This document shows, in pieces, positions 1 through 64,000 of a stretch of DNA of 64,000 nucleotides; position 1 is the first letter of the stretch, and each line of letters begins with the position of its first letter. The position numbers and the translations under genes were made by a program. The notes beneath the pieces were generated by a model that had not been told where the DNA came from, did not search any database, and worked only from the letters and a program-made list of their open reading frames with translations. The DNA comes from Winogradskyella marina (lineage in GTDB: Bacteria; Bacteroidota; Bacteroidia; Flavobacteriales; Flavobacteriaceae). Location: positions 1 through 64,000 of the forward strand of contig NZ_JADOET010000009.1 of assembly GCF_015645385.1 (NCBI RefSeq), written 5' to 3'.

Positions 1-355
1 CTTCTCTTTTTATATGTTTTTTGTATGCTATTTGTTGCCCAAATGCAGTAGTACCAATGGATATAGGGTTAGTTAAATATTGTATCGGGAAGTAATAAAA
101 GAAAACATTCGCAAAAAAAAATCAAATTACTGCTGTATAGATAGTGACTAAAGTTGGTTTAAACTCTAGTCATTTGCAAGTAGCAAAAGTGAGTTTTGAA
201 ATAAAAGAAATTATTACCAACACTAATATTTTATACAAATCATTAACTCATATAACAAAATATTACTCCGAATATAGCGTTGACTCCGTTGAATCAACTC
301 TAAAAACGGTATAACAACTTATAACATTGAACTTGCGAGCGGATAGGATGAAGAT
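1..355. other. Left-edge non-coding stretch
   Basis: No convincing coding frame or RNA gene is seen here. The stretch lies downstream of the symporter gene that ends at 356 on the minus strand. A 15-nt string, TGTATCGGGAAGTAA at 81-95, recurs once at 7386-7400. No rho-independent terminator with a clear T-tract is visible for the symporter gene. Confidence 0.4.
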
Positions 356-2449
356 TTAATCTTTAGCCTTAATAAATTTCTTGTTGATATATAACTCTCC
401 TCTCTTAAGTTTCCTTAAGTAAGCATTCATATCTGCATATATCTCAGGGGCTAAAATATATAACCCTGCAATGTTTGGAAATGACATTGCCAAAATCATC
501 ATGTCGGCAAAACTTAGTACGGCACCTAAACTTACAGAAGCCCCTAATACCACAAATCCCAAATACATAAACTTGTATATTAACTCCCCTTTTTTACTGC
601 GTCCAAACAAGTAGGTCCATGAACGCATTCCGTAATAGGACCAAGATACCATTGTAGAGAAGGCGAATAAAAACACCGCAATTGCTAGAACTATTGGGAA
701 CCAAGAAATCACACTTCCAAAAGCTGAAGACGTAAGTTCTACGCCACCCATTTCTAAATTACCTTCGTGTTTACCAGTAAAAATTAAAACCAAAGCTGTC
801 ATGGTACAAACCACCATAGTGTCTATAAACGGTTCTACGATGGAGGTAAATCCATCGGCAATAGGATGATTTGTTTTCGCAGGACTATGGGCTATAGCGG
901 CAGATCCCACACCTGCCTCACTAGAAAATGCGGCACGTTGTAAACCTATAATTAGCACCCCTATAAAGCCACCTTTAAGCGCATCGGCAGAGAAGGCCCC
1001 ATCAAAAATGGCTAAAAAAGCACCTCCAAGCCCTTCAATATTAGTTCCGATAACCACCAAACAGCCCATAATATATAAGATCGCCATTATAGGTACCACT
1101 TTTGCAGTAAACTTAGCGATACTTTTAATACCTCCAATAATTACGATGCCAACCAGTACTGCAAAGCCAATTCCGAACCAAAAGCCTTGGCCTTGAAGAA
1201 ATGGTACTTGTTCAGAAACTATTTTAAAAGCCTGGTTTGATTGCAACATATTTCCACCGCCAAAGGAGGCGCCTATACCTAAGAACGCAAAGAAAGCTGC
1301 AAGAAATTTTCCTAATCGTTTATAATTTCGTTTTTCAAGACCGTGTCGTAAGTAATTCATTGGGCCACCAAAAACCCGTCCATCGGCATCGATAACGCGA
1401 TACTTAACACCCATGGCGCATTCGGCGAACTTTAAAGACATTCCAAAGAAACCAGCCATAAACATCCAAAATGTTGCACCAGCTCCACCTAAAGAAATAG
1501 CTACAGCAACACCTGCAATATTTCCTAAACCAACTGTGGCAGATACGGCAGTAGCCATCGCTTGAAAATGGGTAATACTTCCTGGAGCGTTAGGATCATT
1601 AAACTTTCCTCTTGCCAAATCAATAGAATGGCGAAAACCTCGAATATTAATAAACTTCAGGCGAATTGTAAAAAAAATACTACCAAGTATTAACCAAATC
1701 ACTATAAAAGGTATGGTATTGGTTACAACATCACCATTAGGGTGTAATAAAGGCTGCTTTTTCTTAAAATCAACCCTTCCAAGTTTAAGTTCTTGGGCAG
1801 TCGATGCTTTTGAAGATGGTTTTATCAGTGTGCCTTCTGTAACATTGTGATGTAGCTTTCCGGCGTATTTTGTTAGTAAAATAGTTTCTTCTCCATCAAT
1901 TTCAATACGTGCAATCTGTTGGTTTGGTTTTACCTGCTCTCCTTCAGCTACTAACCATTTTTTAAGCAAGTAGTTTTCGTGTTCAATAGTCGTATTTGGT
2001 GGCATTATGTCTTCATGAGCAATATAAACCACAGGGTCGTATACACCGATGGAGGCGAAAGGATCCCAGAATAGTATAGCTCCTAAAAAATCAACCGCGG
2101 GTTGCACATTACTATTAAAAAATTCAACGATGGATGTCGCTGGTACATTAAAAGATTTTGATATAGAATTTCCATCAGCGTCAGTTACCGTTACCGAATG
2201 TTCTATTCCTTCTACTAATCCTATAGAACGTTCAGAAATTAAAGGCGTATTTTGATTGCTCCATTTATATTGATAAGGAGGTGTGCCTCCCTCAACTTTT
2301 AGTTGAGCCGTTCCGTTATTGATTTCGGAAGAAGGATTGTCTAATTCGAGACTGATTGTTAATTCTGTAGAGGTATTTGTATAATTTTGAGCCTTAGAGC
2401 TCGTTATTAGAAAAAATGAAAGGAAAATAAAAAATAGTGTTCTTATCAT
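356..2449 (-). CDS. Sodium:alanine symporter (AGCS) with N-terminal SprB-like and lipoyl-like domains
   Basis: Predicted inner-membrane Na+-coupled alanine/glycine carrier with an unusual extracytoplasmic front end. An upstream in-frame start exists at 2521, but the start at 2449 gives a clean signal peptide (IRTLFFIFLSFFLITSSKA, cut before QNYT), so I use it; that gives 697 residues. After the signal comes a SprB-repeat/Ig-like domain (about residues 31-103, containing GGTPPYQYKWS). Next is a short biotinyl/lipoyl-like beta domain (about 157-211, LVAEGEQVKPNQQIARIEIDG) that lacks the usual modified lysine motif. The AGCS transporter core with many membrane helices follows (about 243-697, with ATVGLGNIAGVAVAI and the FGGPMNYL region). 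Ordinary AGCS carriers are about 450-500 residues, so some 240 residues are extra. The gene stands alone and is divergent from the TPR regulator. Family assignment is firm; the role of the extra domains is unknown. Confidence 0.88.
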   Translation of the reverse strand: MIRTLFFIFLSFFLITSSKAQNYTNTSTELTISLELDNPSSEINNGTAQLKVEGGTPPYQYKWSNQNTPLISERSIGLVEGIEHSVTVTDADGNSISKSFNVPATSIVEFFNSNVQPAVDFLGAILFWDPFASIGVYDPVVYIAHEDIMPPNTTIEHENYLLKKWLVAEGEQVKPNQQIARIEIDGEETILLTKYAGKLHHNVTEGTLIKPSSKASTAQELKLGRVDFKKKQPLLHPNGDVVTNTIPFIVIWLILGSIFFTIRLKFINIRGFRHSIDLARGKFNDPNAPGSITHFQAMATAVSATVGLGNIAGVAVAISLGGAGATFWMFMAGFFGMSLKFAECAMGVKYRVIDADGRVFGGPMNYLRHGLEKRNYKRLGKFLAAFFAFLGIGASFGGGNMLQSNQAFKIVSEQVPFLQGQGFWFGIGFAVLVGIVIIGGIKSIAKFTAKVVPIMAILYIMGCLVVIGTNIEGLGGAFLAIFDGAFSADALKGGFIGVLIIGLQRAAFSSEAGVGSAAIAHSPAKTNHPIADGFTSIVEPFIDTMVVCTMTALVLIFTGKHEGNLEMGGVELTSSAFGSVISWFPIVLAIAVFLFAFSTMVSWSYYGMRSWTYLFGRSKKGELIYKFMYLGFVVLGASVSLGAVLSFADMMILAMSFPNIAGLYILAPEIYADMNAYLRKLKRGELYINKKFIKAKD

Positions 2450-2746
2450 CAATTTTATAGCTTTGATTAACGTTAGAATGTAGGGTTTTCGCAATTTAGC
2501 GATAAAGAGAAGTTTACCCAAGTTATTATAAATATTTTCTTAAAATAGTCACAGGTAATTATAGCTTTATTACAGTTTGTTCTTGGAATATTTTTAACTT
2601 TTAATAATCAAAATAGAAAAACAGATGACATGCTTTCCAGTGAAATTCGCATGGAAGATAACCTGTTTGTATAGAGTCTACTATGTTTTTTATAAAAGTG
2701 TTCTTCAAATTTTAGTTACATTTAGCCTTAAAAAGGCTGTGGTTTA

Positions 2747-4381
2747 ATGCGTGAAACATCACATTTATTCATCAAATGTATTGCTCTATTGATAGCAATA
2801 AATATTTATTCTCAAGCTGACACTCCTAAATCTTTAGATGATCAGATTGATGAAGGTATTGCGCTTATGTTTCAAAAAAAACACTCGAAATCTATTGAGT
2901 TATTAATCAATGCCGAAGCAATAGCTAAAAAAAATGAGTGGTATGAGCAGGCTTTTAGGTCAACCCTAAATATTGGTTCAAATTATTATTTATTGTCCGA
3001 TTTTGGCGAAGCAGTTTTGTATTACTTGCAAGCCTATGAGATAGCGATTGAACATTTAGATTCTCGTCAAGAAATGACAGTGCTCAATAACATTGGGATA
3101 CTCTATTTTCAAGAAGAAGATTTATTACAGGCTAAGAATTATTTCTTCAAAGCTTACCAAAAAGCAAAAGGTATTGGAGATGAAATTAAAGTAGGCTATT
3201 ATGCCGTAAATCTTGCTTTGGTATCTAATAAAATGAAAGCACCAGATTCTGCTCAAGCCTATGTAGAAGAAGCGTTACCGCTATTGAAGAAGCAGCCAAA
3301 CGTCTTGCTACAAGGAAAAATGGCGCAGTCTGAAATGCTTCTATTGAAAAAGCAATATGCTAAATCTGAAGACATCGCTCTCAAATTATTACCTAAGTTT
3401 CAAGATATATCCCAAGTAGAAAATAGAGTTTTTATTCTGTTAGTTTTGGCTGAAATCAAAGAAGGTCAAAATCGTTTAGATAAAGCGCTACAGTATGGTA
3501 TAGAAGCCAGAAATACGCAAGCAGGCATTGAGAATCGGGAAGAAGTTTATGGTTATCTTTCTAATTTATATGGTAAAATGGGACTGCTGGAAAAGGCTTT
3601 GATTTATAAAGATTCTGTAATTATTGCATCAGACTCGCTAACCACTATTAGAAACCGAAGGTTATTTGAAACTGAAAAAGTAAAGTTTCAAATTCAAAAT
3701 TATCAGCATGAACTTTCTGAAAGTAAAGAAATCTTAAGGCAAGAGCGCCGTTTCTTTTATGGCATAATCGGAATTACGGTACTAAGTATGGGTTTTATTT
3801 TGTGGATTTTTAGGAGTAACTCAATAAAGCATAGACAACGGAAAACCATCGTTGAATTAGAGTTAGCTAAAGAGGAAAGTGATTACTTGCTTATAGAAAA
3901 ACAATTACGAGAGCAAGAAACGCTGGCTCTATTAGAACAAGAACGTTTTAAAAACGAATTAGAGGCTAAAAATAGAAAACTGACTGCTAAAGCTTTGTAT
4001 TTATCGAGTAAGAATGATTTAATTGAAGAGGTCGTACAATCTTTATCTAAAAACACTGAAATCTCAGAAAATCCAGAATTAAAGACACAAATAAGAGAAT
4101 TAAAAAAACACCTTAAAACCGATACGCAATGGGATAGTTTTTTTACGCACTTTGAGGAAATTAATCAGGGGTTTTTAGATCGGCTTAGGAGTAAACATGA
4201 AAAACTGACGCCGAGTGATATTCGGTATATCACTTATTTATACATGAATTTATCAAATAAAGAAATTTCATCGCTTTTAAACATTACGCCACAATCTTGT
4301 AGGAAGCGTAAAGAGCGTCTTTCTAGTAAGTTAAATATCCCTGACGAGACTACAATTCATGATTATTTATCAATGATATAA
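2747..4381 (+). CDS. TPR-repeat membrane regulator with C-terminal LuxR-like HTH
   Basis: Predicted signal-sensing transcriptional regulator of a kind common in Flavobacteriia. A signal peptide (residues 1-22) leads into about seven TPR-like helical repeats (about 30-300), so the sensor lies outside the cytoplasmic membrane. A single membrane helix follows (about 340-360, FFYGIIGITVLSMGFILWIF). Then comes a long coiled coil rich in Glu and Lys. The C-terminal helix-turn-helix (LTPSDIRYITYLYMNLSNKE onward) resembles the LuxR/GerE DNA-binding fold. The next gene, for a T9SS-exported beta-propeller protein, begins about 110 nt downstream and is a plausible target or co-transcribed partner. The ligand cannot be read from the sequence. 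Confidence 0.8.
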   Translation: MRETSHLFIKCIALLIAINIYSQADTPKSLDDQIDEGIALMFQKKHSKSIELLINAEAIAKKNEWYEQAFRSTLNIGSNYYLLSDFGEAVLYYLQAYEIAIEHLDSRQEMTVLNNIGILYFQEEDLLQAKNYFFKAYQKAKGIGDEIKVGYYAVNLALVSNKMKAPDSAQAYVEEALPLLKKQPNVLLQGKMAQSEMLLLKKQYAKSEDIALKLLPKFQDISQVENRVFILLVLAEIKEGQNRLDKALQYGIEARNTQAGIENREEVYGYLSNLYGKMGLLEKALIYKDSVIIASDSLTTIRNRRLFETEKVKFQIQNYQHELSESKEILRQERRFFYGIIGITVLSMGFILWIFRSNSIKHRQRKTIVELELAKEESDYLLIEKQLREQETLALLEQERFKNELEAKNRKLTAKALYLSSKNDLIEEVVQSLSKNTEISENPELKTQIRELKKHLKTDTQWDSFFTHFEEINQGFLDRLRSKHEKLTPSDIRYITYLYMNLSNKEISSLLNITPQSCRKRKERLSSKLNIPDETTIHDYLSMI

Positions 4382-4492
4382 TGGCGATGTCACGCTAAAA
4401 GAATAGAGGTGTCACGAAATGTCACGCTTAAAATACGATCCAAAATCCGTCTAGTATCTATATTTATCACCCTAATCCAAAATAAAGATATT

Positions 4493-6820
4493 ATGAAAAA
4501 AAGAACTACGTTATTATTTTACCTCCTAGGGGTTATGATGTCGTTACACGTCAACGCTCAAATAGAATTTGAAGGAGCAGAAGCTTATGGGCAATTATTT
4601 GATGTTACTTATAGTGAGACACAAGAAGACGTTATTTACGCACGTACATTGACAAACCATATTGTAACTTCTTTAAATGGAGGAGATACTTGGGATATTT
4701 TATATTCAGATCCTATGGACAATTATGCAACATTAAAAGATTTAAGACTCATGAATAATGGGACCACTTTAAGTTTTAATGTTAGTGCGGAAGGGACTAC
4801 TTATAATAAAATTGTATTATTTGACTTAGCTACAGCGTCTGTGATTAAAACATTTTCTCCACCTAACTATTTTGAATTTGATATTTTAATAGAGTCGTAT
4901 GATATTTCAGATGCTAATAACGATGTGGCTTTAATGCATACAACATATACGTTATCTACTACTTATACTCACGAGGTGTTTTATACCTCTGATGGTGGAG
5001 ATAATTGGTATTCTATTTATTATAGTCCAACTAATTATAACGTTGCTATTAATAATGTAAGTATCTCTCCAGAAGACGACGACAAACTATTCTTAATGCG
5101 TGGTGGTTCTACATCTAGAGAATTAGGAGGAGTCTTTGTGTCTACTGATGCTGGGCAAACTTGGGAGAATAAGATACCAGGCAATACTTATGACGCTATA
5201 GCATTTAATCCAGATAATGCAGAGGATATCTTATTAGGAACAAGCTATGGATATGATACTCATGTAGAAAATTTATACCGTTCTTTAGATGGTGGAGATA
5301 CTTGGGCTATTGTGCCTATAACATGGACAGACATGTCTACAGATCATATTAATAAAATTGAATTTAATCCTAACAACTCTAATGAAATCATAGTATTGGA
5401 AGAAAATGAAATGGTTGTCTCTTCTGATAATGGAACTACGTGGCAAAACTATGTTTATACCACAATAGATCCGGAGGCATATTACTACGGATTAACCGCA
5501 TCGTATAACCCATTTACGGCTGATGAACTATTAATTACAACAAACTTTTACCCATTCCTAACTACAGATGGAGGGGTAACACTTACTAAGTTAGAAAATC
5601 CTTTTATAAACTCTACAGGGATTATCTCAACTTTCTCATCAGATGACGAAAAGCATATCTATTACGGGATGCGTGCAGGCTATATGCATAAGGATTTTCA
5701 AAACAATACCGAAGAAGGGCATTATCTTCAATCTTTGGCTCAAGGGTTTGGATCAGCAGTGAAAGTGATTGCGGATCCTGTTGTTCCTGGACGTGTTTTT
5801 ACAAGTAATAGAGCGTTAAACACATCTTATATTAATGTGAGTTCTGAGCATGGATTAGATCCGAAATTAATAGCGAGTTCTATGTTTTTCTTAATTCTTG
5901 AAGATGTATCTACGTCTATTGCTAATCCAAATATAAGCTGGATATCTACAGGGTTGGAGGTACACAAAGTGGATTTGACGGATATGGATAATATTATTGA
6001 TGAGAATATTGCTGTTCCTGAATTGGGAGAGGTTATTACAGCCGTACAAGTAGATAGTGACGCTGCAACAACTATCTTTATTGCGCAAGGCATTAATTTT
6101 TATAAATCTACAGATGATGGTGCGACTTGGACTGCAAGTAATGCTGGGTTAGAAGGTTTAACGCTTGAGGATCAATTAATTTTAGATATTGAACAAAACC
6201 CTTTAAATGCTAATCAACTAATGTTGTCAGCAACTAATGGTATCTATTTGTCTGAAAACAAAGGAGATTCTTGGACGTTTATTTCTTCAGAATTTACTAA
6301 TGACGTTGCCTTTTCATCAGTTACAGAGAATACCATCGTTGGAGTTACACACTACTCTGATGGGTATAATTTTCCTCTACCTGTTGCAAAAGCAAAAATT
6401 ATTGTAAGTACAGACTTAGGTGAAACATGGACCGAAATATCACCTGAAATGTTAGAGTATCCATTTACGGAGTCTTCGGCATTTGTCTTTACGGAGGATG
6501 AAATTAGTGTTTATTTAGGTGTTCATGATTTAGGTTTAATACAATATACTATTGATATGTCAACGTTGTCAATTCGTTCTGAAATAGTATATAATGACAC
6601 TATTAAATTTTACCCTAATCCAACCAGAAATAGTTTTTCCGTGAAAAGTGACGCTAACTTAAGTGCTGTTACTATTTATAATTTAGCAGGTCAAAAAGTT
6701 AAAACAATTAATCATCCTAATGGTGAAATTAATGTTAATGAATTAGCATCAGGAGTGTATATGGTAAAAGTACAAACCTCCAATGGTACATTGACTAAAC
6801 GCTTAATAAAGTCTAATTAA
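4493..6820 (+). CDS. Secreted sortilin/BNR-type beta-propeller protein with T9SS sorting domain
   Basis: Large exported protein of unknown ligand. An in-frame start exists at 4409, but ATG at 4493 gives a proper signal peptide (KKRTTLLFYLLGVMMSLHVNA, cut before QIEFEG) and 775 residues. The body contains many repeats of the pattern S-x-D-x-G-x-T-W (for example TSDGGDNWYS, STDAGQTWEN, SLDGGDTWAI, STDDGATWTA), typical of BNR/Asp-box and sortilin-like propellers. The last 75 residues form a type A T9SS sorting domain (FYPNPTRNSF ... ASGVYMVKVQT ... KRLIKSN), which directs outer-membrane export and usually cell-surface attachment or release. A strong terminator follows. No catalytic residues can be identified, so binding or adhesion is as likely as glycan hydrolysis. 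Confidence 0.85.
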   Translation: MKKRTTLLFYLLGVMMSLHVNAQIEFEGAEAYGQLFDVTYSETQEDVIYARTLTNHIVTSLNGGDTWDILYSDPMDNYATLKDLRLMNNGTTLSFNVSAEGTTYNKIVLFDLATASVIKTFSPPNYFEFDILIESYDISDANNDVALMHTTYTLSTTYTHEVFYTSDGGDNWYSIYYSPTNYNVAINNVSISPEDDDKLFLMRGGSTSRELGGVFVSTDAGQTWENKIPGNTYDAIAFNPDNAEDILLGTSYGYDTHVENLYRSLDGGDTWAIVPITWTDMSTDHINKIEFNPNNSNEIIVLEENEMVVSSDNGTTWQNYVYTTIDPEAYYYGLTASYNPFTADELLITTNFYPFLTTDGGVTLTKLENPFINSTGIISTFSSDDEKHIYYGMRAGYMHKDFQNNTEEGHYLQSLAQGFGSAVKVIADPVVPGRVFTSNRALNTSYINVSSEHGLDPKLIASSMFFLILEDVSTSIANPNISWISTGLEVHKVDLTDMDNIIDENIAVPELGEVITAVQVDSDAATTIFIAQGINFYKSTDDGATWTASNAGLEGLTLEDQLILDIEQNPLNANQLMLSATNGIYLSENKGDSWTFISSEFTNDVAFSSVTENTIVGVTHYSDGYNFPLPVAKAKIIVSTDLGETWTEISPEMLEYPFTESSAFVFTEDEISVYLGVHDLGLIQYTIDMSTLSIRSEIVYNDTIKFYPNPTRNSFSVKSDANLSAVTIYNLAGQKVKTINHPNGEINVNELASGVYMVKVQTSNGTLTKRLIKSN

Positions 6821-6889
6821 TAGCCTTGATTTTTTAATATAATTAATAGCGCTTTAGTTCTTGTTAAATTAAGAACTGAAATTTATTGA

Positions 6890-6928
6890 AAGCCCATTTT
6901 ATATCCTATAAAATGGGCTTCTTTTTTT
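6890..6928 (+). terminator. Rho-independent terminator after the T9SS protein
   Basis: A perfect 14-bp stem (6890-6903 with 6907-6920, starting AAGCCCATTT) with a 3-nt loop is followed by CTTTTTTT. It lies 70 nt after the stop codon. Confidence 0.9.
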
Positions 6929-7013
6929 GTGTAATTCTAGCTTTGAAAAGTCCTTGTATTCATGTGCTCAAAACAACTACTTTTAGTTAAGCATATTAGA
7001 AATTGGTTTATAG

Positions 7014-7271
7014 GTAAGCAATTATGAGATTATTATAAGGATTTACCGACAGATAAAGGTCTTTTATAACCCAAGACATCTTCCTTTTTATCTTTTGGCT
7101 ACAATGCAAAAACCGCATATTTCTGTAGGTTGGATAAGTATGCAACACGCTGCCGATTATGTAGAATTAGCGATGTATGGACTAGGAAGTCAGCTGCTAA
7201 ACCCATTTATAAAGACTACAGATTTACACTATTTAATGCTTGAAGCCGCAGAAGTAGAGAACGTGTTTTAA
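7014..7271 (+). pseudogene. Unrecognised gene remnant
   Basis: The frame is open from just after an in-frame TAG at 7011 to a TAA at 7269-7271. Its only good start is ATG at 7104, giving 55 residues beginning MQKPHISVGWISMQHAADYV. The residue composition (AADYVELAMYGLGSQLLNPF) looks protein-like rather than random AT-rich translation, and the same frame upstream of the ATG reads plausibly (YEIIIRIYRQIKVFYN). That suggests the C-terminal end of a decayed longer gene. I do not recognise the family. It sits in an 850-nt stretch otherwise free of genes. A genuine small protein starting at 7104 is the alternative. Confidence 0.35.
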
Positions 7272-7525
7272 TAACATAGTGACCTTTTTAGTGTTTTGAA
7301 TTTTATAGTATTACTAACTTTATTTTACAGGAACACGTATTAGATATTCTCTGAAACCAATTATAAACAGTAGGATTTAAATTGCTGTATCGGGAAGTAA
7401 GTTAACATATTATGTGTTTTCAAAACTCATAATTTAATAGTTGAGGTATAGATGAAAGTAGATTAACAATGCAACCTCCATCGTTCTTCATTTTGTAGCG
7501 ACTTTCTTTTATTGGGTAGTTACTG

Positions 7526-7545
7526 TTTTTTTTTTTTTTTTTTTT
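7526..7545. repeat. Poly-T tract of 20 nt
   Basis: An uninterrupted run of twenty T residues lies about 95 nt upstream of the nhaA promoter. Tracts of this length are prone to slippage and to sequencing length error. No stable hairpin precedes it, so I do not call it a terminator. Confidence 0.9.
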
Positions 7546-7622
7546 GATCTGGATTTTGAGTAGAATATGTTTTTTTGGAAAATAATGTCATTAAAAACTA
7601 TCAATTCTAAAATAACAGCAAA

Positions 7623-7649
7623 TTTGTTATTACCGATTGCTTATATTTG
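7623..7649 (+). promoter_or_regulatory. Putative nhaA promoter
   Basis: A -7 box TATATTTG (7642-7649) matches the Bacteroidota consensus TAnnTTTG. A TTTG at 7623-7626 could be the -33 element, though the 15-nt gap is shorter than typical. The nhaA ATG lies 25 nt downstream of the -7 box. Confidence 0.5.
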
Positions 7650-7674
7650 AGGTAACCGTTTTTTTAGATGCCAC

Positions 7675-8991
7675 ATGATAAAGGAAGTATTTCTTACACC
7701 ATTTCAAAAATTTGTTAAAGTTGAAGGGCTTGGAGGTATCTTATTATTACTTGCCACTATTTTAGCTTTAGCTTGGGCAAACTCGCCTTATGGTGATTTG
7801 TATAATGAAATATGGCAATTCGATATAGGTATTGCAACAGAAACATTTGAGTTTAAAAAACCATTAATTCTTTGGATTAATGATGGTCTTATGGCCATAT
7901 TCTTTTTCTTAATTGGTTTAGAAATAAAACGCGAACTGATGATTGGTGAACTCAATACACCCAAGAAAATAGCGTTTCCTTTGGTTGGTGCTTTAGGAGG
8001 TATGATTATTCCTGTTGCTTTTTTTCTAACTATTAATCAAAATCCTGATACAACGCATGGCTGGGGAATCCCAATGGCTACAGATATTGCATTTTCATTA
8101 GCAATACTCAATGTTTTAGGTAAACGTGTGCCGTTAAGTCTTAAGGTGTTTTTAACCGCATTTGCCATTGTTGACGATATTGGTGCTGTCTTGGTTATTG
8201 CCATTTTTTATAGCGGAACCATTAATATTACTTTGCTTTTAATAGCAATAGGCTTACTTCTTATAGGTTACTTAATGTCATATAAAGGGTATTACTCAAG
8301 GTTTTTAACCTTTTTTATGGGTATTATTATTTGGTTTCTATTCTTAAAGTCTGGCATCCATCCGACGGTAGCAGGAATTATGCTTGCATTTGTTGTTCCA
8401 ATTAGGCAAAAGGTTGATAACACGACTTTTATAGATCATTTAGAAGAGGTTTTTAACGACCTTAAAAAAGCGAGTAATTTAAAAAAACCTATTTTATCGT
8501 CTGAACAAATCCACCTTATTGACGATCTTAATGATTGGAGCCATAGGTTTCAGTCTCCACTGCAACATTTAGAACATAATCTACATGGCTGGGTCGCTTA
8601 TATTATCATTCCCATATTTGCGTTTGCCAATGCAGGTGTCAATGTTACGGGATCGAGCCATATAGATATGGCATTGGTCATAAATATTATTATCTGTTTA
8701 GTTTTAGGCAAAGGTATTGGTGTGTCTTTAATCGTATTCTTAGCAAAGAAAATAAAGCTTATAGATGTGCCAAATGATATTAGTTTTAAACAAATTATAG
8801 GTGTTTCGTTTTTGGCAGGTATAGGGTTTACTATGGCTATTTTTATTGCTAGTTTAGCCTTTGAGTCCTCATTAGAGTATGTTGATTCTGCTAAAATAGG
8901 CATCCTTATAGGGTCACTCATTTCTGCGGTTATTGGCTTTACTATTTTACGGATGAGCGCCTCTGAAACTGTTTCTCCAGATTCCGATTAA
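7675..8991 (+). CDS. nhaA: Na+/H+ antiporter NhaA
   Basis: Inner-membrane electrogenic antiporter that exports Na+ (or Li+) in exchange for protons, used for salt and alkaline pH homeostasis. At 438 residues it is slightly longer than the E. coli protein (388), mainly through an extended cytoplasmic loop around residues 250-300. The diagnostic aspartates are visible: D137 in ATDIAF, and the D167/D168 pair in AIVDDIGAV that binds the ion. The helix GLMAIFFFLIGLEIKREL and the C-terminal GIGFTMAIFIASLAF segment are family signatures. It has its own promoter and terminator and appears monocistronic. A second ATG at 7668 is out of frame. A sodium antiporter suits a marine organism. Confidence 0.96.
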   Translation: MIKEVFLTPFQKFVKVEGLGGILLLLATILALAWANSPYGDLYNEIWQFDIGIATETFEFKKPLILWINDGLMAIFFFLIGLEIKRELMIGELNTPKKIAFPLVGALGGMIIPVAFFLTINQNPDTTHGWGIPMATDIAFSLAILNVLGKRVPLSLKVFLTAFAIVDDIGAVLVIAIFYSGTINITLLLIAIGLLLIGYLMSYKGYYSRFLTFFMGIIIWFLFLKSGIHPTVAGIMLAFVVPIRQKVDNTTFIDHLEEVFNDLKKASNLKKPILSSEQIHLIDDLNDWSHRFQSPLQHLEHNLHGWVAYIIIPIFAFANAGVNVTGSSHIDMALVINIIICLVLGKGIGVSLIVFLAKKIKLIDVPNDISFKQIIGVSFLAGIGFTMAIFIASLAFESSLEYVDSAKIGILIGSLISAVIGFTILRMSASETVSPDSD

Positions 8992-9016
8992 CACGGTTTT
9001 ACGTATTTAAATTAAT

Positions 9017-9060
9017 GAGGGTTAGAATGGTGAATATCCGATCTAACCCTCTTTTACTTT
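9017..9060 (+). terminator. Rho-independent terminator after nhaA
   Basis: A 10-bp stem, GAGGGTTAGA (9017-9026) with TCTAACCCTC (9042-9051), and a 15-nt loop are followed by TTTTACTTT. Confidence 0.8.
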
Positions 9061-9095
9061 CCTATGATTTATATTTAACAAACAGTTAACTTTTA

Positions 9096-9130
9096 TTAGT
9101 TCAGTACAAAACGAACTAACTATATATTTG
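9096..9130 (+). promoter_or_regulatory. Promoter and inverted-repeat operator of the RND efflux operon
   Basis: A perfect 7-bp inverted repeat, TTAGTTC (9096-9102) and GAACTAA (9113-9119) with 10 nt between, lies directly against a -7 box TATATTTG (9123-9130). The position, overlapping the RNA polymerase footprint just upstream of a GbsR/MarR-type gene, fits an autoregulatory operator. Binding is inferred only. Confidence 0.6.
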
Positions 9131-9158
9131 CAGCGTTAATCTTTAAAATATTTTAAAT

Positions 9159-9641
9159 ATGGAATTAACTCAGCAAAAGAAGCAGCTAGTAGAAGAGGTC
9201 GGTCTTGTTATAGAGGAGCGCGCCAATCTATCGCCTTTAGCTTCCCGAATTTACGCCCTGCTTATTTTGTCGTCGAATGATGGCTTAAGTTTTGAGGCTA
9301 TTGTATGTACAATGCAGGCTAGTAAAAGTTCAGTTTCTAATAATATTAATGTACTTCTGCAGCTACATTATGTAGATTACTATACAAAGCCTGGCGATAG
9401 AAAACGCTATTTCCGAACGTCTCATTTCTATATTAAAAACACTTTAGAGCAGCAAGTTCATTTAATTGAAAAGGAACTTAGTGTTGTTCAAAAAATAAAT
9501 GACTTTAATAAGAATCATAATCCAGAAAAGTTTAAAAATGAAAAATCTCTTGGTTTGCTATTTGAAGAACATTTAGAGGACCAATGCGCAAATATACATC
9601 AGAAATTAAAAGCTATTGAAGCTTTCCAAAATCAAGCCTAA
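9159..9641 (+). CDS. GbsR/MarR-family transcriptional regulator
   Basis: Predicted winged-helix DNA-binding regulator of 160 residues. The N-terminal half reads as a MarR-like winged helix (SPLASRIYALLILSSNDGLSF, then the recognition helix region TMQASKSSVSNNINVLLQLHYV and the wing YTKPGDRKRYFRT). The C-terminal half is a helical, coiled-coil-like dimerisation segment. It is the first gene of an operon with the three parts of an RND efflux pump (13 nt to the next gene), and an inverted repeat sits at its promoter. The likely role is local repressor of the pump, relieved by a pump substrate. The inducer is unknown. Confidence 0.85.
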   Translation: MELTQQKKQLVEEVGLVIEERANLSPLASRIYALLILSSNDGLSFEAIVCTMQASKSSVSNNINVLLQLHYVDYYTKPGDRKRYFRTSHFYIKNTLEQQVHLIEKELSVVQKINDFNKNHNPEKFKNEKSLGLLFEEHLEDQCANIHQKLKAIEAFQNQA

Positions 9642-9654
9642 ACCATAACACCCT

Positions 9655-10797
9655 ATGAAAACGATAACTAAAAACATTCTACCACTTTTATTACTTTTTA
9701 TAATCACTTCCTGTAGTGACGAAAAAGCATCACAACAACCAGCATCTGCACAACCAAGAGCTATGGCATTACCTGTTATAGAAGTGCCGAGTAGAACAGT
9801 AACTACGTTTACGACATTTCCTACTCGAATAGAAGGTATTGTAAACAGTGAAGTAAGAGCTAAAATATCTGGCTATATAACAGAAGTTTTAGTAGACGAA
9901 GGACAAAAAGTTCGTAAAGGACAGACCTTATTTAAGCTCGAAACTCAAGCCATGAACCAAGATGCTGCTGCTGCTAAAGCTAACGTTAATGCGGCACAAG
10001 TTGAGGTTGATAAATTAGGACCTTTGGTTGAGAAAAACATCATCAGTTCTGTACAATTAGAAACTGCAAAAGCAAAGTTACAACAAGCAAAAAGCGGTTA
10101 TAACAGTATTGTTTCAAACATAGGTTACGGAACAATTAAGAGTCCTGTGGATGGTTATGTGGGAGAAATTCGTTTAAGAAAAGGCTCTTTGGTGAGCCCG
10201 AATAATCAAAACCCAATAACAACGGTTTCAGACATTAGCAATGTATATGCTTATTTTTCAATGAATGAAAGTGCGTATCTCGATTTTATTCAGAATGCTA
10301 AAGGGAGTACAAAAGAAGAGAAAATTAATCAGCTTCCAGAAGTAACGTTATTATTAGCCAATGGTAGCGAATATGAGACTAAAGGAAAGATTGAAACCAT
10401 CAACTCGCAAGTTAATAAACAAACAGGAACCATTTCTTTTAGAGCACAATTTAATAATGAGAGTGGCATTCTTAATAATGGAAATAGTGGTACAATTAAA
10501 GTACCAACAGTTTTTGAAGATGTTTTAGTAGTACCACAAACGACAACTTTTGAAAATCAAAACAGTCAATTTGTTTATACCGTAAAAAAAGATTCGAGTG
10601 ACGCTGCAGTTGCTATCGCAAAAGCCATTAACATTAAAGGCAAGACGGCAAACTTATACATTATTGAATCTGGATTAGAACAAGGTGAAACTATCATCGC
10701 CAATGGTATTGGAAAATTAAGAGACGGTATGGCAATTCAACCTGAAGTTTCAGATTTTGATAGTGTTGCACAGCCTATAAAAAGTGAATTTCAATAA
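9655..10797 (+). CDS. RND efflux membrane-fusion (periplasmic adaptor) lipoprotein
   Basis: Periplasmic adaptor of a tripartite RND pump, linking the inner-membrane transporter to the outer-membrane channel (AcrA/MexA family, 380 residues). A lipoprotein signal with lipobox ITSC places Cys-20 as the lipidated residue. The split biotinyl-lipoyl-like halves are readable (RAKISGYITEVLVDEGQKVRK near residue 65 and IKSPVDGYVGEIRLRKGSLV near 160), with an alpha-hairpin between them and beta-barrel and membrane-proximal domains after. Its neighbours are the cognate transporter and channel genes in the usual order. The substrate cannot be read from the sequence. Confidence 0.93.
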   Translation: MKTITKNILPLLLLFIITSCSDEKASQQPASAQPRAMALPVIEVPSRTVTTFTTFPTRIEGIVNSEVRAKISGYITEVLVDEGQKVRKGQTLFKLETQAMNQDAAAAKANVNAAQVEVDKLGPLVEKNIISSVQLETAKAKLQQAKSGYNSIVSNIGYGTIKSPVDGYVGEIRLRKGSLVSPNNQNPITTVSDISNVYAYFSMNESAYLDFIQNAKGSTKEEKINQLPEVTLLLANGSEYETKGKIETINSQVNKQTGTISFRAQFNNESGILNNGNSGTIKVPTVFEDVLVVPQTTTFENQNSQFVYTVKKDSSDAAVAIAKAINIKGKTANLYIIESGLEQGETIIANGIGKLRDGMAIQPEVSDFDSVAQPIKSEFQ

Positions 10798-10877
10798 CAC
10801 TTAACCTATACACTTATCATATAAATTGAATCTACTGTTCTATATATAGCATAGTAAGCATTAAATAGTAAATCATC

Positions 10878-13800
10878 ATGTTAAAAACATTTATAACGAG
10901 ACCTGTACTGTCTACAGTCATCTCAATCATCATTGTTATATTGGGTATATTGGGATTAAAATCCCTATCGGTAACTCAATATCCAGATATTGCACCACCT
11001 ACCATTCAAGTTTCGGCTAATTATCCTGGAGCGACTGCAGGTACGGTTTTAGAAAGTGTGATTATCCCTATTGAAGAACAAATAAATGGAGTAGAAGGGA
11101 TGACGTACTTAACGTCAACCGCAACCAATTCTGGCTCTGCTAATATTACAGTTTATTTTGATCAGGATGTCGATCCCGATATCGCCGCAGTAAACGTACA
11201 AAACCGTGTAGCACGTGCTAATCCGTTATTGCCAGCTGCAGTAAGACAAACAGGAGTTTTAACGCAGAAACAACAGACTAGTGCCTTAATGTTTATTAGT
11301 TTTTTTAGTACTAATGAGGCATATAACGATACCTATATTCAGAATTATTTAAAAATTAATGCGGTTCCTGCGTTTCAACGTGTTAATGGAGTTGGAAATG
11401 TATCCGTTTTTGGTGCTAAAGATTACGCGATGCGTATATGGATTACACCTGAAAAATTAGCTGCCTACGGTTTAGCACCTTCAGATATTTCAGCTGCTAT
11501 AAATGAACAAAGTCAGGAAGTTGCGGCAGGAACCTTGGGCGAAAATAATGGTGAAGCATTTTCCTATGTAATAACCTATGATGGTAGATATAAAAATCAA
11601 GAACAGTATGAAAATATCATTCTAAAATCATTAGGAAACGGTGAGTTTTTACGATTAAAAGATGTAGCTAAAATAGAGTTAGATGCCCAATCCTATGCTG
11701 CAAGTGCGAATACTAACGGTAATCCGAGTGTGGCAATAGGTGTGTTTCAAACCAAAGGATCAGATGCACAGGCTATTATTGAAGAGGTTAAAGCAGAGTT
11801 AGAAGAGTTAGCTGAAGGTTTTCCAGAAGGGATTGACTATTTAATTCCGTATGATACCAATGCGTTTTTAAATGCTTCGGTTGAGAAAGTAACACACACT
11901 TTAATAGAAGCTTTTATTTTGGTGTTTATTGTTGTTTTTATCTTCTTACAAGACTTTAGATCAACTTTAATACCTGCAATTGCGGTTCCCGTTTCTATTA
12001 TTGGAACGTTTTTCTTCCTAAATCTATTTGGTTATTCTATAAACCTATTAACGCTTTTTGCATTAATACTAGCTATTGGAATTGTGGTAGATGATGCCAT
12101 TGTAGTGGTTGAAGCTGTACATGCAAAAATAGATGAAGGGGCAAAAGATGTACAAAAAGCAACTATAACAGCCATGAGTGAAATCTCTGGTGCTATTGTA
12201 TCTATTACCTTAGTTATGGCTGCAGTTTTTGTGCCTGTTACTTTTGTAACGGGTCCGACAGGTGTATTTTACGAGCAATTTGGTGTCACCTTAATTGTAG
12301 CGATTATTATTTCTGCGGTTAACGCTTTGACTTTAAGTCCGGCGTTATGTGCCATATTTTTAAAACCACATTCCGACGAAGAAAAGAAGCGCACACTATT
12401 ACAACGTTTTTACAATGCGTTTAACGTTGGTTTTAGTGCTATGACCCAAAAATATGGACAATCTATTGGGTTTTTATACAAACATAAATGGATAAATGTG
12501 GTTATACTTTTAGCAGCTATTGCAGGTATATGGTATGCGTCTTCTACGACACCAACAGGTTTTGTGCCAGATGAAGACAGAGGATTAATATTTGCGAATA
12601 TTGAATTGCCACCAGGAGCATCTGTAGATAGAACGGCAGCTGTAAATGCTAGTTTACGAGGAAAAATAGCAGGAATAGAAGGTGTTGAAGGCGTCACTCT
12701 AATTAGCGGTAGAAGTTTAATCAGTGGTGCTGGTAATAACTATGGTTTAGGGTTTGTTAAATTGAAAGATTGGAGTGAGCGTACTACAGAAGAAACCTCT
12801 GTTAAAGCTATTATAGGAAAGTTATTTGCTATGGCTTCTACTGTTCCAGAAGCAAATATTATTTTCTTTTCACCACCGAGTATTCCAGGTTTTGGTAATG
12901 CAGCAGGTGTTGAAGTTAACTTATTGGACCGTTCCGGAGGTGATTTTGCATCGTTAGATAAGGTAAACCAAGAGTTTATAAGGACGTTGAGCCAACGACC
13001 AGAATTTCAGTATGCCAACTCATCATTCAGTACGAAATATCCACAATACAAAATGGATATTAATGTACCATTAGCAAAAGAATACGGTGTAAATATCAAT
13101 AGTATTTTTAATACTATGCAAGGTTATATAGGAAGTATTTATGCTGCGGATTTTTCAAGATTTGGAAAACAGTTTAGAGTTTACATCCAAGCGATGCCAG
13201 AAGATAGAACCGATAAACAAGATTTAAGCAATTTATATGTAAAAACTGGTTCAGGAGACATGGCACCAGTTACACAGTTTGTATCTTTAGAACGAGACTT
13301 TGGACCACAATCTGTAACGCGTTTCAACCTGTTCAATTCAACATCTATTACAGGTGCATTAAATGAGGGTTACAGTACAGGAGATGGTATTGCAGCCGTG
13401 GAAGAAGTGGCAACATCCTTGCCAAGTAATTATTCTACAGCGTACTCAGGATTAACACGTGAAGAGTTAGCAGCAGGCAACCAAACGACTACTATTTTAA
13501 TTTTAGTTATTGTGTTTGTGTACTTCCTTTTAGCCGCACAATACGAAAGTTACTTTATTCCGTTTGCTGTTTTATTCTCATTACCATTAGGCATATTTGG
13601 TGCATTTATCACAACAAAATTAGCTGGATTAGAAAACAATATTTATTTCCAGATTGCCCTAATTATGTTAATTGGGTTGTTGGCAAAGAATGCCATTCTT
13701 ATTGTGGAATTTGCCATACAAAGACGACAACAAGGAGAAACTATTTTTAATGCTGCAGTAGATGGTGCAAAAGCACGATTACGACCAATTTTAATGACTT

Positions 13801-14009
13801 CCTTAGCTTTTATATTTGGATTAATGCCATTGGTGTTAGCAACAGGAGTGGGTTCTGAAGGAAACAGAGCCATTGGTACAGGAGCTGTTGGAGGTCTATT
13901 GATAGGAACTATTTTAGGTGTTTTTATTATTCCAATTCTGTATATATTCTTTCAGTATTTACATGAGAAAGTGAGTAAAAAACCAATAACAGCAGTAGAG
14001 GAAGCCTAA
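10878..14009 (+). CDS. RND multidrug efflux transporter (AcrB/HAE1 family)
   Basis: Inner-membrane proton-driven pump of 1043 residues, the normal length for HAE1 transporters. Seen features: the N-terminal helix MLKTFITRPVLSTVISIIIV, two large periplasmic loops (about residues 35-330 and 560-870), and twelve membrane helices. The proton-relay pair is D405/D406 in GIVVDDAIVVVEA, with the matching lysine K937 in GLLAKNAILIVEF. All relay residues are intact, so the pump should be active. It lies between adaptor and outer-membrane channel genes. HAE1 members usually export hydrophobic or amphiphilic drugs, detergents and bile-like compounds. The 80-nt gap to the adaptor gene holds no terminator. 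Confidence 0.95.
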   Translation: MLKTFITRPVLSTVISIIIVILGILGLKSLSVTQYPDIAPPTIQVSANYPGATAGTVLESVIIPIEEQINGVEGMTYLTSTATNSGSANITVYFDQDVDPDIAAVNVQNRVARANPLLPAAVRQTGVLTQKQQTSALMFISFFSTNEAYNDTYIQNYLKINAVPAFQRVNGVGNVSVFGAKDYAMRIWITPEKLAAYGLAPSDISAAINEQSQEVAAGTLGENNGEAFSYVITYDGRYKNQEQYENIILKSLGNGEFLRLKDVAKIELDAQSYAASANTNGNPSVAIGVFQTKGSDAQAIIEEVKAELEELAEGFPEGIDYLIPYDTNAFLNASVEKVTHTLIEAFILVFIVVFIFLQDFRSTLIPAIAVPVSIIGTFFFLNLFGYSINLLTLFALILAIGIVVDDAIVVVEAVHAKIDEGAKDVQKATITAMSEISGAIVSITLVMAAVFVPVTFVTGPTGVFYEQFGVTLIVAIIISAVNALTLSPALCAIFLKPHSDEEKKRTLLQRFYNAFNVGFSAMTQKYGQSIGFLYKHKWINVVILLAAIAGIWYASSTTPTGFVPDEDRGLIFANIELPPGASVDRTAAVNASLRGKIAGIEGVEGVTLISGRSLISGAGNNYGLGFVKLKDWSERTTEETSVKAIIGKLFAMASTVPEANIIFFSPPSIPGFGNAAGVEVNLLDRSGGDFASLDKVNQEFIRTLSQRPEFQYANSSFSTKYPQYKMDINVPLAKEYGVNINSIFNTMQGYIGSIYAADFSRFGKQFRVYIQAMPEDRTDKQDLSNLYVKTGSGDMAPVTQFVSLERDFGPQSVTRFNLFNSTSITGALNEGYSTGDGIAAVEEVATSLPSNYSTAYSGLTREELAAGNQTTTILILVIVFVYFLLAAQYESYFIPFAVLFSLPLGIFGAFITTKLAGLENNIYFQIALIMLIGLLAKNAILIVEFAIQRRQQGETIFNAAVDGAKARLRPILMTSLAFIFGLMPLVLATGVGSEGNRAIGTGAVGGLLIGTILGVFIIPILYIFFQYLHEKVSKKPITAVEEA

Positions 14010-14033
14010 TTTTTCAATTTGAAATTAAACAAG

Positions 14034-15443
14034 ATGAACAAATCAATTATAATAAAATTCAGTTTAGTTGTTGTTACTATGTTAACCTTGCAATCGTGTT
14101 TTGTAGCAAAGGACTATGTACAACCAGAATTGGAGCTGAATATAGACGAAGCAAAATTTAGAACTGATAACATAACACAGGATAGTCTCACCTTTGCCGA
14201 TGTGTCTTGGAAAACGTTGTTTACAGATCCAATTCTAACACAGTATATTGAAAAAGGCTTAGAGAATAATATCGATATTCGTGTGGCACTGCAGCAAATT
14301 ATAGCGTCTGAAGCCTATTTTAAGCAAGGAAAAGCAGGGTATTACCCAACGCTTTCTGCCAATGCGCAATACACGCATCAAGAGGTTTCAGAAAACAGTC
14401 AGTTTGGTACTGCCTTTGGCGGTTCTTTAGACCAATATCAATTAAATGGTGCCTTATCTTGGGAGGCCGATATTTGGGGGAAAATTAGATCTAACAAGCG
14501 TGCCTTTAACGCTAGTTATTTACAAACTATTGCAGCACACAAAGCTGTAAAAACGCGCTTAATTGCTAATATTGCTTCGGTTTACTACCAGTTGTTGGCC
14601 GTAGATGAACAAATTACAATTACAGAACAAACTATTGAAACAAGAATCAATAGTTTAGAAACTTCTAAAGCCCTTAAAGAGGCAGGAAATGTAACAGAAG
14701 TGAGTGTTAAACAAACCGAAGCACAGTTATACACAGCCCAAGCTATTTTAGTAGATTTAAAACAGCAATCGCATTTGTTAGAAAACACATTGTCTATTTT
14801 ATTAGGTGACATGCCAAAGGATATAGAGCGTTCTACTTTAGCAGAACAAGTTGTACGTACGGATTTAACACTAGGAGTACCATCTCAGTTATTGAGTAAC
14901 AGACCTGATGTTATCGCAGCAGAGTATAATTTAAGACAAGCTTTTGAATTAACAAATGTTGCACGTAGCAATTTTTATCCATCCTTAACCTTGTCTGCTA
15001 GTAGAGGTTTTCAAAGCTTAGAATTAGATGAATTGTTTAGTGCCAGTTCATTATTCGCGAATATTATTGGAGGTGTCGCTCAACCAGTTTTTAACGGAAG
15101 AAAAATTAAAACACAATACGAAGTTTCAAAAGCAAACCAGGAGCAAGCACGTTTGCAGTTTGTGGAATCGTTATTAGTGGCTTCAAAGGAAGTGTCTGAT
15201 GCCATGTTTGCGTATAATACGGCTTTAGAAAAAATTGAAATTAAACAAAATGAGTATGATGCCTATGCTTTAGCAACTGAATATTCACAAGAATTATTGA
15301 ACAATGGTTTAGCCAATTATCTCGAAGTTCTAAGAGCAGAGGAAAATGCATTAAATTCTAGTTTGGGATTGATTACTGCAAAAAATAATCAGCTTCAATC
15401 CATTGTAGATTTGTACCAAGCCCTTGGCGGTGGATGGAAGTAA
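14034..15443 (+). CDS. Outer-membrane efflux channel lipoprotein (NodT/OprM family)
   Basis: TolC-like trimeric outer-membrane channel completing the RND pump. The frame extends upstream to a TTG at 14019, but the ATG at 14034 gives a proper lipoprotein signal (NKSIIIKFSLVVVTMLTLQSC), so it is preferred and gives 469 residues. Two repeated outer-membrane-efflux-protein domains are seen, with long alpha-helical segments and the NodT-type strings LSWEADIWGKIRSNKRA and LLSNRPDVIAAEYNLRQA. The C-terminus ends YQALGGGWK, typical for the family. The gene begins 24 nt after the transporter stop, so it is translated from the same mRNA. Confidence 0.93.
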   Translation: MNKSIIIKFSLVVVTMLTLQSCFVAKDYVQPELELNIDEAKFRTDNITQDSLTFADVSWKTLFTDPILTQYIEKGLENNIDIRVALQQIIASEAYFKQGKAGYYPTLSANAQYTHQEVSENSQFGTAFGGSLDQYQLNGALSWEADIWGKIRSNKRAFNASYLQTIAAHKAVKTRLIANIASVYYQLLAVDEQITITEQTIETRINSLETSKALKEAGNVTEVSVKQTEAQLYTAQAILVDLKQQSHLLENTLSILLGDMPKDIERSTLAEQVVRTDLTLGVPSQLLSNRPDVIAAEYNLRQAFELTNVARSNFYPSLTLSASRGFQSLELDELFSASSLFANIIGGVAQPVFNGRKIKTQYEVSKANQEQARLQFVESLLVASKEVSDAMFAYNTALEKIEIKQNEYDAYALATEYSQELLNNGLANYLEVLRAEENALNSSLGLITAKNNQLQSIVDLYQALGGGWK

Positions 15444-15709
15444 ATTTTGAAAACCAAAATATTATTTGTGGCATGTGATCGTCGTTTTATACAAGATTAA
15501 TTACTGATTTTAAGAAAAATTTAAAAACGAAAACTAAAATAATTCGGAAGTTTAGTGATGTTGATGTATATTCACCGATTAAATTTAGTTACAATAATTT
15601 GATATTTCTTTTTAAACATGTTTTTCAGTTTTTTTTTAAAGAATTAGCATATTGTTATCTGCATAGCTTAGTCTTGTTTAAACATCCAAATTTTCAAAAA
15701 TAATAGATA

Positions 15710-16654
15710 ATGGAATTTACTAACCCTTTAGTTTACGGTGTTCCGGTATTTCTAGCTCTTATTGCTTTAGAGCTGACCTACAGTAAAGTATTAGATGATA
15801 AACAATTATATAATTGGAAGGATTTGTTATCTAGTGTTTCAATAGGCATAGGATCAGCCGTAATTGCAGCGTTGATAAAGACGGTATCAATGATAGTGAT
15901 TTTTGATTTTGTCTATAATATTTTCAATCCAATAGTTAATGGAGTTCGTACAAATATTATGGGATACGAGTCTTTTGGATATGTTTGGTACATTTGGGTC
16001 ATTTGTATGCTCTTAGATGATTTTACCTATTATTGGTTTCACCGACAAAATCATATGGTTCGTTTTTTCTGGGCAGCGCATATCGTACATCATTCTTCTG
16101 ATAATTTTAATTTAGGAACTGCTGTTAGAAATGGTTGGTTTACTATTTTTTACAAACCTTTTTTCTATGTGTGGATTGTTATGATCGGTTTTCCACCAGA
16201 AATGCTTGTAGTGTGTTTAGGTATTGAGGCGCTATGGCAATTTCAGCTGCATACAAAGTATATTAAGAAAATGGGTTTTATAGAGAAGTTTGTAAATACG
16301 CATACCATGCACCAAGTACATCATGCAAGAAATATTGAATATATGGATAAAAACCATGGTGGTTTTCTGAATATTTTTGATAGGATTTTTGGAACTTGGA
16401 AAGAACTCGATGAAACTATTCCTATCGAATACGGAGTTTCAACTCCACCAAACTCTTATAACTTATTTATAATACTAACTCACGAATACAAAAATATCTG
16501 GGAGGATATGAAAAAATCGAAGAACTGGTATCATAAGTTTATGTATGTTTTTGGTCCTCCAGGCTGGAGCCATGATGGTAGTACATTAACCATTAAACAA
16601 ATACGACGCCAAATGGCAGAAGAGGCTGGGCAAGAGGCCTCGTATTCTAGTTAG
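15710..16654 (+). CDS. Sterol desaturase / fatty acid hydroxylase family membrane protein
   Basis: Predicted membrane-bound di-iron oxygenase of 314 residues. The histidine clusters of the family are visible: HRQNH (HxxxH), HIVHH (HxxHH), then further downstream HTMHQVHHAR. Four or so membrane helices surround them. Family members hydroxylate or desaturate lipid substrates such as fatty acids, sterols or carotenoids using O2; which of these applies cannot be told. Its 3' end faces that of the SLC13 transporter gene, with only 68 nt between, and no strong terminator is seen there. It has its own 266-nt upstream region. Confidence 0.85.
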   Translation: MEFTNPLVYGVPVFLALIALELTYSKVLDDKQLYNWKDLLSSVSIGIGSAVIAALIKTVSMIVIFDFVYNIFNPIVNGVRTNIMGYESFGYVWYIWVICMLLDDFTYYWFHRQNHMVRFFWAAHIVHHSSDNFNLGTAVRNGWFTIFYKPFFYVWIVMIGFPPEMLVVCLGIEALWQFQLHTKYIKKMGFIEKFVNTHTMHQVHHARNIEYMDKNHGGFLNIFDRIFGTWKELDETIPIEYGVSTPPNSYNLFIILTHEYKNIWEDMKKSKNWYHKFMYVFGPPGWSHDGSTLTIKQIRRQMAEEAGQEASYSS

Positions 16655-16722
16655 TACGTTTAACCGATTGTATTGCTATTGGAACCATGTAAAACAGTAG
16701 CCTCTTCTTTTTTCAAAGTAAG

Positions 16723-18525
16723 CTAAAAGTCCATTGATAATAGGAATGTTCCAACAATCCAAAGTGTTAAAGATAAAGCACCTCCTATAAATAAAAAGTG
16801 CTTAAACTTATAAACTCCTGTTCCGTATATAAGGGTATTGGTTTGGTATCCAACAGGTGTGAAAAAACTAAAATTGGATCCAAACATAACAGCGAATAAA
16901 AATGGTTTTATATCTAAATTTAATCCACTTGCAACAGCAATCGCAATTGGAGTCATAATTATAGCCGTTGCATTATTAGAAATAACACCAGATAAAATTA
17001 TGGTGAGGCCAAATAGTAATCCCAAAACTATGGTTGGCTCTTGGTTATTCATTATACTCAGTAAATGCTGAGATAACCACACATCTGCTCCGCTATTCGT
17101 CATCGCAATGCCAAGAGGAATCATACCAGCGAGTAAAAATATTATTTGCCAATTGACCTTTTGATAAACGCTTTCAAGTTGAATATTATTGGTTAATAAC
17201 ATTGCAGCAACTCCAACTAATGATGCCGTTAAAATACTAATCACGTTTGTAGCTGCAAGTGAAATAACCCCTAACAAAATTAATAGTGCAATCGTCCTTT
17301 TAGATTTTGAAACCTGGCGTTTAAATTCATGTTCATTTAAAATGGCAATATTTTCTATATTATATAAATCTGAAATTTTATGTTCTTGCATTTCTAATAA
17401 AACACGGTCTCCTGGTTTAAGATTAATCTCCTCGATGTTTTTTCGTAATAAGCGTTCTTGTGTATTTCTTAAATTTTGTCGTTTTTTAATCGCAATAGGA
17501 AATGCGCCTTCAAAAGAGATACGACGCAAGCCTTTTAGTGTTTTTCCGATGAGATTTGAACCTGGTAAAATGAGGGTTTCAATATACGTAAGATCGTTTT
17601 GTTCATCTTTGTTATAGTTTTCAAGTTGTTGCTTTTGTCTTTTTTCATTGAGAACAAATCCGTTTTCTTTCATAAAGGTTTGAAAATTATCTAAATCGCT
17701 CATCAACACTAAATTATCATTAGCCATGAGTTTAATATATTTCCCTGGATCATTAATGACTTGGTTATTTCGAATTAGTTTTAACAATTTAGCATCCTCT
17801 TGGTTCATAAATTCAATGTCTCCAAACCTTTGCCCAATTAATGGAGAATCTTCCGTGACTTTTATAGTAAACACGTACGATTCAATGTCGTAATCACGCG
17901 ATAGATTTCTTTGTTTTTTCTTTGGTAAGAAACGTGATGCCAAGGTCATTATTACCAACCCAATGAGAAAAAAAATGATGCCATATCGAGTGAATTCAAA
18001 AAAACTAAAGGCTTCGACTCCTTGTTTTTTAGCAATTGCATTTACTATTAAATTAGTAGATGTTCCCATTAACGTGCAGCTTCCACCTAAAATGCCAGCA
18101 AATGAAATAGGCATTAATAGTCGCGATGATGAAAACCCATATTTTTCTGATAATCGTGTTATTATTTTTATAAAGATGATAACAACAGCTGTTGTGCTTA
18201 TAAAAGCAGATATACTTGCTGATATAATCATAAACGCTGGCGTTAATAAAATGAGGGGTAATATTTTTAATTTCTTAATGCCATCAGAAAGTAATTGAAT
18301 GACACCATTTTCTTCAAGTCCAACCGCTATTATCATTAATGCTAAAACGGTAATTGTTGCCGGATTGGCAAAACCACTGATGGCTTCTTCCGGAGTTGTG
18401 AGTTGTAGCAAGACTAATGCTACAATAATAAAAAACGAAATTTTATCGACCGGAAAAAGCTCTGTAATAAACAGTAAAATACTGATGCCGATGATAATAA
18501 ATACCAATATTATAGGTAGTTCCAT
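16723..18525 (-). CDS. SLC13/DASS-family anion transporter with two RCK-C domains
   Basis: Inner-membrane transporter of 600 residues. N-terminal and C-terminal membrane halves (about 1-200 and 410-600) flank two cytoplasmic TrkA-C/RCK-C-like domains (about 205-290 and 300-390, with SPLIGQRFGDIEF and GSNLIGKTLKGLRR). The SLC13 signature lies in the helices around SFAGILGGSCTLMGTSTNLIVNAIA and VISNNATAIIMTPIAIAVASG. Members with this RCK insertion transport sulfate, dicarboxylates or other anions, usually with Na+. With a sulfur-handling gene group elsewhere in the window, sulfate is one guess but is not supported directly. Confidence 0.88.
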   Translation of the reverse strand: MELPIILVFIIIGISILLFITELFPVDKISFFIIVALVLLQLTTPEEAISGFANPATITVLALMIIAVGLEENGVIQLLSDGIKKLKILPLILLTPAFMIISASISAFISTTAVVIIFIKIITRLSEKYGFSSSRLLMPISFAGILGGSCTLMGTSTNLIVNAIAKKQGVEAFSFFEFTRYGIIFFLIGLVIMTLASRFLPKKKQRNLSRDYDIESYVFTIKVTEDSPLIGQRFGDIEFMNQEDAKLLKLIRNNQVINDPGKYIKLMANDNLVLMSDLDNFQTFMKENGFVLNEKRQKQQLENYNKDEQNDLTYIETLILPGSNLIGKTLKGLRRISFEGAFPIAIKKRQNLRNTQERLLRKNIEEINLKPGDRVLLEMQEHKISDLYNIENIAILNEHEFKRQVSKSKRTIALLILLGVISLAATNVISILTASLVGVAAMLLTNNIQLESVYQKVNWQIIFLLAGMIPLGIAMTNSGADVWLSQHLLSIMNNQEPTIVLGLLFGLTIILSGVISNNATAIIMTPIAIAVASGLNLDIKPFLFAVMFGSNFSFFTPVGYQTNTLIYGTGVYKFKHFLFIGGALSLTLWIVGTFLLSMDF

Positions 18526-18650
18526 AAGGTATTGATAAAAGAATTAGAGTACAATCTAAAGATAAGACCTGAAGAACTAGAAGATTAGCTCATTTCAATA
18601 AATGATTGCTTTATCTGTCGATACTTTTTTAATTATTAAAGGCGTTAAAT

Positions 18651-19649
18651 CTAATTTCCTTTTAGTCTTTCCCATAAAGCGCTCATTAGTTTTTTGCCAT
18701 CGCGCTGTGTTCGTTCTTGTTCTATAAAATTAACGTTTCCGGAAGCATCAACATCAATTAAATATTTAAATACAAAACTTTCAGACTGCGGTTCTAAATT
18801 TAACAGTCCAAAACGTAAATCATTGTAATATAGTTTATCGTCTATTTTAGAAATGGTGAACCAACCTTCTGAAATCGCAATCATCCGCTTTACTTTTTCA
18901 TTTTGAATGAGGTTGCCTAACAATTCGTGATTTTTAGGATAGCTTTGAAAGCTTATCGCTTTGGTGTCAAAAAATGAATACTCGCCTAATAAATAGGCGT
19001 TTTTAGTGTCTACATTAGCATTCCATAGAATGGTATTTAATGGTGAAGGCCTAGTGTCTATTTGGTTGTAAGATATATTTTGTGTGTGTAATGCGCTTTT
19101 AAATTGTGTTAATGCTGCATCTTTTAAAATGAAGGTTAAGGCTAAATATGCGGTGCTTAAAGTTAAACCGATACCATTATAGAGACGTCTTTTTTTAGAA
19201 GTTCGTTTTTGAAACATCGTTAAAATCAAAAACACTAAAAAAGGAAACGTATATAACGGATCTATAACAAATATGGTCTTAAAAGCGAGTCTCAAGTCTA
19301 TTGGCCAAAATAATTGTGTTCCCCAAGTGGTATGCGCATCTAAAATAGGATGTGTTATCAATGCCCAGAAAAATAGCCAAGCCCAACCTTTATAATCTTT
19401 GTAGGTTTCATATCGCGATACGAGCCATCCCAAAACGGGAGCAAAAAGAACTGAAAATACAATTGAATGGGTAAATCCACGATGGATTGCTAATGCCGAA
19501 ACGGTATCCGTAAAGTGAGAAGCAAAAATATCTAAATCAGGAATAGTACCAGCAATGGCGCCATACAAAATAGCTTTGTTACCTACTTTTTTACCTAATA
19601 CTGCTTCGCCAACGGCAGCGCCTAAAACGATTTGTGTGAGTGAGTCCAT
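18651..19649 (-). CDS. YdjM/DUF457-like membrane-bound metal-dependent hydrolase
   Basis: Predicted integral membrane protein of 332 residues. The N-terminal 170 residues match the YdjM family: MDSLTQIVLGAAVGEAVLG, IPDLDIF, HRGFTHSIVFS and THPILDAHTTWG give the conserved Asp/His set thought to bind metal. About five membrane helices are visible, followed by a soluble C-terminal domain (about 200-332) of unknown role. E. coli YdjM is SOS-regulated; no LexA-like box could be confirmed here. The gene is about 125 nt upstream of the SLC13 gene on the same strand, so co-transcription is possible. Confidence 0.82.
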   Translation of the reverse strand: MDSLTQIVLGAAVGEAVLGKKVGNKAILYGAIAGTIPDLDIFASHFTDTVSALAIHRGFTHSIVFSVLFAPVLGWLVSRYETYKDYKGWAWLFFWALITHPILDAHTTWGTQLFWPIDLRLAFKTIFVIDPLYTFPFLVFLILTMFQKRTSKKRRLYNGIGLTLSTAYLALTFILKDAALTQFKSALHTQNISYNQIDTRPSPLNTILWNANVDTKNAYLLGEYSFFDTKAISFQSYPKNHELLGNLIQNEKVKRMIAISEGWFTISKIDDKLYYNDLRFGLLNLEPQSESFVFKYLIDVDASGNVNFIEQERTQRDGKKLMSALWERLKGN

Positions 19650-20289
19650 TATATTTTACGAATATAATGTTTCGAATGAAATTACTCTGAAAATATTATG
19701 TTGTAATTGAGACAAAAAGGTAATTAATGTGATAATTGTTTATAAATTAGAATAATTAGTCATAAAGCCTAGGTACTCAATTTCTATATGGTAAAAATTA
19801 ATCTATATTATGGTTATAGCTATTGTAGAAACAGTAGCTTTATTCGTTATGATATTTGCGATGACTGGTTTACCAGGAAACTAAATATAAGTTTATTTTT
19901 ATTACTGACACTAAAACCTTTACATGTTGTAGTATTGTTTTTGGTACTTTTTTTTAGTTAAGTTCAATTTTAAATAATTCAGAATCTCTAAATGAAATAT
20001 TGTTGACGATTTATCGTTTCAAATTTTTATCTATAATAATCTGAACCACTGAACATAGATATTCACCTTTCGTAGGATAAAAACCGATCATGTTATTTTT
20101 TTTTATAAAATTGCGTTACTCTTTTGTGATTTAAAGAGTAACACACTTGTGTTTATTTTATGTATCTGATTTTTAGTAATTTGCGCTGTTTTTTTTAGTT
20201 AAAGACTGCACATTAAAGTTTTTGAATGTAACTTACACTTTTGTTAAAACATTAGAATAGAATAAATATTTAATATAAAATTATTTCAT
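19650..20289. other. 640-nt intergenic region ahead of the biosynthetic cluster
   Basis: AT-rich region between the divergently oriented YdjM-like gene and the methyltransferase that opens the NRPS-PKS cluster. It holds two adjacent inverted repeats (20115-20153, listed separately). A 24-codon hydrophobic reading frame (19810-19884) is judged too weak to call. A GTAATTTG string near 20176 resembles a -7 box with one base missing. No RNA gene is recognised. Confidence 0.4.
20115..20153 (+). promoter_or_regulatory. Adjacent inverted repeats upstream of the NRPS-PKS cluster
   Basis: A perfect 10-bp inverted repeat, GTTACTCTTT (20115-20124) and AAAGAGTAAC (20133-20142) with an 8-nt spacer, is overlapped by a second one, AACACA-CT-TGTGTT (20140-20153). 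No T-tract follows, which argues against a simple terminator. They lie about 140 nt upstream of the first cluster gene and could be operators or a leader RNA structure. Confidence 0.45.
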
Positions 20290-21147
20290 ATGAGTATTAG
20301 TAACCAATCAAATATTATTCATAAGCTTGCAGCAGTTTTAGGAAATATTCTTGTGTTTTTATTTCCGAAAAAGGCTAGCGAATTGTCAAAAAATAGGATT
20401 ACCTTAATACATAAGAATAAAAATAATTTAAATATCCCTGAAAGGTTAATGCGCTTTGCTCTTGTAAATAAACTTGATAAGATTCAAGATTACGATAAAA
20501 TTGCAGAGATGAACCGAAATTTTTGGGTTAATAAAGAAGCGACGGAGCTTTTTTCTGATACAGAAGATAAATTTGAAAATGATTTTCTACCAAACTGTAG
20601 CTTTGTATTCGATTTATTAAAAAAGGAATTGTTAAATGAGTCCGAAGAATTTGATACGCTTGTAGAAATAGGAACAGGTAATGGGGAAGTTCTTAATTAC
20701 CTTAGTGCTGAATTTCCGCAAATAAATCGTTTTGTTGGTATTGATCTTAGTTCAGATCAGATTGAAATCAATAAAGAAAGATTTAGTAATAACAAAAGAG
20801 TAGAGTTTGTCACTGCAGATGCTTCAGATTGGGTTAACCAACATGGAAGTAGTAATACTATTTTTGTTTCGTCTGATGGTGTTTTAGAGTATTTTTTAGA
20901 ACAACAACTACAAGAGTTCTTGAATCAAGTATATAGATTGGGTAAAACATTTTTTGTAGCTATAGAGCCTAATGGTGTTGATCATAATTTTGAAACAAAC
21001 CCTAACTCGCAGCTTTATGGAAAAGAGCCATCATTTTCGCATAACTATCCTAAACTTTTTAAAAATGCCGGGTTTAATTTATGGCATTTTTCACAAAAAA
21101 CCGGGTTTAAAGGTGGGACTCAAACTTTCGTTGGTGCAAAATATTAG
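20290..21147 (+). CDS. Class I SAM-dependent methyltransferase of the biosynthetic cluster
   Basis: Soluble methyltransferase of 285 residues. SAM-binding motif I is clear (VEIGTGNGEVL, about residues 125-135), with the acidic residue D152 in FVGIDLS for the ribose hydroxyls and a TADASDW motif near 175-181. The first 100 residues form a helical cap unlike housekeeping methyltransferases, so the acceptor cannot be inferred from family. It is the first gene on the plus strand leading into the NRPS-PKS cluster but is separated from the next gene by 716 nt, so membership is probable, not certain. An N- or O-methylation of the small peptide product is the natural guess. Confidence 0.75.
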   Translation: MSISNQSNIIHKLAAVLGNILVFLFPKKASELSKNRITLIHKNKNNLNIPERLMRFALVNKLDKIQDYDKIAEMNRNFWVNKEATELFSDTEDKFENDFLPNCSFVFDLLKKELLNESEEFDTLVEIGTGNGEVLNYLSAEFPQINRFVGIDLSSDQIEINKERFSNNKRVEFVTADASDWVNQHGSSNTIFVSSDGVLEYFLEQQLQEFLNQVYRLGKTFFVAIEPNGVDHNFETNPNSQLYGKEPSFSHNYPKLFKNAGFNLWHFSQKTGFKGGTQTFVGAKY

Positions 21148-21863
21148 ATATTCGATATTTTGAATTTTGTTGTTTTCAAAGTCCTATAATTTCATTTAAT
21201 ATATTGAGCTAAGGAAGTTTGATAAAAACGAACCATAGTTTATGACATTCCAGTTTTAGTTTAAAATTCATGATCTTGTGCTCAAGTGTTTCTATTAGGA
21301 TCGCTTCTTTTTGAGAACTCGTATTTATTTTTAAATATTGGAATACCTGTTTTACGTTTATTCTGCATATTTATAACCAATTAGCTACCATTAAAATTCA
21401 AAAAATTCTTAACGAGCTAATAAATAATCTATTTCATTATTTTTTTACAAGAGTAAATAATCATGCTGTTTTATAGCCACTTGAAAACGTCAGAAAACAT
21501 GACTATTTTTTTTTGAAATCATTATGAATTATTTGTTTTTATTGAAAAAACGAGAATTCGATAATGTAAGAAATTTATAACATAATTAATTGTGTTTTTA
21601 GTTGTAAGATGTTGTTTGTTAACTATTTAGTTGTTAAAAATCAGTTTAATTAAATATAATTGACTATGTTTGAATTTATAACTTTCTTAAGTTTTACTGA
21701 TTTTATTTAAGATAGTAGTCCCCTTCACAGAAACAAATCAATAACGATTAGTAGCGATTCATTTTAAAACTCTTATCCTATTTATTAATGATGTTAATAG
21801 GGTAATGATTGTGTTAAAAGGTTAAATAGTTTTTGTCTTTATAATTAAAAAGTTAGAAAAAAA
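21148..21863. other. 716-nt AT-rich gap within the cluster
   Basis: No supported coding frame, RNA or terminator with a stable stem is seen between the methyltransferase and the first oxygenase gene. The size of the gap suggests the oxygenase has its own promoter. Confidence 0.4.
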
Positions 21864-22727
21864 ATGAAAAGTCGTGCTAATATATCCAAAATTGATAGAT
21901 GTAATGGGCTGTCCCAAAAAGCATTTTATAATAAATATGTAAAAACGTCATTACCTGTTGTAATTACTGATAAAGCCGAATGGACATCATCAGAAAAGTT
22001 TACAATTGATTATTTGAAATCTAATTACAACCACTTATCTAAAACCATTGATGGTAAAACCTATTCATTATCAGAAATAATTGATTTATGTCAAACATCA
22101 ACACCAGAAAATAAAGCTCCTTATCCAAATACTTATGACGCTCTTCGTGATTTTCCTGAAAACTTTGGGGATTTACCAGAAATATTATACGGAAAATCAA
22201 ATAGACTAAACAGTCGCCTGTTAAGTAATTTTTTCGCCAAACATACTAATCAACATGAATTGTTTTTTGGCGGATATGGATGTTCCTTTCCAACCGTCCA
22301 TTTCGATTGGCTCGGAGTACATTCTCAAATCACTCAAATAATAGGAAAGAAAGATGTTATCTTATACTCACCCGACCAAACCCCTTATTTTTATCCAGAT
22401 AAAAGACATCACCATCACAGCCCTGTCAATATTTTGAATCCAGATTATGACAAATTCCCATTATTCAAGAATGCAAAAGCTGTAAAAACGACATTAAATC
22501 CTGGTGAAACCTTATTTATACCTGCAGGTTGGTGGCATACCACTTATATGCACGATTTTAATCTTACCGTTGCAATCTCTCATGTAAACTCATATAATTG
22601 GAATTTCTTTATGGATGAACTATATTTAAACACAAAAATTCATTATCCTAAACTAGCTTGGATGGTTAAGATTTATAAAGTGGTTGTGGGAAAAATTTTT
22701 AATGTCAAGGAAGCTTTGGTGAATTGA
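21864..22727 (+). CDS. JmjC/cupin_8-type Fe(II)/2-oxoglutarate oxygenase, copy 1
   Basis: Predicted soluble dioxygenase of 287 residues with the FIH-1-like double-stranded beta-helix. The iron triad is visible: H146 and D148 in VHFDWLG, and H225 in AGWWHTTY. The 2-oxoglutarate-binding region is likely around GKKDVILYSPDQTPYFYP and ETLFIPAGW. An extra His-rich loop (RHHHHSP, residues 181-187) is absent from the second copy. It shares layout and the PDQTPY-x-YP string with the gene at 30968, so the two are paralogues. In biosynthetic clusters such enzymes usually hydroxylate an amino acid, free or carrier-bound. The substrate here is inferred to be a building block of the NRPS-PKS product. Confidence 0.8.
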   Translation: MKSRANISKIDRCNGLSQKAFYNKYVKTSLPVVITDKAEWTSSEKFTIDYLKSNYNHLSKTIDGKTYSLSEIIDLCQTSTPENKAPYPNTYDALRDFPENFGDLPEILYGKSNRLNSRLLSNFFAKHTNQHELFFGGYGCSFPTVHFDWLGVHSQITQIIGKKDVILYSPDQTPYFYPDKRHHHHSPVNILNPDYDKFPLFKNAKAVKTTLNPGETLFIPAGWWHTTYMHDFNLTVAISHVNSYNWNFFMDELYLNTKIHYPKLAWMVKIYKVVVGKIFNVKEALVN

Positions 22728-22895
22728 GTGAATCATAATTTTACCACATTTATAATAGAAAAAATATGTTTTACAAACATAGTCTTTTGATTAAAGCCCA
22801 ATCGATTCTTTATATTATTTGGTTTGAGTTTGGCTCTTATAAGACCTTGAAAATATTATTTTTACGAAAAATATCAATAAAAAAATATAAATTAA

Positions 22896-23714
22896 ATGAA
22901 TTTGAAAGCTTTTGTAAAAAAATATGAGATTTGGATCTTTCTAGTACTTGGCCCCTTATCCAATATCATTTTTGTTCAGGCTAGGATTCACGATCTGATG
23001 TCGCGTTCTATGTATAATACAGGTCGATTTTGTCTACTATTGTTTATATTAATTTGTTTAATAAAATATACTAGAGGAAATGAAGGCATAAGAGATTTAT
23101 TTAAGCCTATGCTAAAATGGAAAGTGCATCCAAAGTGGTTTTTTTTGTGTTTAATTTTTCCTACAACCATAGCGACTATAACTTTATTATTAAAGGCGCT
23201 CTATTATGACGTCGAATATTCTACGTTTTTTACTCTTATTACAACAAGCCTTAGAGGGTATATTGCCAATTTTGTTTGGGCTTTCCTTGGAGAAGTGGTT
23301 TGGGTTAGTTATTGTATTCGGCAATTGTCAAAAATCGTGAAGCCACTTTATGCAAGTCAAATTATTGCTGTGTTTTGGACCTTATGGTTTATTCCCATAT
23401 TAATTCTTGGAGAAGGTACATTTCCTGAAATCCCAATTTTACCTGCGTTCCTATTTTTTATGGGACTTTCTGGTATGTGTGCTTTTGTTTACAAACATAC
23501 TAAAAGTGGTCTTTGTGTTCTTTTATTACAGACTATGGTGAACTATACTGCCGTGTCACTACCAATAATGCCGACAACTGGAGGGGCTCCTACATACATT
23601 ACCTTTGCGGTCATATATTTTCTAGTTATGCTAGGATTATGGGGTTTAGAGTTTCTAATTACAACAAGCAAAAAGAAAGAACTCATACAGAGCGGTTGGT
23701 TTCCAAAGAACTAA
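22896..23714 (+). CDS. CPBP-like membrane protein with degenerate active site
   Basis: Integral membrane protein of 272 residues with about seven to eight helices, resembling the CPBP/Abi (type II CAAX protease-like) family. The usual catalytic motifs are altered: EExxxR reads E133-V134-xxx-S138, the WHLP-type histidine is replaced (W164-F165-I166-P167), and HxxxN reads Q212-xxx-N216. Peptidase activity is therefore unlikely. Family members near peptide antibiotic clusters often act in self-immunity or maturation. Its location between the oxygenase and megasynthase genes makes an immunity or membrane-scaffold role the best guess. The family call itself rests on weak motif remnants. Confidence 0.55.
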   Translation: MNLKAFVKKYEIWIFLVLGPLSNIIFVQARIHDLMSRSMYNTGRFCLLLFILICLIKYTRGNEGIRDLFKPMLKWKVHPKWFFLCLIFPTTIATITLLLKALYYDVEYSTFFTLITTSLRGYIANFVWAFLGEVVWVSYCIRQLSKIVKPLYASQIIAVFWTLWFIPILILGEGTFPEIPILPAFLFFMGLSGMCAFVYKHTKSGLCVLLLQTMVNYTAVSLPIMPTTGGAPTYITFAVIYFLVMLGLWGLEFLITTSKKKELIQSGWFPKN

Positions 23715-24295
23715 TGATTATGATAAAATTTTCAAATTAGACCAAAATATTTTAGTCATTAATTTCAAACATCACGGACACTATAATTCTGTAGTGGTTT
23801 ATAATTATTGATTTTGACTAATTTCTAATATAATAAGGAATGGAGGAATTTTATAAATTAAAAATTATAATAATTTAGTATTTAAGTCTTATCCAATAGC
23901 GATATGTTCGTTTATCATGTTAGATATTGATTTTGTTAGTTTTACGAACGGTAATTATTATACCTATTTGATTTATGCAAGCGACTATATCTTGACTTAT
24001 GTTTGGTGTTTTAATAACAAAAACTCAAGAGGTTTTTGATATTGATGGATTTTATTGATTTTGAACGACAAAAGAAACGATTTATCTAATTTATGTTAAT
24101 TAGGTTTAAAAATTTATTTAAATTTCGTCAAAATTCCCCTCAAAATTTAACTAACTGCGGTCTGGGCTTTTTCCCTGATACTTAGACTAATGAAATAGTA
24201 GTTACTATTAAAATATTATATTACTTAGTAAACTGTAAATTATACAAATGTATATCTAAGTATATTGATATTTACGATTATTAAATTGGAATAAA
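23715..24295. other. 581-nt gap upstream of the megasynthase gene
   Basis: AT-rich and without a credible coding frame. It probably contains the promoter and leader for the NRPS-PKS operon (24296-36681), but I cannot point to a TAnnTTTG box with confidence. No terminator for the CPBP-like gene is evident. Confidence 0.4.
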
Positions 24296-27200
24296 ATGAG
24301 TGAACATAGTCAAGTTTATCTACTTTTTGAAAAGGCGGCAAAATCTTATCCAGATGATCTTTGTATAATTACAGAAACAGATAAGCTCACCTATAGTCAA
24401 ACAGAGGAAGCAGTCTCAAGAATTTACAACCTAATTTTAAATCATGCCAAAGACGAGAGTATTATTGGTGTACCAACAACACGGTGTACAGAACAAATAA
24501 TTTTCGTATTAGCAATTTTAAAAGCTTCTAAAGCATATCTTCCAATTGATTTTGGATATCCTAAAAAAAGACTTGAAGGCATTATTTCTAATTCAAAACT
24601 TTCATTTTGTTTAACAACAAAGAAGGATGAAAGTAATGTTATAGCAATGGGACTTAAACCATTAACTAATGGACTTAAACAATCCATTGATAATGGGGTA
24701 ACTGAGTCAAGCTCTATAAATACAGCGACTTATATATTGTATACTTCCGGTTCTACAGGCGAACCTAAAGGTGTTTGTATGAGTGAAAAAGCCATGGTTA
24801 ATCTTATTAATTGGCAAAACGAAAATTCAACATGTAATATAGGTACACGTACTTTACAATTTGCGCCATTAAGTTTTGATGTTTCATTTCAAGAAATCAT
24901 GGCTACATTAAGTAATGGAGGTACCCTTGTTTTAATTGATGATGTCTTAAGGTTAGATATGGTTGCGCTCTTAAATTATATAGAGAAGCAGCAAGTTAAT
25001 AGGTTGTTTTTACCATTTGTAGCATTGCAAGCTTTAGCAGAAGCAGCTTTAAGCATGGAGGTTTATCCTACATCCCTTAAAGAAATAATGACTGCGGGCG
25101 AACAACTTAAAATTACATCTCAAGTTCGTAACTTTTTTACTAAACTTAGAGGTTGTGTGCTCTTCAATCAATACGGGCCTACAGAATGCCACGTGGTTAC
25201 AGAATTAAAACTAGAAGGAGAACCTTCTAATTGGCCAGCATTACCAACCATTGGTAAACCTATTAGCAATACCTCAATATTTATTCTTAATGATAAACAG
25301 GAAGTTGTGCCAGATGGAACTCTCGGTGAACTTTGTATTGCTGGTGATTGCTTGGCTGAAGGATATTTGAACAATAAAATATTAACAGAAGAAAAATTTG
25401 TTAATTGGAAATCTCCAGAAGGCACATATAAACGGATTTATAAAACTGGTGATATTGCCAAATATTTACCCAATGGGACTATAGAGTTTCTTGGTCGTCA
25501 AGATGATCAAGTTAAAATTAGTGGGCATAGAATTGAATTGGCCGAAATCGAATTAGCAATTAATTCAATAATTGGTATTGTTCAAACTGTTGTAATAGCT
25601 TCAAATCATTTGGGAGGGCAAACGCAACTAGTAGCATATATACAACCCAATCAAAACAGTTTTGATATGGCCGATGTTCGCCAGCAAGTTTCGGATTTGT
25701 TGCCAGAATACATGATGCCTTCATATTTTGTTGCTGTTGAAGATTTTCCGCGAACTTCAAGTGGTAAAATTGACAAGAAAAAATTACCAGCACCGCAATA
25801 TAGTAGACCAGATTCAGCACCACCATTTAAAGCAGCAATTACAAATATTCAAAAAAACATAGCTAAAGTTTGGACCGAGTTATTGTTAATGCCTAAAATT
25901 GGGATTGATGACAACTTTTTTGAATTAGGAGGAACATCATTATTAGCGCAAAAGGTAACAGCTTTGCTATTAAAAAATTATGGCTATAAATTACCTGTAA
26001 CTAAATTATATCAGTTCCCTAGGATTGCTGAAATCTCTAATTATTTAGAGCCTAAGAAAAAAGTTAAGACTAAAAAATCTACTAAAAGAGATCATAAATC
26101 TAATGGCTCTAGAGATGTTGCAGTAATTGGTATGGCAGGTCGATTTCCAGGGGCAGATACTATTCAAGAATTATGGGAAGTTCTCAAAGAAGGAAGGGAA
26201 ACAACTTCATTTTTTTCTTCAGAAGAATTAGATGCTACAATTTCCGAAGCTTTACGTAACGACCCTCTTTATGTTAAAGCGCGAGGTATTGTCCGTTCTG
26301 CTCAAGAATTTGATCCTGCATTCTTTGGCTTAAACCCAAAGGTTGCTTCAGTAATGGATCCACAACAACGTCTATTTTTAGAAATAGCCTGGGAAGTCCT
26401 AGAACAATCTGGTTATCTCCCAAAGCATTATGAAGGAACTGTTGGTGTTTATGCAGGTACGGGAATGAATACATATTATAAAAACAATGTATTACCCAAT
26501 AAAGAGCTTCTAAATCAAGTAGGAGATTTTCAAGCGAGTACATTAAATGAAAAAGATTATATTTCTACAAGAACAGCCTATCACTTAAACTTAAAAGGTC
26601 CAGCGGTTAGTGTTCATTCTGCTTGTTCTACATCACTTCTAGCTATTGCACAAGCTACTGAAGCTATACGAAGTGGTCAGTGTGATGTGGCTATAGCTGG
26701 TGGTTCTAGTGTAACAACTCCAATTTACAGTGGGCACCTCTATCAAGAGGGCTCTATGTTAAGTCCAGATGGTCGTTGTCGTCCATTTGATAAAGACGGA
26801 AAAGGAACTATTTTTAGTGATGGTTGTGGTGTAATTCTTCTAAAAAGCTTGGAGTCTGCAATAAATGACGGGGATCAAATACACGGAGTTATTAAGGGCG
26901 TAGGTATAAATAACGATGGTGGTGGAAAGGGTAGTTTTACAGCACCAAGTGTAGAAGGGCAATCTGGCGCTATATCTAGAGCTCTCGATGATGCCAATGT
27001 ATTACCTTCTGAAATTAGTTATATAGAAGCTCATGGTACGGCAACTCCAATAGGTGACCCAATAGAGATGGAGGGGCTTCATGATGCATTTGGGGAGCAG
27101 TCGAAAAAGAATTATTGTGCAGTAGGTTCTATTAAAAGTAATATGGGACATCTTACTGGTGCAGCAGGAGTCGTCGGAGTCATAAAAACGATATTGGCAT

Positions 27201-30200
27201 TAAAAAATCAAAAAATTCCAGCATCTTTAGGTTATGTTGAAGCGAATCCAGCTATTGATTTTGAAAATAGCCCATTCTATGTAAATAATACATTCTCTGA
27301 TTGGAATTGTGAAGGGAAACGACGTGCGGGCATCAGTTCTTTTGGAGTAGGTGGTACCAATGTACATGTTGTAGTTGAAGAATATGAAACAAAACCTATA
27401 GCGACTAGTGACGGTAAGCCGTTACAAATTTTAACCTGGTCTGCAAAATCTGAAAATAGTCTTGACGGATATAAAAAAGCGTTGGGTAAGTATATAAAGT
27501 CTGCTACAGAAGTAAAATTAACAGATATAGCCTACTCACTTAGTACCACTCGAGACACTTTTGGCAAACGTAGTTTTGTTTTAGCAAATAATTCAGAAAA
27601 TGCTATTGAGCAACTATTAGCAAATGAATCAGCTTCTATTAAATCTTCAGGCTTAAGAGCTGTACCAAGCAATTTTGCATTTCTTTTTCCAGGACAAGGT
27701 GCACAATATTTACAAATGGGAAAGGCACTCTATGAACATGAACCAGTGTTCAGTGAAGCTGTAGATCAATGCGCTCAAATATTACAAGACGCCTATAATT
27801 ATGATATTAGACATATTATTTATCCTAAAACTAATTCACAAGAGGCTGAAAATCGATTAAAGGATACGCAATATACCCAACCAGCATTATTTGTTGTAGA
27901 ATATGCCTTGTCTCAACTTTGGATGAGTTGGGGAATGCAACCAACTTTACTTTGTGGTCATAGTATAGGTGAATTTGTTGCGGCACATTTAGCGGGTATA
28001 TTCAATTTAAAGGATGCTTTACTTTTAGTTGCTATTCGAGGTAAGTTAGTTAGTAATCTTCCAGGAGGTAGTATGTTATCTGTTCGATCAACCTACAAGA
28101 GTCTATCTGAAATACTGCCAGAAGGTTTATGTATTGCTGCCGTTAACTCAGATAAATTAGCTGTGGTTTCTGGTGAAGACGAATCTATTAATGCATTTGC
28201 AAAAATTTTAGATGAAAAGGAAATACCAAATAGATTACTATTAACCAGCCATGCGTTTCATTCCACAATGATGGATCCTGTTTTGAAGGAATTTGAGACT
28301 GAAATCAATAAAGTAACCTTAAATATTCCTAGAATACCTATTATTTCTACAGTAACAGGAACATGGATGAGTGATTCTGATGCTACAGACCCAAAATACT
28401 GGACAGATCATTTGCGTGCAACTGTTCGCTTTTCAGATGCCATGGAAACAGCACTTGGGCTGGAAGATATTGTTTTATTGGAAGTTGGTCCTGGTCGTGC
28501 ATTAACCACTTTGTCACAACAAAAAAAGAGGCCAAAATCGGCAAGCTCTATTTCAAGTTTAGTTGCTCCTGGTGAACATGAAAATTCCTATCATACTGTA
28601 TTATCTGCATTAGGTCAACTATGGCTAAAAGGTATAGAGCCTAATTGGCAAGCCTTTTATAAAGGTCAATCTAGGCAAAAGGTATGGCTTCCAGCTTATG
28701 TATTTGACCGCAAGCACTGTTGGGTAGATCCACCACTAACAGAAGTAGTTACTAATACTACTATTAGATTAACCGAATCAAATAATAATGAACCTATTCA
28801 ATCTCAAACTCAAATGAATACTGCTATACAACCTAACAGAAAAACGACGCTTTTAGAAAAAATTTCAGATATCATTATGGATACGTCTGGAATAGAACTG
28901 GAATCGTCTGAACACGATTATAGTTTCCTTGAGCTTGGACTTGATTCTCTCGTTCTAACGCAAATGTCTATCACATGTAAAAATGAGTTTAAAACACCGA
29001 TAACCTTTCGTCAGTTAAATGACGAATTAGGGACGCCAAGTTTATTAGCAGAACATTTAGACCAGATTTTACCGAAAGATGTTTATGCACCTGTGCCTGT
29101 TACTCATTCTGTAAGCGTACCTGTTCAGAATACTGTAGCCACTCAAGTTCCGGCACCAGTTCAATCCTCTAATACTAGTGCTACATATAGTAATAATGGC
29201 TCTGCAATAGATCTCATAGCGCAACAGTTGCAACTATTAGGAAAGCAATTGGAATTGTTAAAAGGAAATAATGTAGCTTCAACTTCGGCATCAGAAACAG
29301 TTCCGCAATCCACAGTAGTTCCACAATCCTCGAAAGCAGAAGTTAAGCCAACAATTAATTCTACAGTTGAAACGCGCTCTGAAGAAGAAATTAAGGAACA
29401 TAAAAAACCCTTTGGAGCTTCCCCAAAGATTGATCGACAAGCAACGGAATTAGATTTAAATCAGCAGTCATTTTTAGATGAACTTATAAAAAGATATAAC
29501 AAAAAAACGGGTAGTAGTAAAGCTTATTCTCAAAAGCATCGAGCTTATATGGCTGATCCAAGAGTCGTATCTGGTTTTAAGCCATTGACTAAAGATTTGA
29601 TTTACCCTTTAGTGGTTGATAAGTCCTCTGGGAATCGCCTTTGGGATATAGACGGTAACGAATATATTGATGCTTTAAATGGGTTTGGCTCGTGTTTATT
29701 TGGGCATCAACCAGATTTTATAACAAAAGTTTTACATGAACAAATAGAGAGTGGATATGAGGTAGGTCCTCAGCATCCATTAGCAGGTGAAGTATGCGAG
29801 TTGCTTTGTGAGTTTACAGGACATGACCGTGCTGCTTTATGTAATACAGGTTCAGAAGCTGTTTTAGGATCTATGCGTATTGCAAGAACTGTAACTGGAC
29901 GTTCACTTGTGGTTGCATTTTCTGGAGCTTATCATGGTATAAATGATGAAGCTCTTGTAAGAGGTTCAAAAAGTCTTAAAACATTTCCAGCCGCAGCTGG
30001 TATCCTTTCTCCATCGGTACAAAATGTATTAATTTTAGAGTATGGTACAGATGAAAGTTTAGAAATTATCCGTAAGCGTTCGCATGAACTTGCAGCTGTT
30101 ATCGTAGAACCCGTACAAAGTCGTAGACCTGAATTTCAGCCTGTTGAATTTCTTAAGGAAGTTAGAGAGATAACGAAAGCTTCAGAAACTGTACTTATTT

Positions 30201-30955
30201 TTGATGAAGTTATCACAGGTTTCCGTATGCATCCAGGTGGTGCACAAGCTTTGTTTGGTATCAAGGCCGATATTGCGACATATGGAAAGGTAATAGGTGG
30301 AGGTATTTCCATTGGAGCCATTATGGGAACTAAAAATTGTATGGATGCACTAGATGGTGGGTTTTGGCAATATGGAGACGCTTCATACCCAGAAGCAGGT
30401 GTTACTTACTTTGCGGGTACGTTTGTTCGCCATCCACTTGCGCTTGCTGCTGCTAAAGCATCATTAATTCACATGAAAGAGTTAGGTGAATCGCTTCAAA
30501 AAAATCTTAATAGTATCACTGAAAACTTTGCAAAGGATCTTAATGGAGAGTTTGCAAAGCGTGGGTTACCTATGGAAATAAAATATTTTGGGTCATTATG
30601 GCGACTAAAATTTTTAGAAGAAATACCGTATTCAGAATTGCTTTTTGTTTTGGTTAGAGAAAAAGGTATCCATATATGGGATGGTTTCCCTTGTTTTATG
30701 ACTACAGCTTTTAAAAGTGAAGATATTAATAAGTTAAAACAAGCTTTTATAACTAGTGTTGATGAACTCATCGCTGCGGATATTTTAAAACCAGAAAAAG
30801 ATAATATAAGTCCAATTACTAATGGATCTAGTGCTGAAGCATTAAATAAGCCACCTGTAGAAGGTGCACGTTTAGGAATGGACGAACTAGGAAATCCAGC
30901 TTGGTTTATAGCGGATACCAAAGAAGAAGGGAAATTCGTAAAAATAGATTTATAA
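24296..30955 (+). CDS. Hybrid NRPS-PKS megasynthase: A-PCP-KS-AT-ACP-aminotransferase
   Basis: Multidomain assembly-line protein of 2219 residues. Order: adenylation domain (about 5-500; YTSGSTGEPKG near 150, SSGKIDKKKL near 487), peptidyl carrier (S548 in LGGTSL), ketosynthase (about 606-1035; C777, H913 and H952 all intact), acyltransferase (about 1125-1425; S1223 in GHSIGE, HAFH at 1319-1322 as in malonyl-specific domains), acyl carrier (S1551 in LGLDSLV), a Pro/Ser/Gln-rich linker (1585-1720), and a glutamate-semialdehyde-type PLP aminotransferase (about 1730-2170; K1998 in YGKVIGGG). There is no condensation, ketoreductase or dehydratase domain. Inferred chemistry: load an amino acid, add one malonate, keep the beta-ketone, transaminate it to a beta-amine. 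The tail (GARLGMDELGNPAW) ends the protein where related synthases often continue into a condensation domain. By eye, the A-domain pocket reads D-V-Q-V-M-A-Q-V-V, close to proline codes. Confidence 0.93.
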   Translation: MSEHSQVYLLFEKAAKSYPDDLCIITETDKLTYSQTEEAVSRIYNLILNHAKDESIIGVPTTRCTEQIIFVLAILKASKAYLPIDFGYPKKRLEGIISNSKLSFCLTTKKDESNVIAMGLKPLTNGLKQSIDNGVTESSSINTATYILYTSGSTGEPKGVCMSEKAMVNLINWQNENSTCNIGTRTLQFAPLSFDVSFQEIMATLSNGGTLVLIDDVLRLDMVALLNYIEKQQVNRLFLPFVALQALAEAALSMEVYPTSLKEIMTAGEQLKITSQVRNFFTKLRGCVLFNQYGPTECHVVTELKLEGEPSNWPALPTIGKPISNTSIFILNDKQEVVPDGTLGELCIAGDCLAEGYLNNKILTEEKFVNWKSPEGTYKRIYKTGDIAKYLPNGTIEFLGRQDDQVKISGHRIELAEIELAINSIIGIVQTVVIASNHLGGQTQLVAYIQPNQNSFDMADVRQQVSDLLPEYMMPSYFVAVEDFPRTSSGKIDKKKLPAPQYSRPDSAPPFKAAITNIQKNIAKVWTELLLMPKIGIDDNFFELGGTSLLAQKVTALLLKNYGYKLPVTKLYQFPRIAEISNYLEPKKKVKTKKSTKRDHKSNGSRDVAVIGMAGRFPGADTIQELWEVLKEGRETTSFFSSEELDATISEALRNDPLYVKARGIVRSAQEFDPAFFGLNPKVASVMDPQQRLFLEIAWEVLEQSGYLPKHYEGTVGVYAGTGMNTYYKNNVLPNKELLNQVGDFQASTLNEKDYISTRTAYHLNLKGPAVSVHSACSTSLLAIAQATEAIRSGQCDVAIAGGSSVTTPIYSGHLYQEGSMLSPDGRCRPFDKDGKGTIFSDGCGVILLKSLESAINDGDQIHGVIKGVGINNDGGGKGSFTAPSVEGQSGAISRALDDANVLPSEISYIEAHGTATPIGDPIEMEGLHDAFGEQSKKNYCAVGSIKSNMGHLTGAAGVVGVIKTILALKNQKIPASLGYVEANPAIDFENSPFYVNNTFSDWNCEGKRRAGISSFGVGGTNVHVVVEEYETKPIATSDGKPLQILTWSAKSENSLDGYKKALGKYIKSATEVKLTDIAYSLSTTRDTFGKRSFVLANNSENAIEQLLANESASIKSSGLRAVPSNFAFLFPGQGAQYLQMGKALYEHEPVFSEAVDQCAQILQDAYNYDIRHIIYPKTNSQEAENRLKDTQYTQPALFVVEYALSQLWMSWGMQPTLLCGHSIGEFVAAHLAGIFNLKDALLLVAIRGKLVSNLPGGSMLSVRSTYKSLSEILPEGLCIAAVNSDKLAVVSGEDESINAFAKILDEKEIPNRLLLTSHAFHSTMMDPVLKEFETEINKVTLNIPRIPIISTVTGTWMSDSDATDPKYWTDHLRATVRFSDAMETALGLEDIVLLEVGPGRALTTLSQQKKRPKSASSISSLVAPGEHENSYHTVLSALGQLWLKGIEPNWQAFYKGQSRQKVWLPAYVFDRKHCWVDPPLTEVVTNTTIRLTESNNNEPIQSQTQMNTAIQPNRKTTLLEKISDIIMDTSGIELESSEHDYSFLELGLDSLVLTQMSITCKNEFKTPITFRQLNDELGTPSLLAEHLDQILPKDVYAPVPVTHSVSVPVQNTVATQVPAPVQSSNTSATYSNNGSAIDLIAQQLQLLGKQLELLKGNNVASTSASETVPQSTVVPQSSKAEVKPTINSTVETRSEEEIKEHKKPFGASPKIDRQATELDLNQQSFLDELIKRYNKKTGSSKAYSQKHRAYMADPRVVSGFKPLTKDLIYPLVVDKSSGNRLWDIDGNEYIDALNGFGSCLFGHQPDFITKVLHEQIESGYEVGPQHPLAGEVCELLCEFTGHDRAALCNTGSEAVLGSMRIARTVTGRSLVVAFSGAYHGINDEALVRGSKSLKTFPAAAGILSPSVQNVLILEYGTDESLEIIRKRSHELAAVIVEPVQSRRPEFQPVEFLKEVREITKASETVLIFDEVITGFRMHPGGAQALFGIKADIATYGKVIGGGISIGAIMGTKNCMDALDGGFWQYGDASYPEAGVTYFAGTFVRHPLALAAAKASLIHMKELGESLQKNLNSITENFAKDLNGEFAKRGLPMEIKYFGSLWRLKFLEEIPYSELLFVLVREKGIHIWDGFPCFMTTAFKSEDINKLKQAFITSVDELIAADILKPEKDNISPITNGSSAEALNKPPVEGARLGMDELGNPAWFIADTKEEGKFVKIDL

Positions 30956-30967
30956 AAAATATGTCTT

Positions 30968-31861
30968 ATGGCGACAAAAATTATTGAATTAGTTAACAAT
31001 GGAACGTTCTCTGTAGAGAAAAAATATGGTATGACCTATGATGAGTTTGCCAAGGATCATTTGTTTGCAGGTGTTCCGGTAGTTATAGGCGATGCCTGTG
31101 ATGGCTGGGCAGCAAAAGATAAGTTTACTCCAGATTTTTTCAAATCAGAATATGGGAGTCGAAAGGTCAAAGTCCAAGACCAAGAGTATCGACTAGACGA
31201 ATTTATAGAACTTATGGAGCGGTCTACTATTGATAATCCAGCGCCTTATCCTTGCAAACTTCAAATAGATAGAGAGTACCCTGAATTACTGCCGGATATA
31301 TCACCAAGATTTAAATTTGCAATGCCAGATTGGAGTCATAATACGCTTATAAAACCATTTACAGCAGGAGCAGACACCTATGAAATTTTCCTTGGTAGTC
31401 CTGGAGGTCAATTCCCTTATGTGCATTATGATTATATGGGGTTACATGCTTTTATTACTCAATTATATGGGAAAAAGGAATTTACAGTAATTCCACCAGA
31501 TCAAACACCATATGTTTATCCTAAGGAAAATAATACTTGGGTTTCGGAGGTTCCCGATATTAAGAACGTCGATTTAGAAAAATATCCACTTTGTGCTAAT
31601 ATCACTCCAGTGACCTTTACTGTAGGCCCCGGAGAAACATTATTTATTCCTAATGGTTGGTGGCATACTGCACATTCGTTAACAATAACCCTTTCTGTTG
31701 CACAGGATTCATTGAATGCATCAAATTGGAAACGATTTAAAAATGAAGCCAATACAGCAGTTGCTAAAAGGAGTTCGATAATTGCTAAAATGTCAAATAT
31801 TTATCTTTCTGTAGTAGGGAGTATTTTAGGAGCGAATAAATCGAAATATAAGAACTCTTAA
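30968..31861 (+). CDS. JmjC/cupin_8-type Fe(II)/2-oxoglutarate oxygenase, copy 2
   Basis: Second FIH-1-like dioxygenase of the cluster, 297 residues. The iron triad is H153 and D155 in VHYDYMG, and H233 in NGWWHTAH. The cofactor region GKKEFTVIPPDQTPYVYP matches copy 1. It starts only 12 nt after the megasynthase stop and 67 nt before the second NRPS gene, so it is surely co-transcribed with both. That ties its function to the assembled product or a carrier-bound intermediate. Two non-identical oxygenases imply two different hydroxylations, or hydroxylation and a further oxidation. Protein hydroxylation, the role of human FIH-1, is a less likely alternative given the operon. Confidence 0.83.
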   Translation: MATKIIELVNNGTFSVEKKYGMTYDEFAKDHLFAGVPVVIGDACDGWAAKDKFTPDFFKSEYGSRKVKVQDQEYRLDEFIELMERSTIDNPAPYPCKLQIDREYPELLPDISPRFKFAMPDWSHNTLIKPFTAGADTYEIFLGSPGGQFPYVHYDYMGLHAFITQLYGKKEFTVIPPDQTPYVYPKENNTWVSEVPDIKNVDLEKYPLCANITPVTFTVGPGETLFIPNGWWHTAHSLTITLSVAQDSLNASNWKRFKNEANTAVAKRSSIIAKMSNIYLSVVGSILGANKSKYKNS

Positions 31862-31928
31862 AAAACATACATAGTAAGATACCTGTAAAATTTAATAGAT
31901 AGCGAGCGCCTTAATTTTCAAATTTACA

Positions 31929-34900
31929 TTGATGAATCAATCTACATTATTGAATACAACCAATCATTTTGATCCTTTCGCAGGGCCAGAGTTGGAAAAA
32001 GTAAATTATACAACTCCATCTCAAGCAGAAATATGGATTGCTTGTAAGTTGGGAGGAAGTGGTGCTAATAGTGCATATAACGAATCTGTTTCTCTAATTT
32101 TAGAAGGAGAATTAAATAAAGAAGCTATAGAATATGCAATAAAGAAATTGGTTCAGCGTCATGAATCACTTCGTGCTGTTTTTAGTACTGATGGGCGTTT
32201 TATGAGTATTTTTAAAGATGTTCCAATACTTATTAATTATGAGGATATTTCAGCTCTTACGGATTCTAAAAAAGATGAAAAAATAGCAGATTACTTACTA
32301 AAAGACGCTAATGTGTCTTTTGATTTGGTAAAAGGCCCATTACTAAAAGTTGGTTTAATCAAAATTAGTGAATTGAAGCACCAGTTGATTATCACCGCTC
32401 ACCATATTATATGTGATGGTTGGTCAATGGGTATCATGTTGCAGGATCTAGGAGGTCTCTATTCTGCGCGTGTACAAAATAAATTGGCATCTTTACCATC
32501 ACCAGAAAGCTTTGTGACATTCGCAGATGATCAACAGAAATTTTTAAAAAGTGAAGCGTATAAAACAACCGAAAATTTTTGGTTAGAACATTATGAGTCG
32601 TCTATTCCTCAATTAGATTTACCTACTGATTTTCCAAGGCCTCAATTAAGAACATTTAAAAGTGAACGTCTTGATTTTCCTATTGATAATGACTTATTAG
32701 ATGCTTTAAAAAAAACAGGTTTAAAAGCGGGATCCAGCTTTGTTAGTACGCTAATGGTAGCTTTTGAAGTTCTGTTATTTAAGTTAACTGGTAGTAGTGA
32801 TTTAGTTGTTGGACTACCTTCTGCAGGGCAATCGGCAAGTGGCAAGTCTCATTTGGTAGGGCATTGTGTTAATTTGTTGCCTTTACGTAGTAAAATTAAT
32901 ACAAATAGTAGTTTCGTTGAGTATTTAAAAGTCCGGAAATCAGAGTTTTTCGACGCCTATGATCATCAACAATTAAGTTTTGGCCAATTACTTCAAAAGC
33001 TTCCTATTACAAGAGATCCTTCAAGAATACCTCTTGTTCCTGTCGTTTTTAATATTGACTTAGGGATGTCGGATGACGTATTTTTTACGGACTTAACTTA
33101 TAAACTCAAAAGTAATCCTAGAACATACGAAACTTTTGAAATTTTTTTAAATGCTACTGGATCGGAAGATGAATTCATTTTGGAGTGGTCCTATAACTCA
33201 AATCTCTTTAAGCCTGAAACTATTCAGCAAATGATGATTTCTTTTGAAGAGATAATTCAAACGATAGTAGCTAATCCAGAAGTTAAAATAGGTGACATTG
33301 TAAAAATAGACGATTCAGATTATAACAATTTAAATAATACGAGTGCTACTTACCCTCAGTTGCCTTTATATGAGCTTATTTCACAACAAGCAAAAACGTC
33401 TCCTTTAAATACGGCACTAAAATTTGGTGATTCGGAAATGTCTTATGAAAATTTAGACAAGCAGATTCATCAATTAGCATATCGTTTAAAAGAAGAAGGT
33501 ATAAATCCAGGTGATGTAGTGGCTGTGGCTTTACCACGATCAATAGAACTTGTGGTGAGCTTACTTGCTGTGATGCAGTGTGGTGCTGCTTATTTACCTT
33601 TGGATCCGAGTTATCCTCAGCAGCGATTAGATTTTATGATCGAAGATTCAAAAGCTGAAGCATTAATTTCATCTAAAGAATTCACGATATCATCAGAGTC
33701 AATTCCGAAGATGCTAATATTGGAAGATCTATTTTTAGACTTATCAAAATATCCTTTATCTCCATTGAACATTTCAATAGATTTAGAAGATATGGTCTAT
33801 TTGCTTTATACTTCTGGCTCAACAGGTAAACCAAAAGGTGTTCAAGTAACACACAAAAATCTGGTTAATTTTTTATACGGTATGTTAAAAGAGCCAGGTA
33901 TAAAAGAAACAGATAGATTTTTGTCTATAACAACGATTTCTTTTGATATTGCTGGACTCGAGTTATTCTTGCCCTTATTAAAAGGAGCAACCTTGATTAT
34001 TGCAAGTGATGAGGTCGCAAAAGATCCGCGTTTAATGTTAGATGTTCTTAAAGAAGAACGTATAACAATGTTGCAAGCAACACCAACAACTTGGCAGATG
34101 TTGCTTGATGCAGGTTGGCAAAATCGCTTACCACTAAAAGCACTTTGTGGAGGTGAGGCACTACCACTGAGTTTAGCAACTAAATTATTAAAAAGAGTTG
34201 ATGAGGTTTGGAATATGTATGGCCCTACCGAAACGACTATATGGTCTGCTGTTAAACAAATTATGCCAGAGGATGAGTTAATAACTATTGGACATCCTAT
34301 CGCAAATACGCAATTATACATACTTGATGAAAACGGTGCATTAGTAGCTCCCGGTAAGATTGGAGAATTGTGCATAGCCGGAGATGGTGTTGCAAAGGGA
34401 TATTGGAAGCGTCCGGACTTAACAGCGGAAAAATTTCTAAAAAGTACCTTTAATAAAGACGAAAACGCATGTGTTTATAGAACAGGAGATTTGGGTAAAC
34501 TGTTGCCTACTGGAGAAGTTCAATGTTTAGGTCGAATTGATCAACAAGTTAAAATTCGTGGGCACCGTATAGAGCTAGGAGAAATAGAAGAGGCTATAAA
34601 TACAATAGATGGGATAGAATCTTCTGTAGTATTAATAGATAAAGATCGTTTAAAAGCATTTGTCATTACTAATAATTTAAAAAATGACGCTCAGGCCCTA
34701 GAACAAAATTGGAAGGCGTATCTAAAAGAACGACTTCCATTATATATGGTACCTCAGGAAATGATTACTTTAGATAAATTCCCTACGACTTTAAATGGGA
34801 AAATAGATCGTAAAAGTTTAACCGCTTCAGCATCAATAAATTCGCAGAAATCAACTTTAACTTTTGCTCAAAGTGATTCAGAGCAACTTGTTGCCGCAAT

Positions 34901-35912
34901 TTGGCAAGAATCTCTTGGAATTGATAAAATTGATGTTGATAGTAACTTTTTTGAGTTGGGAGGTCATTCTCTTATCGCAGTCAAAGTTATGACTCGGTTA
35001 GAAAAAGAGACAGGAAATAGATTACCACTTGCGGCATTACTGGAGCAACCAACAATTAAGAAATTGGCAGCCTATTTGGACAAGAAATACATTACATGGG
35101 ATTCGTTAGTGCCTTTAAAAACTAATGGTCATAAAATGCCAATATTTATTGTTCACGGAGCAAATCATAATGTATTGGTCTTTAAAAATTTGTCAGAATT
35201 ATTAGGTGATAAACATCCTGTTTATGCCTTGCAAGCTAAAGGTCTTAGTGGTGATATTGAACCTCATGATTCTGTAGAAGCGATGGCATCTCATTACATA
35301 TCAGAAATTAAGTCTGTAAATCCTGATGGACCTTATGCGTTAGGTGGATTTTCGTTTGGAGGTATTGTGGCTTTTGAAATGGCAAAACAATTAAGGGCAG
35401 AAGGAAAAGAAGTGAAAAATGTTGCACTTTTTGATAGTTATGCTTATCCTCATTATTCATATTTAAATCCTACCGCAAAACGTAGAATTGCTCGCCTTTA
35501 TGATATGGGGCAACTTTTTTTCATGCTCTTTAACATGTTTAGTAGTGTTAAGAATTTTAAACGTAGGGTTGATTTACTTAAAATTAGTTTTTCAGGTTTA
35601 TATTTAAGATTAAAATACGGAAGAGAAAAACAATACCAATTACAATTTAATCGCACCTCTAAGATTGATGAGATGCACGCCGTGGCCTTTAAAAGTTATA
35701 ACTTAATTCCACAGGATATACAAGTAGATTTGTTTAGATCAACTGAAGATATTTATTTTGCTCATGATTATAAGAATTTGGGTTGGGAAAAAATTGCGAA
35801 GGGTGGAATTCGTAAGCATATGATTCCTGGAAATCATTCAGAAATGTTTCTCTCGCCTGCAGTTGAAGAGGTGAGTAAACTATTAGAAAGCGTGTTAGAT
35901 GACGGCGAGTGA
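31929..35912 (+). CDS. Terminating NRPS module: C-A-PCP-TE
   Basis: Non-ribosomal peptide synthetase of 1327 residues. The condensation domain (about 30-450) has an intact HHIICDG motif (H158, H159, D163). The adenylation domain (about 475-970) has YTSGSTGKPKG near 630 and LNGKIDRKSL near 957. The carrier serine is S1014 in LGGHSL. The C-terminal thioesterase (about 1065-1320) has its nucleophile S1142 in GFSFGG and a late histidine in GNHSEMF. The pocket residues read D-I-L-T-L-G-M-I-W by eye alignment, close to known glycine codes (DILQLGLIW). It would accept the beta-amino acyl chain from the upstream protein, add one amino acid and release the product by hydrolysis or cyclisation. Its stop overlaps the start of the phosphopantetheinyl transferase gene by 14 nt. 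Confidence 0.94.
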   Translation: MMNQSTLLNTTNHFDPFAGPELEKVNYTTPSQAEIWIACKLGGSGANSAYNESVSLILEGELNKEAIEYAIKKLVQRHESLRAVFSTDGRFMSIFKDVPILINYEDISALTDSKKDEKIADYLLKDANVSFDLVKGPLLKVGLIKISELKHQLIITAHHIICDGWSMGIMLQDLGGLYSARVQNKLASLPSPESFVTFADDQQKFLKSEAYKTTENFWLEHYESSIPQLDLPTDFPRPQLRTFKSERLDFPIDNDLLDALKKTGLKAGSSFVSTLMVAFEVLLFKLTGSSDLVVGLPSAGQSASGKSHLVGHCVNLLPLRSKINTNSSFVEYLKVRKSEFFDAYDHQQLSFGQLLQKLPITRDPSRIPLVPVVFNIDLGMSDDVFFTDLTYKLKSNPRTYETFEIFLNATGSEDEFILEWSYNSNLFKPETIQQMMISFEEIIQTIVANPEVKIGDIVKIDDSDYNNLNNTSATYPQLPLYELISQQAKTSPLNTALKFGDSEMSYENLDKQIHQLAYRLKEEGINPGDVVAVALPRSIELVVSLLAVMQCGAAYLPLDPSYPQQRLDFMIEDSKAEALISSKEFTISSESIPKMLILEDLFLDLSKYPLSPLNISIDLEDMVYLLYTSGSTGKPKGVQVTHKNLVNFLYGMLKEPGIKETDRFLSITTISFDIAGLELFLPLLKGATLIIASDEVAKDPRLMLDVLKEERITMLQATPTTWQMLLDAGWQNRLPLKALCGGEALPLSLATKLLKRVDEVWNMYGPTETTIWSAVKQIMPEDELITIGHPIANTQLYILDENGALVAPGKIGELCIAGDGVAKGYWKRPDLTAEKFLKSTFNKDENACVYRTGDLGKLLPTGEVQCLGRIDQQVKIRGHRIELGEIEEAINTIDGIESSVVLIDKDRLKAFVITNNLKNDAQALEQNWKAYLKERLPLYMVPQEMITLDKFPTTLNGKIDRKSLTASASINSQKSTLTFAQSDSEQLVAAIWQESLGIDKIDVDSNFFELGGHSLIAVKVMTRLEKETGNRLPLAALLEQPTIKKLAAYLDKKYITWDSLVPLKTNGHKMPIFIVHGANHNVLVFKNLSELLGDKHPVYALQAKGLSGDIEPHDSVEAMASHYISEIKSVNPDGPYALGGFSFGGIVAFEMAKQLRAEGKEVKNVALFDSYAYPHYSYLNPTAKRRIARLYDMGQLFFMLFNMFSSVKNFKRRVDLLKISFSGLYLRLKYGREKQYQLQFNRTSKIDEMHAVAFKSYNLIPQDIQVDLFRSTEDIYFAHDYKNLGWEKIAKGGIRKHMIPGNHSEMFLSPAVEEVSKLLESVLDDGE

Positions 35913-36681
35913 TAATTCTAAATGTATTATTTTTAGTAAAACTTCTGAAACCTTTGATAGTCAAATAGACGAAGAAATTAGTGTCGATTCAGATATTAAA
36001 TTATTTAAAATTGAATTATCTAAGTATTATGGAGTTGTCGAAGTATTATTAAAAACATTAACCCCACTTGAAGTAGAAAGAGCTCACAGATATCATCAGT
36101 TAAAAGATTTTAAAAGATTTGTAATCTGTAGAAGCATTCTTAAAATAATTATTGCGCAGCTAAAAGGCTTAAAGGTTTCGCAAGTGTATTTTGAAAAAAA
36201 TGATAACCATAAGCCGTATTTTCCTTCAGATAAATCACTGTTTTTTAACGTATCGCACGCTGGTGAATATGCCCTAATTGCAATTGGTCCTTGTGAATTA
36301 GGTGTGGATATTGAGTATATAAATCCTCAATTTGAATACGAAGAAATCCTACCAACAGTTTTTAGTACAGAAGAAATAAATTTTATAAATGATTCTGAAG
36401 ATGAAAGGCATGATTTTTACAAATTATGGACAAGAAAAGAAGCCATTGTAAAAGCCACTGGGCAAGGTATTGATGATGATTTTTTTAAAATACCGGTTAA
36501 GGATGGTTCCCATACAGTGTCTGCATCATTAGTAAATAACTTTAATAAAATAAATGTTTATAGCTTCAATATAACAACGAGTTACATTGGGTCTATTGCG
36601 TTTAAAGGTGTTGATGTTGATTTAAAACAAATAGTTTTTCAGCCTATATCAAGTGCCGAAAAACTAGAGTCTTTATTTTAA
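35899..36681 (+). CDS. 4'-phosphopantetheinyl transferase (Sfp type)
   Basis: Activates carrier domains by moving phosphopantetheine from coenzyme A to the conserved serine. At 260 residues it has the two-lobed Sfp size, not the small AcpS size. Signature motifs are present: GVDIEY (135-140; D137 and E139 bind Mg2+) and WTRKEAIVKATGQG (177-190; E181, K185). An FNVSHAGEYA string near 117-126 is the CoA-binding region. The gene overlaps the NRPS gene by 14 nt, indicating translational coupling and dedicated service to the three carrier domains of this cluster (S548, S1551 and S1014). Confidence 0.95.
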   Translation: MTASDNSKCIIFSKTSETFDSQIDEEISVDSDIKLFKIELSKYYGVVEVLLKTLTPLEVERAHRYHQLKDFKRFVICRSILKIIIAQLKGLKVSQVYFEKNDNHKPYFPSDKSLFFNVSHAGEYALIAIGPCELGVDIEYINPQFEYEEILPTVFSTEEINFINDSEDERHDFYKLWTRKEAIVKATGQGIDDDFFKIPVKDGSHTVSASLVNNFNKINVYSFNITTSYIGSIAFKGVDVDLKQIVFQPISSAEKLESLF

Positions 36682-36695
36682 TTGACTAGTGTATT

Positions 36696-36739
36696 GTAAC
36701 ATTAGTTACGCTATCTGTTATTAATCCTTTGTATTTTTA
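36696..36739 (+). promoter_or_regulatory. GTAAC-N4-GTTAC activator site and promoter (cytochrome c lipoprotein)
   Basis: Inverted repeat GTAACATTAGTTAC (36696-36709). A box TATTTTTA (36732-36739, 7 of 8 to TAnnTTTG counting fixed and free positions) begins 36 nt after the site start. The same arrangement recurs at six other promoters in the window. Confidence 0.7.
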
Positions 36740-36755
36740 TTTAAATTTTATTGAA

Positions 36756-37784
36756 ATGAAAAATATCATAGGGCTACTTGTTTTGACTGCGTTTTTAATG
36801 AGTTGTAATTCTGGAAAAAAAGAAAACAATCCTTACGGTAAAGCGAATAAGGAAACCATTTCTAAAGACCATCCAGGCAAAAAATTAATGGAGACTAATT
36901 GCTACCTATGTCATAGCGCAACTGCTGGTCATGATGATAGAATAGGGCCACCAATGATTGCCATTAAAAGGCATTATATAAATAGTGAAACTACCAAAGC
37001 AGAATTTACAGAGGCCATGCAAGCTTGGATTAAAAACCCAAATGAAGAAGATGCAAAAATGCCTGGTGCAGTACGACAATATGGTGTGATGCCTAAACAA
37101 TATTTTCCAGAAGAAACCATTGCGCAAATTTCTGAGTATATGTTTGATTTTGAAATAGATCAACCAGAATGGTTTGAAAATCATTATAATGAAGAAAGAG
37201 GAAAAGGAAAAGGAAAAGGAAAAGGAAAAGGAATGGGCAATGGTAATGGCCAAGGGAAAGGCAAAAACCAACAACAAGCTCAAACAAATTTTGAAGACTT
37301 ACCTTATGGAGAGCGAGGTTTAAAATATGCCTTAACAACAAAAGCGGTTTTAGGAAAAAACTTAATGGGAACTATTCAGAAAAAAGGAACTTTGGAAGCT
37401 TTAGATTTTTGTAATGTACAAGCTTATCCATTAACCGATAGTATGGCTGTGGTGCATAACGCGACTATTAAACGTGTAACCGATAAACCAAGAAACCCAA
37501 ATAATAAAGCTAATACAGAAGAATTAGAATATATAAACAACTTTAAGCAAGTTATCGCAAACAGCGAAGAATCTAAACCGCTAGTAAAAGAAATGGATGA
37601 TAAAGTGAAAGTATATTATCCAATTACGACTAATAATATGTGTCTACAATGTCACGGAAAACTTAATAAAACAATAGAAGCTTCAACTTTAGCAAGAATT
37701 AAGAATTTATATCCAATGGATAAAGCTATTGGTTATGATATTAATGAAGTTAGAGGCATTTGGAGTGTTACTTTTGATAAATAA
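36756..37784 (+). CDS. Two-heme cytochrome c lipoprotein with C-terminal DUF3365 domain
   Basis: Periplasmic, membrane-anchored electron carrier or redox sensor. Upstream in-frame codons exist from 36729, but ATG at 36756 gives a lipoprotein signal with lipobox FLMSC (Cys-17), so it is used; length 342. A small c-type cytochrome domain carries CYLCH (49-53). After a Gly/Lys-repeat linker comes a DUF3365/Tll0287-like domain ending in a second heme motif, CLQCH (296-300). It lies 74 nt after the phosphopantetheinyl transferase but has its own GTAAC-N4-GTTAC promoter, so it belongs to the redox gene group, not the biosynthetic cluster. A thioredoxin gene follows after 14 nt. Confidence 0.87.
   Translation: MKNIIGLLVLTAFLMSCNSGKKENNPYGKANKETISKDHPGKKLMETNCYLCHSATAGHDDRIGPPMIAIKRHYINSETTKAEFTEAMQAWIKNPNEEDAKMPGAVRQYGVMPKQYFPEETIAQISEYMFDFEIDQPEWFENHYNEERGKGKGKGKGKGMGNGNGQGKGKNQQQAQTNFEDLPYGERGLKYALTTKAVLGKNLMGTIQKKGTLEALDFCNVQAYPLTDSMAVVHNATIKRVTDKPRNPNNKANTEELEYINNFKQVIANSEESKPLVKEMDDKVKVYYPITTNNMCLQCHGKLNKTIEASTLARIKNLYPMDKAIGYDINEVRGIWSVTFDK
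37200..37231. repeat. Coding hexanucleotide repeat GGAAAA
   Basis: Five tandem GGAAAA units plus a partial one lie inside the cytochrome c lipoprotein gene and encode alternating Gly-Lys in the interdomain linker. Unit number changes would keep the frame, so linker length can vary without loss of function. Confidence 0.85.
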
Positions 37785-37798
37785 AATTCAAGTCAGGT

Positions 37799-38092
37799 AT
37801 GAGCAAATTTTCAGAAATAATAAATCAAGATCAACCCGTTTTAGTCGATTTTTTTGCGGATTGGTGTGGTCCTTGTAAAATGTTGAGTCCAATTTTAAAA
37901 GACGTAAAAGCAGATCTAGGAGATGGCATAACAATTATTAAAATTGATGTCGATAAGAATCAAACTTTAGCATCAAAATATCAGGTTAGAGGTGTGCCAA
38001 CCATGTTGTTATTTAAAAACGGAAAACAAGTTTGGAGACAGTCTGGTGTCCTTCAAAAAAATGATATTATAAATGTGATTAATTCACATTAA
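37799..38092 (+). CDS. Thioredoxin
   Basis: Small cytoplasmic disulfide reductase of 97 residues with the classic active site WCGPC (W22, C23, C26) and the cis-proline segment GVPTML. There is no signal peptide. The gene starts 14 nt after the cytochrome c lipoprotein and shares its promoter, so it responds to the same signal. Because genomes of this group carry several thioredoxins, I do not assign a numbered symbol. Confidence 0.93.
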   Translation: MSKFSEIINQDQPVLVDFFADWCGPCKMLSPILKDVKADLGDGITIIKIDVDKNQTLASKYQVRGVPTMLLFKNGKQVWRQSGVLQKNDIINVINSH

Positions 38093-38120
38093 TTGAATGT
38101 TTGAGAATTCAGTGTATTTA

Positions 38121-38134
38121 ATGATAATTATCAT
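38121..38134. promoter_or_regulatory. 14-bp perfect palindrome upstream of the small membrane protein
   Basis: ATGATAATTATCAT is a perfect palindrome about 55 nt upstream of the ATG at 38189. Its TGATAA/TTATCA halves resemble Fur-type half-sites, but AT-rich palindromes arise easily by chance in this genome. Confidence 0.35.
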
Positions 38135-38188
38135 ATTCCATTTTAAAATCTTAATGTAATTTTATAGTGTTGAATTAAATAGATAGCT

Positions 38189-38380
38189 ATGGTTAAAACA
38201 GTATTTATGTTAGTTAATAATTGGAATAATGGTGTTGTAATGATCGCAATTTTTGCAGTAGTATGTCTAGCTTTAGTTGGAGTAGTCGTTAATATGATGA
38301 TGAGTGGGAAATCTAAAGAAGCTTCTGATACTGTAGATGTATTAAACGACATACGTGACGATGATTACACAGATAATTGA
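38189..38380 (+). CDS. Small single-span membrane protein
   Basis: A 63-residue protein with one hydrophobic helix (about residues 17-39, VVMIAIFAVVCLALVGVVVNMMM) and an acidic, Asp-rich cytoplasmic or periplasmic tail (VDVLNDIRDDDYTDN). It is not a recognised family. A strong terminator follows directly, and the gene lies between thioredoxin and peroxiredoxin genes, which supports a real transcription unit. A role as a small subunit or regulator of a membrane redox complex is possible but unsupported. Confidence 0.65.
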   Translation: MVKTVFMLVNNWNNGVVMIAIFAVVCLALVGVVVNMMMSGKSKEASDTVDVLNDIRDDDYTDN

Positions 38381-38412
38381 GAATATTAATTTAAAAACTC
38401 AATATAAATTTT

Positions 38413-38448
38413 AAGAGGGTAGCGTATGTTAAGCTACCCTCTTTTTTT
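38413..38448 (+). terminator. Rho-independent terminator after the small membrane protein
   Basis: An 11-bp perfect stem, AAGAGGGTAGC (38413-38423) with GCTACCCTCTT (38433-38443), and a 9-nt loop, run into a T-tract. Confidence 0.9.
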
Positions 38449-38611
38449 ATACTTCAATTTTATTTAAACTGAAAAGCTACTGAAAAATTGTTTACATAAT
38501 CTGTAGTTAAAATGACTTGAAATCAGTTTGTTTAGATCGAAAACATATTATATAGTCGTTGCAATTCTGTCTCATATTGAGTCTAAGTTTTTAATCTAAC
38601 AACAGGTGATG

Positions 38612-38655
38612 GTAACTTTAGTTACATAGTTAAATTCTATTGTACTGTATATTTG
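38612..38655 (+). promoter_or_regulatory. GTAAC-N4-GTTAC activator site and promoter (peroxiredoxin)
   Basis: Inverted repeat GTAACTTTAGTTAC (38612-38625). A perfect -7 box TATATTTG (38648-38655) starts exactly 36 nt after the site start. The peroxiredoxin ATG is 27 nt beyond the box. Confidence 0.75.
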
Positions 38656-38682
38656 ATATAAACAAAATAAATACCTGTAATT

Positions 38683-39408
38683 ATGAACACAAATGAAATA
38701 ATAAGAGAAGAGCAAACATTTTCAATGCCAAGAATTGGAGATAAAGCGCCAGAATTTAAAGCCGTAACTACACAAGGAGATATTAATTACCCTTCAGATT
38801 ATAAAGGAAAATGGTCTATACTATTTAGTCATCCTGCGGATTTTACTCCAGTATGTACATCAGAGTTTATGACCTTTGCTCATTTAGAAGAAAAATTTGA
38901 AAAGGCAAATTGTAGCCTCATAGGTTTATCAATCGATGGTCTTTACAGTCATATCGCATGGTTAAGAACTATTAAGGATAAAATAGAATTTAACGGCATG
39001 AAAAACATAGAAGTTAAGTTTCCTTTAATTGAGGATATTTCCATGGAAGTGGCTAAGAAATATGGAATGATTCAACCTGGAGAAAGTAAAACACAAGCCG
39101 TTAGAGCGGTATTTTTTGTAGATCCAAACGAAACGGTCAGAGCTATTATTTATTATCCATTAAGCTTAGGTCGAAACTTTGATGAGTTATATAGAGCGTT
39201 AATCGCCATGCAAACTTCAGATAAATTTAATGTGGCAACACCTGCTGATTGGAATCCTGGTGATGATGTTATTGTATCACCAGCCGGATCTTGTGGTGTC
39301 GCTGAAGAACGAATGACAGATACTGAAGAGTTAGATTGTAAAGATTGGTTTTTCTGTACTAAAAAATTAGATAAAGATGTAGTACTGAAAGAAATTCTTA
39401 AAAAATAA
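38683..39408 (+). CDS. Peroxiredoxin (Prx6/1-Cys type)
   Basis: Cytoplasmic thiol peroxidase reducing hydrogen peroxide and organic hydroperoxides. At 241 residues it fits the longer Prx6 class. The peroxidatic cysteine lies in HPADFTPVCTSEFMTF, and the catalytic arginine region is AVFFVDP-x(2)-TVRAI. Extra cysteines (AGSCGVAEERM and near the C-terminus, LDCKDWFFCTKK) could act as resolving partners. It is a single-gene unit with an activator-type promoter upstream and a terminator downstream. Co-regulation with cytochrome bd and a cytochrome c points to redox or oxygen-linked control. Confidence 0.92.
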   Translation: MNTNEIIREEQTFSMPRIGDKAPEFKAVTTQGDINYPSDYKGKWSILFSHPADFTPVCTSEFMTFAHLEEKFEKANCSLIGLSIDGLYSHIAWLRTIKDKIEFNGMKNIEVKFPLIEDISMEVAKKYGMIQPGESKTQAVRAVFFVDPNETVRAIIYYPLSLGRNFDELYRALIAMQTSDKFNVATPADWNPGDDVIVSPAGSCGVAEERMTDTEELDCKDWFFCTKKLDKDVVLKEILKK

Positions 39409-39439
39409 TTTCATTCAGGCTTACAGAAATTAACATGCT

Positions 39440-39500
39440 GCTTAAAAGTTGATAGAACATTAGTTTGTTACAATCTTTATCAACTTTTAAGCGGTTTTTT
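39440..39500 (+). terminator. Rho-independent terminator after the peroxiredoxin
   Basis: A perfect 15-bp stem (39440-39454 with 39478-39492, beginning GCTTAAAAGTTGATA) with a 23-nt loop is followed by GGTTTTTT. Confidence 0.8.
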
Positions 39501-39622
39501 AAGCAAAATAATACTTAGGTGAGAATAAAAAAAGACCTCTAAAATACTGTTAAAATTAGAGCATAAAATCAAGGATTAAATTGCTTTTTTTTATCTTATA
39601 GACTATCCAAAAAAAGAAAACC

Positions 39623-40969
39623 ATGAGCATCATACAATTCGAAGACAAGCCTTTAGCACATTATTCTTATGCGATTATAAGTGATAATGAAATGGCTGTT
39701 GTAGATCCTTCTAGAGATCCAAAACCATACTACCAATTAGCAGAAAAACACAACGCAAAAATTGTTGCGGTTTTTGAAACGCATCCACATGCTGATTTTA
39801 TTAGTAGTCACTTACAAATTCATGAAGAAACTGGCGCTAAAATCTTCGTTAGCAAATTGGTTGGCGCAGATTATCCTCATACAACTTTTGATGATGGAGA
39901 TACCGTTAAAATAGGAAAGATTACATGTTCCGCAATTAATTCGCCAGGCCATTCACCTGATAGTATTACTATTATAGCAGTAGATGAAGATAATAATCAC
40001 GCGATGTTTTCTGGAGACACCTTGTTTATTGGCGATGTTGGTCGACCAGATTTAAGAGAAAAAGCGGGTGACATGAAAGCTAAACGAGAAGAATTAGCAA
40101 AAAGCATGTACCACACCATGACGCATAAATTCAATCATTTACCGGACAGTACAGTTGTATATCCAGCACATGGCGCAGGTTCTTTATGTGGAAAAAACAT
40201 GAGCACAGATAAGTCCAGTACGTTAGGAAAAGAACGCAAAGAAAATTGGGCGTTTAAAAGTTTAACCGAAGATCAATTTGTGGCTCATATTTTAAAAGAT
40301 CAGCCATTTATTCCATCTTATTTTGGATTTAATGTAGATATTAATAAAGAAGGTGCCGAAAAACTTGATTTATGTGTGGCTATACCAACGTTTCATTTTA
40401 AAGTGACTGATTTCAAAAATATGGAAGCTTTAATTGTTGATACGCGAAGCAAAGACGATTTTAAAAACAACCACATTCCCAATAGTATTAATATTATTGC
40501 CGAAACCGAAGATGATAAGTTTGAAACCTGGTTAGGCTCTATTGTAAAACCAAATGAAACTTTTTATTTAATAATCAATTCTATCGAAGATCGTGATAAA
40601 ATGCTGTATCGTATTGCTAAGATTGGTTACGAAAAACAATTAATCGGGTTACTAACTTTAGGTCAATCGAATTATGATGCATCTGAAGTTCTTGATTTAA
40701 AGGGTTTTGAAAATCATAAAAATAAGTATACCATAATTGATGTCAGAAATAAAAGTGAAGTCAATGAAGGGAAAATTTTTGAGGATGCTTTGGCCATTCC
40801 ACTTCATCAGTTAAGAGATGCTAAAAGTAAAATTCCTACAGAGAAACCTATCGTAGTGCATTGTGCTGGAGGATACAGAAGCGCAGCCGGAAGTAGTATT
40901 GTTTCAAATATTACAGGCAAAGTTGATGTGTTTGATTTAAGTGATTCAGTTAAGAAATTTCAGGATTAA
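39623..40969 (+). CDS. Metallo-beta-lactamase fold / double rhodanese protein (persulfide dioxygenase-like)
   Basis: Predicted enzyme of sulfane-sulfur metabolism, 448 residues. The N-terminal metallo-beta-lactamase domain (about 1-240) has THPHADFISSH, giving H, H and D ligands in the pattern of mononuclear-iron persulfide dioxygenases, then SPGHSPDS and SGDTLFIGDVGRPD. Two rhodanese-like domains follow. The first (about 255-345) lacks the active cysteine (NSIEDRDK in its place). The second (about 365-448) has it, C414 in HCAGGYRSAAG. The layout resembles CstB-type multidomain sulfurtransferases. Two small genes follow closely and probably form its operon. No GTAAC-N4-GTTAC site lies upstream. 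Confidence 0.87.
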   Translation: MSIIQFEDKPLAHYSYAIISDNEMAVVDPSRDPKPYYQLAEKHNAKIVAVFETHPHADFISSHLQIHEETGAKIFVSKLVGADYPHTTFDDGDTVKIGKITCSAINSPGHSPDSITIIAVDEDNNHAMFSGDTLFIGDVGRPDLREKAGDMKAKREELAKSMYHTMTHKFNHLPDSTVVYPAHGAGSLCGKNMSTDKSSTLGKERKENWAFKSLTEDQFVAHILKDQPFIPSYFGFNVDINKEGAEKLDLCVAIPTFHFKVTDFKNMEALIVDTRSKDDFKNNHIPNSINIIAETEDDKFETWLGSIVKPNETFYLIINSIEDRDKMLYRIAKIGYEKQLIGLLTLGQSNYDASEVLDLKGFENHKNKYTIIDVRNKSEVNEGKIFEDALAIPLHQLRDAKSKIPTEKPIVVHCAGGYRSAAGSSIVSNITGKVDVFDLSDSVKKFQD

Positions 40970-40982
40970 AAAACGATAGCAA

Positions 40983-41435
40983 TTGATAGCAGGAAAGCCA
41001 ACAAAAAAAGACTATATATTTGTTATTATTCAGGTTTTGCTTTTTGTGGTATATGTAGCTCCAATACAAATAATAGCCATAGACCTTTCGGAATGGCTAA
41101 GATATTTAGGTTTAATTGTGGCTGTTTTGGGATTCATATTTGGAGGTATAGCTTTGTTACAGATAAACACAAAATTATCACCATTTCCGACGCCAATTTC
41201 AGGTGCAAAATTGCTTACCAATGGCACTTATGCTATCGCCAGACATCCTATTTATACGAGTATTTTAGCAATCACATTAGGCTATGCAGTGTATGAAGCC
41301 TCAGTATTTAAGTTTATAATCTTCCTAGCCTTAGGGTTCCTATTTTATTTTAAGTCTATTTATGAAGAACAACTTTTAATGAACACATTTCCTGAATATT
41401 CAACCTATAAAACAAAAACGAGACGATTTATTTAA
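40983..41435 (+). CDS. Isoprenylcysteine methyltransferase (ICMT/PEMT)-family membrane protein
   Basis: Integral membrane protein of 150 residues with about four helices. The C-terminal SAM-binding signature of the family is visible (GTYAIARHPIYTSILAITLGYAV ... EEQLLMNTFPEYSTYKTKTRRF). The start codon is TTG at 40983: a stop lies just upstream in frame and there is no ATG before the first helix. It begins 14 nt after the rhodanese gene and ends 6 nt before the next methyltransferase, so the three are an operon. Bacterial members methylate phospholipids or unknown small substrates; which applies here is unknown. Confidence 0.8.
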   Translation: MIAGKPTKKDYIFVIIQVLLFVVYVAPIQIIAIDLSEWLRYLGLIVAVLGFIFGGIALLQINTKLSPFPTPISGAKLLTNGTYAIARHPIYTSILAITLGYAVYEASVFKFIIFLALGFLFYFKSIYEEQLLMNTFPEYSTYKTKTRRFI

Positions 41436-41441
41436 TATATT

Positions 41442-42047
41442 ATGAAGAGTAATCCAGCAGAATTTTGGGACGACCGTTTTGGTAACGAAGCGTTTATTTA
41501 CGGTACAGAGCCCAACACATTTTTTAAAGAACAATTAGACCACTTACAAGCAGGAACCTTACTTTTACCTGCTGAAGGTGAAGGTCGTAATGCGGTGTAT
41601 GCAGCAATACAAGGCTGGACAGTTTCAGCTTTTGATATTAGTGAGAAAGGAAAAGATAAGGCGATGCTATTATCGGAGCAAAACCATGTTTCTATAGATT
41701 ATAAAGTTGAAGGCGTTCTAGAATATCAAAGTCCTACGCAATTTGATGCCATTGGTTTATGCTATGTTCATTTTCCAACAGACATCCGAAAACAAGCACA
41801 CCAACACATTTTAAGTTTTTTAAAAAAAGGCGGAATACTCATATTTGAGGGCTTTGCAAAATCGCAATTAAAACATAATTCTGGTGGTCCTAAAAATGAA
41901 AATATGTTGTTTTCTCTTGAAGAGATAAAGGAAGAATTTACGAGTTTGGAGTTTTCTGTTTTAGAAGAACAAACGATAGCGCTTTCTGAAGGTGAATTTC
42001 ATAAAGGCGATGCCGATGTCATACGGTTTGTAGGTAAAAAGACTTAA
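41442..42047 (+). CDS. Class I SAM-dependent methyltransferase (TPMT/TehB-like)
   Basis: Soluble methyltransferase of 201 residues. The opening FWDDRFGNEAFIYGTEPNTF is typical of TehB and thiopurine methyltransferase relatives. The SAM site is an atypical but recognisable LLLPAEGEGRNAVYAA, followed by SAFDISEKG. Relatives detoxify chalcogen anions such as tellurite, or methylate small thiols. As the last gene of an operon with a persulfide-dioxygenase-like protein, S-methylation of sulfide or small thiols is a reasonable guess. A bidirectional terminator follows. Confidence 0.83.
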   Translation: MKSNPAEFWDDRFGNEAFIYGTEPNTFFKEQLDHLQAGTLLLPAEGEGRNAVYAAIQGWTVSAFDISEKGKDKAMLLSEQNHVSIDYKVEGVLEYQSPTQFDAIGLCYVHFPTDIRKQAHQHILSFLKKGGILIFEGFAKSQLKHNSGGPKNENMLFSLEEIKEEFTSLEFSVLEEQTIALSEGEFHKGDADVIRFVGKKT

Positions 42048-42066
42048 TGTCATTAAAGTGATAAAA

Positions 42067-42105
42067 AAAAACCACATTGAATAATAATCTCAATGTGGTT
42101 TTTTT
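42067..42105. terminator. Bidirectional terminator between convergent genes
   Basis: A 14-bp stem (42067-42080, AAAAACCACATTGA, with its complement 42090-42103) has A-run and T-run flanks on either side, so it can terminate both the methyltransferase operon (+) and the TlpA-like operon (-). Confidence 0.9.
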
Positions 42106-42114
42106 GTTTGAGCA

Positions 42115-42732
42115 TTACTTCAAACTGTTTAGAAATTCCTTGAATTTTGAAGTGTTATAATCTGCCATACCTTTATGCGTTAAGGCTAAATTTCCTTTAG
42201 CGTCTATAATAAAGGTGGTTGGTAATGCTGCGGATTCAAACATTTCAGGAAGGTTACTTGCGAGCTTATAAGTTGGGAAATCATAGCCTTTTCGTTTATT
42301 AAAGGCTTTTGCTTTTTCAAAATCTTTGTCAAAGGAAAGCATTACAAAAGCAACATCATCACCTATTTCGTTATGTAACTTATTAATACTTGGCATTTCT
42401 GCAACGCAAGGTGGACACCAAGTGGCCCAAAAATTCATAAAGATGACTTTGCCTTTTAAATCTTCAAGCGAAACTATATCCCCCTCAATATCCATAAGTT
42501 TTAAGTTGAAATCTGCCTTTATAGAGTTAGTCGTATAGCTTTCATCTTTATTATGATGTGCTATCGCCAATTCTTCCACATCAGGATTCATCAAACCCGT
42601 TTCAAGCACTCCACGTTGCACAAAGCCAATAACTTCGGTATGTAAACCTGTAAAGTAAAGTATGGCGAGAACGGCAATGAAAATCCCATTTTTAATCCAC
42701 GATTTCTTTATATTCTTTTTTTCTTTAGTCAT
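42115..42732 (-). CDS. TlpA/ResA-like thiol-disulfide oxidoreductase
   Basis: Membrane-anchored periplasmic thioredoxin-fold protein of 205 residues. An N-terminal helix (about 14-30) acts as anchor. The active site is WCPPC (C106 and C109) in FMNFWATWCPPCVAEMPS, with the cis-proline in ALPTTFIIDAKG. It is the last gene of a minus-strand operon with SoxB-like, DsrE-like and DoxX-like genes, 11 nt after the SoxB-like gene. In Sox systems a periplasmic thioredoxin (SoxS/SoxW) keeps the sulfur-binding components reduced, so a similar job is plausible. Cytochrome c maturation is the alternative. Confidence 0.88.
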   Translation of the reverse strand: MTKEKKNIKKSWIKNGIFIAVLAILYFTGLHTEVIGFVQRGVLETGLMNPDVEELAIAHHNKDESYTTNSIKADFNLKLMDIEGDIVSLEDLKGKVIFMNFWATWCPPCVAEMPSINKLHNEIGDDVAFVMLSFDKDFEKAKAFNKRKGYDFPTYKLASNLPEMFESAALPTTFIIDAKGNLALTHKGMADYNTSKFKEFLNSLK

Positions 42733-42743
42733 AATTTTAATTT

Positions 42744-44405
42744 TTAATGAAACTCATAATCCGTTTGTGGCACTGTAGAAAAAGAATATTCACCAAGATA
42801 TTCGCAATAGGCTCTACCTTCTAATTTTGGCGAAACTGGTGAGTTTTTCTTGAGATACTCTTCAACAGCTTCATGAATCGTGTAATCTTTTACTTCCACA
42901 TCTTTAACATTCGCCATTCTACACAAATTATCAATTGGATCACCAGGACGTACACATGCTGAAATAGTGTAGTATTCATCGTCTTGCATTGGTTCCCCTT
43001 TTACAGTAATTGAAGAAATACGTTCGCCTCTGTCATTCTGACTATTAAAATCGACTTCCATACCAGAAAAACGGACTAACCAACCACCAAAACGTTCGGT
43101 TGGGTTTTGAGAAAAGGCATTATGCATTTCTTTTTCTAACCAATCCTTAATTTGTTTTCCAGTAGCTTTTCCTGTTTTTACAGGTTCGTTTACCGGCAAT
43201 AAATTCCATAAATTCGCACGAGTAATTGGTGCAGGTTTACCGTCTTTTGGTACAATCGGGTTTCCAAATCTAAAACCATTAGAGATTGATATGTCAGCAC
43301 CTGTTTTCCAACGTGCAGCATCTGTAATCATATTATCCATCGGATTTTCAACCGTTAGATATCTGTAGATAGGTGTGTTTGTATAGCCAACAATCGTTTC
43401 TAAATTATCTTTATATGGTGCTTTTGCTTGATTGACAAGGGTTTGAATTTTTTCATCTGCAGGATAGGTTTTTGGGTCCACGTCAATCAAATCATAATCA
43501 TCACCAACCAATTTTCCATCGACAAAATGAAGGGTTAACTTCCCAACAAAAGAACCAAATGCACCTGGTTCTGTAACCTTAGCGTATTTCCCTTGAATCA
43601 TCTCACGAACACGCTCGTGAGTATCGTTTCCTAAAACAAAATTTGCATGTTCAGCAATAGGATTACTTGCCAATTCAACTTGTTTAAAAATACCAATATG
43701 TGTTACTAAGAAAAGCACATCTATGTTTTCGTTGACTTTAATGTCGTCCACCATTTTTTTAAGTTCGTCATCAAGTCCACTAAAACCAATATCTTCACTA
43801 AAAATAGGATTTTGTCTTACAGGAACGTCTGGATCGTTAATACCAACAAAACCTAAACGAACACCATCAATTTCCTTTACAGAATACGCAGGAAATAATG
43901 GATCTTCACTTTTATCATCAAACATGTTTTGAACGATGACGTCGGTTTCATAACCTTTCATAATTTCTAGCATCATATCTTTACCGTAAACCACTTCCCA
44001 ATTGCCAGGAATGATAACATCGTAGCCCATATTTTTAATAACGTCTTGCATTACTTTACCTTCAGATAAAGCAGCATAACCACTTCCTTGAATTAAATCA
44101 CCACCATCTACAATAATGGTTTTATTAGGGTTTGCTTCGCGTTCTCTGTCAAAAAGTGTTTTGATATTTGCAAGTCCGCCACGATTTTTAAACTCAATTT
44201 TATCGTTTTCCCAAAATAATTCAGGATGTGTATCTAATTGTCCATGAATATCGGCTGTTTGTAAAATGGTAATGCTTAAGGTGTCACCTTTAGTTGGGTT
44301 ATCATCTGCTACTTGATTCTTTTTTTCCGATTTACAGGAAACCGTTATGGCTAATATTCCTAAAAGGAAGACTGTTTTAAATATGTTTTTATTGTAATTT
44401 TTCAT
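42744..44405 (-). CDS. 5'-nucleotidase/SoxB-family metallophosphoesterase lipoprotein
   Basis: Periplasmic or outer-membrane lipoprotein of 553 residues (lipobox VSC, Cys-24). The N-terminal metallophosphoesterase domain shows the di-metal ligands: D52 and H54 in TADIHGQ, DGGDLIQGSG, VTHIGIF and LGNDTHE. The C-terminal 5'-nucleotidase-type domain spans about residues 340-540. The motif that reads GNHE in ordinary 5'-nucleotidases reads GNWE here, with a tryptophan as in SoxB thiosulfohydrolases. With TlpA, DsrE and DoxX neighbours, a sulfur-related hydrolase is favoured, but no SoxYZ, SoxA or SoxX is in the window. A plain nucleotidase remains possible. Confidence 0.8.
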   Translation of the reverse strand: MKNYNKNIFKTVFLLGILAITVSCKSEKKNQVADDNPTKGDTLSITILQTADIHGQLDTHPELFWENDKIEFKNRGGLANIKTLFDREREANPNKTIIVDGGDLIQGSGYAALSEGKVMQDVIKNMGYDVIIPGNWEVVYGKDMMLEIMKGYETDVIVQNMFDDKSEDPLFPAYSVKEIDGVRLGFVGINDPDVPVRQNPIFSEDIGFSGLDDELKKMVDDIKVNENIDVLFLVTHIGIFKQVELASNPIAEHANFVLGNDTHERVREMIQGKYAKVTEPGAFGSFVGKLTLHFVDGKLVGDDYDLIDVDPKTYPADEKIQTLVNQAKAPYKDNLETIVGYTNTPIYRYLTVENPMDNMITDAARWKTGADISISNGFRFGNPIVPKDGKPAPITRANLWNLLPVNEPVKTGKATGKQIKDWLEKEMHNAFSQNPTERFGGWLVRFSGMEVDFNSQNDRGERISSITVKGEPMQDDEYYTISACVRPGDPIDNLCRMANVKDVEVKDYTIHEAVEEYLKKNSPVSPKLEGRAYCEYLGEYSFSTVPQTDYEFH

Positions 44406-44460
44406 TTGTTCTTGTGTATTATTTTAATAGAATGCCTTTGGCTTGTTGATACTTTTTTAA

Positions 44461-44883
44461 TTATAAACTTAGACTTTTATACCCTTGTTTTTGAAGTTGA
44501 AAATTGTATAAAATACCGTTTTCAACAATTTTAATCCCTTTAGGAACCGTTGCTCTATCTACTTTAAATTTATTTAATGAAAAGCCGCAAGCAACGATAG
44601 TAACGCTAGCCTTTTCTGCTTTTTCAATAAAATCACCCATTTTTTCAGCGTCTGTTAAATCGCCAATAAGTTGACCACAAATAAGAATTTCAAAATTACC
44701 AAAGTCGTTTCCTTCTTCAACTTTTAAAGCTTCTGCAGTTAAGATTATGGGTTGAAATTGAGGCACTTTTTTAGTGACAACTATATAATTGTTTTTAGTT
44801 GTATCTGTGTTCTGTGCTTGTAGGTTGATGGTGCTTACTAAAGCGACCATTAAAAATATGGAACTAAGAATATATTTTTTCAT
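44461..44883 (-). CDS. Exported DsrE-like protein
   Basis: Secreted protein of 140 residues with a signal peptide (residues 1-23, cut after LQA). The mature part has a DsrE/F-like fold pattern (NFEILICGQLIGDL, then VTIVACGFSLNKFKV), with a cysteine in VACGFS at the position where DsrE-type proteins bind sulfur. Cytoplasmic DsrE relatives pass persulfide sulfur between enzymes; this one acts outside the inner membrane. It is 2 nt from the DoxX-like gene and 55 nt from the SoxB-like gene, all on the same strand. The role is inferred to be periplasmic sulfur carrier. Confidence 0.75.
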   Translation of the reverse strand: MKKYILSSIFLMVALVSTINLQAQNTDTTKNNYIVVTKKVPQFQPIILTAEALKVEEGNDFGNFEILICGQLIGDLTDAEKMGDFIEKAEKASVTIVACGFSLNKFKVDRATVPKGIKIVENGILYNFQLQKQGYKSLSL

Positions 44884-44885
44884 AA

Positions 44886-45290
44886 TTATTTGGTTTTTAA
44901 AAGGTTGTCGGTGTCATTCAGAATAAAAAATAGAAGTCCACCTAAAATTGCGATGTTTTTAAATAATGGTCCAAGCGTTGTTATTTGTCCGACTTGAACG
45001 GTTAATGTTATTGGAATTAAAACAGCCGTTAATACTATTGCAGCCCATTTGGTTTTGTAACCTATTAAGAATAGAAAACCTGCTACAATCATTACAATTC
45101 CTGAAAGAACAATAAGCAATTGAGGCTCACCAAAAAAATAGGCGATGCCTTTAAAGCTAGCTTGCTCAATGCGTTTTGCTGTTTTTTCAATATGTAGTAA
45201 ATGGTTGGTTCCTGCAACGAGAAAAATACCACTAACTAAAATACGTAATAGTTGTATGGAACGGCGACTTATTAAAGTGTTTGTCGTCAT
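44886..45290 (-). CDS. DoxX-family membrane protein
   Basis: Integral membrane protein of 134 residues with four helices, matching the DoxX family (LLRILVSGIFLVAGTNHLLH, IAYFFGEPQLLIVLSGIVMIVAGFLFLIGY, then NIAILGGLLFFILND). DoxD/DoxX proteins were named from the thiosulfate:quinone oxidoreductase of Acidianus; many bacterial members have unknown electron-transfer roles. The position in a SoxB-like/DsrE-like/TlpA operon supports a sulfur-oxidation link, passing electrons to quinone. Translation is nearly coupled to the DsrE-like gene (2-nt gap). Confidence 0.8.
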   Translation of the reverse strand: MTTNTLISRRSIQLLRILVSGIFLVAGTNHLLHIEKTAKRIEQASFKGIAYFFGEPQLLIVLSGIVMIVAGFLFLIGYKTKWAAIVLTAVLIPITLTVQVGQITTLGPLFKNIAILGGLLFFILNDTDNLLKTK

Positions 45291-45390
45291 TATTAAAATG
45301 TAAAAAGGTTTGTTTTGCTGAAGTCTTTCTTCAAGATAGTTTATATAACTATAGCGAAAATTCGAACATCAAATTTTAGAGTCATTGAAA

Positions 45391-45753
45391 CTAAACCAAT
45401 CGTGGAGGAGGAGATACGCTTTCTAAATAGCGATAATTTAATTTTGAAGTAAGGTAGTCGTTAAAAACTGTAATAGGTTTCGAGACATTTGATATCCACG
45501 AAAACAATTCAAATTGAAACTGAGTAGTGCAAAAACCACTTAATAGAATTTCTTGGGACGTTATTACATCAGCTTGAGAAATATCTACAGTTTTATTTGC
45601 CAGTTTTGGAGCATTTTTCTTTTTACAAAATGGTTTTACAAACGTTATATCATTTCCGCCAAATAGAAGGTTTAATCCATTGGCATCTATAGCAATAAAC
45701 TTTGCTATAAATAGAAATGCTAATAGAGCTGCTATGTAGGTTTTAGTTTTCAC
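45391..45753 (-). CDS. Small exported protein at the head of the sulfur operon
   Basis: A 120-residue protein with an N-terminal hydrophobic signal or anchor (residues 6-22, YIAALLAFLFIAKFIAI) and two cysteines in the mature region (VKPFCKKK, LSGFCTTQ). The C-terminus is SVSPPPRLV, a Pro-rich ending I recall from small flavobacterial proteins without an assigned function. It is the first gene downstream of a GTAAC-N4-GTTAC promoter reading on the minus strand. The 100-nt gap to the DoxX-like gene shows no terminator, so it probably leads the five-gene operon. No function can be assigned. Confidence 0.65.
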   Translation of the reverse strand: MKTKTYIAALLAFLFIAKFIAIDANGLNLLFGGNDITFVKPFCKKKNAPKLANKTVDISQADVITSQEILLSGFCTTQFQFELFSWISNVSKPITVFNDYLTSKLNYRYLESVSPPPRLV

Positions 45754-45759
45754 GAATTA

Positions 45760-45803
45760 CAAAAATAGTGTAAATAGTAAACTTTAATTGTAACTTTTGT
45801 TAC
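45760..45803 (-). promoter_or_regulatory. GTAAC-N4-GTTAC activator site and promoter (sulfur operon, minus strand)
   Basis: On the minus strand the site reads GTAACAAAAGTTAC (45803-45790), and a perfect -7 box TATTTTTG (45767-45760) begins exactly 36 nt after the site start. The small exported protein starts at 45753, only a few nucleotides beyond the box, so the mRNA may be leaderless or a later start used. Confidence 0.72.
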
Positions 45804-45925
45804 GCAAGAAAATTATATTGGAATTCAGCCGATAACCATAATAAATATTATTAATTTAGATGATGATTTCATTACGCCTAAAGACACGACTTTGAAGTAT
45901 TATTAGAAGAGTGAAATAGCCTTAG

Positions 45926-45968
45926 GTTACTAATGTTACAAACAGCGTATTTAATAATATTAAATTTG
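45926..45968 (+). promoter_or_regulatory. GTtAC-N4-GTTAC activator site and promoter (cydAB)
   Basis: The site GTTACTAATGTTAC (45926-45939) has one mismatch in the left half. A perfect -7 box TAAATTTG (45961-45968) begins 35 nt after the site start. It shares the divergent region with the site at 45790-45803 facing the other way. Confidence 0.65.
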
Positions 45969-46000
45969 CGCCATATTTAGTATCATAAATTCTTTACAGA

Positions 46001-47332
46001 ATGGAAGACATGATTTTTTACGATAGATTGCAGTTTGCATTTACTATCACATTTCATTACATATTTCCGCAGTTAACAATGGGATTATCACTAATGATAG
46101 TCTATTTTAAGTGGAAATTCCTCAGAACACAAATTGAAAAATACAACAATGCGGCAAAATTCTTTATGAAGATTTTTGCTATTAATTTTACCATGGGAGT
46201 GGTCACAGGTATTCCAATGGAGTTTCAATTTGGTACCAATTGGGCAAAGTTTTCTGAGTTAACAGGAGGTATAATTGGCCAAACCTTGGCCATGGAAGGT
46301 ATGTTCTCGTTCTTTTTAGAATCTTCATTTTTAGCGCTATTTATTTTTGGTGAAAAATTAATGGGACAAAAATTACACTTCTTAACTGGCTTTTTAGTGT
46401 TTTTAGGTTCTTGGGCAAGTGGTTGGTTTATTTTAGCAACCAATGCTTGGATGCAGCATCCTGTAGGCTATGAAATTTTGGAAAATGGAAAATTTGTATT
46501 AAATAATTTTTCAGATCTCTTTACTAATCCTTGGCTTTTGCCTGCTTTTTTACATAACCAAATGGCATCTGTTGTAACCTCTGCATTTGTAATGGCAAGT
46601 ATAGGAGCTTTTTATATTTTAAGAGATAAACACTCAGAATATGGAAGATTATTTTTAAAAACAGGTGTTGTTTTCGGATTAATATCTAGTGTTTTAGTTG
46701 CTTTTCCTACTGGAGATTGGAATGCTAAAAACGTTGCGAAATATCAACCAGGAACCTTTGCAGCTATGGAAGGGATTTTTGAAACCGAAGAAGCAGGAGC
46801 AGAAATTGTATTGATTGGACAACCCAATATGGTTGAGAAAAAGTTAGACAATAAGATTGCGGTTCCAAATATATTAAGCTTTTTAACCTATCAAGAGTGG
46901 CACAAGCAAATTCCAGGAATGGATCAATTTGATGAAGATGAATTGCCAGATAATATTCCTGCATTGTATTATTCTTATCACATAATGGTTGGTTTAGGAA
47001 CCATTTTTATAGGTGTCATGGCATTAGCACTTTTCTTTTTATGGAAAGATAAACTGTACAACATCAAACCATTACTTTGGACCATTATGTTCTTAGTTCC
47101 GTTTCCGTATATCGCAAACATTACAGGTTGGTACACAGCAGAATTAGGACGACAACCATATTTAGTTTATGGATTACTAAGAACAAGCGAAGGTGTTTCG
47201 CCTAATGTTTCTTCTGGTAATACCTTATTTACATTATTAGGTTTTGTTGGCTTATATATGTTACTCGGATTATTATTTTTAATTTTAGTTGGTAAAACTA
47301 TTAATCAAGGTCCAACACCTAAATCACATTAA
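46001..47332 (+). CDS. cydA: Cytochrome bd ubiquinol oxidase subunit I
   Basis: Catalytic subunit of the high-affinity terminal oxidase that oxidises quinol and reduces O2 to water. At 443 residues it belongs to the short Q-loop class. The heme ligands align with E. coli: H19 in TFHYIFPQ and H185 in FLHNQMAS. The proton-channel glutamates fall in AMEGMFSFFLESS, and GWYTAELGRQPY is the conserved late motif. The gene is 2 nt from cydB. Its promoter carries the FNR-like GTAAC-N4-GTTAC site, consistent with induction when oxygen is scarce, as is usual for cyd operons. Confidence 0.97.
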   Translation: MEDMIFYDRLQFAFTITFHYIFPQLTMGLSLMIVYFKWKFLRTQIEKYNNAAKFFMKIFAINFTMGVVTGIPMEFQFGTNWAKFSELTGGIIGQTLAMEGMFSFFLESSFLALFIFGEKLMGQKLHFLTGFLVFLGSWASGWFILATNAWMQHPVGYEILENGKFVLNNFSDLFTNPWLLPAFLHNQMASVVTSAFVMASIGAFYILRDKHSEYGRLFLKTGVVFGLISSVLVAFPTGDWNAKNVAKYQPGTFAAMEGIFETEEAGAEIVLIGQPNMVEKKLDNKIAVPNILSFLTYQEWHKQIPGMDQFDEDELPDNIPALYYSYHIMVGLGTIFIGVMALALFFLWKDKLYNIKPLLWTIMFLVPFPYIANITGWYTAELGRQPYLVYGLLRTSEGVSPNVSSGNTLFTLLGFVGLYMLLGLLFLILVGKTINQGPTPKSH

Positions 47333-47334
47333 TT

Positions 47335-48408
47335 ATGGAAATATTTTGGTATTCAGCAGTCGGACTAGTTTTAACCATATTTTTTATTTTAGATGGTTAT
47401 GATTTCGGAGCAGGAATCATTCATTTGTTTTTTGCAAAAAAAGAAAAAGACAAAGAAGTTATCACAAAATCAGCAGGTTTATTCTGGGATTCTAATGAAG
47501 TTTGGTTGGTTGCAGCAGGTGGTATGCTATTTATGGCGTTTCCCACATTCTATGCTTCTGTTTTTAGTGGCTTTTATTTACCCTTAATTATTGTGTTATG
47601 GTTAATTGTTTTTAGAGCTATTGGATTGGAATTTAGAGGACAATTCAAATTTCAAATGTGGAAAGATATTTGGGATAAATCCTTTGGAGTTTCTAGTTTG
47701 TTATTAGCCTTGTTTTTTGGAATCGCCTTAGGTAATATTGTCAGAGGTGTCAATTTAGGAAGTGTGGAGAATGGTGTTTCTGCACACGAAGGTCATTATT
47801 TTTTCCTGCCATTATGGAATAGTAGTTTTAGTCCATTATCGGACCATCCAGGAGTGATAGATTGGTTTACTATTATCATAGGATTGATAGCAGTGGTAAC
47901 TTTAGCAATTCATGGCGCCAATTGGATAATATTAAAAACAAATTCATCTATAAATAATAAACTTAAAGGTGTTATTTTTAAGTTGAATATAGTGCTTGCA
48001 GCGCTCACAATAATTTCTTTAATAGTATGGCAATGGGTGAATCCAAATGCTTTAGATAATTTTATTCATAAGCCTTACTTATTAGTATTTCCAATAATTT
48101 ATTTAGCGGGTTTAATTGGTTTGTTTTTTAGAAAAAAAATTAAAAAAGACGCTCATGCGTTTATGTTATCAACCTTAATAATTATGGGAGGAATTTCCTC
48201 ATCATTGGCTTCTATATTCCCAGTAATTTTACCTTCAATTAATGATGTTCATGAGCATTTAACGATTTACAATACCTCTGCATCAGAATACGGTTTATCT
48301 GTAGCTTTAATTTGGGGTATTATAGGTTTTATTTTACTTGTTATTTATGCGATTGTACAAAAAAGATTATTGGGAGGAAAAATTGACGATATGGATTACG
48401 GACATTAG
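47335..48408 (+). CDS. cydB: Cytochrome bd ubiquinol oxidase subunit II
   Basis: Second structural subunit of cytochrome bd oxidase, 357 residues, with about eight membrane helices. Family motifs are seen: FILDGYDFGAGIIHLFF near the N-terminus, SNEVWLVAAGGMLFMAFP, and a REF-like FRAIGLEFRGQFK segment. It pairs with CydA to form the heme-bearing complex. Spacing of 2 nt to cydA and 15 nt to the next small gene implies one mRNA. No cydDC exporter genes are adjacent. Confidence 0.96.
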   Translation: MEIFWYSAVGLVLTIFFILDGYDFGAGIIHLFFAKKEKDKEVITKSAGLFWDSNEVWLVAAGGMLFMAFPTFYASVFSGFYLPLIIVLWLIVFRAIGLEFRGQFKFQMWKDIWDKSFGVSSLLLALFFGIALGNIVRGVNLGSVENGVSAHEGHYFFLPLWNSSFSPLSDHPGVIDWFTIIIGLIAVVTLAIHGANWIILKTNSSINNKLKGVIFKLNIVLAALTIISLIVWQWVNPNALDNFIHKPYLLVFPIIYLAGLIGLFFRKKIKKDAHAFMLSTLIIMGGISSSLASIFPVILPSINDVHEHLTIYNTSASEYGLSVALIWGIIGFILLVIYAIVQKRLLGGKIDDMDYGH

Positions 48409-48423
48409 TAATACGCTATTACA

Positions 48424-48720
48424 ATGACAGGCACTTTAATTTCATTAATCAGTATTCTAATAGGAATTGTTTCATCAAACCTATTTGGCTATTTCAAAAA
48501 AAATTATACGTTTGGATTTAAAGGAAATACGCTGATTGGTGTTTTCGGAAGTATCTTATTTATCAAATTATTTGGACGATTAGGTTTTGATCCTTGGCAC
48601 ATTATGAACAATGGCGATTTTGATGGTTTCCGACTATCAATAAATATGCTCGTATCTGCTCTTGGCGGAATCTTAGGGCTAGTATTCGCTAAAATGATTT
48701 ACAAGAAGCTTAATAAATAA
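48424..48720 (+). CDS. Small membrane protein, possibly transglycosylase-associated (GlsB/YeaQ) type
   Basis: A 98-residue protein with three hydrophobic segments (about 5-22, 37-52, 74-92). The glycine pattern GNTLIGVFGSILFIKLFGRLG and LGGILGLVFAKMIYKK resembles the GlsB/YeaQ/YmgE family of small membrane proteins, but the match is loose. It lies 15 nt after cydB, where other bacteria place a small CydX-like subunit. It is longer than CydX (about 37 residues), so it is not a simple homologue. A role in oxidase assembly is possible. Confidence 0.65.
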   Translation: MTGTLISLISILIGIVSSNLFGYFKKNYTFGFKGNTLIGVFGSILFIKLFGRLGFDPWHIMNNGDFDGFRLSINMLVSALGGILGLVFAKMIYKKLNK

Positions 48721-48904
48721 CATTGTGTTTTTGCTCAAATTTGAGATAATAACGAGTACAGTTTATAAGCGTATCAGTAAATTAATTTTTGAGGGTAAGT
48801 AGTGTTTTCTATTTAAAAATAATTCAAATTTAACTGACGTCTCTATTAGTCTTCAAAGTGAAAGATATTTTTTATTTTCGTGTCAATTTCATAAAATTCT
48901 AAGA

Positions 48905-50224
48905 ATGTCATATATCGCTTTTAAAAAGAAATTTCAACACGTTTTACTACTCAGTTGTACGTTATGGTTGGCTTTTTCTATGTTTCTTTCTGCCCAGATT
49001 GAAAACCAATCTTATCAACCGTTTATGTTCACTTTAGAAAGTGATGATTTGTCTAAAATGACATCTAATTCTGAGTTAGATATCACAGCTATTCTTGAAG
49101 CTCAAAAGCAAATAAATGATAGCACTAAGCTTGAAATAAAGTACTGGAATGCATCGTATCCTTCGTACCGTTGGCATCAGATTATGGTTGAAGCTGGCAA
49201 TAACAGTAGTGTTAAAAAAAATGGTGGTCGTATGGCCATATTACATTTAGCTATTTACGATGCCCTTGCTGAAGTATGGAAGCATAAAAAAGTGAAACAA
49301 CGTGGAGCACCATTTCAAGAACATAGCCTCATTAAAAATCTAGGGAAATCTACCGATTATTCCGCATATATCTGTGAATATAGTGCAACAGCAGCAGTGG
49401 CTCATCAAATTATCGCGTATTATTTTTCAGACCAAAAAACAGTTTTAGATGATAAGTTAGAGCAATTTAAAAGAGCACGTTTGCAATCTGGACTGCAATC
49501 TGAAAATGATATTGAATTAGGATTATTTATTGGCAACACGATGGCGCAAAAATATATCGACTATGCCAAAACAGATCGTACCGATAAGTTGTGGGCAGGT
49601 ACTGTTCCCTATGACAAAACCTTATGGAGTGGCTCGCCAAGTAAAAGTGGAGTAATGAAACGCCAATGGAGACCATTTACTTTACAATCAGCAGATCAGT
49701 TTCGACCAGGACCTCCACCAACCGATTGGACGGCTGATATGGAAGAACTTCGGGAGTTTTATAGAAATAATAACAGCAGCGACATTGCGTGGAAATGGAA
49801 GAGTGAACCTATTTGGGATATGTTATTAGAACGAAAAATTCTAGAGTATAATCTCGATGCTTTTCAAGCAGCTTATACAAGTGCTGTTTTTCATACGGCG
49901 CGTTTCGATGCAACTATCGCTGCTTGGGATGGTAAATATCATTATTGGGGCATTCGTCCATTTCAATATGATCCTGAGTTTCAACCGATTTTAAAAACGC
50001 CTAATTTTCCAGGTTATCCAGCTGGTCATACAACTGTTGCTGGCGCATTGGCAACTGCTATGTCTTATTTATTTCCAAAGGACAAACAGTTTTTTCAAGA
50101 TTTGGCATTAGAATGTTCAGAATCGCGTTTTGAAGGTGGTGTTCATTTTAGAACCGATAATGAAGTTGGTCTCGACGTCGGAGAAGAAGTCGGGCAACAT
50201 GTTATTAAACGTTTCTTGAATTAA
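48905..50224 (+). CDS. Vanadium-dependent haloperoxidase/PAP2-family exported protein
   Basis: Predicted exported protein of 439 residues with an N-terminal signal segment (to about residue 36, LWLAFSMFLSAQ). The C-terminal half has the vanadate/phosphate-binding motifs of the PAP2 superfamily: PGYPAGHTTVAGALATAMS (motif 2, with the acid-base His) and SRFEGGVHFRTDNEVG (motif 3, with catalytic His and Asp). Motif 1 (K-x6-RP) is less clear, around KYHYWGIRPF. Helix-rich N-terminal region as in vanadium haloperoxidases. It could be a halogenating peroxidase, common in marine Flavobacteriia, or an acid phosphatase; sequence alone does not decide. It stands alone. Confidence 0.83.
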   Translation: MSYIAFKKKFQHVLLLSCTLWLAFSMFLSAQIENQSYQPFMFTLESDDLSKMTSNSELDITAILEAQKQINDSTKLEIKYWNASYPSYRWHQIMVEAGNNSSVKKNGGRMAILHLAIYDALAEVWKHKKVKQRGAPFQEHSLIKNLGKSTDYSAYICEYSATAAVAHQIIAYYFSDQKTVLDDKLEQFKRARLQSGLQSENDIELGLFIGNTMAQKYIDYAKTDRTDKLWAGTVPYDKTLWSGSPSKSGVMKRQWRPFTLQSADQFRPGPPPTDWTADMEELREFYRNNNSSDIAWKWKSEPIWDMLLERKILEYNLDAFQAAYTSAVFHTARFDATIAAWDGKYHYWGIRPFQYDPEFQPILKTPNFPGYPAGHTTVAGALATAMSYLFPKDKQFFQDLALECSESRFEGGVHFRTDNEVGLDVGEEVGQHVIKRFLN

Positions 50225-50360
50225 ATTTTGTTTATAATATACTATGAATGAATACGATTTGGTGAATTTGAAACAAAAGTCAAGTTGTTTTAATTTCTTC
50301 GTTAATTGAATTTAGGCGATTAGAGCTATAAAAACTTTTTAAAAAGTAACTAAAAAATTA

Positions 50361-50424
50361 TCAAACTAATAGTTGTTTGATTTTTTTTGTATATTTGTTA
50401 ACCATTTGGTTAAACCATATAGTT
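50361..50424 (+). promoter_or_regulatory. Promoter with tandem palindromic operators (TetR efflux operon)
   Basis: A -7 box TATATTTG (50390-50397) is followed at the expected transcription start by two tandem 12-bp near-palindromes, AACCATTTGGTT (50400-50411) and AACCATATAGTT (50413-50424). A further inverted repeat TCAAAC/GTTTGA (50361-50380) lies upstream. The positions fit repression by the TetR protein encoded immediately downstream. Confidence 0.7.
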
Positions 50425-50427
50425 AAT

Positions 50428-51042
50428 ATGAAAAACAAGAAAGACGAAAATACCGAAGAACAAATATTAGAAGCTGCAAAAAATGTGTTTCAATCTAAAG
50501 GAATGAATGGTGCTCGTATGCAAGAAATTGCAGATAAAGCAGGAATTAACAAGGCAATGCTTCATTATTATTACAGAAATAAACAACTATTGTTTGAGGC
50601 AGTTTTTAAAAATGCATTTTCATTATTAGCACCGCAACTAAATGCGGTTTTAAATGATGACTCATCCATTGAGGAGAAAGTAAAAAACTTCACCTTTAAC
50701 TATATCTCGTTCATTGTTAAGCATCCGTATTTACCAAATTTTATAATTCAAGAACTCAACAGAAATCCAGAGTTTATTTTAAAACTGAAAAGTAACCCAA
50801 GTTTTCCTAATCTTGAAAAATTTAGTAAACAAGTAAAAGATGAAGTTGAAAATGGAACTATAAAACCGATTAGTGCAGAGCAATTGTTTATGAATATTAT
50901 GGCTTTAAATATTTTTCCTTTTGTAGCCAAACCATTACTCATGGCATTTACAAATACAGATGATACTAGCTACAAGCAATTAATTGAAGAACGTAAAACG
51001 GAAGTGTCTAATTTTATTATCAATTCCATAAAGAACTCATAA
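50428..51042 (+). CDS. TetR/AcrR-family transcriptional repressor
   Basis: Repressor of 204 residues. The frame extends upstream to 50377, but that would run through the promoter and operator; ATG at 50428 sits just after the operator and starts MKNKKDENTEEQILEAAKNV, the normal TetR opening. The helix-turn-helix is clear (ARMQEIADKAGINKAMLHYYYRNKQLLFEAVF). The C-terminal ligand domain is all helical and unassigned. It is the first gene of an efflux operon, overlapping neither neighbour and 1 nt from the TolC-like gene. The architecture matches CecR/YbiH control of the YbhGFSR pump in E. coli. Confidence 0.92.
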   Translation: MKNKKDENTEEQILEAAKNVFQSKGMNGARMQEIADKAGINKAMLHYYYRNKQLLFEAVFKNAFSLLAPQLNAVLNDDSSIEEKVKNFTFNYISFIVKHPYLPNFIIQELNRNPEFILKLKSNPSFPNLEKFSKQVKDEVENGTIKPISAEQLFMNIMALNIFPFVAKPLLMAFTNTDDTSYKQLIEERKTEVSNFIINSIKNS

Positions 51043-51043
51043 A

Positions 51044-52300
51044 ATGAAACGTATTACACTCTTGTTTGTATGTTTAGTAACATTACCAAGTATAGCTCAA
51101 CAAAGCATCACTTTAAACGAATGTTACCTATTGGTTTCTGAAAATTATCCATTAGCAAAGCAGTCGCAAATCATTGAATCTCAAAATAAATTAGAGAAAG
51201 CGTCTATTTCAACATCTAAATTACCACAATTTAGTCTAGATGCTCAAGCAACATATCAGTCTGATGTGATTGAATTTCCTTTTTCAATTCCTGGGGTGGA
51301 AGTAGAACCTTTAAACAAAGACCAATATCGTGCTACGATTTCCGTAAATCAATTGATATATAATGGTGGATTAACAGAGGCATCATTACATCTAAAATCT
51401 GCAGAATTAAAAACAAAACAGAAGCAAGTTGAAGTCAACTTATACCAATTAAAGCAACGCATTAACCAATTGTATTTTTCGATTTTATTAGCTCAAGAAT
51501 CTGAAGTATTACTAGCTGTAAAAAAAGAGCAGTTAGAAGCTAAATTAAAAGAAGTGCAATCAGGCATAAAATATGGTGTGGTTTTACCTGCTTCTGATAA
51601 AGTCTTGGAAGCTGAATTATTGAAAATAAGTCAACAATCAGAAGAATTAAAAAGTAATAAAATAGCACTAATTGAAACGCTTTCAAGTTTAATAAATCAA
51701 CCTTTAACTATTGAAACAACATTTGAAAATCCACTTGTAGAAACACAACTAAATTCTGACTTATCACGACCAGAATTAGAATTATTCCAATTCAAAAAAG
51801 AAGAAATAGAAAATTCTGAAAACTTAATAGCAAAACAAAATTCACCTAAACTTTTAGGATTTGCAACAGGTGGTTACGGAAATCCAGGGTTAAATATGCT
51901 CGATAATTCGTTTCAAACTTTTTATACCGTAGGTGTTAGATTGCATTGGAATGTTTTTGACTGGAATTCCAATAAAAAACAAAGAGAAGCTTTATCAGTC
52001 AACAAAGAGATTGTTGCTAATGAAACCGAAATATTTAAACTAAACACCAATATAGAACTGAATCAGCAACAAAAGGAAATCATTAAAATTGAAAGTTATA
52101 TTCATTCCGATTTAGAAATAATAAATCTTAGAAAAGAAGTCTTAAAATCCGCAGATTCACAACTTAAAAATGGAGTGATAACAACATCAGCATACATTAC
52201 AGAGCTGACTAATTTATACGAAGATGAAAACACTTTAGTAAAACACAGAATCCAATTACAACTAGCAAAAGCAAATTACAATAGCATTAAAGGACAATAA
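51044..52300 (+). CDS. TolC-like outer-membrane efflux protein
   Basis: Outer-membrane channel of 418 residues with signal peptide (KRITLLFVCLVTLPSIAQ). Long alpha-helical coiled-coil segments are seen in two pseudo-repeats (about 25-200 and 230-415), including the beta-barrel-adjacent string YTVGVRLHWNVFDWNSNKKQREA. It lacks a lipobox, unlike the RND channel at 14034. The ATG follows the TetR stop by 1 nt, so translation is coupled. It should pair with the HlyD-like adaptor downstream and the ABC-2 transporter. Confidence 0.9.
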   Translation: MKRITLLFVCLVTLPSIAQQSITLNECYLLVSENYPLAKQSQIIESQNKLEKASISTSKLPQFSLDAQATYQSDVIEFPFSIPGVEVEPLNKDQYRATISVNQLIYNGGLTEASLHLKSAELKTKQKQVEVNLYQLKQRINQLYFSILLAQESEVLLAVKKEQLEAKLKEVQSGIKYGVVLPASDKVLEAELLKISQQSEELKSNKIALIETLSSLINQPLTIETTFENPLVETQLNSDLSRPELELFQFKKEEIENSENLIAKQNSPKLLGFATGGYGNPGLNMLDNSFQTFYTVGVRLHWNVFDWNSNKKQREALSVNKEIVANETEIFKLNTNIELNQQQKEIIKIESYIHSDLEIINLRKEVLKSADSQLKNGVITTSAYITELTNLYEDENTLVKHRIQLQLAKANYNSIKGQ

Positions 52301-52302
52301 AA

Positions 52303-52358
52303 TCAACGAAAATCAGCGACTCGAGCGATAGCGAATTGGAGAAGCAAATCTGCGGAAC
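52303..52358. repeat. Possible decayed copy of the CTGCG-type hairpin repeat
   Basis: The gap between the TolC-like and HlyD-like genes holds AATCAACGAAAATCAGCGA and later AATCTGCGGAAC, which resemble the arms of the longer repeats at 55825 and 56320. Similarity is partial. Confidence 0.35.
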
Positions 52359-52377
52359 AAAATAATAAAGGTTAAAC

Positions 52378-53283
52378 ATGAAAAATTACAAAAACATATT
52401 AGGATTAGCTTTAATAGCAGCCAGTCTATTTTCCTGTAATAATGACAATGGAAAAGCAGATGGCTATGGAAACTTCGAAGCTACAGAAATTACCATTTCA
52501 GCAGAAAACAACGGGAAACTTATGCAGTTTAATGTGCAAGAAGGAGATGTGCTACTGCAAGATCAAATGATTGGCTATATCGATACCATTCCATTGTCTC
52601 TTAAACGCGAGCAATTACAAGTCTCTAAAGCTGTAATTAGTTCAAAGTCAAAAGGTGTATTGTCTCAAATAAGCGTGCTAAATTCTAGGTTAAAAACAGC
52701 AAATACTAATAAGAAAAGAGTTGAAAACCTGATAAAAGACAATGCAGGAACACAAAAACAATTAGATGATGTTTCAGGCGAAATAGAAGTAATAAAAAGT
52801 CAGATAAGAAGTGTCGAAATTCAAAATGCACCAGTTGTAAACGAATTAAAATCAATAGATGTACAGCTTAAACAAATTGACGATCAAATTGAAAAAAGTA
52901 AAATTATAAACCCAAAAAGCGGTACCGTTTTAACCAAATACGCAGAACCAAACGAAATTACAGCCTTTGGAAAACCACTTTATAAAATTGCCGATTTAAA
53001 TACCATGCAATTACGAGTTTATATCAGCGAAACACAATTAGCAACGATTAAAATCGGGCAAGAAGTAACAGTAAAAATTGATGACCTAAATACGATGAAA
53101 CCTTATAAAGGTAAAGTTAGTTGGATAGCATCGGAAGCTGAATTTACACCAAAAATTATTCAAACAAAAGAAGAACGTGTGGCTTTAGTTTATGCGGTAA
53201 AAGTTGATGTTATCAATGATGGAAGCTTAAAGATTGGCATGCCAGCAGAACTATGGTTAAACAATTCAGAAGAAAAACAATAA
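52378..53283 (+). CDS. HlyD/YbhG-type membrane-fusion lipoprotein
   Basis: Periplasmic adaptor of an ABC efflux system, 301 residues. The lipobox ASLFSC puts the lipidated cysteine at residue 20. The split biotinyl-lipoyl-like halves are FEATEITISAENNGKLMQFNVQEGDVLL (about 33-60) and ILNPKSGTVLTKYAEPNEI-like sequence near 175-195, with a coiled-coil hairpin between (about 75-170). It sits between channel and transporter genes. Unlike the RND adaptor in this window it is short and matches the YbhG class. Confidence 0.9.
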   Translation: MKNYKNILGLALIAASLFSCNNDNGKADGYGNFEATEITISAENNGKLMQFNVQEGDVLLQDQMIGYIDTIPLSLKREQLQVSKAVISSKSKGVLSQISVLNSRLKTANTNKKRVENLIKDNAGTQKQLDDVSGEIEVIKSQIRSVEIQNAPVVNELKSIDVQLKQIDDQIEKSKIINPKSGTVLTKYAEPNEITAFGKPLYKIADLNTMQLRVYISETQLATIKIGQEVTVKIDDLNTMKPYKGKVSWIASEAEFTPKIIQTKEERVALVYAVKVDVINDGSLKIGMPAELWLNNSEEKQ

Positions 53284-53296
53284 AATATATAATATC

Positions 53297-53758
53297 ATGG
53301 ATAAACACACCTATAACGTTAACATCAATTGGATAGAAGATCGAAAGGGAACCATGTGTTCACCCGAATTAACAAATGATGAAACACAAGAATCAAACTG
53401 TGTGGAAGTAGCAACACCACCAGAATTTCCCGGAGGGATGAAACACATTTGGTCACCAGAACATTTGTTTACAGCTGCAGTAAGTAGTTGTTTAATGACA
53501 ACGTTTTTAGCGATAGCTGAATATTCAAAATTAGAATTCGTCAGTTTTAAATGTGGCTCTAAAGGAATTTTAGAAAAAGTGGATGGTAAGTTCGTCATGA
53601 GTGAAATAGTATTATTTCCTGAAGTTGTAATTGCAGATGAGTCTAAAAGAGAAAGAACCGAACGCATTGTTGAAAAGGCGGAAAAAGCCTGTTTAATTTC
53701 AAATTCTATTACATCTAAAATAACGATGGAAGTAAAAATTAGTGTTCAAAATAATTAA
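53297..53758 (+). CDS. OsmC/Ohr-family protein
   Basis: Soluble protein of 153 residues. The two redox cysteines of the OsmC/Ohr family are present: C65 in AAVSSCLMTTFLAI and C132 in AEKACLISNSI, which in known members reduce organic hydroperoxides. The EHLFTAAVSSC string is typical. It lies 13 nt after the adaptor gene and 12 nt before a small cupin, within an efflux operon where neither is a standard component. That suggests the pump substrate is an electrophile or a hydroperoxide-generating compound. Confidence 0.9.
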   Translation: MDKHTYNVNINWIEDRKGTMCSPELTNDETQESNCVEVATPPEFPGGMKHIWSPEHLFTAAVSSCLMTTFLAIAEYSKLEFVSFKCGSKGILEKVDGKFVMSEIVLFPEVVIADESKRERTERIVEKAEKACLISNSITSKITMEVKISVQNN

Positions 53759-53770
53759 ATAATATATCTC

Positions 53771-54058
53771 ATGATTTTAAAAAATCTTCATACTAAAAAT
53801 GAATCCGTTCAAACGCAATTTTTGTTTGAACCATCAGAATCAAAAGTGATTTCAATGCAAATTGCTAGAGGGGAAACACTTAAGGAGCATATTTCAAAAA
53901 TACCTGCATTATTGGTTTGTGTCTCTGGAAATGCTGTTTTTTCAGATGAAAACGGTAAGGAAATCAATCTGTCTACAGGAGTTTATGTGATGATTGAAAT
54001 AAATGTAAAACACAAAATTATAGCGAAAGAAGAAAGTAATTTTTTACTAATTAAATAA
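53771..54058 (+). CDS. Small cupin-domain protein
   Basis: A 95-residue single-domain cupin (barrel strands from SKVISMQIARGETLKEHISKI through ALLVCVSGNAVFSDENGKEI to VYVMIEINVKHKIIAKEES). A His pair for metal binding is partly present (H47-like EHIS and KHKI). Its stop overlaps the start of the first ABC ATPase gene by 1 nt (TAATG), so it is firmly part of the operon. Function unknown; it may sense a small ligand or help detoxify the substrate along with the OsmC protein. Confidence 0.75.
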   Translation: MILKNLHTKNESVQTQFLFEPSESKVISMQIARGETLKEHISKIPALLVCVSGNAVFSDENGKEINLSTGVYVMIEINVKHKIIAKEESNFLLIK

Positions 54059-54960
54059 TGGGTATTTCCGTTTCCAACATATCGAAATCTTACAAAAAAG
54101 TAAACGCTTTACAAAATATATCATTTGAAGTAAAACCAAATGAACTATTCGGACTCATTGGTCCAGATGGAGCAGGAAAAACAACCTTGTTTCGCGTGTT
54201 GACAACCTTATTATTTGCAGATGAAGGAGTAGCAACAGTTGCAGGATTTGATATCGTTAACGATTATAAAAAGATTCGAAATAGTGTTGGTTATATGCCA
54301 GGAAAATTTTCTTTATATCAAGATTTAACCGTTGAAGAAAACTTAGATTTTTTTGCTACGATATTCGGAACTACCATTGAAGAAAATTACGATTTAATAA
54401 AAGATATTTACGTTCAAATTGAACCTTTTAAAGCTCGAAGAGCAGGTAAATTATCGGGTGGTATGAAACAAAAACTCGCATTATGTTGTGCTTTAATTCA
54501 CAAACCTAAAGTCTTGTTTTTAGATGAGCCAACCACAGGAGTTGACCCCGTTTCTAGAAAAGAGTTTTGGGAAATGCTAAAACGTTTACAGCAAAAAGAT
54601 ATCACTATTTTGGTATCTACACCTTATATGGATGAAGCTGCTTTGTGCGATAGAATTGCATTAATTCAAGATGGAAAAATCTTAGAAATTGATACTCCTG
54701 AAGCGATTGTAAAACATTATCCGAAACAGATTTATAATGTGCGAGCAAATAATATGTATCAACTCATTACCAGTTTAAATACTTACGAATATAACCATAG
54801 TGTTTATCCCTTTGGCGAATTTGTTCACTATACAGATAGTAGAACAGATTTTAATCCTGAGGAATTAAAAGCGTATTTAGAATCCAAAAATTTATCGCAT
54901 ATAGAAATTGAAAAAACAAAAGCTACCATTGAAGACACCTTTATGGAATTAGCAAAATAA
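54058..54960 (+). CDS. ABC transporter ATP-binding protein 1
   Basis: Cytoplasmic ATPase of an ABC-2 exporter, 300 residues. Walker A is GPDGAGKTT (near residue 33-41, with D in place of the more common N), the signature is LSGGMKQ, and Walker B is VLFLDEPTTGVD. A C-terminal extension (about 220-300) follows the core. With the second ATPase gene at 55084 it corresponds to the two halves of E. coli YbhF, a fused double ATPase, here on separate genes. The switch region normally ending in a His reads STPYMDEA, where the second ATPase has TTHYMDEA; the H-loop histidine is thus replaced by proline in this copy, which would weaken its own hydrolysis. Confidence 0.92.
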   Translation: MGISVSNISKSYKKVNALQNISFEVKPNELFGLIGPDGAGKTTLFRVLTTLLFADEGVATVAGFDIVNDYKKIRNSVGYMPGKFSLYQDLTVEENLDFFATIFGTTIEENYDLIKDIYVQIEPFKARRAGKLSGGMKQKLALCCALIHKPKVLFLDEPTTGVDPVSRKEFWEMLKRLQQKDITILVSTPYMDEAALCDRIALIQDGKILEIDTPEAIVKHYPKQIYNVRANNMYQLITSLNTYEYNHSVYPFGEFVHYTDSRTDFNPEELKAYLESKNLSHIEIEKTKATIEDTFMELAK

Positions 54961-54970
54961 AGAACCCAGG

Positions 54971-54997
54971 CCTAGCAGGTTTTTCAAACCTATCAGG
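54971..54997. repeat. Intergenic hairpin repeat, type A copy 1 (degenerate)
   Basis: A 27-nt imperfect palindrome beginning CCTAGCAGGTTTTTC and ending CAGG. It is related to the better copies at 55013 and 57570. Confidence 0.7.
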
Positions 54998-55012
54998 TCT
55001 CTAATTGTCTTT

Positions 55013-55039
55013 CCTGTAAGGTTTTAAAAACCTTGTAGG
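55013..55039. repeat. Intergenic hairpin repeat, type A copy 2
   Basis: A 27-nt near-perfect palindrome beginning CCTGTAAGGTTTT and ending AACCTTGTAGG. The copy at 57570-57596 differs at only a few positions and is likewise followed by TATAAA. Confidence 0.8.
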
Positions 55040-55056
55040 TATAAAATTAAACAATA

Positions 55057-55083
55057 AGAGTCCCACTTTCGTAGAAACTAAAG
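55057..55083. repeat. Intergenic repeat, type B copy 1 (degenerate), abutting a start codon
   Basis: Contains CACTTTCGTAGAAACTAAAG directly before the ATG of the second ABC ATPase. It resembles the TGCTTTCGCAGGAA repeat found before both permease genes. Confidence 0.5.
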
Positions 55084-55812
55084 ATGAAAAACAACAAAGT
55101 CATACAAGTAGAAGGTTTAACCAAAATGTTCGGAGATTTTACAGCTGTAAATGCCATAACATTTGAAGTGGATAAGGGCGAAATTTTTGGATTTTTAGGT
55201 GCTAACGGAGCAGGAAAAACCACAGCCATGAAAATGCTCATTGGTATTTCTAATCCAACTTCAGGAAAAGCAAATGTCGCGGGTTTTGATGTGTTTACTC
55301 ATCCTGAAGACATCAAAAAAAACATTGGTTATATGAGTCAGAAATTTGCCTTGTATGACGATTTAACCGTTAAAGAAAATATTACATTCTTTGGAGGTAT
55401 TTACGGATTATCTAGAAAACGGATCAAAGAAAAATCTACGGTTTTAATAGAAGAATTAGGTTTAGAGGAAGTTGCAAACACGTTAGTGGGAGCATTGCCA
55501 TTAGGTTGGAAACAAAAGTTGTCCTTTTCAGTTGCCTTGCTTCACGACCCCAAAATAGTGTTTTTAGATGAACCAACAGGAGGCGTAGATCCCATAACCA
55601 GACGTCAATTTTGGGAAATGATTTATAAAGCAGCCCATCAAGGCACAACCGTTTTTGTAACCACACATTATATGGATGAAGCCGAATATTGTGATAGAGT
55701 TTCCATTATGGTCAACGGAAAAATAGAGGCATTAGACACACCAAAAAAATTAAAAGCCCAGTTTAAAGTCGATAATATGAACGATGTATTTTTAAAATTG
55801 GCTCGTGGGTAA
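55084..55812 (+). CDS. ABC transporter ATP-binding protein 2
   Basis: Second ATPase of the ABC-2 exporter, 242 residues. Walker A is GANGAGKTT, Walker B is IVFLDEPTGGVD, and the H-loop is VTTHYMDEA with its histidine intact. The signature region reads ALPLGWKQKLS rather than the canonical LSGGQ, so the C-motif is degenerate, while copy 1 has LSGGMKQ. The two ATPases are therefore complementary: one with an intact signature, one with an intact H-loop, as in asymmetric ABC pairs with a single competent site. Three hairpin repeats fill the 123-nt gap before it. Confidence 0.92.
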   Translation: MKNNKVIQVEGLTKMFGDFTAVNAITFEVDKGEIFGFLGANGAGKTTAMKMLIGISNPTSGKANVAGFDVFTHPEDIKKNIGYMSQKFALYDDLTVKENITFFGGIYGLSRKRIKEKSTVLIEELGLEEVANTLVGALPLGWKQKLSFSVALLHDPKIVFLDEPTGGVDPITRRQFWEMIYKAAHQGTTVFVTTHYMDEAEYCDRVSIMVNGKIEALDTPKKLKAQFKVDNMNDVFLKLARG

Positions 55813-55824
55813 ATAGGTTCCCGA

Positions 55825-55891
55825 AGATTTCAAAGATTTACGCAGAAGAGTAACTAAAAAATCTGCGAGTATCTGCGAAATCTGCGGGAGA
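55825..55891. repeat. Intergenic hairpin repeat, type C copy 1 (left flank of GxxExxY gene)
   Basis: An imperfect hairpin with left arm AGATTTCAAAGATTTACGCA and a right arm built of TCTGCG units ending GCGGGAGA. The final 21 nt (55871-55891) are identical to 56380-56400 on the other side of the GxxExxY gene. Confidence 0.85.
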
Positions 55892-55917
55892 ATTATAGAA
55901 AAGTAAAACAAATAATT

Positions 55918-56304
55918 ATGGCAGAAAAAACAGAAAACGAAATATCCTATCTAATCAGAGGAGCAATTTTTAAAGTCTACAATGAATTAGGTCCAGGTAT
56001 ATTAGAATCAGTTTACGAAACTGTTTTAAGCTATGAATTAGAAAAAGAAGGATTAAATGTTAGAAGGCAAGTTACGTTACCAATATTTTATGATAGTATT
56101 GAATTAGAATCAGGCTTTAGGTTAGATTTATTAATAAATAATAAAGTCATAATAGAGATTAAATCAGTTGAAACTTTAGCAAAAGTGCATCATAAACAAG
56201 TTTTAACTTATTTAAAGATGTCAGAATTAAAATTAGGCATTTTAGTCAATTTCAATGTAGTTGATATTACAAAAGGAATTTTTAGAAAAGTAAACGGATT
56301 ATAG
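55918..56304 (+). CDS. GxxExxY protein (PD-(D/E)XK nuclease-like)
   Basis: A 128-residue protein with the namesake motif G27-I-L-E30-S-V-Y33 within ELGPGILESVYE. Nuclease-like residues follow: D70 in FRLDLLINNK and E80-I-K82 in VIIEIKS, matching the PD-(D/E)XK core. These proteins are widespread, patchily distributed and of unproven function. It interrupts the order ATPase-ATPase-permease-permease of the efflux operon, reads in the same direction, and is flanked on both sides by related hairpin repeats with an identical 21-nt end. That arrangement suggests it arrived with the repeats as an inserted unit. Confidence 0.9.
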   Translation: MAEKTENEISYLIRGAIFKVYNELGPGILESVYETVLSYELEKEGLNVRRQVTLPIFYDSIELESGFRLDLLINNKVIIEIKSVETLAKVHHKQVLTYLKMSELKLGILVNFNVVDITKGIFRKVNGL

Positions 56305-56319
56305 TAAAAAAGTATCCAC

Positions 56320-56400
56320 AGATTTCGCTGATTTACGCAGAAAACTACTCGTAATCATAATAAAAAGAAATCTGCGTTAATCTGCGAAATCTGCGGGAGA
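56320..56400. repeat. Intergenic hairpin repeat, type C copy 2 (right flank of GxxExxY gene)
   Basis: Left arm AGATTTCGCTGATTTACGCA and right arm TCTGCGTTAATCTGCGAAAT form a long imperfect hairpin. The last 21 nt repeat the end of copy 1 exactly, in direct orientation. Confidence 0.88.
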
Positions 56401-56422
56401 TATTAAGTGCTAACAATTATAA

Positions 56423-56449
56423 AGATTTCTGATTTCTCAGGAATAAAGG
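56423..56449. repeat. Intergenic repeat, type B copy 2, abutting a start codon
   Basis: AGATTTCTGATTTCTCAGGA and the following ATAAAGG lie directly before the ATG of permease 1. The CAGGAA part can serve as a purine-rich ribosome-binding segment. Confidence 0.65.
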
Positions 56450-57556
56450 ATGAAAAGATTCATAGGTTTCATAAAAAAAGAATTCTACCACATATTTAGA
56501 GATAGACGCTCGTTGTTTATCCTTTTTGGTATGCCAATTGCCCAAATAATGCTCTTCGGTTTTGCCATTACTAACGAAATCAATAATGTAGATATTGCTA
56601 TTTTAGACCATTCAAAAGACGCTACAACACTAGAAATTATCAATAAAATTTCAGCTTCGAAATATTTTAGTATAAGTCAGTATATTGAAAAAGAATCAGA
56701 TATTGAAACTATTTTTAAGAAAGGGCACGTAAAAGCCGTTTTAAACTTCGACAAAGATTTTAGTAAAAATTTAATTAAGGATAAAAATGCAACTATTCAG
56801 ATTGTTACAGATGCCACAGATCCAAATACAGCGAATACCATAAGTAATTATGTAAATGCCATACTTCAACAATATCAAAAAGAATTAAATAAAGACATCA
56901 CAATAGGCTATCAAATAGTGCCACAAACACGTATGGTTTACAACCCAGAACTCAAAAGCGTGTATATGTTTGTTCCCGGTGTAATGACCGTAATTTTAAT
57001 GTTAGTTTCAGCAATGATGACTTCAATTTCTATTACAAGAGAAAAAGAATTAGGCACTATGGAAATTCTCTTGGTATCGCCTTTAAAGCCTATTCAAGTT
57101 ATTGTAGGTAAGGTCTTTCCTTATATTTTTCTGTCTATTATTAACGCTATTGTCATTGTAATGCTGAGTATTTTTATTTTTAAAATGCCAGTTCAAGGTA
57201 GTCTATTTCTATTAGGATTTGAAAGTGTTTTGTTCATCATAACAGCCTTGGCATTAGGTATTTTAATTTCAACGGTTTCAGCTACACAACAAACCGCAAT
57301 GATGATTTCGTTAATGGGATTAATGCTTCCTGTAATTTTATTATCAGGTTTTATTTTTCCTATTTCAAGTATGCCTTTACCATTGCAAGTGATTAGTAAT
57401 ATTATTCCAGCCAAGTGGTTTATCATCATCATTAAAGGGATTATGCTAAAAGGCGTTGGATTACAATACATTTGGAAAGAAACCTTGATTTTAGTGGGAA
57501 TGACCGTGTTCTTTATAGCAGTAAGTGTGAAGAAATATAAAATTAGATTAGAGTAA
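56450..57556 (+). CDS. ABC-2 type permease 1 (YbhS/YbhR-like)
   Basis: Membrane component of the exporter, 368 residues. Topology follows the family: one N-terminal helix (about 22-40), a large periplasmic domain (about 45-170), then five helices (about 175-365). Family strings are ITREKELGTMEILLVSPLKP, LLSGFIFPISSMPLPLQVISNIIPAKWFI and IIKGIMLKG. It is a paralogue of the next gene; the two should form a heterodimer bound by the two ATPases. The substrate is unknown; YbhFSR-type pumps have been linked to drug and sodium efflux. Confidence 0.93.
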   Translation: MKRFIGFIKKEFYHIFRDRRSLFILFGMPIAQIMLFGFAITNEINNVDIAILDHSKDATTLEIINKISASKYFSISQYIEKESDIETIFKKGHVKAVLNFDKDFSKNLIKDKNATIQIVTDATDPNTANTISNYVNAILQQYQKELNKDITIGYQIVPQTRMVYNPELKSVYMFVPGVMTVILMLVSAMMTSISITREKELGTMEILLVSPLKPIQVIVGKVFPYIFLSIINAIVIVMLSIFIFKMPVQGSLFLLGFESVLFIITALALGILISTVSATQQTAMMISLMGLMLPVILLSGFIFPISSMPLPLQVISNIIPAKWFIIIIKGIMLKGVGLQYIWKETLILVGMTVFFIAVSVKKYKIRLE

Positions 57557-57569
57557 ACAGGGTAGTCAT

Positions 57570-57596
57570 CCTGCAAGGTTTCAAAAACCTTGTAGG
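57570..57596. repeat. Intergenic hairpin repeat, type A copy 3
   Basis: A 27-nt palindrome, CCTGCAAGGTTT with AAACCTTGTAGG around a short loop, located 14 nt after permease 1. It is nearly identical to the copy at 55013. Confidence 0.82.
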
Positions 57597-57625
57597 TATA
57601 AATCAGAATTGTATTAATTTAAAAG

Positions 57626-57650
57626 AGATTTCTGCTTTCGCAGGAAGTAG
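57626..57650. repeat. Intergenic repeat, type B copy 3, abutting a start codon
   Basis: AGATTTCTGCTTTCGCAGGA is followed by AGTAG immediately before the ATG of permease 2. Its arms TTTCTGC and GCAGGAA can pair around a short loop. Confidence 0.75.
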
Positions 57651-57651
57651 C

Positions 57652-58773
57652 ATGAAAACAATACTATACATTATACAAAAAGAGTTCAAGCAAATCTTTA
57701 GAAATAAAGGGATGCTGCCGATTATTTTTGTTATGCCAATATTACAACTTGTTATTTTATCAAACGCAGCGACTTTTGAAGTGAAAAATATCAAATTTGG
57801 CTATATCGATAACGACCACACATCAACATCTAGAGCCTTAATTGAAAAATTTAAGGCGTCTACATATTTTAATGTTTTAACAGATTTTCCATCAGAAAGA
57901 TTAGCCAGTTCAGAAATGCTTAACGGAAAAATAGATGTAGTTTTAGAAATTCCACACTATTTTGAACGCGAATTACAAAAGGAAAAACACAACAGTTTAG
58001 GAGTTACCGTTAATGCCATCGATGGAGCAGCAGCAGGAGTAGAAAATGTATATATCACACAAATTATTCAGCGTTTTAATAAAAATTTAAAAGTTGATTT
58101 ATTACAGGTTTCCGATGCTCAAATTCAACCTGTTACCATTGAATCCATTCCACTATTTTGGTATAACCAAACCTTAAATTATAAAACTTTTATGGTGCCT
58201 GGAATTTTGGTTTTATTAGTGACCATGATTACCTTATTCCTTTCAGGAATGAATATTGTGCGCGAAAAAGAAATAGGAACTTTAGAGCAAATTAATGTTA
58301 CGCCAATTAAAAAAAGTCAGTTTATTATAGGAAAACTTTTTCCATTTTGGGTTATAGGAATGGGCTTGTTAACGGTTGGGCTAATTTTAGCGAGACTCAT
58401 ATTCAACGTTCCAATGGTTGGTAGTTTGGCACTCATGTATTTTTATACCTCTATTTATATTTTGGTGGTTTTGGGTATTGGTTTATTCATATCCAACTTT
58501 ACAGATACACAACAACAAGCTATGTTTATTTCATGGTTTTTTGTCGTGATTTTCATCTTAATGAGTGGCTTATTTACGCCAATTGAAAGCATGCCTAAAT
58601 GGGCTCAAATCGTTACAGAATTCAATCCAGTAAAGTATTTTGTAGAAGTGATGCGGATGGTAATGCTAAAAGGTTCTGGGTTTAATGATATACTTCCACA
58701 GCTTTTAAAAACGGCACTTTATGCTTTTATAATGAATGGTTTGGCGGTTTGGAGTTATAAGAAAATCAATTAA
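57652..58773 (+). CDS. ABC-2 type permease 2 (YbhR/YbhS-like)
   Basis: Second membrane subunit of the exporter, 373 residues, with the same one-plus-five helix layout as permease 1. Family strings are IVREKEIGTLEQINVTPIKK, FTDTQQQAMFISWFFVVIF, LMSGLFTPIESMPKWAQIVTEFNPVKYFVEVMR and MLKGSGF. It is the last gene of the operon; a GTAAC-N4-GTTAC promoter for the next gene begins 10 nt later. A type A hairpin and a type B repeat fill the gap before it. Confidence 0.93.
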   Translation: MKTILYIIQKEFKQIFRNKGMLPIIFVMPILQLVILSNAATFEVKNIKFGYIDNDHTSTSRALIEKFKASTYFNVLTDFPSERLASSEMLNGKIDVVLEIPHYFERELQKEKHNSLGVTVNAIDGAAAGVENVYITQIIQRFNKNLKVDLLQVSDAQIQPVTIESIPLFWYNQTLNYKTFMVPGILVLLVTMITLFLSGMNIVREKEIGTLEQINVTPIKKSQFIIGKLFPFWVIGMGLLTVGLILARLIFNVPMVGSLALMYFYTSIYILVVLGIGLFISNFTDTQQQAMFISWFFVVIFILMSGLFTPIESMPKWAQIVTEFNPVKYFVEVMRMVMLKGSGFNDILPQLLKTALYAFIMNGLAVWSYKKIN

Positions 58774-58782
58774 AAGGTTTGT

Positions 58783-58826
58783 GTAACAATAGTTACGGTA
58801 TAGTTTAATCTAAATGACAACCTTTG
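58783..58826 (+). promoter_or_regulatory. GTAAC-N4-GTTAC activator site and promoter (sulfide:quinone oxidoreductase)
   Basis: Inverted repeat GTAACAATAGTTAC (58783-58796). A box AACCTTTG (58819-58826), one base from TAnnTTTG, begins exactly 36 nt after the site start. Confidence 0.7.
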
Positions 58827-58927
58827 TTGTGTAATCTAGGCTTTATAGTACTTTTTTATTCGTACTGATGTATATCATTTTATAGCCTATTTTCTTTAAC
58901 TAAATTTACTATAATAAAACATAAGTA

Positions 58928-60385
58928 ATGTCTAAAATTGTCATTTTAGGAGCAGGTATTTCTGGCCATGTTGCAGCTGCACACCTACGTCGAAAATTAT
59001 CTAAAGAACACGAGGTTGTCGTTGTGTCACCTAACAGTAATTACCAATGGATTCCATCTAATATTTGGGTCGGAATTGGTAGAATGAAATCCGAAAAAAT
59101 ATTATTCCCGTTAGCACCTTTGTACAAAAAGAAAGGAATTGGTTTTAAGCAAGCCAAAGCTGTATCGTTTCACCCTGAAGGCGATAGTACTGAACAAAAA
59201 CCTTATGTCTTATCAGAATATGTTGTAGGCGATAACAAAGGAAAACAGGAAAAAGTAACCTACGATTATTTGATTAACGCCACAGGTCCAAAGCTAAATT
59301 TTGAAGCTACAGAAGGTTTAATTCCAGGAGAGAATAAAACCTATTCTGTTTGTACGTATACGCATGCAGATCATGCTTGGGAAGGATTGAGTGCTTTGAT
59401 TGAGGACATGAAGAAAGGTAAAAAGGCGAAAATTTTAATTGGTACTGGTCATGCAAAATCGACTTGTCAAGGTGCGGCTTTTGAATATATTTTAAATGTT
59501 GAAGAAGAACTTCAAAAACATAATGTAAGAGATATGGCTGAAATCACTTGGATTGCTAATGAGCATGAGTTGGGTGATTTTGGAATGGATGGTGTGTTGA
59601 TGAGTTACAACGATATGATTATGAAATCTAGTGAATTGGTCGAAATGATTTTTGAAGATCGAGGCATTAAATGGATTATTGGAGCTGGCGTTAATAAAAT
59701 AGAAGATGGTATAGCGCATTACGAAACTCTTGATGGGGATTATAAAACTGAATCTTATGATTTTGCGATGTTAATTCCAGCATTTTCAGGACACGGTTTT
59801 AAAGCTTATGATAAAAACGAAAATGATATTACTGAAAAACTCTTTAAAGGTTTCATGATTGTGGATGCTGATTATACATCAAAACCATATGAAGAGTGGA
59901 CCGTTCAAGACTGGCCAGAAACCTATCAGAATCCTAGTTACAAAAACATATTTGCACCAGGTATTGCATTTGCTCCACCACATGCTATTTCTAAACCTCG
60001 TAAAAGTAAAAACGGAACAGATATTTCACCAGCGCCACCAAGAACAGGAATGCCATCTGGTATCACTGCAAAATTAGTCGCAGAAAATATTATTGAAACC
60101 ATTAAAAATGGAAAAACTTCTACAGATCATAAAGGCTCTTTAGGAAATATGGGAGCTGCTTGTATTGCTTCTGCTGGTTTTGGTTTTTGGAAAGGCAGTG
60201 GAGTCAGTATTACAACATATCCTATTGTGCCAGATTTTAAGAAATATCCAGATTCTCACGGAAGACATCTAGGTAAAACATTTGGAGCTATTGGTTTGGC
60301 TGGTCATTGGCTTAAGTTAATGTTACATTATGCTTTTATTTATAAAGCTAAAATGAGACCATTTTGGTGGTTGATTCCAGAATAA
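58928..60385 (+). CDS. Sulfide:quinone oxidoreductase-like flavoprotein
   Basis: FAD-dependent membrane-associated oxidoreductase of 485 residues. The N-terminal dinucleotide-binding motif is KIVILGAGISGHVAAAHL. Candidate redox cysteines are C180 (GTGHAKSTCQGAAFEY) and C412 (MGAACIASAGFGF), the pair expected to bridge sulfane sulfur in SQR; C142 (YSVCTYTHADHAW) is also present. The C-terminus (HWLKLMLHYAFIYKAKMRPFWW) is amphipathic and probably anchors the protein at the quinone pool. SQR oxidises sulfide to polysulfide, feeding electrons to quinone. The promoter has the shared activator site, and a persulfide-dioxygenase-like gene at 39623 would handle its product. Confidence 0.87.
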   Translation: MSKIVILGAGISGHVAAAHLRRKLSKEHEVVVVSPNSNYQWIPSNIWVGIGRMKSEKILFPLAPLYKKKGIGFKQAKAVSFHPEGDSTEQKPYVLSEYVVGDNKGKQEKVTYDYLINATGPKLNFEATEGLIPGENKTYSVCTYTHADHAWEGLSALIEDMKKGKKAKILIGTGHAKSTCQGAAFEYILNVEEELQKHNVRDMAEITWIANEHELGDFGMDGVLMSYNDMIMKSSELVEMIFEDRGIKWIIGAGVNKIEDGIAHYETLDGDYKTESYDFAMLIPAFSGHGFKAYDKNENDITEKLFKGFMIVDADYTSKPYEEWTVQDWPETYQNPSYKNIFAPGIAFAPPHAISKPRKSKNGTDISPAPPRTGMPSGITAKLVAENIIETIKNGKTSTDHKGSLGNMGAACIASAGFGFWKGSGVSITTYPIVPDFKKYPDSHGRHLGKTFGAIGLAGHWLKLMLHYAFIYKAKMRPFWWLIPE

Positions 60386-60432
60386 AGTCCTTGTATTTAG
60401 TAATTAATAAATTAAGTGTTAAAAAATATATC

Positions 60433-60570
60433 ATGAAAAGAATATCACCAAGAATGCGTTTTAGAATGATGAATCCATTTTTACAGTTTTTCAAGTTTAT
60501 AATTTTAAGTGTGAAAATTATGGTCATTGTTGCTGGAGGACATGGAGGCACAAGAGAGAAAGTGAAATAA
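60433..60570 (+). CDS. Small basic membrane-associated protein after the SQR-like gene
   Basis: A 45-residue protein starting MKRISPRMRFRMMNPFLQFF, with a short hydrophobic helix (about 17-35, FFKFIILSVKIMVIVAGG) and a basic N-terminus. It lies 47 nt after the SQR-like stop, with a double terminator behind it, so it is in the same transcript. The strongly non-random composition and location support a real small gene. I do not recognise a family. It could anchor or modulate the oxidoreductase at the membrane. Confidence 0.6.
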   Translation: MKRISPRMRFRMMNPFLQFFKFIILSVKIMVIVAGGHGGTREKVK

Positions 60571-60591
60571 AATTATAAAAAATTAAATGGT

Positions 60592-60616
60592 AACTGATTT
60601 GGTTATCAGTTTTTTT
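60592..60616 (+). terminator. First terminator hairpin of the SQR transcript
   Basis: A 7-bp stem, AACTGAT (60592-60598) with ATCAGTT (60605-60611), and 6-nt loop, is followed by a T-run. A close copy of this and the next hairpin recurs at 63068-63137. Confidence 0.75.
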
Positions 60617-60630
60617 GAGGTTGATTAATA

Positions 60631-60664
60631 AAAAAGCATTCATATTTAAATGAATGCTTTTTTT
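60631..60664. terminator. Second, bidirectional terminator hairpin
   Basis: A 13-bp stem, AAAAAGCATTCAT (60631-60643) with ATGAATGCTTTTT (60650-60662), has A-run and T-run flanks, so it can serve the SQR unit (+) and the nicotinamidase operon (-). Confidence 0.88.
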
Positions 60665-60690
60665 AGTCGTATATTATTATAGCGTGGTTG

Positions 60691-61296
60691 TCATAATAAT
60701 TCCGAGGTTAAAACTTTTATACCCTTAGCAATCATTTCGATTTTAAGTTGTTTTAAATGCTCATTATCTAGAGCTTTAGATGCATCTTCAATAAAAATAC
60801 AGTCAAAACCTTCATTAAAAGCATCGATTATAGAAAAATAAACACAGATGTCTGCCGCTAAACCACAAAAATAAACTTGGGAAATTCCCTTTTCCTTTAA
60901 GTATCCCGTCAATCCTGTAGACTTTAAATGGCCATTGTCATAAAATGCACTGTAACTATCAATGGTTTTATCGGTTCCTTTTCTAAAAATAGCTTCAAAA
61001 TTATTGGTATGTAAATCCGGATGAAATGCAGCGCCTTCTGTACCTTGAACACAATGATTTGGCCATAAGGTTTGTGCTTTTCCATATAATTCGATGACAT
61101 CAAAATTAGATTTTCCTTTATGATTAGTGGCAAAACTCACATGATCGATAGGGTGCCAATCTTGTGTGGCGAGAACTAAATCAAACTTATCTTGAATTTT
61201 GTTAATTACTGGTACAATGCTATCCCCTTTGGGTACAGGAAGTGAACCACTCGGCATAAAATCGTTTTGTACATCAATAACTAAGAGTGTTTTCAT
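60691..61296 (-). CDS. pncA: Nicotinamidase
   Basis: Converts nicotinamide to nicotinate in the NAD salvage (Preiss-Handler) route. At 201 residues it has the normal size. The catalytic triad is visible: D9 in LLVIDVQNDFMPSGSL, K106 in AIFRKGTD, and the nucleophile C151 in FCGLAADICVYFS. Metal ligands are D46 and H48 in TQDWHP, plus H81 in WPNHCVQGTEG. It is 38 nt downstream of the nicotinate phosphoribosyltransferase gene on the same strand, so the two consecutive steps are in one operon. Confidence 0.95.
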   Translation of the reverse strand: MKTLLVIDVQNDFMPSGSLPVPKGDSIVPVINKIQDKFDLVLATQDWHPIDHVSFATNHKGKSNFDVIELYGKAQTLWPNHCVQGTEGAAFHPDLHTNNFEAIFRKGTDKTIDSYSAFYDNGHLKSTGLTGYLKEKGISQVYFCGLAADICVYFSIIDAFNEGFDCIFIEDASKALDNEHLKQLKIEMIAKGIKVLTSELL

Positions 61297-61334
61297 TAAT
61301 GGTATGTTTTAAATGAATGTTTAAATATTGGGAC

Positions 61335-62732
61335 TTAAAATCTGTTTTTCGTAATTAAAGCATCACGTTCTACTTTCAGCTTAGAGCTGAGTCCTATTTT
61401 ATAGATATGTGGATTTTGAAAACGTTTATATTCGTTAGGTAACTGTTCTAATCGCGATTGAGAATATTCAGAGATTTCTGCAACGGTTCTTGTGGGAACG
61501 GTTCTTTTACCATCTTTCATCACTTGTTCAAGTAAAGGTTGGTGTTTAAATGCATTTAAGTCTAGACGTTTTGTAATGTCAAATGGATGTTCCATTTTTG
61601 AAACTTGTCCTTCAGAATACATGGCAACGGCATCAGCACCATAAAACATGCCGTTATCATCTATCATCCGGTAAACTTGTTTTTTAAAAGGCAATGAGGT
61701 TTTAATAATATTTTCAGAAAGTTTAATTCTGGGAGTATTATTAAATTCGGATAATTTGTAGACACCATCTAAGGCCGCATCTGGTTTTCCAGTGACTAAA
61801 TTGGTGCCTACACCATAAATGTCAATAGGTGCGCCTTGTTCTTTCAAACTTTTAATGACGTATTCATCGAGTTGATTAGACACTACAATTTTCACATAAT
61901 CTAAGTTAGCATCGTCTAATAGTTGTCTTGTTTTTTTAGATAAGTACGCTAAATCACCACTGTCTAATCGGATGCCTAACAATTTATCACCGCGTTCTTC
62001 CATTTCTTTGGCTACCGTAATGGCATGTGGCAATCCAATTTTTAAAGTGTTGTAGGTATCAATTAAAAGCACGCAATTCTCTGGTCGTATTTTGGCAAAG
62101 TCTCTAAAGGCTTGCAATTCGTCTTCATAACTTTGTATAAAAGAGTGGGCCATTGTTCCTGTAGAAGGAATATCGTAATCCTCAGCCGCTTTTACGTTAC
62201 TAGTACTGTCAAAACCACCAATGGCAGCAGCTCTAGAAGCGTAGTAACCACCTGTGGCATGTGCACGACGTAAGCCCATATCTAGTAAAACAGCATCTTT
62301 AGCACTGTAGCGTATTCGGCTGGCTTTAGTTGCAATTAAAGTTTGAAAATTAAGAATATTTAGTAAAAAGGTTTCAATAATTTGAGCTTCAATTATATTG
62401 GCTTCAACTTGCAATATCGGCCGATTTGGAAACACTACATCACCTTCTTTACATGAATAAATCTGGCCATTAAAGCTAAAATGCTCTAAGTAGTCTAAAA
62501 AATCACTTTTAAAACCTTTCGATTTTAAATACGTCATATCCGAAGATGAAAACTTTAGGGTTTCAAGGTGTTTTAAAACATCTTCCAAGCCTGCAAAAAT
62601 AGAATACCCACCTTTATAAGGATTATGTCTAAAATAATAATCAAAAACGGCACGTCCTTTAGGTTTAGTTTCAAAATACACTTGTGCCATAGTGAGTTGA
62701 TAAAGGTCTGTATAAGCAGCTGTAATATTCAT
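61335..62732 (-). CDS. pncB: Nicotinate phosphoribosyltransferase
   Basis: Second step of NAD salvage: couples nicotinate and PRPP to nicotinate mononucleotide. At 465 residues it fits the NAPRTase family. Seen motifs are AYTDLYQLTMAQVYF at the N-terminus, LLDMGLRRAHATGGYYASRAA, the phosphorylatable-His segment STGTMAHSFIQSY, and the PRPP-binding stretch GIRLDSGDLAYLSKK with IYGVGTNLVTG. It is first in the operon with pncA. No regulator is adjacent and the promoter lies in the 473-nt region that also holds the candidate small RNA on the other strand. Confidence 0.96.
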   Translation of the reverse strand: MNITAAYTDLYQLTMAQVYFETKPKGRAVFDYYFRHNPYKGGYSIFAGLEDVLKHLETLKFSSSDMTYLKSKGFKSDFLDYLEHFSFNGQIYSCKEGDVVFPNRPILQVEANIIEAQIIETFLLNILNFQTLIATKASRIRYSAKDAVLLDMGLRRAHATGGYYASRAAAIGGFDSTSNVKAAEDYDIPSTGTMAHSFIQSYEDELQAFRDFAKIRPENCVLLIDTYNTLKIGLPHAITVAKEMEERGDKLLGIRLDSGDLAYLSKKTRQLLDDANLDYVKIVVSNQLDEYVIKSLKEQGAPIDIYGVGTNLVTGKPDAALDGVYKLSEFNNTPRIKLSENIIKTSLPFKKQVYRMIDDNGMFYGADAVAMYSEGQVSKMEHPFDITKRLDLNAFKHQPLLEQVMKDGKRTVPTRTVAEISEYSQSRLEQLPNEYKRFQNPHIYKIGLSSKLKVERDALITKNRF

Positions 62733-62914
62733 TAAAGTTTGAATTATATGTTGACAAAATTACTGGATTAATCGACACTAATTTTGTTTAGAATGTTTAA
62801 AAAAATAACGAGAATAAATTTAAGAATATTTTGCCATTCATTAAAGGACATTATAGGAAACTTCAGCTTTTATAGCTGATAAAATTTAAAACAAATTAGA
62901 TCTGTTTTTGTTAA

Positions 62915-62958
62915 GTAACATTAGTTACCAAGTCGTAAAATAGATCGTCCTATCTTTG
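62915..62958 (+). promoter_or_regulatory. GTAAC-N4-GTTAC activator site and promoter (candidate small RNA)
   Basis: Inverted repeat GTAACATTAGTTAC (62915-62928) with a perfect -7 box TATCTTTG (62951-62958) beginning exactly 36 nt after the site start. There is no long coding frame downstream before a double terminator. Confidence 0.75.
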
Positions 62959-62964
62959 TATAGT

Positions 62965-63137
62965 TGAAGTATCATCATCAGGAAGCGACAAAGCCAATAA
63001 TGAAGTTAACGTTGGCGTAGTGTTGAAAATTTTGATGTTTCATAGAGATTAAGGGATTATAATATAGACTGATGTGGTTATCAGTTTTTGGTTGGTTATT
63101 AAAAAGCATTCATTCTTTAAATGAGTGCTTTTTTTTT
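62965..63137 (+). ncRNA. Candidate small regulatory RNA of about 125-173 nt
   Basis: A promoter of the shared activator type points into a segment that ends at two successive terminator hairpins (63068-63089 and 63101-63137). The longest ATG frames inside are 5-6 codons, so the transcript appears non-coding. The 5' end is estimated as about 7 nt after the -7 box. Its 3' portion is a near-copy of the 3' end of the SQR transcript. By analogy with FNR-controlled FnrS in enteric bacteria, it may act on mRNAs when the activator is on. This is inferred from layout only; a leader or tiny-peptide gene is the alternative. Confidence 0.55.
63068..63137 (+). terminator. Double terminator of the candidate small RNA
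   Basis: Hairpin 1: ACTGAT (63068-63073) with ATCAGT (63080-63085) then TTTT. Hairpin 2: AAAAAGCATTCAT (63101-63113) with ATGAGTGCTTTTT (63121-63133, one wobble pair) then a T-tract to 63137. Confidence 0.85.
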
Positions 63138-63142
63138 GTTAG

Positions 63143-63186
63143 GTAACATTGGTTACCAAGTACAATTTTTGTTCGCTTTATTTTTG
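63143..63186 (+). promoter_or_regulatory. GTAAC-N4-GTTAC activator site and promoter (TolC-like gene at right edge)
   Basis: Inverted repeat GTAACATTGGTTAC (63143-63156, extended by outer G/C pairs to GGTAAC/GTTACC). A perfect -7 box TATTTTTG (63179-63186) begins exactly 36 nt after the site start. The gene starts at 63206. Confidence 0.75.
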
Positions 63187-63205
63187 TATCAGAAATACTA
63201 AATCT

Positions 63206-64000
63206 ATGAAAAGAGTAACGTTATTAATCTTGTTTTTAGCTTTGTTTTACAATCTTGAAGTTCAAGGTCAGGAGCAGGTCGCTATCACAAAAAGTGAAGT
63301 GCTAACTCGAGTTTCAGAGCATAATACGAGTATTAAAATTTCTGAGGAAGACTTTAAACAGGCTAAAGCAGATTTTAAACAAACCAATGCGGTGTTTTTA
63401 CCAAATATTACGGCGAGTCATACGGCAATGGCAACTACCAATCCGTTAATGGCCTTTGGTTCTAAATTGAATCAGGGAATTCTAACACAAAACGATTTTA
63501 GTCCAGCCTTATTAAATGACCCATCTCAGATTGAAAATTATGCTACAAAATTCGAAATTCAACAACCATTAATAAATGTGGATGGTATGTATCAACGAAA
63601 AGCGGCTAAATCTAAAATGGAAGCCATGTCTTTAAAGACAGAGCGTACACAAGATTATTTAGCGTTTGAAGTCGAAAAAGCTTACATGCAATTACAATTG
63701 GCCTATAAAGCTGTTGCTGTTTTAGAAACAGCACTAGAAGCGGCAAATGCGAATAAAGAATTAGCAGATAATAGCTTAAAACAAGGCTACCTGCAACGTG
63801 CAGACGTGTTGAATGTTGAAGTACGTGTTACGGAAGTTCAAAACCAATTACAATCGGCAAAAAGTAATGTGGAAAATGCGTCTAATTACTTATCGTTTTT
63901 AATGAATGATGACACCTATGTGATATACATACCAGCCGATGAATTAAAATTAGCAGCTGTTGAAATGGAAGACCGAACAATTTCTGAAAATCGTTCAGAT
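63206..64000 (+). CDS. TolC-like outer-membrane efflux protein, cut by the window edge
   Basis: N-terminal 265 residues of an outer-membrane channel; the frame is still open at the last base. ATG at 63206 begins a signal peptide (KRVTLLILFLALFYNLEVQG, cut before QEQ). The first outer-membrane-efflux domain is recognisable: a long helical segment with DFKQAKADFKQTNAVFLPNI, then YLAFEVEKAYMQLQLAYKAVAVLETALEAA and YLQRADVLNVEVRVTEVQNQL. It has an activator-type promoter like the neighbouring redox genes. Adaptor and transporter genes probably follow beyond the window; heavy-metal CusC-like or RND systems are possible. Confidence 0.9.
   Translation, partial: MKRVTLLILFLALFYNLEVQGQEQVAITKSEVLTRVSEHNTSIKISEEDFKQAKADFKQTNAVFLPNITASHTAMATTNPLMAFGSKLNQGILTQNDFSPALLNDPSQIENYATKFEIQQPLINVDGMYQRKAAKSKMEAMSLKTERTQDYLAFEVEKAYMQLQLAYKAVAVLETALEAANANKELADNSLKQGYLQRADVLNVEVRVTEVQNQLQSAKSNVENASNYLSFLMNDDTYVIYIPADELKLAAVEMEDRTISENRSD

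What the first reader, a model, noticed from the sequence alone, without database searches (positions are those of the whole stretch)
20290..36681. Compact hybrid NRPS-PKS cluster predicted to make a small beta,gamma-diamino-acid peptide
Seven genes (methyltransferase, two JmjC/cupin oxygenases, degenerate CPBP protein, A-PCP-KS-AT-ACP-aminotransferase, C-A-PCP-TE, phosphopantetheinyl transferase) form a complete short assembly line. All catalytic residues I could check are intact. Only two amino acids and one malonate are expected to be used, so the product would be very small and highly functionalised. I recognise no described natural product with this exact gene set, and no exporter is in the cluster.
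Basis: partly seen in the sequence, partly recalled or inferred. Interest (0 to 1): 0.85.

Follow-up and report, generated by a model that had tools for sequence, protein, structure and literature searches.

The report
Minimal hybrid line making diamino-acyl glycines
A flavobacterium carries a movable 17-kb gene set for a very short NRPS-PKS assembly line, predicted to join proline, malonate and glycine into a small doubly aminated molecule; relatives in other Bacteroidota appear to build the same scaffold from other starter amino acids, and no product is known yet.

Summary
All seven genes lie where stated; the domain order is A-PCP-KS-AT-ACP-AMT and C-A-PCP-TE. Megasynthase catalytic residues are kept across relatives, apart from two second C domains. 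One search found one condensation domain in the genome. The cluster is a discrete insertion: congener G157 has 42 bp where the window has 19650-36688. I compared 29 relatives of the first megasynthase from 28 other genomes, so this is a recurring family. The aminotransferase is nearest the mycosubtilin beta-aminotransferase (381 bits; next 169). The starter code DVQFMAQVVK reads as proline, DILQLGMIWK as glycine. Best reading: 3-amino-3-(pyrrolidin-2-yl)propanoyl-glycine, methylated and hydroxylated. New here: the KS-AT-ACP-AMT chassis stays while the starter A domain is exchanged (L018: A 30%, AMT 82% identical to the window). JmjC genes occur in 9 of 18 proline-type and 0 of 12 other clusters, a link that kinship correction cannot confirm. 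The closest analogue in print is the detoxin/rimosamide core, which has a ketoreductase instead of the aminotransferase. Product, export and activity are unshown; MIBiG could not be searched.

The parts
20290..21147 (+). class I SAM-dependent methyltransferase (MT) with its own helical N-terminal part; probable tailoring N-methyltransferase
   Evidence: Pfam Methyltransf_25 E 1.6e-12; homologue in 14 of 17 Flavobacteriaceae-type clusters and in none of the 13 other clusters' fetched stretches; model pLDDT 86, listed folds include alpha-N-terminal methyltransferases NTMT1/NTM1, weak
21864..22727 (+). JmjC/Cupin_8 2-oxoglutarate-type oxygenase 1 (cup1), HxD...H present
   Evidence: Cupin_8 E 1.6e-28; nearest solved relatives JMJD5, FIH; in 5 of 17 Flavobacteriaceae-type clusters
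22896..23714 (+). CPBP/Rce1-fold membrane protein with altered active site (GEVVWVSY, no EExxxR; QxxxN in place of HxxxN; canonical motifs recalled)
   Evidence: Pfam Rce1-like 21.7 bits, cut-off 22.4; model pLDDT 85, best fold match Rce1 4cad TM 0.70, then SpdC 6u0o; E133, Q212, N216 invariant in 10 proteins
24296..30955 (+). megasynthase 1: A-PCP-KS-AT-ACP-AMT, 2219 aa
   Evidence: catalytic residues invariant in 30 of 30
24326..25768 (+). adenylation domain A1, code DVQFMAQVVK (proline-type)
   Evidence: Val236+Gln239 is the common proline signature in PMC12283262 (passages)
25859..26047 (+). PCP1, Ser548
26111..27622 (+). ketosynthase with linker, Cys777 His913 His952
27680..28636 (+). acyltransferase, Ser1223 His1322, HAFH (malonyl type; motif meaning recalled)
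28835..29017 (+). ACP, Ser1551
29462..30772 (+). PLP aminotransferase domain (AMT), Lys1998, Asp1970
   Evidence: mycosubtilin synthase AMT 6kfm E 6e-113; invariant in 30 of 30
30968..31861 (+). JmjC/Cupin_8 oxygenase 2 (cup2) between the two megasynthase genes
   Evidence: Cupin_8 E 1.9e-27; JMJD5-like; at this place in window, L015, L020, L021
31929..35912 (+). megasynthase 2: C-A-PCP-TE, 1327 aa
32007..33332 (+). condensation domain HHIICDG, the only one found in the genome
33384..34802 (+). adenylation domain A2, code DILQLGMIWK (glycine)
   Evidence: same ten letters quoted for four glycine domains in PMC12283262 (passages)
34887..35078 (+). PCP2, Ser1014
35139..35873 (+). type I thioesterase, GFSFGG, Asp1169, His1303
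35899..36681 (+). Sfp/HetI-type phosphopantetheinyl transferase
   Evidence: ACPS E 5e-16 and NCBIfam HetI 100 bits (below its cut-off of 370); one of two ACPS-family hits in the genome
19650..36688 (.). extent of the insertion: absent from congener G157, where 42 bp lie between the two aligned flanks

Best explanation
This is a movable, complete and very short NRPS-PKS line. PPTase arms the carriers. A1 loads L-proline on PCP1; KS condenses it with malonate supplied by AT on ACP, giving a beta-keto-gamma-amino acyl chain whose gamma nitrogen is the pyrrolidine nitrogen. The AMT domain swaps the beta-keto oxygen for an amine, giving 3-amino-3-(pyrrolidin-2-yl)propanoyl-ACP, a vicinal diamine. 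C joins it to glycine on PCP2, and TE releases the pseudo-dipeptide as acid or as a lactam. The MT adds a methyl (most likely on nitrogen), and the two JmjC oxygenases hydroxylate the molecule, most likely its proline-derived part. Shown: anatomy, kept megasynthase catalytic residues, family of each domain, presence/absence insertion. Inferred: proline and glycine from codes, amination from homology. Inference or unknown: position of methyl and hydroxyl, ring closure, export, activity. The wider family keeps this chassis and changes the starter A domain.
For: Domain order and Pfam hits. AMT: mycosubtilin AMT 381 bits, next GSAM 169, aligned over 437 residues with the TYGK lysine; in print the MycA AMT makes a beta-amino thioester in cis (PMC3547906, passages). 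Catalytic residues: megasynthase 1, PCP, KS, AT, ACP and AMT invariant in 30 of 30, AT HAFH 29 of 30; megasynthase 2, PCP and TE invariant in 29 of 29, C HHxxxDG 27 of 29. KS and AMT are the two domains most alike to the window in 23 of 29 relatives. A1 code identical in 17 of 30 and near-identical in 1 more; Val236/Gln239 in 59 of 71 proline domains, and DILQLGMIWK given for four glycine domains (PMC12283262, passages). A2 glycine-like in 16 of the 29 clusters where an A2 was read, L021 loosely. One condensation domain found in the genome. JmjC genes in 9 of 18 proline-type and 0 of 12 other clusters, Fisher p 0.004 without kinship correction. Two relatives (L069, L078) carry a methyltransferase-like insert of roughly 400-450 residues in A2, read by eye, which hints that the second residue can be N-methylated. 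Empty site in G157.
Against: No metabolite, transcript or enzyme assay. Codes predict substrates imperfectly; DVQFMAQVVK differs from the common proline code I recall, and its first nine letters were not found in the papers searched. The JmjC link does not stand after kinship correction: 4 independent pairs on supported branches, on average 2.1 going the same way, 0 the other way, 1.9 undecided, median p 0.5. Nine of the 18 proline-type clusters have no JmjC gene in the fetched stretch, and G213, whose starter is not proline-type, has a cup1-like gene on another contig (L006). L079 is classed as not proline-type although its code DAEFMAQVCK shares six letters with the proline one. The rule 'cup2 goes with Gly-301 A2' holds in 13 of 13 Flavobacteriaceae-type proline clusters but fails outside, where L072 and L075 have proline and glycine codes and no cup2 in the stretch. 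The methyltransferase fold match is weak (query-normalised TM at most 0.58 among the 50 listed). No dedicated exporter.
Confidence: 0.6

Rival explanations
1. Same line, but the two amines are used for ring closure: TE (or spontaneous attack) forms a seven-membered diazepanedione through the beta-amine or an eight-membered ring through the pyrrolidine nitrogen, so the product is a small fused lactam rather than an open pseudo-dipeptide.
For: TE triad kept in 29 of 29; free nucleophilic amines sit within reach; product small enough for ring closure (inference).
Against: Type I TEs often simply hydrolyse; nothing in the sequence here separates the two outcomes. Two relatives extend the chain (L011, L017 have an extra C-A-PCP), which would give a larger ring.
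Confidence: 0.2
2. The beta-keto intermediate is not aminated but closes on the pyrrolidine nitrogen or is released as the keto acid (pyrrolizidine-dione or beta-keto amide), AMT being slow or acting on another substrate.
For: The pyrrolidine nitrogen is free and well placed for cyclisation once the beta-keto thioester forms (inference).
Against: AMT lysine and Asp invariant in 30 of 30; AMT sits in cis as in mycosubtilin synthase.
Confidence: 0.08
3. The product is not a free small molecule but a building block attached to surface polysaccharide.
For: Six of the 16 clusters whose surroundings I examined (L011, L012, L013, L014, L017, G299) lie in or beside exopolysaccharide gene sets, with Wza/Wzc-like genes in four of them; L016 has one neighbouring glycosyltransferase-like gene; a FemAB-like gene lies beside MT in L011, L017 and L020.
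Against: Window, L015 and L018 show none of these genes in 56-64 kb; L009 and L010 show only FemAB-like hits; L020 shows only its FemAB-like gene; L021, L033 and L034 show none, over 20 kb only. Gene families were named by eye. Capsule loci may simply be landing sites for islands.
Confidence: 0.08
4. The line is silent or broken in this strain.
For: No transcription data; neither congener examined matched cup2 or the AMT domain, so it is dispensable in the genus.
Against: All seven ORFs are open over their length and the megasynthase catalytic residues are kept; catalytic residues of MT and PPTase were not checked one by one.
Confidence: 0.04

Closest known systems
Detoxin/rimosamide-like (DRL) NRPS-PKS lines (detoxinine core; miramides, pseudotetraivprolides)
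   Same: Proline extended by one malonate, and the proline ring hydroxylated by a dioxygenase (passages of PMC12828459 and PMC9503745).
   Different: DRL reduce the keto group with a KR to an alcohol, use a taurine-dioxygenase-type enzyme and place an amino acid before proline; here an AMT would leave an amine, the oxygenases are JmjC/Cupin_8, proline is the first residue and glycine follows. So it works like an aminated counterpart, not a member.
Mycosubtilin/iturin-type KS-AT-ACP-AMT module (MycA)
   Same: Same order KS-AT-ACP-AMT (recalled for MycA) and the AMT domain is its nearest relative in the PDB search.
   Different: MycA starts from a fatty acid and feeds a seven-residue lipopeptide line (recalled); here an amino acid is the starter and only one residue follows.
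Zwittermicin and guadinomine type lines (recalled, not compared)
   Same: Products with neighbouring amines from hybrid NRPS-PKS lines.
   Different: As recalled, their extra amine comes from aminomalonyl extender units, not from a beta-aminotransferase domain.
Uncharacterised NRPS-PKS hybrids of Flavobacteriaceae and Bacteroidota in genome surveys
   Same: [quoted passage not shown] PMC9248904 (passages) reports 306 families, 12 of them grouped with MIBiG entries.
   Different: In the passages seen neither describes this gene set, its codes, the starter exchange or a product.

Membership tests
Hybrid NRPS-PKS assembly line | A, PCP, KS, AT, ACP, C, TE domains with catalytic residues and a PPTase | tested here: met
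MycA-type beta-aminotransferase module | KS-AT-ACP-AMT in one chain, AMT nearest to mycosubtilin AMT, PLP lysine kept | tested here: met
MycA-type beta-aminotransferase module | amination of the beta-keto thioester shown in vitro | not testable with these tools
   needs enzyme assay
Iturinic lipopeptide synthetase | fatty-acyl ligase starter and seven amino-acid modules (recalled) | tested here: not met
   amino-acid A domain starter; one C domain found in the genome
Detoxin/rimosamide-like line | proline plus malonate unit | tested here: inconclusive
   supported by A1 code and HAFH motif only
Detoxin/rimosamide-like line | KR domain reducing the keto group | tested here: not met
   no KR in the Pfam table of the first megasynthase
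Detoxin/rimosamide-like line | taurine-dioxygenase-type hydroxylase | tested here: not met
   both oxygenases are Cupin_8/JmjC
CPBP intramembrane protease | Rce1 fold | tested here: met
   TM 0.70 to 4cad
CPBP intramembrane protease | EExxxR and two His motifs (recalled) | tested here: not met
   GEVVWVSY and QxxxN invariant in 10 of 10
JmjC/Cupin_8 oxygenase | HxD...H iron site | tested here: met
   HFD/HYD and WWH in both window proteins and kept in 6 of 6 aligned proteins

The most novel reading that the evidence does not exclude
Across Bacteroidota a conserved KS-AT-ACP-AMT plus C-A(Gly)-PCP-TE chassis makes a combinatorial set of beta,gamma-diaminoacyl-glycines whose starter amino acid has been changed repeatedly by exchange of the first A domain. 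The proline branch carries JmjC hydroxylases in half of its members and yields aminated counterparts of detoxinine. This would be a natural-product class with no described member that I could find and a natural record of working A-domain swaps in front of a ketosynthase.
Probability: 0.45. Interest if true: 0.72.

Novelty: new variant of a known kind. Interest (0 to 1): 0.55.

Why it matters
If right, it gives a very small, fully encoded line (two proteins, 3546 residues) to a vicinal-diamine scaffold, small enough to express and assay whole. It also gives a set of relatives in which nature swapped the starter A domain while KS, AT and AMT stayed alike, which makes a standing engineering question testable: where to cut between an NRPS starter and a PKS module, and how choosy the KS is. 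The presence/absence insertion in congeners offers a natural comparison for metabolomics.

Tried and rejected
Rejected: (1) that the CPBP gene is a decaying remnant; it is conserved with its altered residues. (2) That the RND pump at 9.2-15.4 kb is the cluster's exporter; no relative's examined flank, L015 included, has it above 35% identity. (3) A 'cup2 implies glycine A2' rule for the whole family: true in 13 of 13 Flavobacteriaceae-type proline clusters (table typed), false in L072 and L075. (4) A statistically firm tie of JmjC genes to proline starters: plain Fisher p 0.004, but only 4 independent pairs and median p 0.5 on the tree. (5) Rfam: no hit in 15-42 kb. (6) Promoter/terminator scan: 91 and 12 sites against 82.1 and 9.5 in shuffles, uninformative. 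(7) Repeats at the insertion ends: no shared direct run of 11 or inverted run of 10 bases between 19601-20289 and 36601-36760. (8) Papers: searches returned nothing; one paper; some searches gave lists from which the papers cited were opened as passages. (9) Taxon: the window lies in Flavobacteriaceae by its relatives; probably Winogradskyella or a near genus, from 90% identity of a flanking gene and the shared site in W. thalassocola; inference only.

Rows dropped before counts: L019 (Planctomycetota, 41% over part), L036, L037 and L081 (longer or split lines) were left out of the 30-protein set; G461, G486, G523, G558, G617, G794, G871 and G986, and second weaker hits in G981 and G1078, were not counted. 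The position-299 letter of L018 is L or I depending on the alignment. For L068-L080 only about 1-3 kb below the line was fetched, so tailoring genes there may be missed; L035 is a 13.7-kb contig. L070 has no second megasynthase in its stretch; L080 has its parts split differently and L079 fused.
Full report
Observation. The seven genes and their coordinates are right. Pfam reads protein 24296-30955 as A, PCP, KS, AT, ACP, class III aminotransferase and protein 31929-35912 as C, A, PCP, thioesterase. Both small oxygenases are Cupin_8/JmjC, nearest in the PDB to JMJD5 and relatives. No KR, DH or ER is listed for the PKS module. The search of the own genome for condensation domains returns this one alone, so the line is not part of a longer NRPS. 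Flanking genes are ordinary: fatty-acid hydroxylase, transporter and YdjM on one side, cytochrome c-like, thioredoxin and peroxiredoxin on the other.

Insertion. In congener G157 the YdjM gene and the cytochrome-c-like gene are neighbours. Aligning that stretch to the window leaves 42 bp where the window has 19650-36688. So 17.0 kb, MT to PPTase, is present or absent as a unit. G338, the other congener examined, had no match to cup2 or to the AMT domain either. Winogradskyella thalassocola (L015) holds its cluster between the same two genes; two Gelidibacter genomes hold theirs in a related neighbourhood but after the thioredoxin gene. No direct repeat of 11 bases marks the ends.

Relatives. 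A pattern scan of the species-genome collection returned ten full-length relatives of megasynthase 1 with 63-74% best-segment identity, plus one partial Planctomycetota hit. Six further Flavobacteriaceae clusters came from searches of 397 family and 395 order genomes, read. A search of 395 genomes across the phylum gave 13 genomes, window and G505 included, with an AMT match at E below 1e-180; from that search I fetched 14 stretches, of which 13 entered the comparison. With the window, 30 first megasynthases were compared (29 relatives from 28 genomes). Of these, 27 have the second one as a separate C-A-PCP-TE gene (L011 and L017 with an extra module, L033 with two such genes), one is fused (L079), one split (L080), one not seen (L070).

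Catalytic residues. In the 30 first proteins PCP Ser, KS Cys/His/His, AT Ser/His, ACP Ser, AMT Lys and Asp are invariant, and the malonyl-type HAFH is kept in 29 of 30. In 29 second proteins PCP Ser and the TE Ser, Asp and His are kept, and HHxxxDG is kept in 27. The two exceptions are the second C domains of L011 and L017, whose first C domains are normal.

Substrates. A1 reads DVQFMAQVVK in 17 of 30 clusters and DVQFIAQVCK in one more. PMC12283262 (passages) gives Val236 with Gln239 as the common proline signature (n = 59 of 71 proline domains). A2 of the window reads DILQLGMIWK, the very string that paper gives for four glycine domains; 16 of the 29 clusters with an A2 read have a glycine-like code, L021 loosely. 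Other A2 codes occur: DI.QIT.IWK in six, DIFEFTLIWK in three (terminal module in L011 and L017), and single ones. These are code readings, not assays; the alignment positions were set by motif anchors in the window proteins.

Amination. The AMT domain matches the solved mycosubtilin AMT over 437 residues at 381 bits; the next family, glutamate-1-semialdehyde aminomutase, scores 169. PMC3547906 (passages) states that the MycA domain puts the amine on the beta position in cis.

Starter exchange. L018 is 82% identical to the window in AMT and 75% in KS, yet 30% in the A1 core, and its A1 is closest to that of L033. The KS-to-AMT tree puts L018 and L034 inside a starred seven-row group with the window (100/99). 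The A1 tree puts L018 with L033 and L035 (100/100), in a six-row group (100/100) apart from the 13 Flavobacteriaceae-type proline rows (100/100). Identity of L018 to the window is 18-39% up to about residue 390, 37-53% to about 600, then 70% and more, so the exchange took at least the A domain's substrate-binding part. Other starter codes are DAMIIAMVCK (3), DAMWLGI-type (3) and six single ones, among them DLTKMGHIGK, which I recall as close to Asn/Asp codes. Long branches in the A1 tree make its deep joins unsure, as the tool warned.

Tailoring. JmjC genes occur in 9 of 18 proline-type and 0 of 12 other clusters (Fisher p 0.004). Corrected for kinship on the KS-to-AMT tree there are only 4 independent pairs, none going the other way but median p 0.5: a lead, not a result. 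L074 and L080, from other families, carry cup2-like genes, so the link is not only within Flavobacteriaceae. Against it: half of the proline clusters lack such a gene in the stretch fetched, G213 (starter not proline-type) has a cup1-like gene on another contig (L006), and L079, counted as other, has the proline-like code DAEFMAQVCK. cup2 was present in 4 of 4 Flavobacteriaceae-type proline clusters with Gly-301 in A2 and in 0 of 9 with Thr-301, but L072 and L075 break the rule elsewhere. The MT is in 14 of 17 Flavobacteriaceae-type clusters and in none of the other 13 stretches. Two of the latter (L069, L078) have a methyltransferase-like insert inside A2 (by eye). This fits N-methylation of the second residue or nearby, but the fold match of the MT to N-terminal methyltransferases is weak and many other class I enzymes score alike.

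CPBP protein. The predicted fold is Rce1-like (TM 0.70 to 4cad), the next distinct entry being SpdC (6u0o), which I recall as a non-proteolytic member. In 10 of 10 cluster homologues the motif is GEVVWVSY and QxxxN. A conserved non-protease role such as self-protection or membrane anchoring is my guess.

Known kinds. The nearest described chemistry is the detoxin/rimosamide core: proline plus malonate, ketoreduced, ring hydroxylated by a dioxygenase (PMC12828459 and PMC9503745, passages). The window differs in AMT for KR, JmjC for taurine-dioxygenase-type enzyme, proline first, glycine after. I therefore file it as a new variant of a known kind (hybrid NRPS-PKS with a MycA-type module), not as a detoxin cluster. 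The paper searches listed no paper that I recognised as describing this gene set; MIBiG and most subscription papers were out of reach, and the surveys PMC10734526 and PMC9248904 may have counted such clusters without naming them.

Verdict. The added value is the family: a small mobile line with a constant core and exchanged starters. No product has been seen, which holds the score to 0.55.

Noticed in passing
L011 16707-23987, L017 16710-23990: Two Maribacter clusters have an extra C-A-PCP module inside megasynthase 2; their second C domain reads NHAVCDG instead of HHxxxDG.
   Followed up: partly
L033 11698-15744 and 15815-19810: G700 has two second megasynthases in tandem, with codes DILQFCMIYK and DICVFCLIFK.
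   Followed up: no
L011, L012, L013, L014, L017, L022/L057: The cluster lies in or beside exopolysaccharide gene sets in these genomes, all with Thr-301 type A2 codes; three other Thr-301 clusters (L009, L010, L016) and the glycine-type ones examined show few or none.
   Followed up: partly
L020 3908-5023: A FemAB-like gene (named by eye) sits between MT and megasynthase 1 in G360; similar genes neighbour MT in L011 and L017.
   Followed up: no
window 24296-26100 against L015 10001-11800: A1 is a mosaic: 73-90% identical over roughly the first 330-360 residues, then 47-70% up to the KS, suggesting recombination inside A1.
   Followed up: no
window 9159-15443: MarR, HlyD, AcrB and OEP genes form an RND efflux set about 5 kb from the cluster; a TetR and OEP pair lies at 50377-52300.
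   Followed up: partly
window 48905-50224: PAP2-superfamily protein with a weak match to the vanadium chloroperoxidase helical-bundle model.
   Followed up: no
L074 12531-16544: Proline-type starter with DLTKMGHIGK (Asn/Asp-like, recalled) as second code and a cup2-like gene after the PPTase.
   Followed up: no
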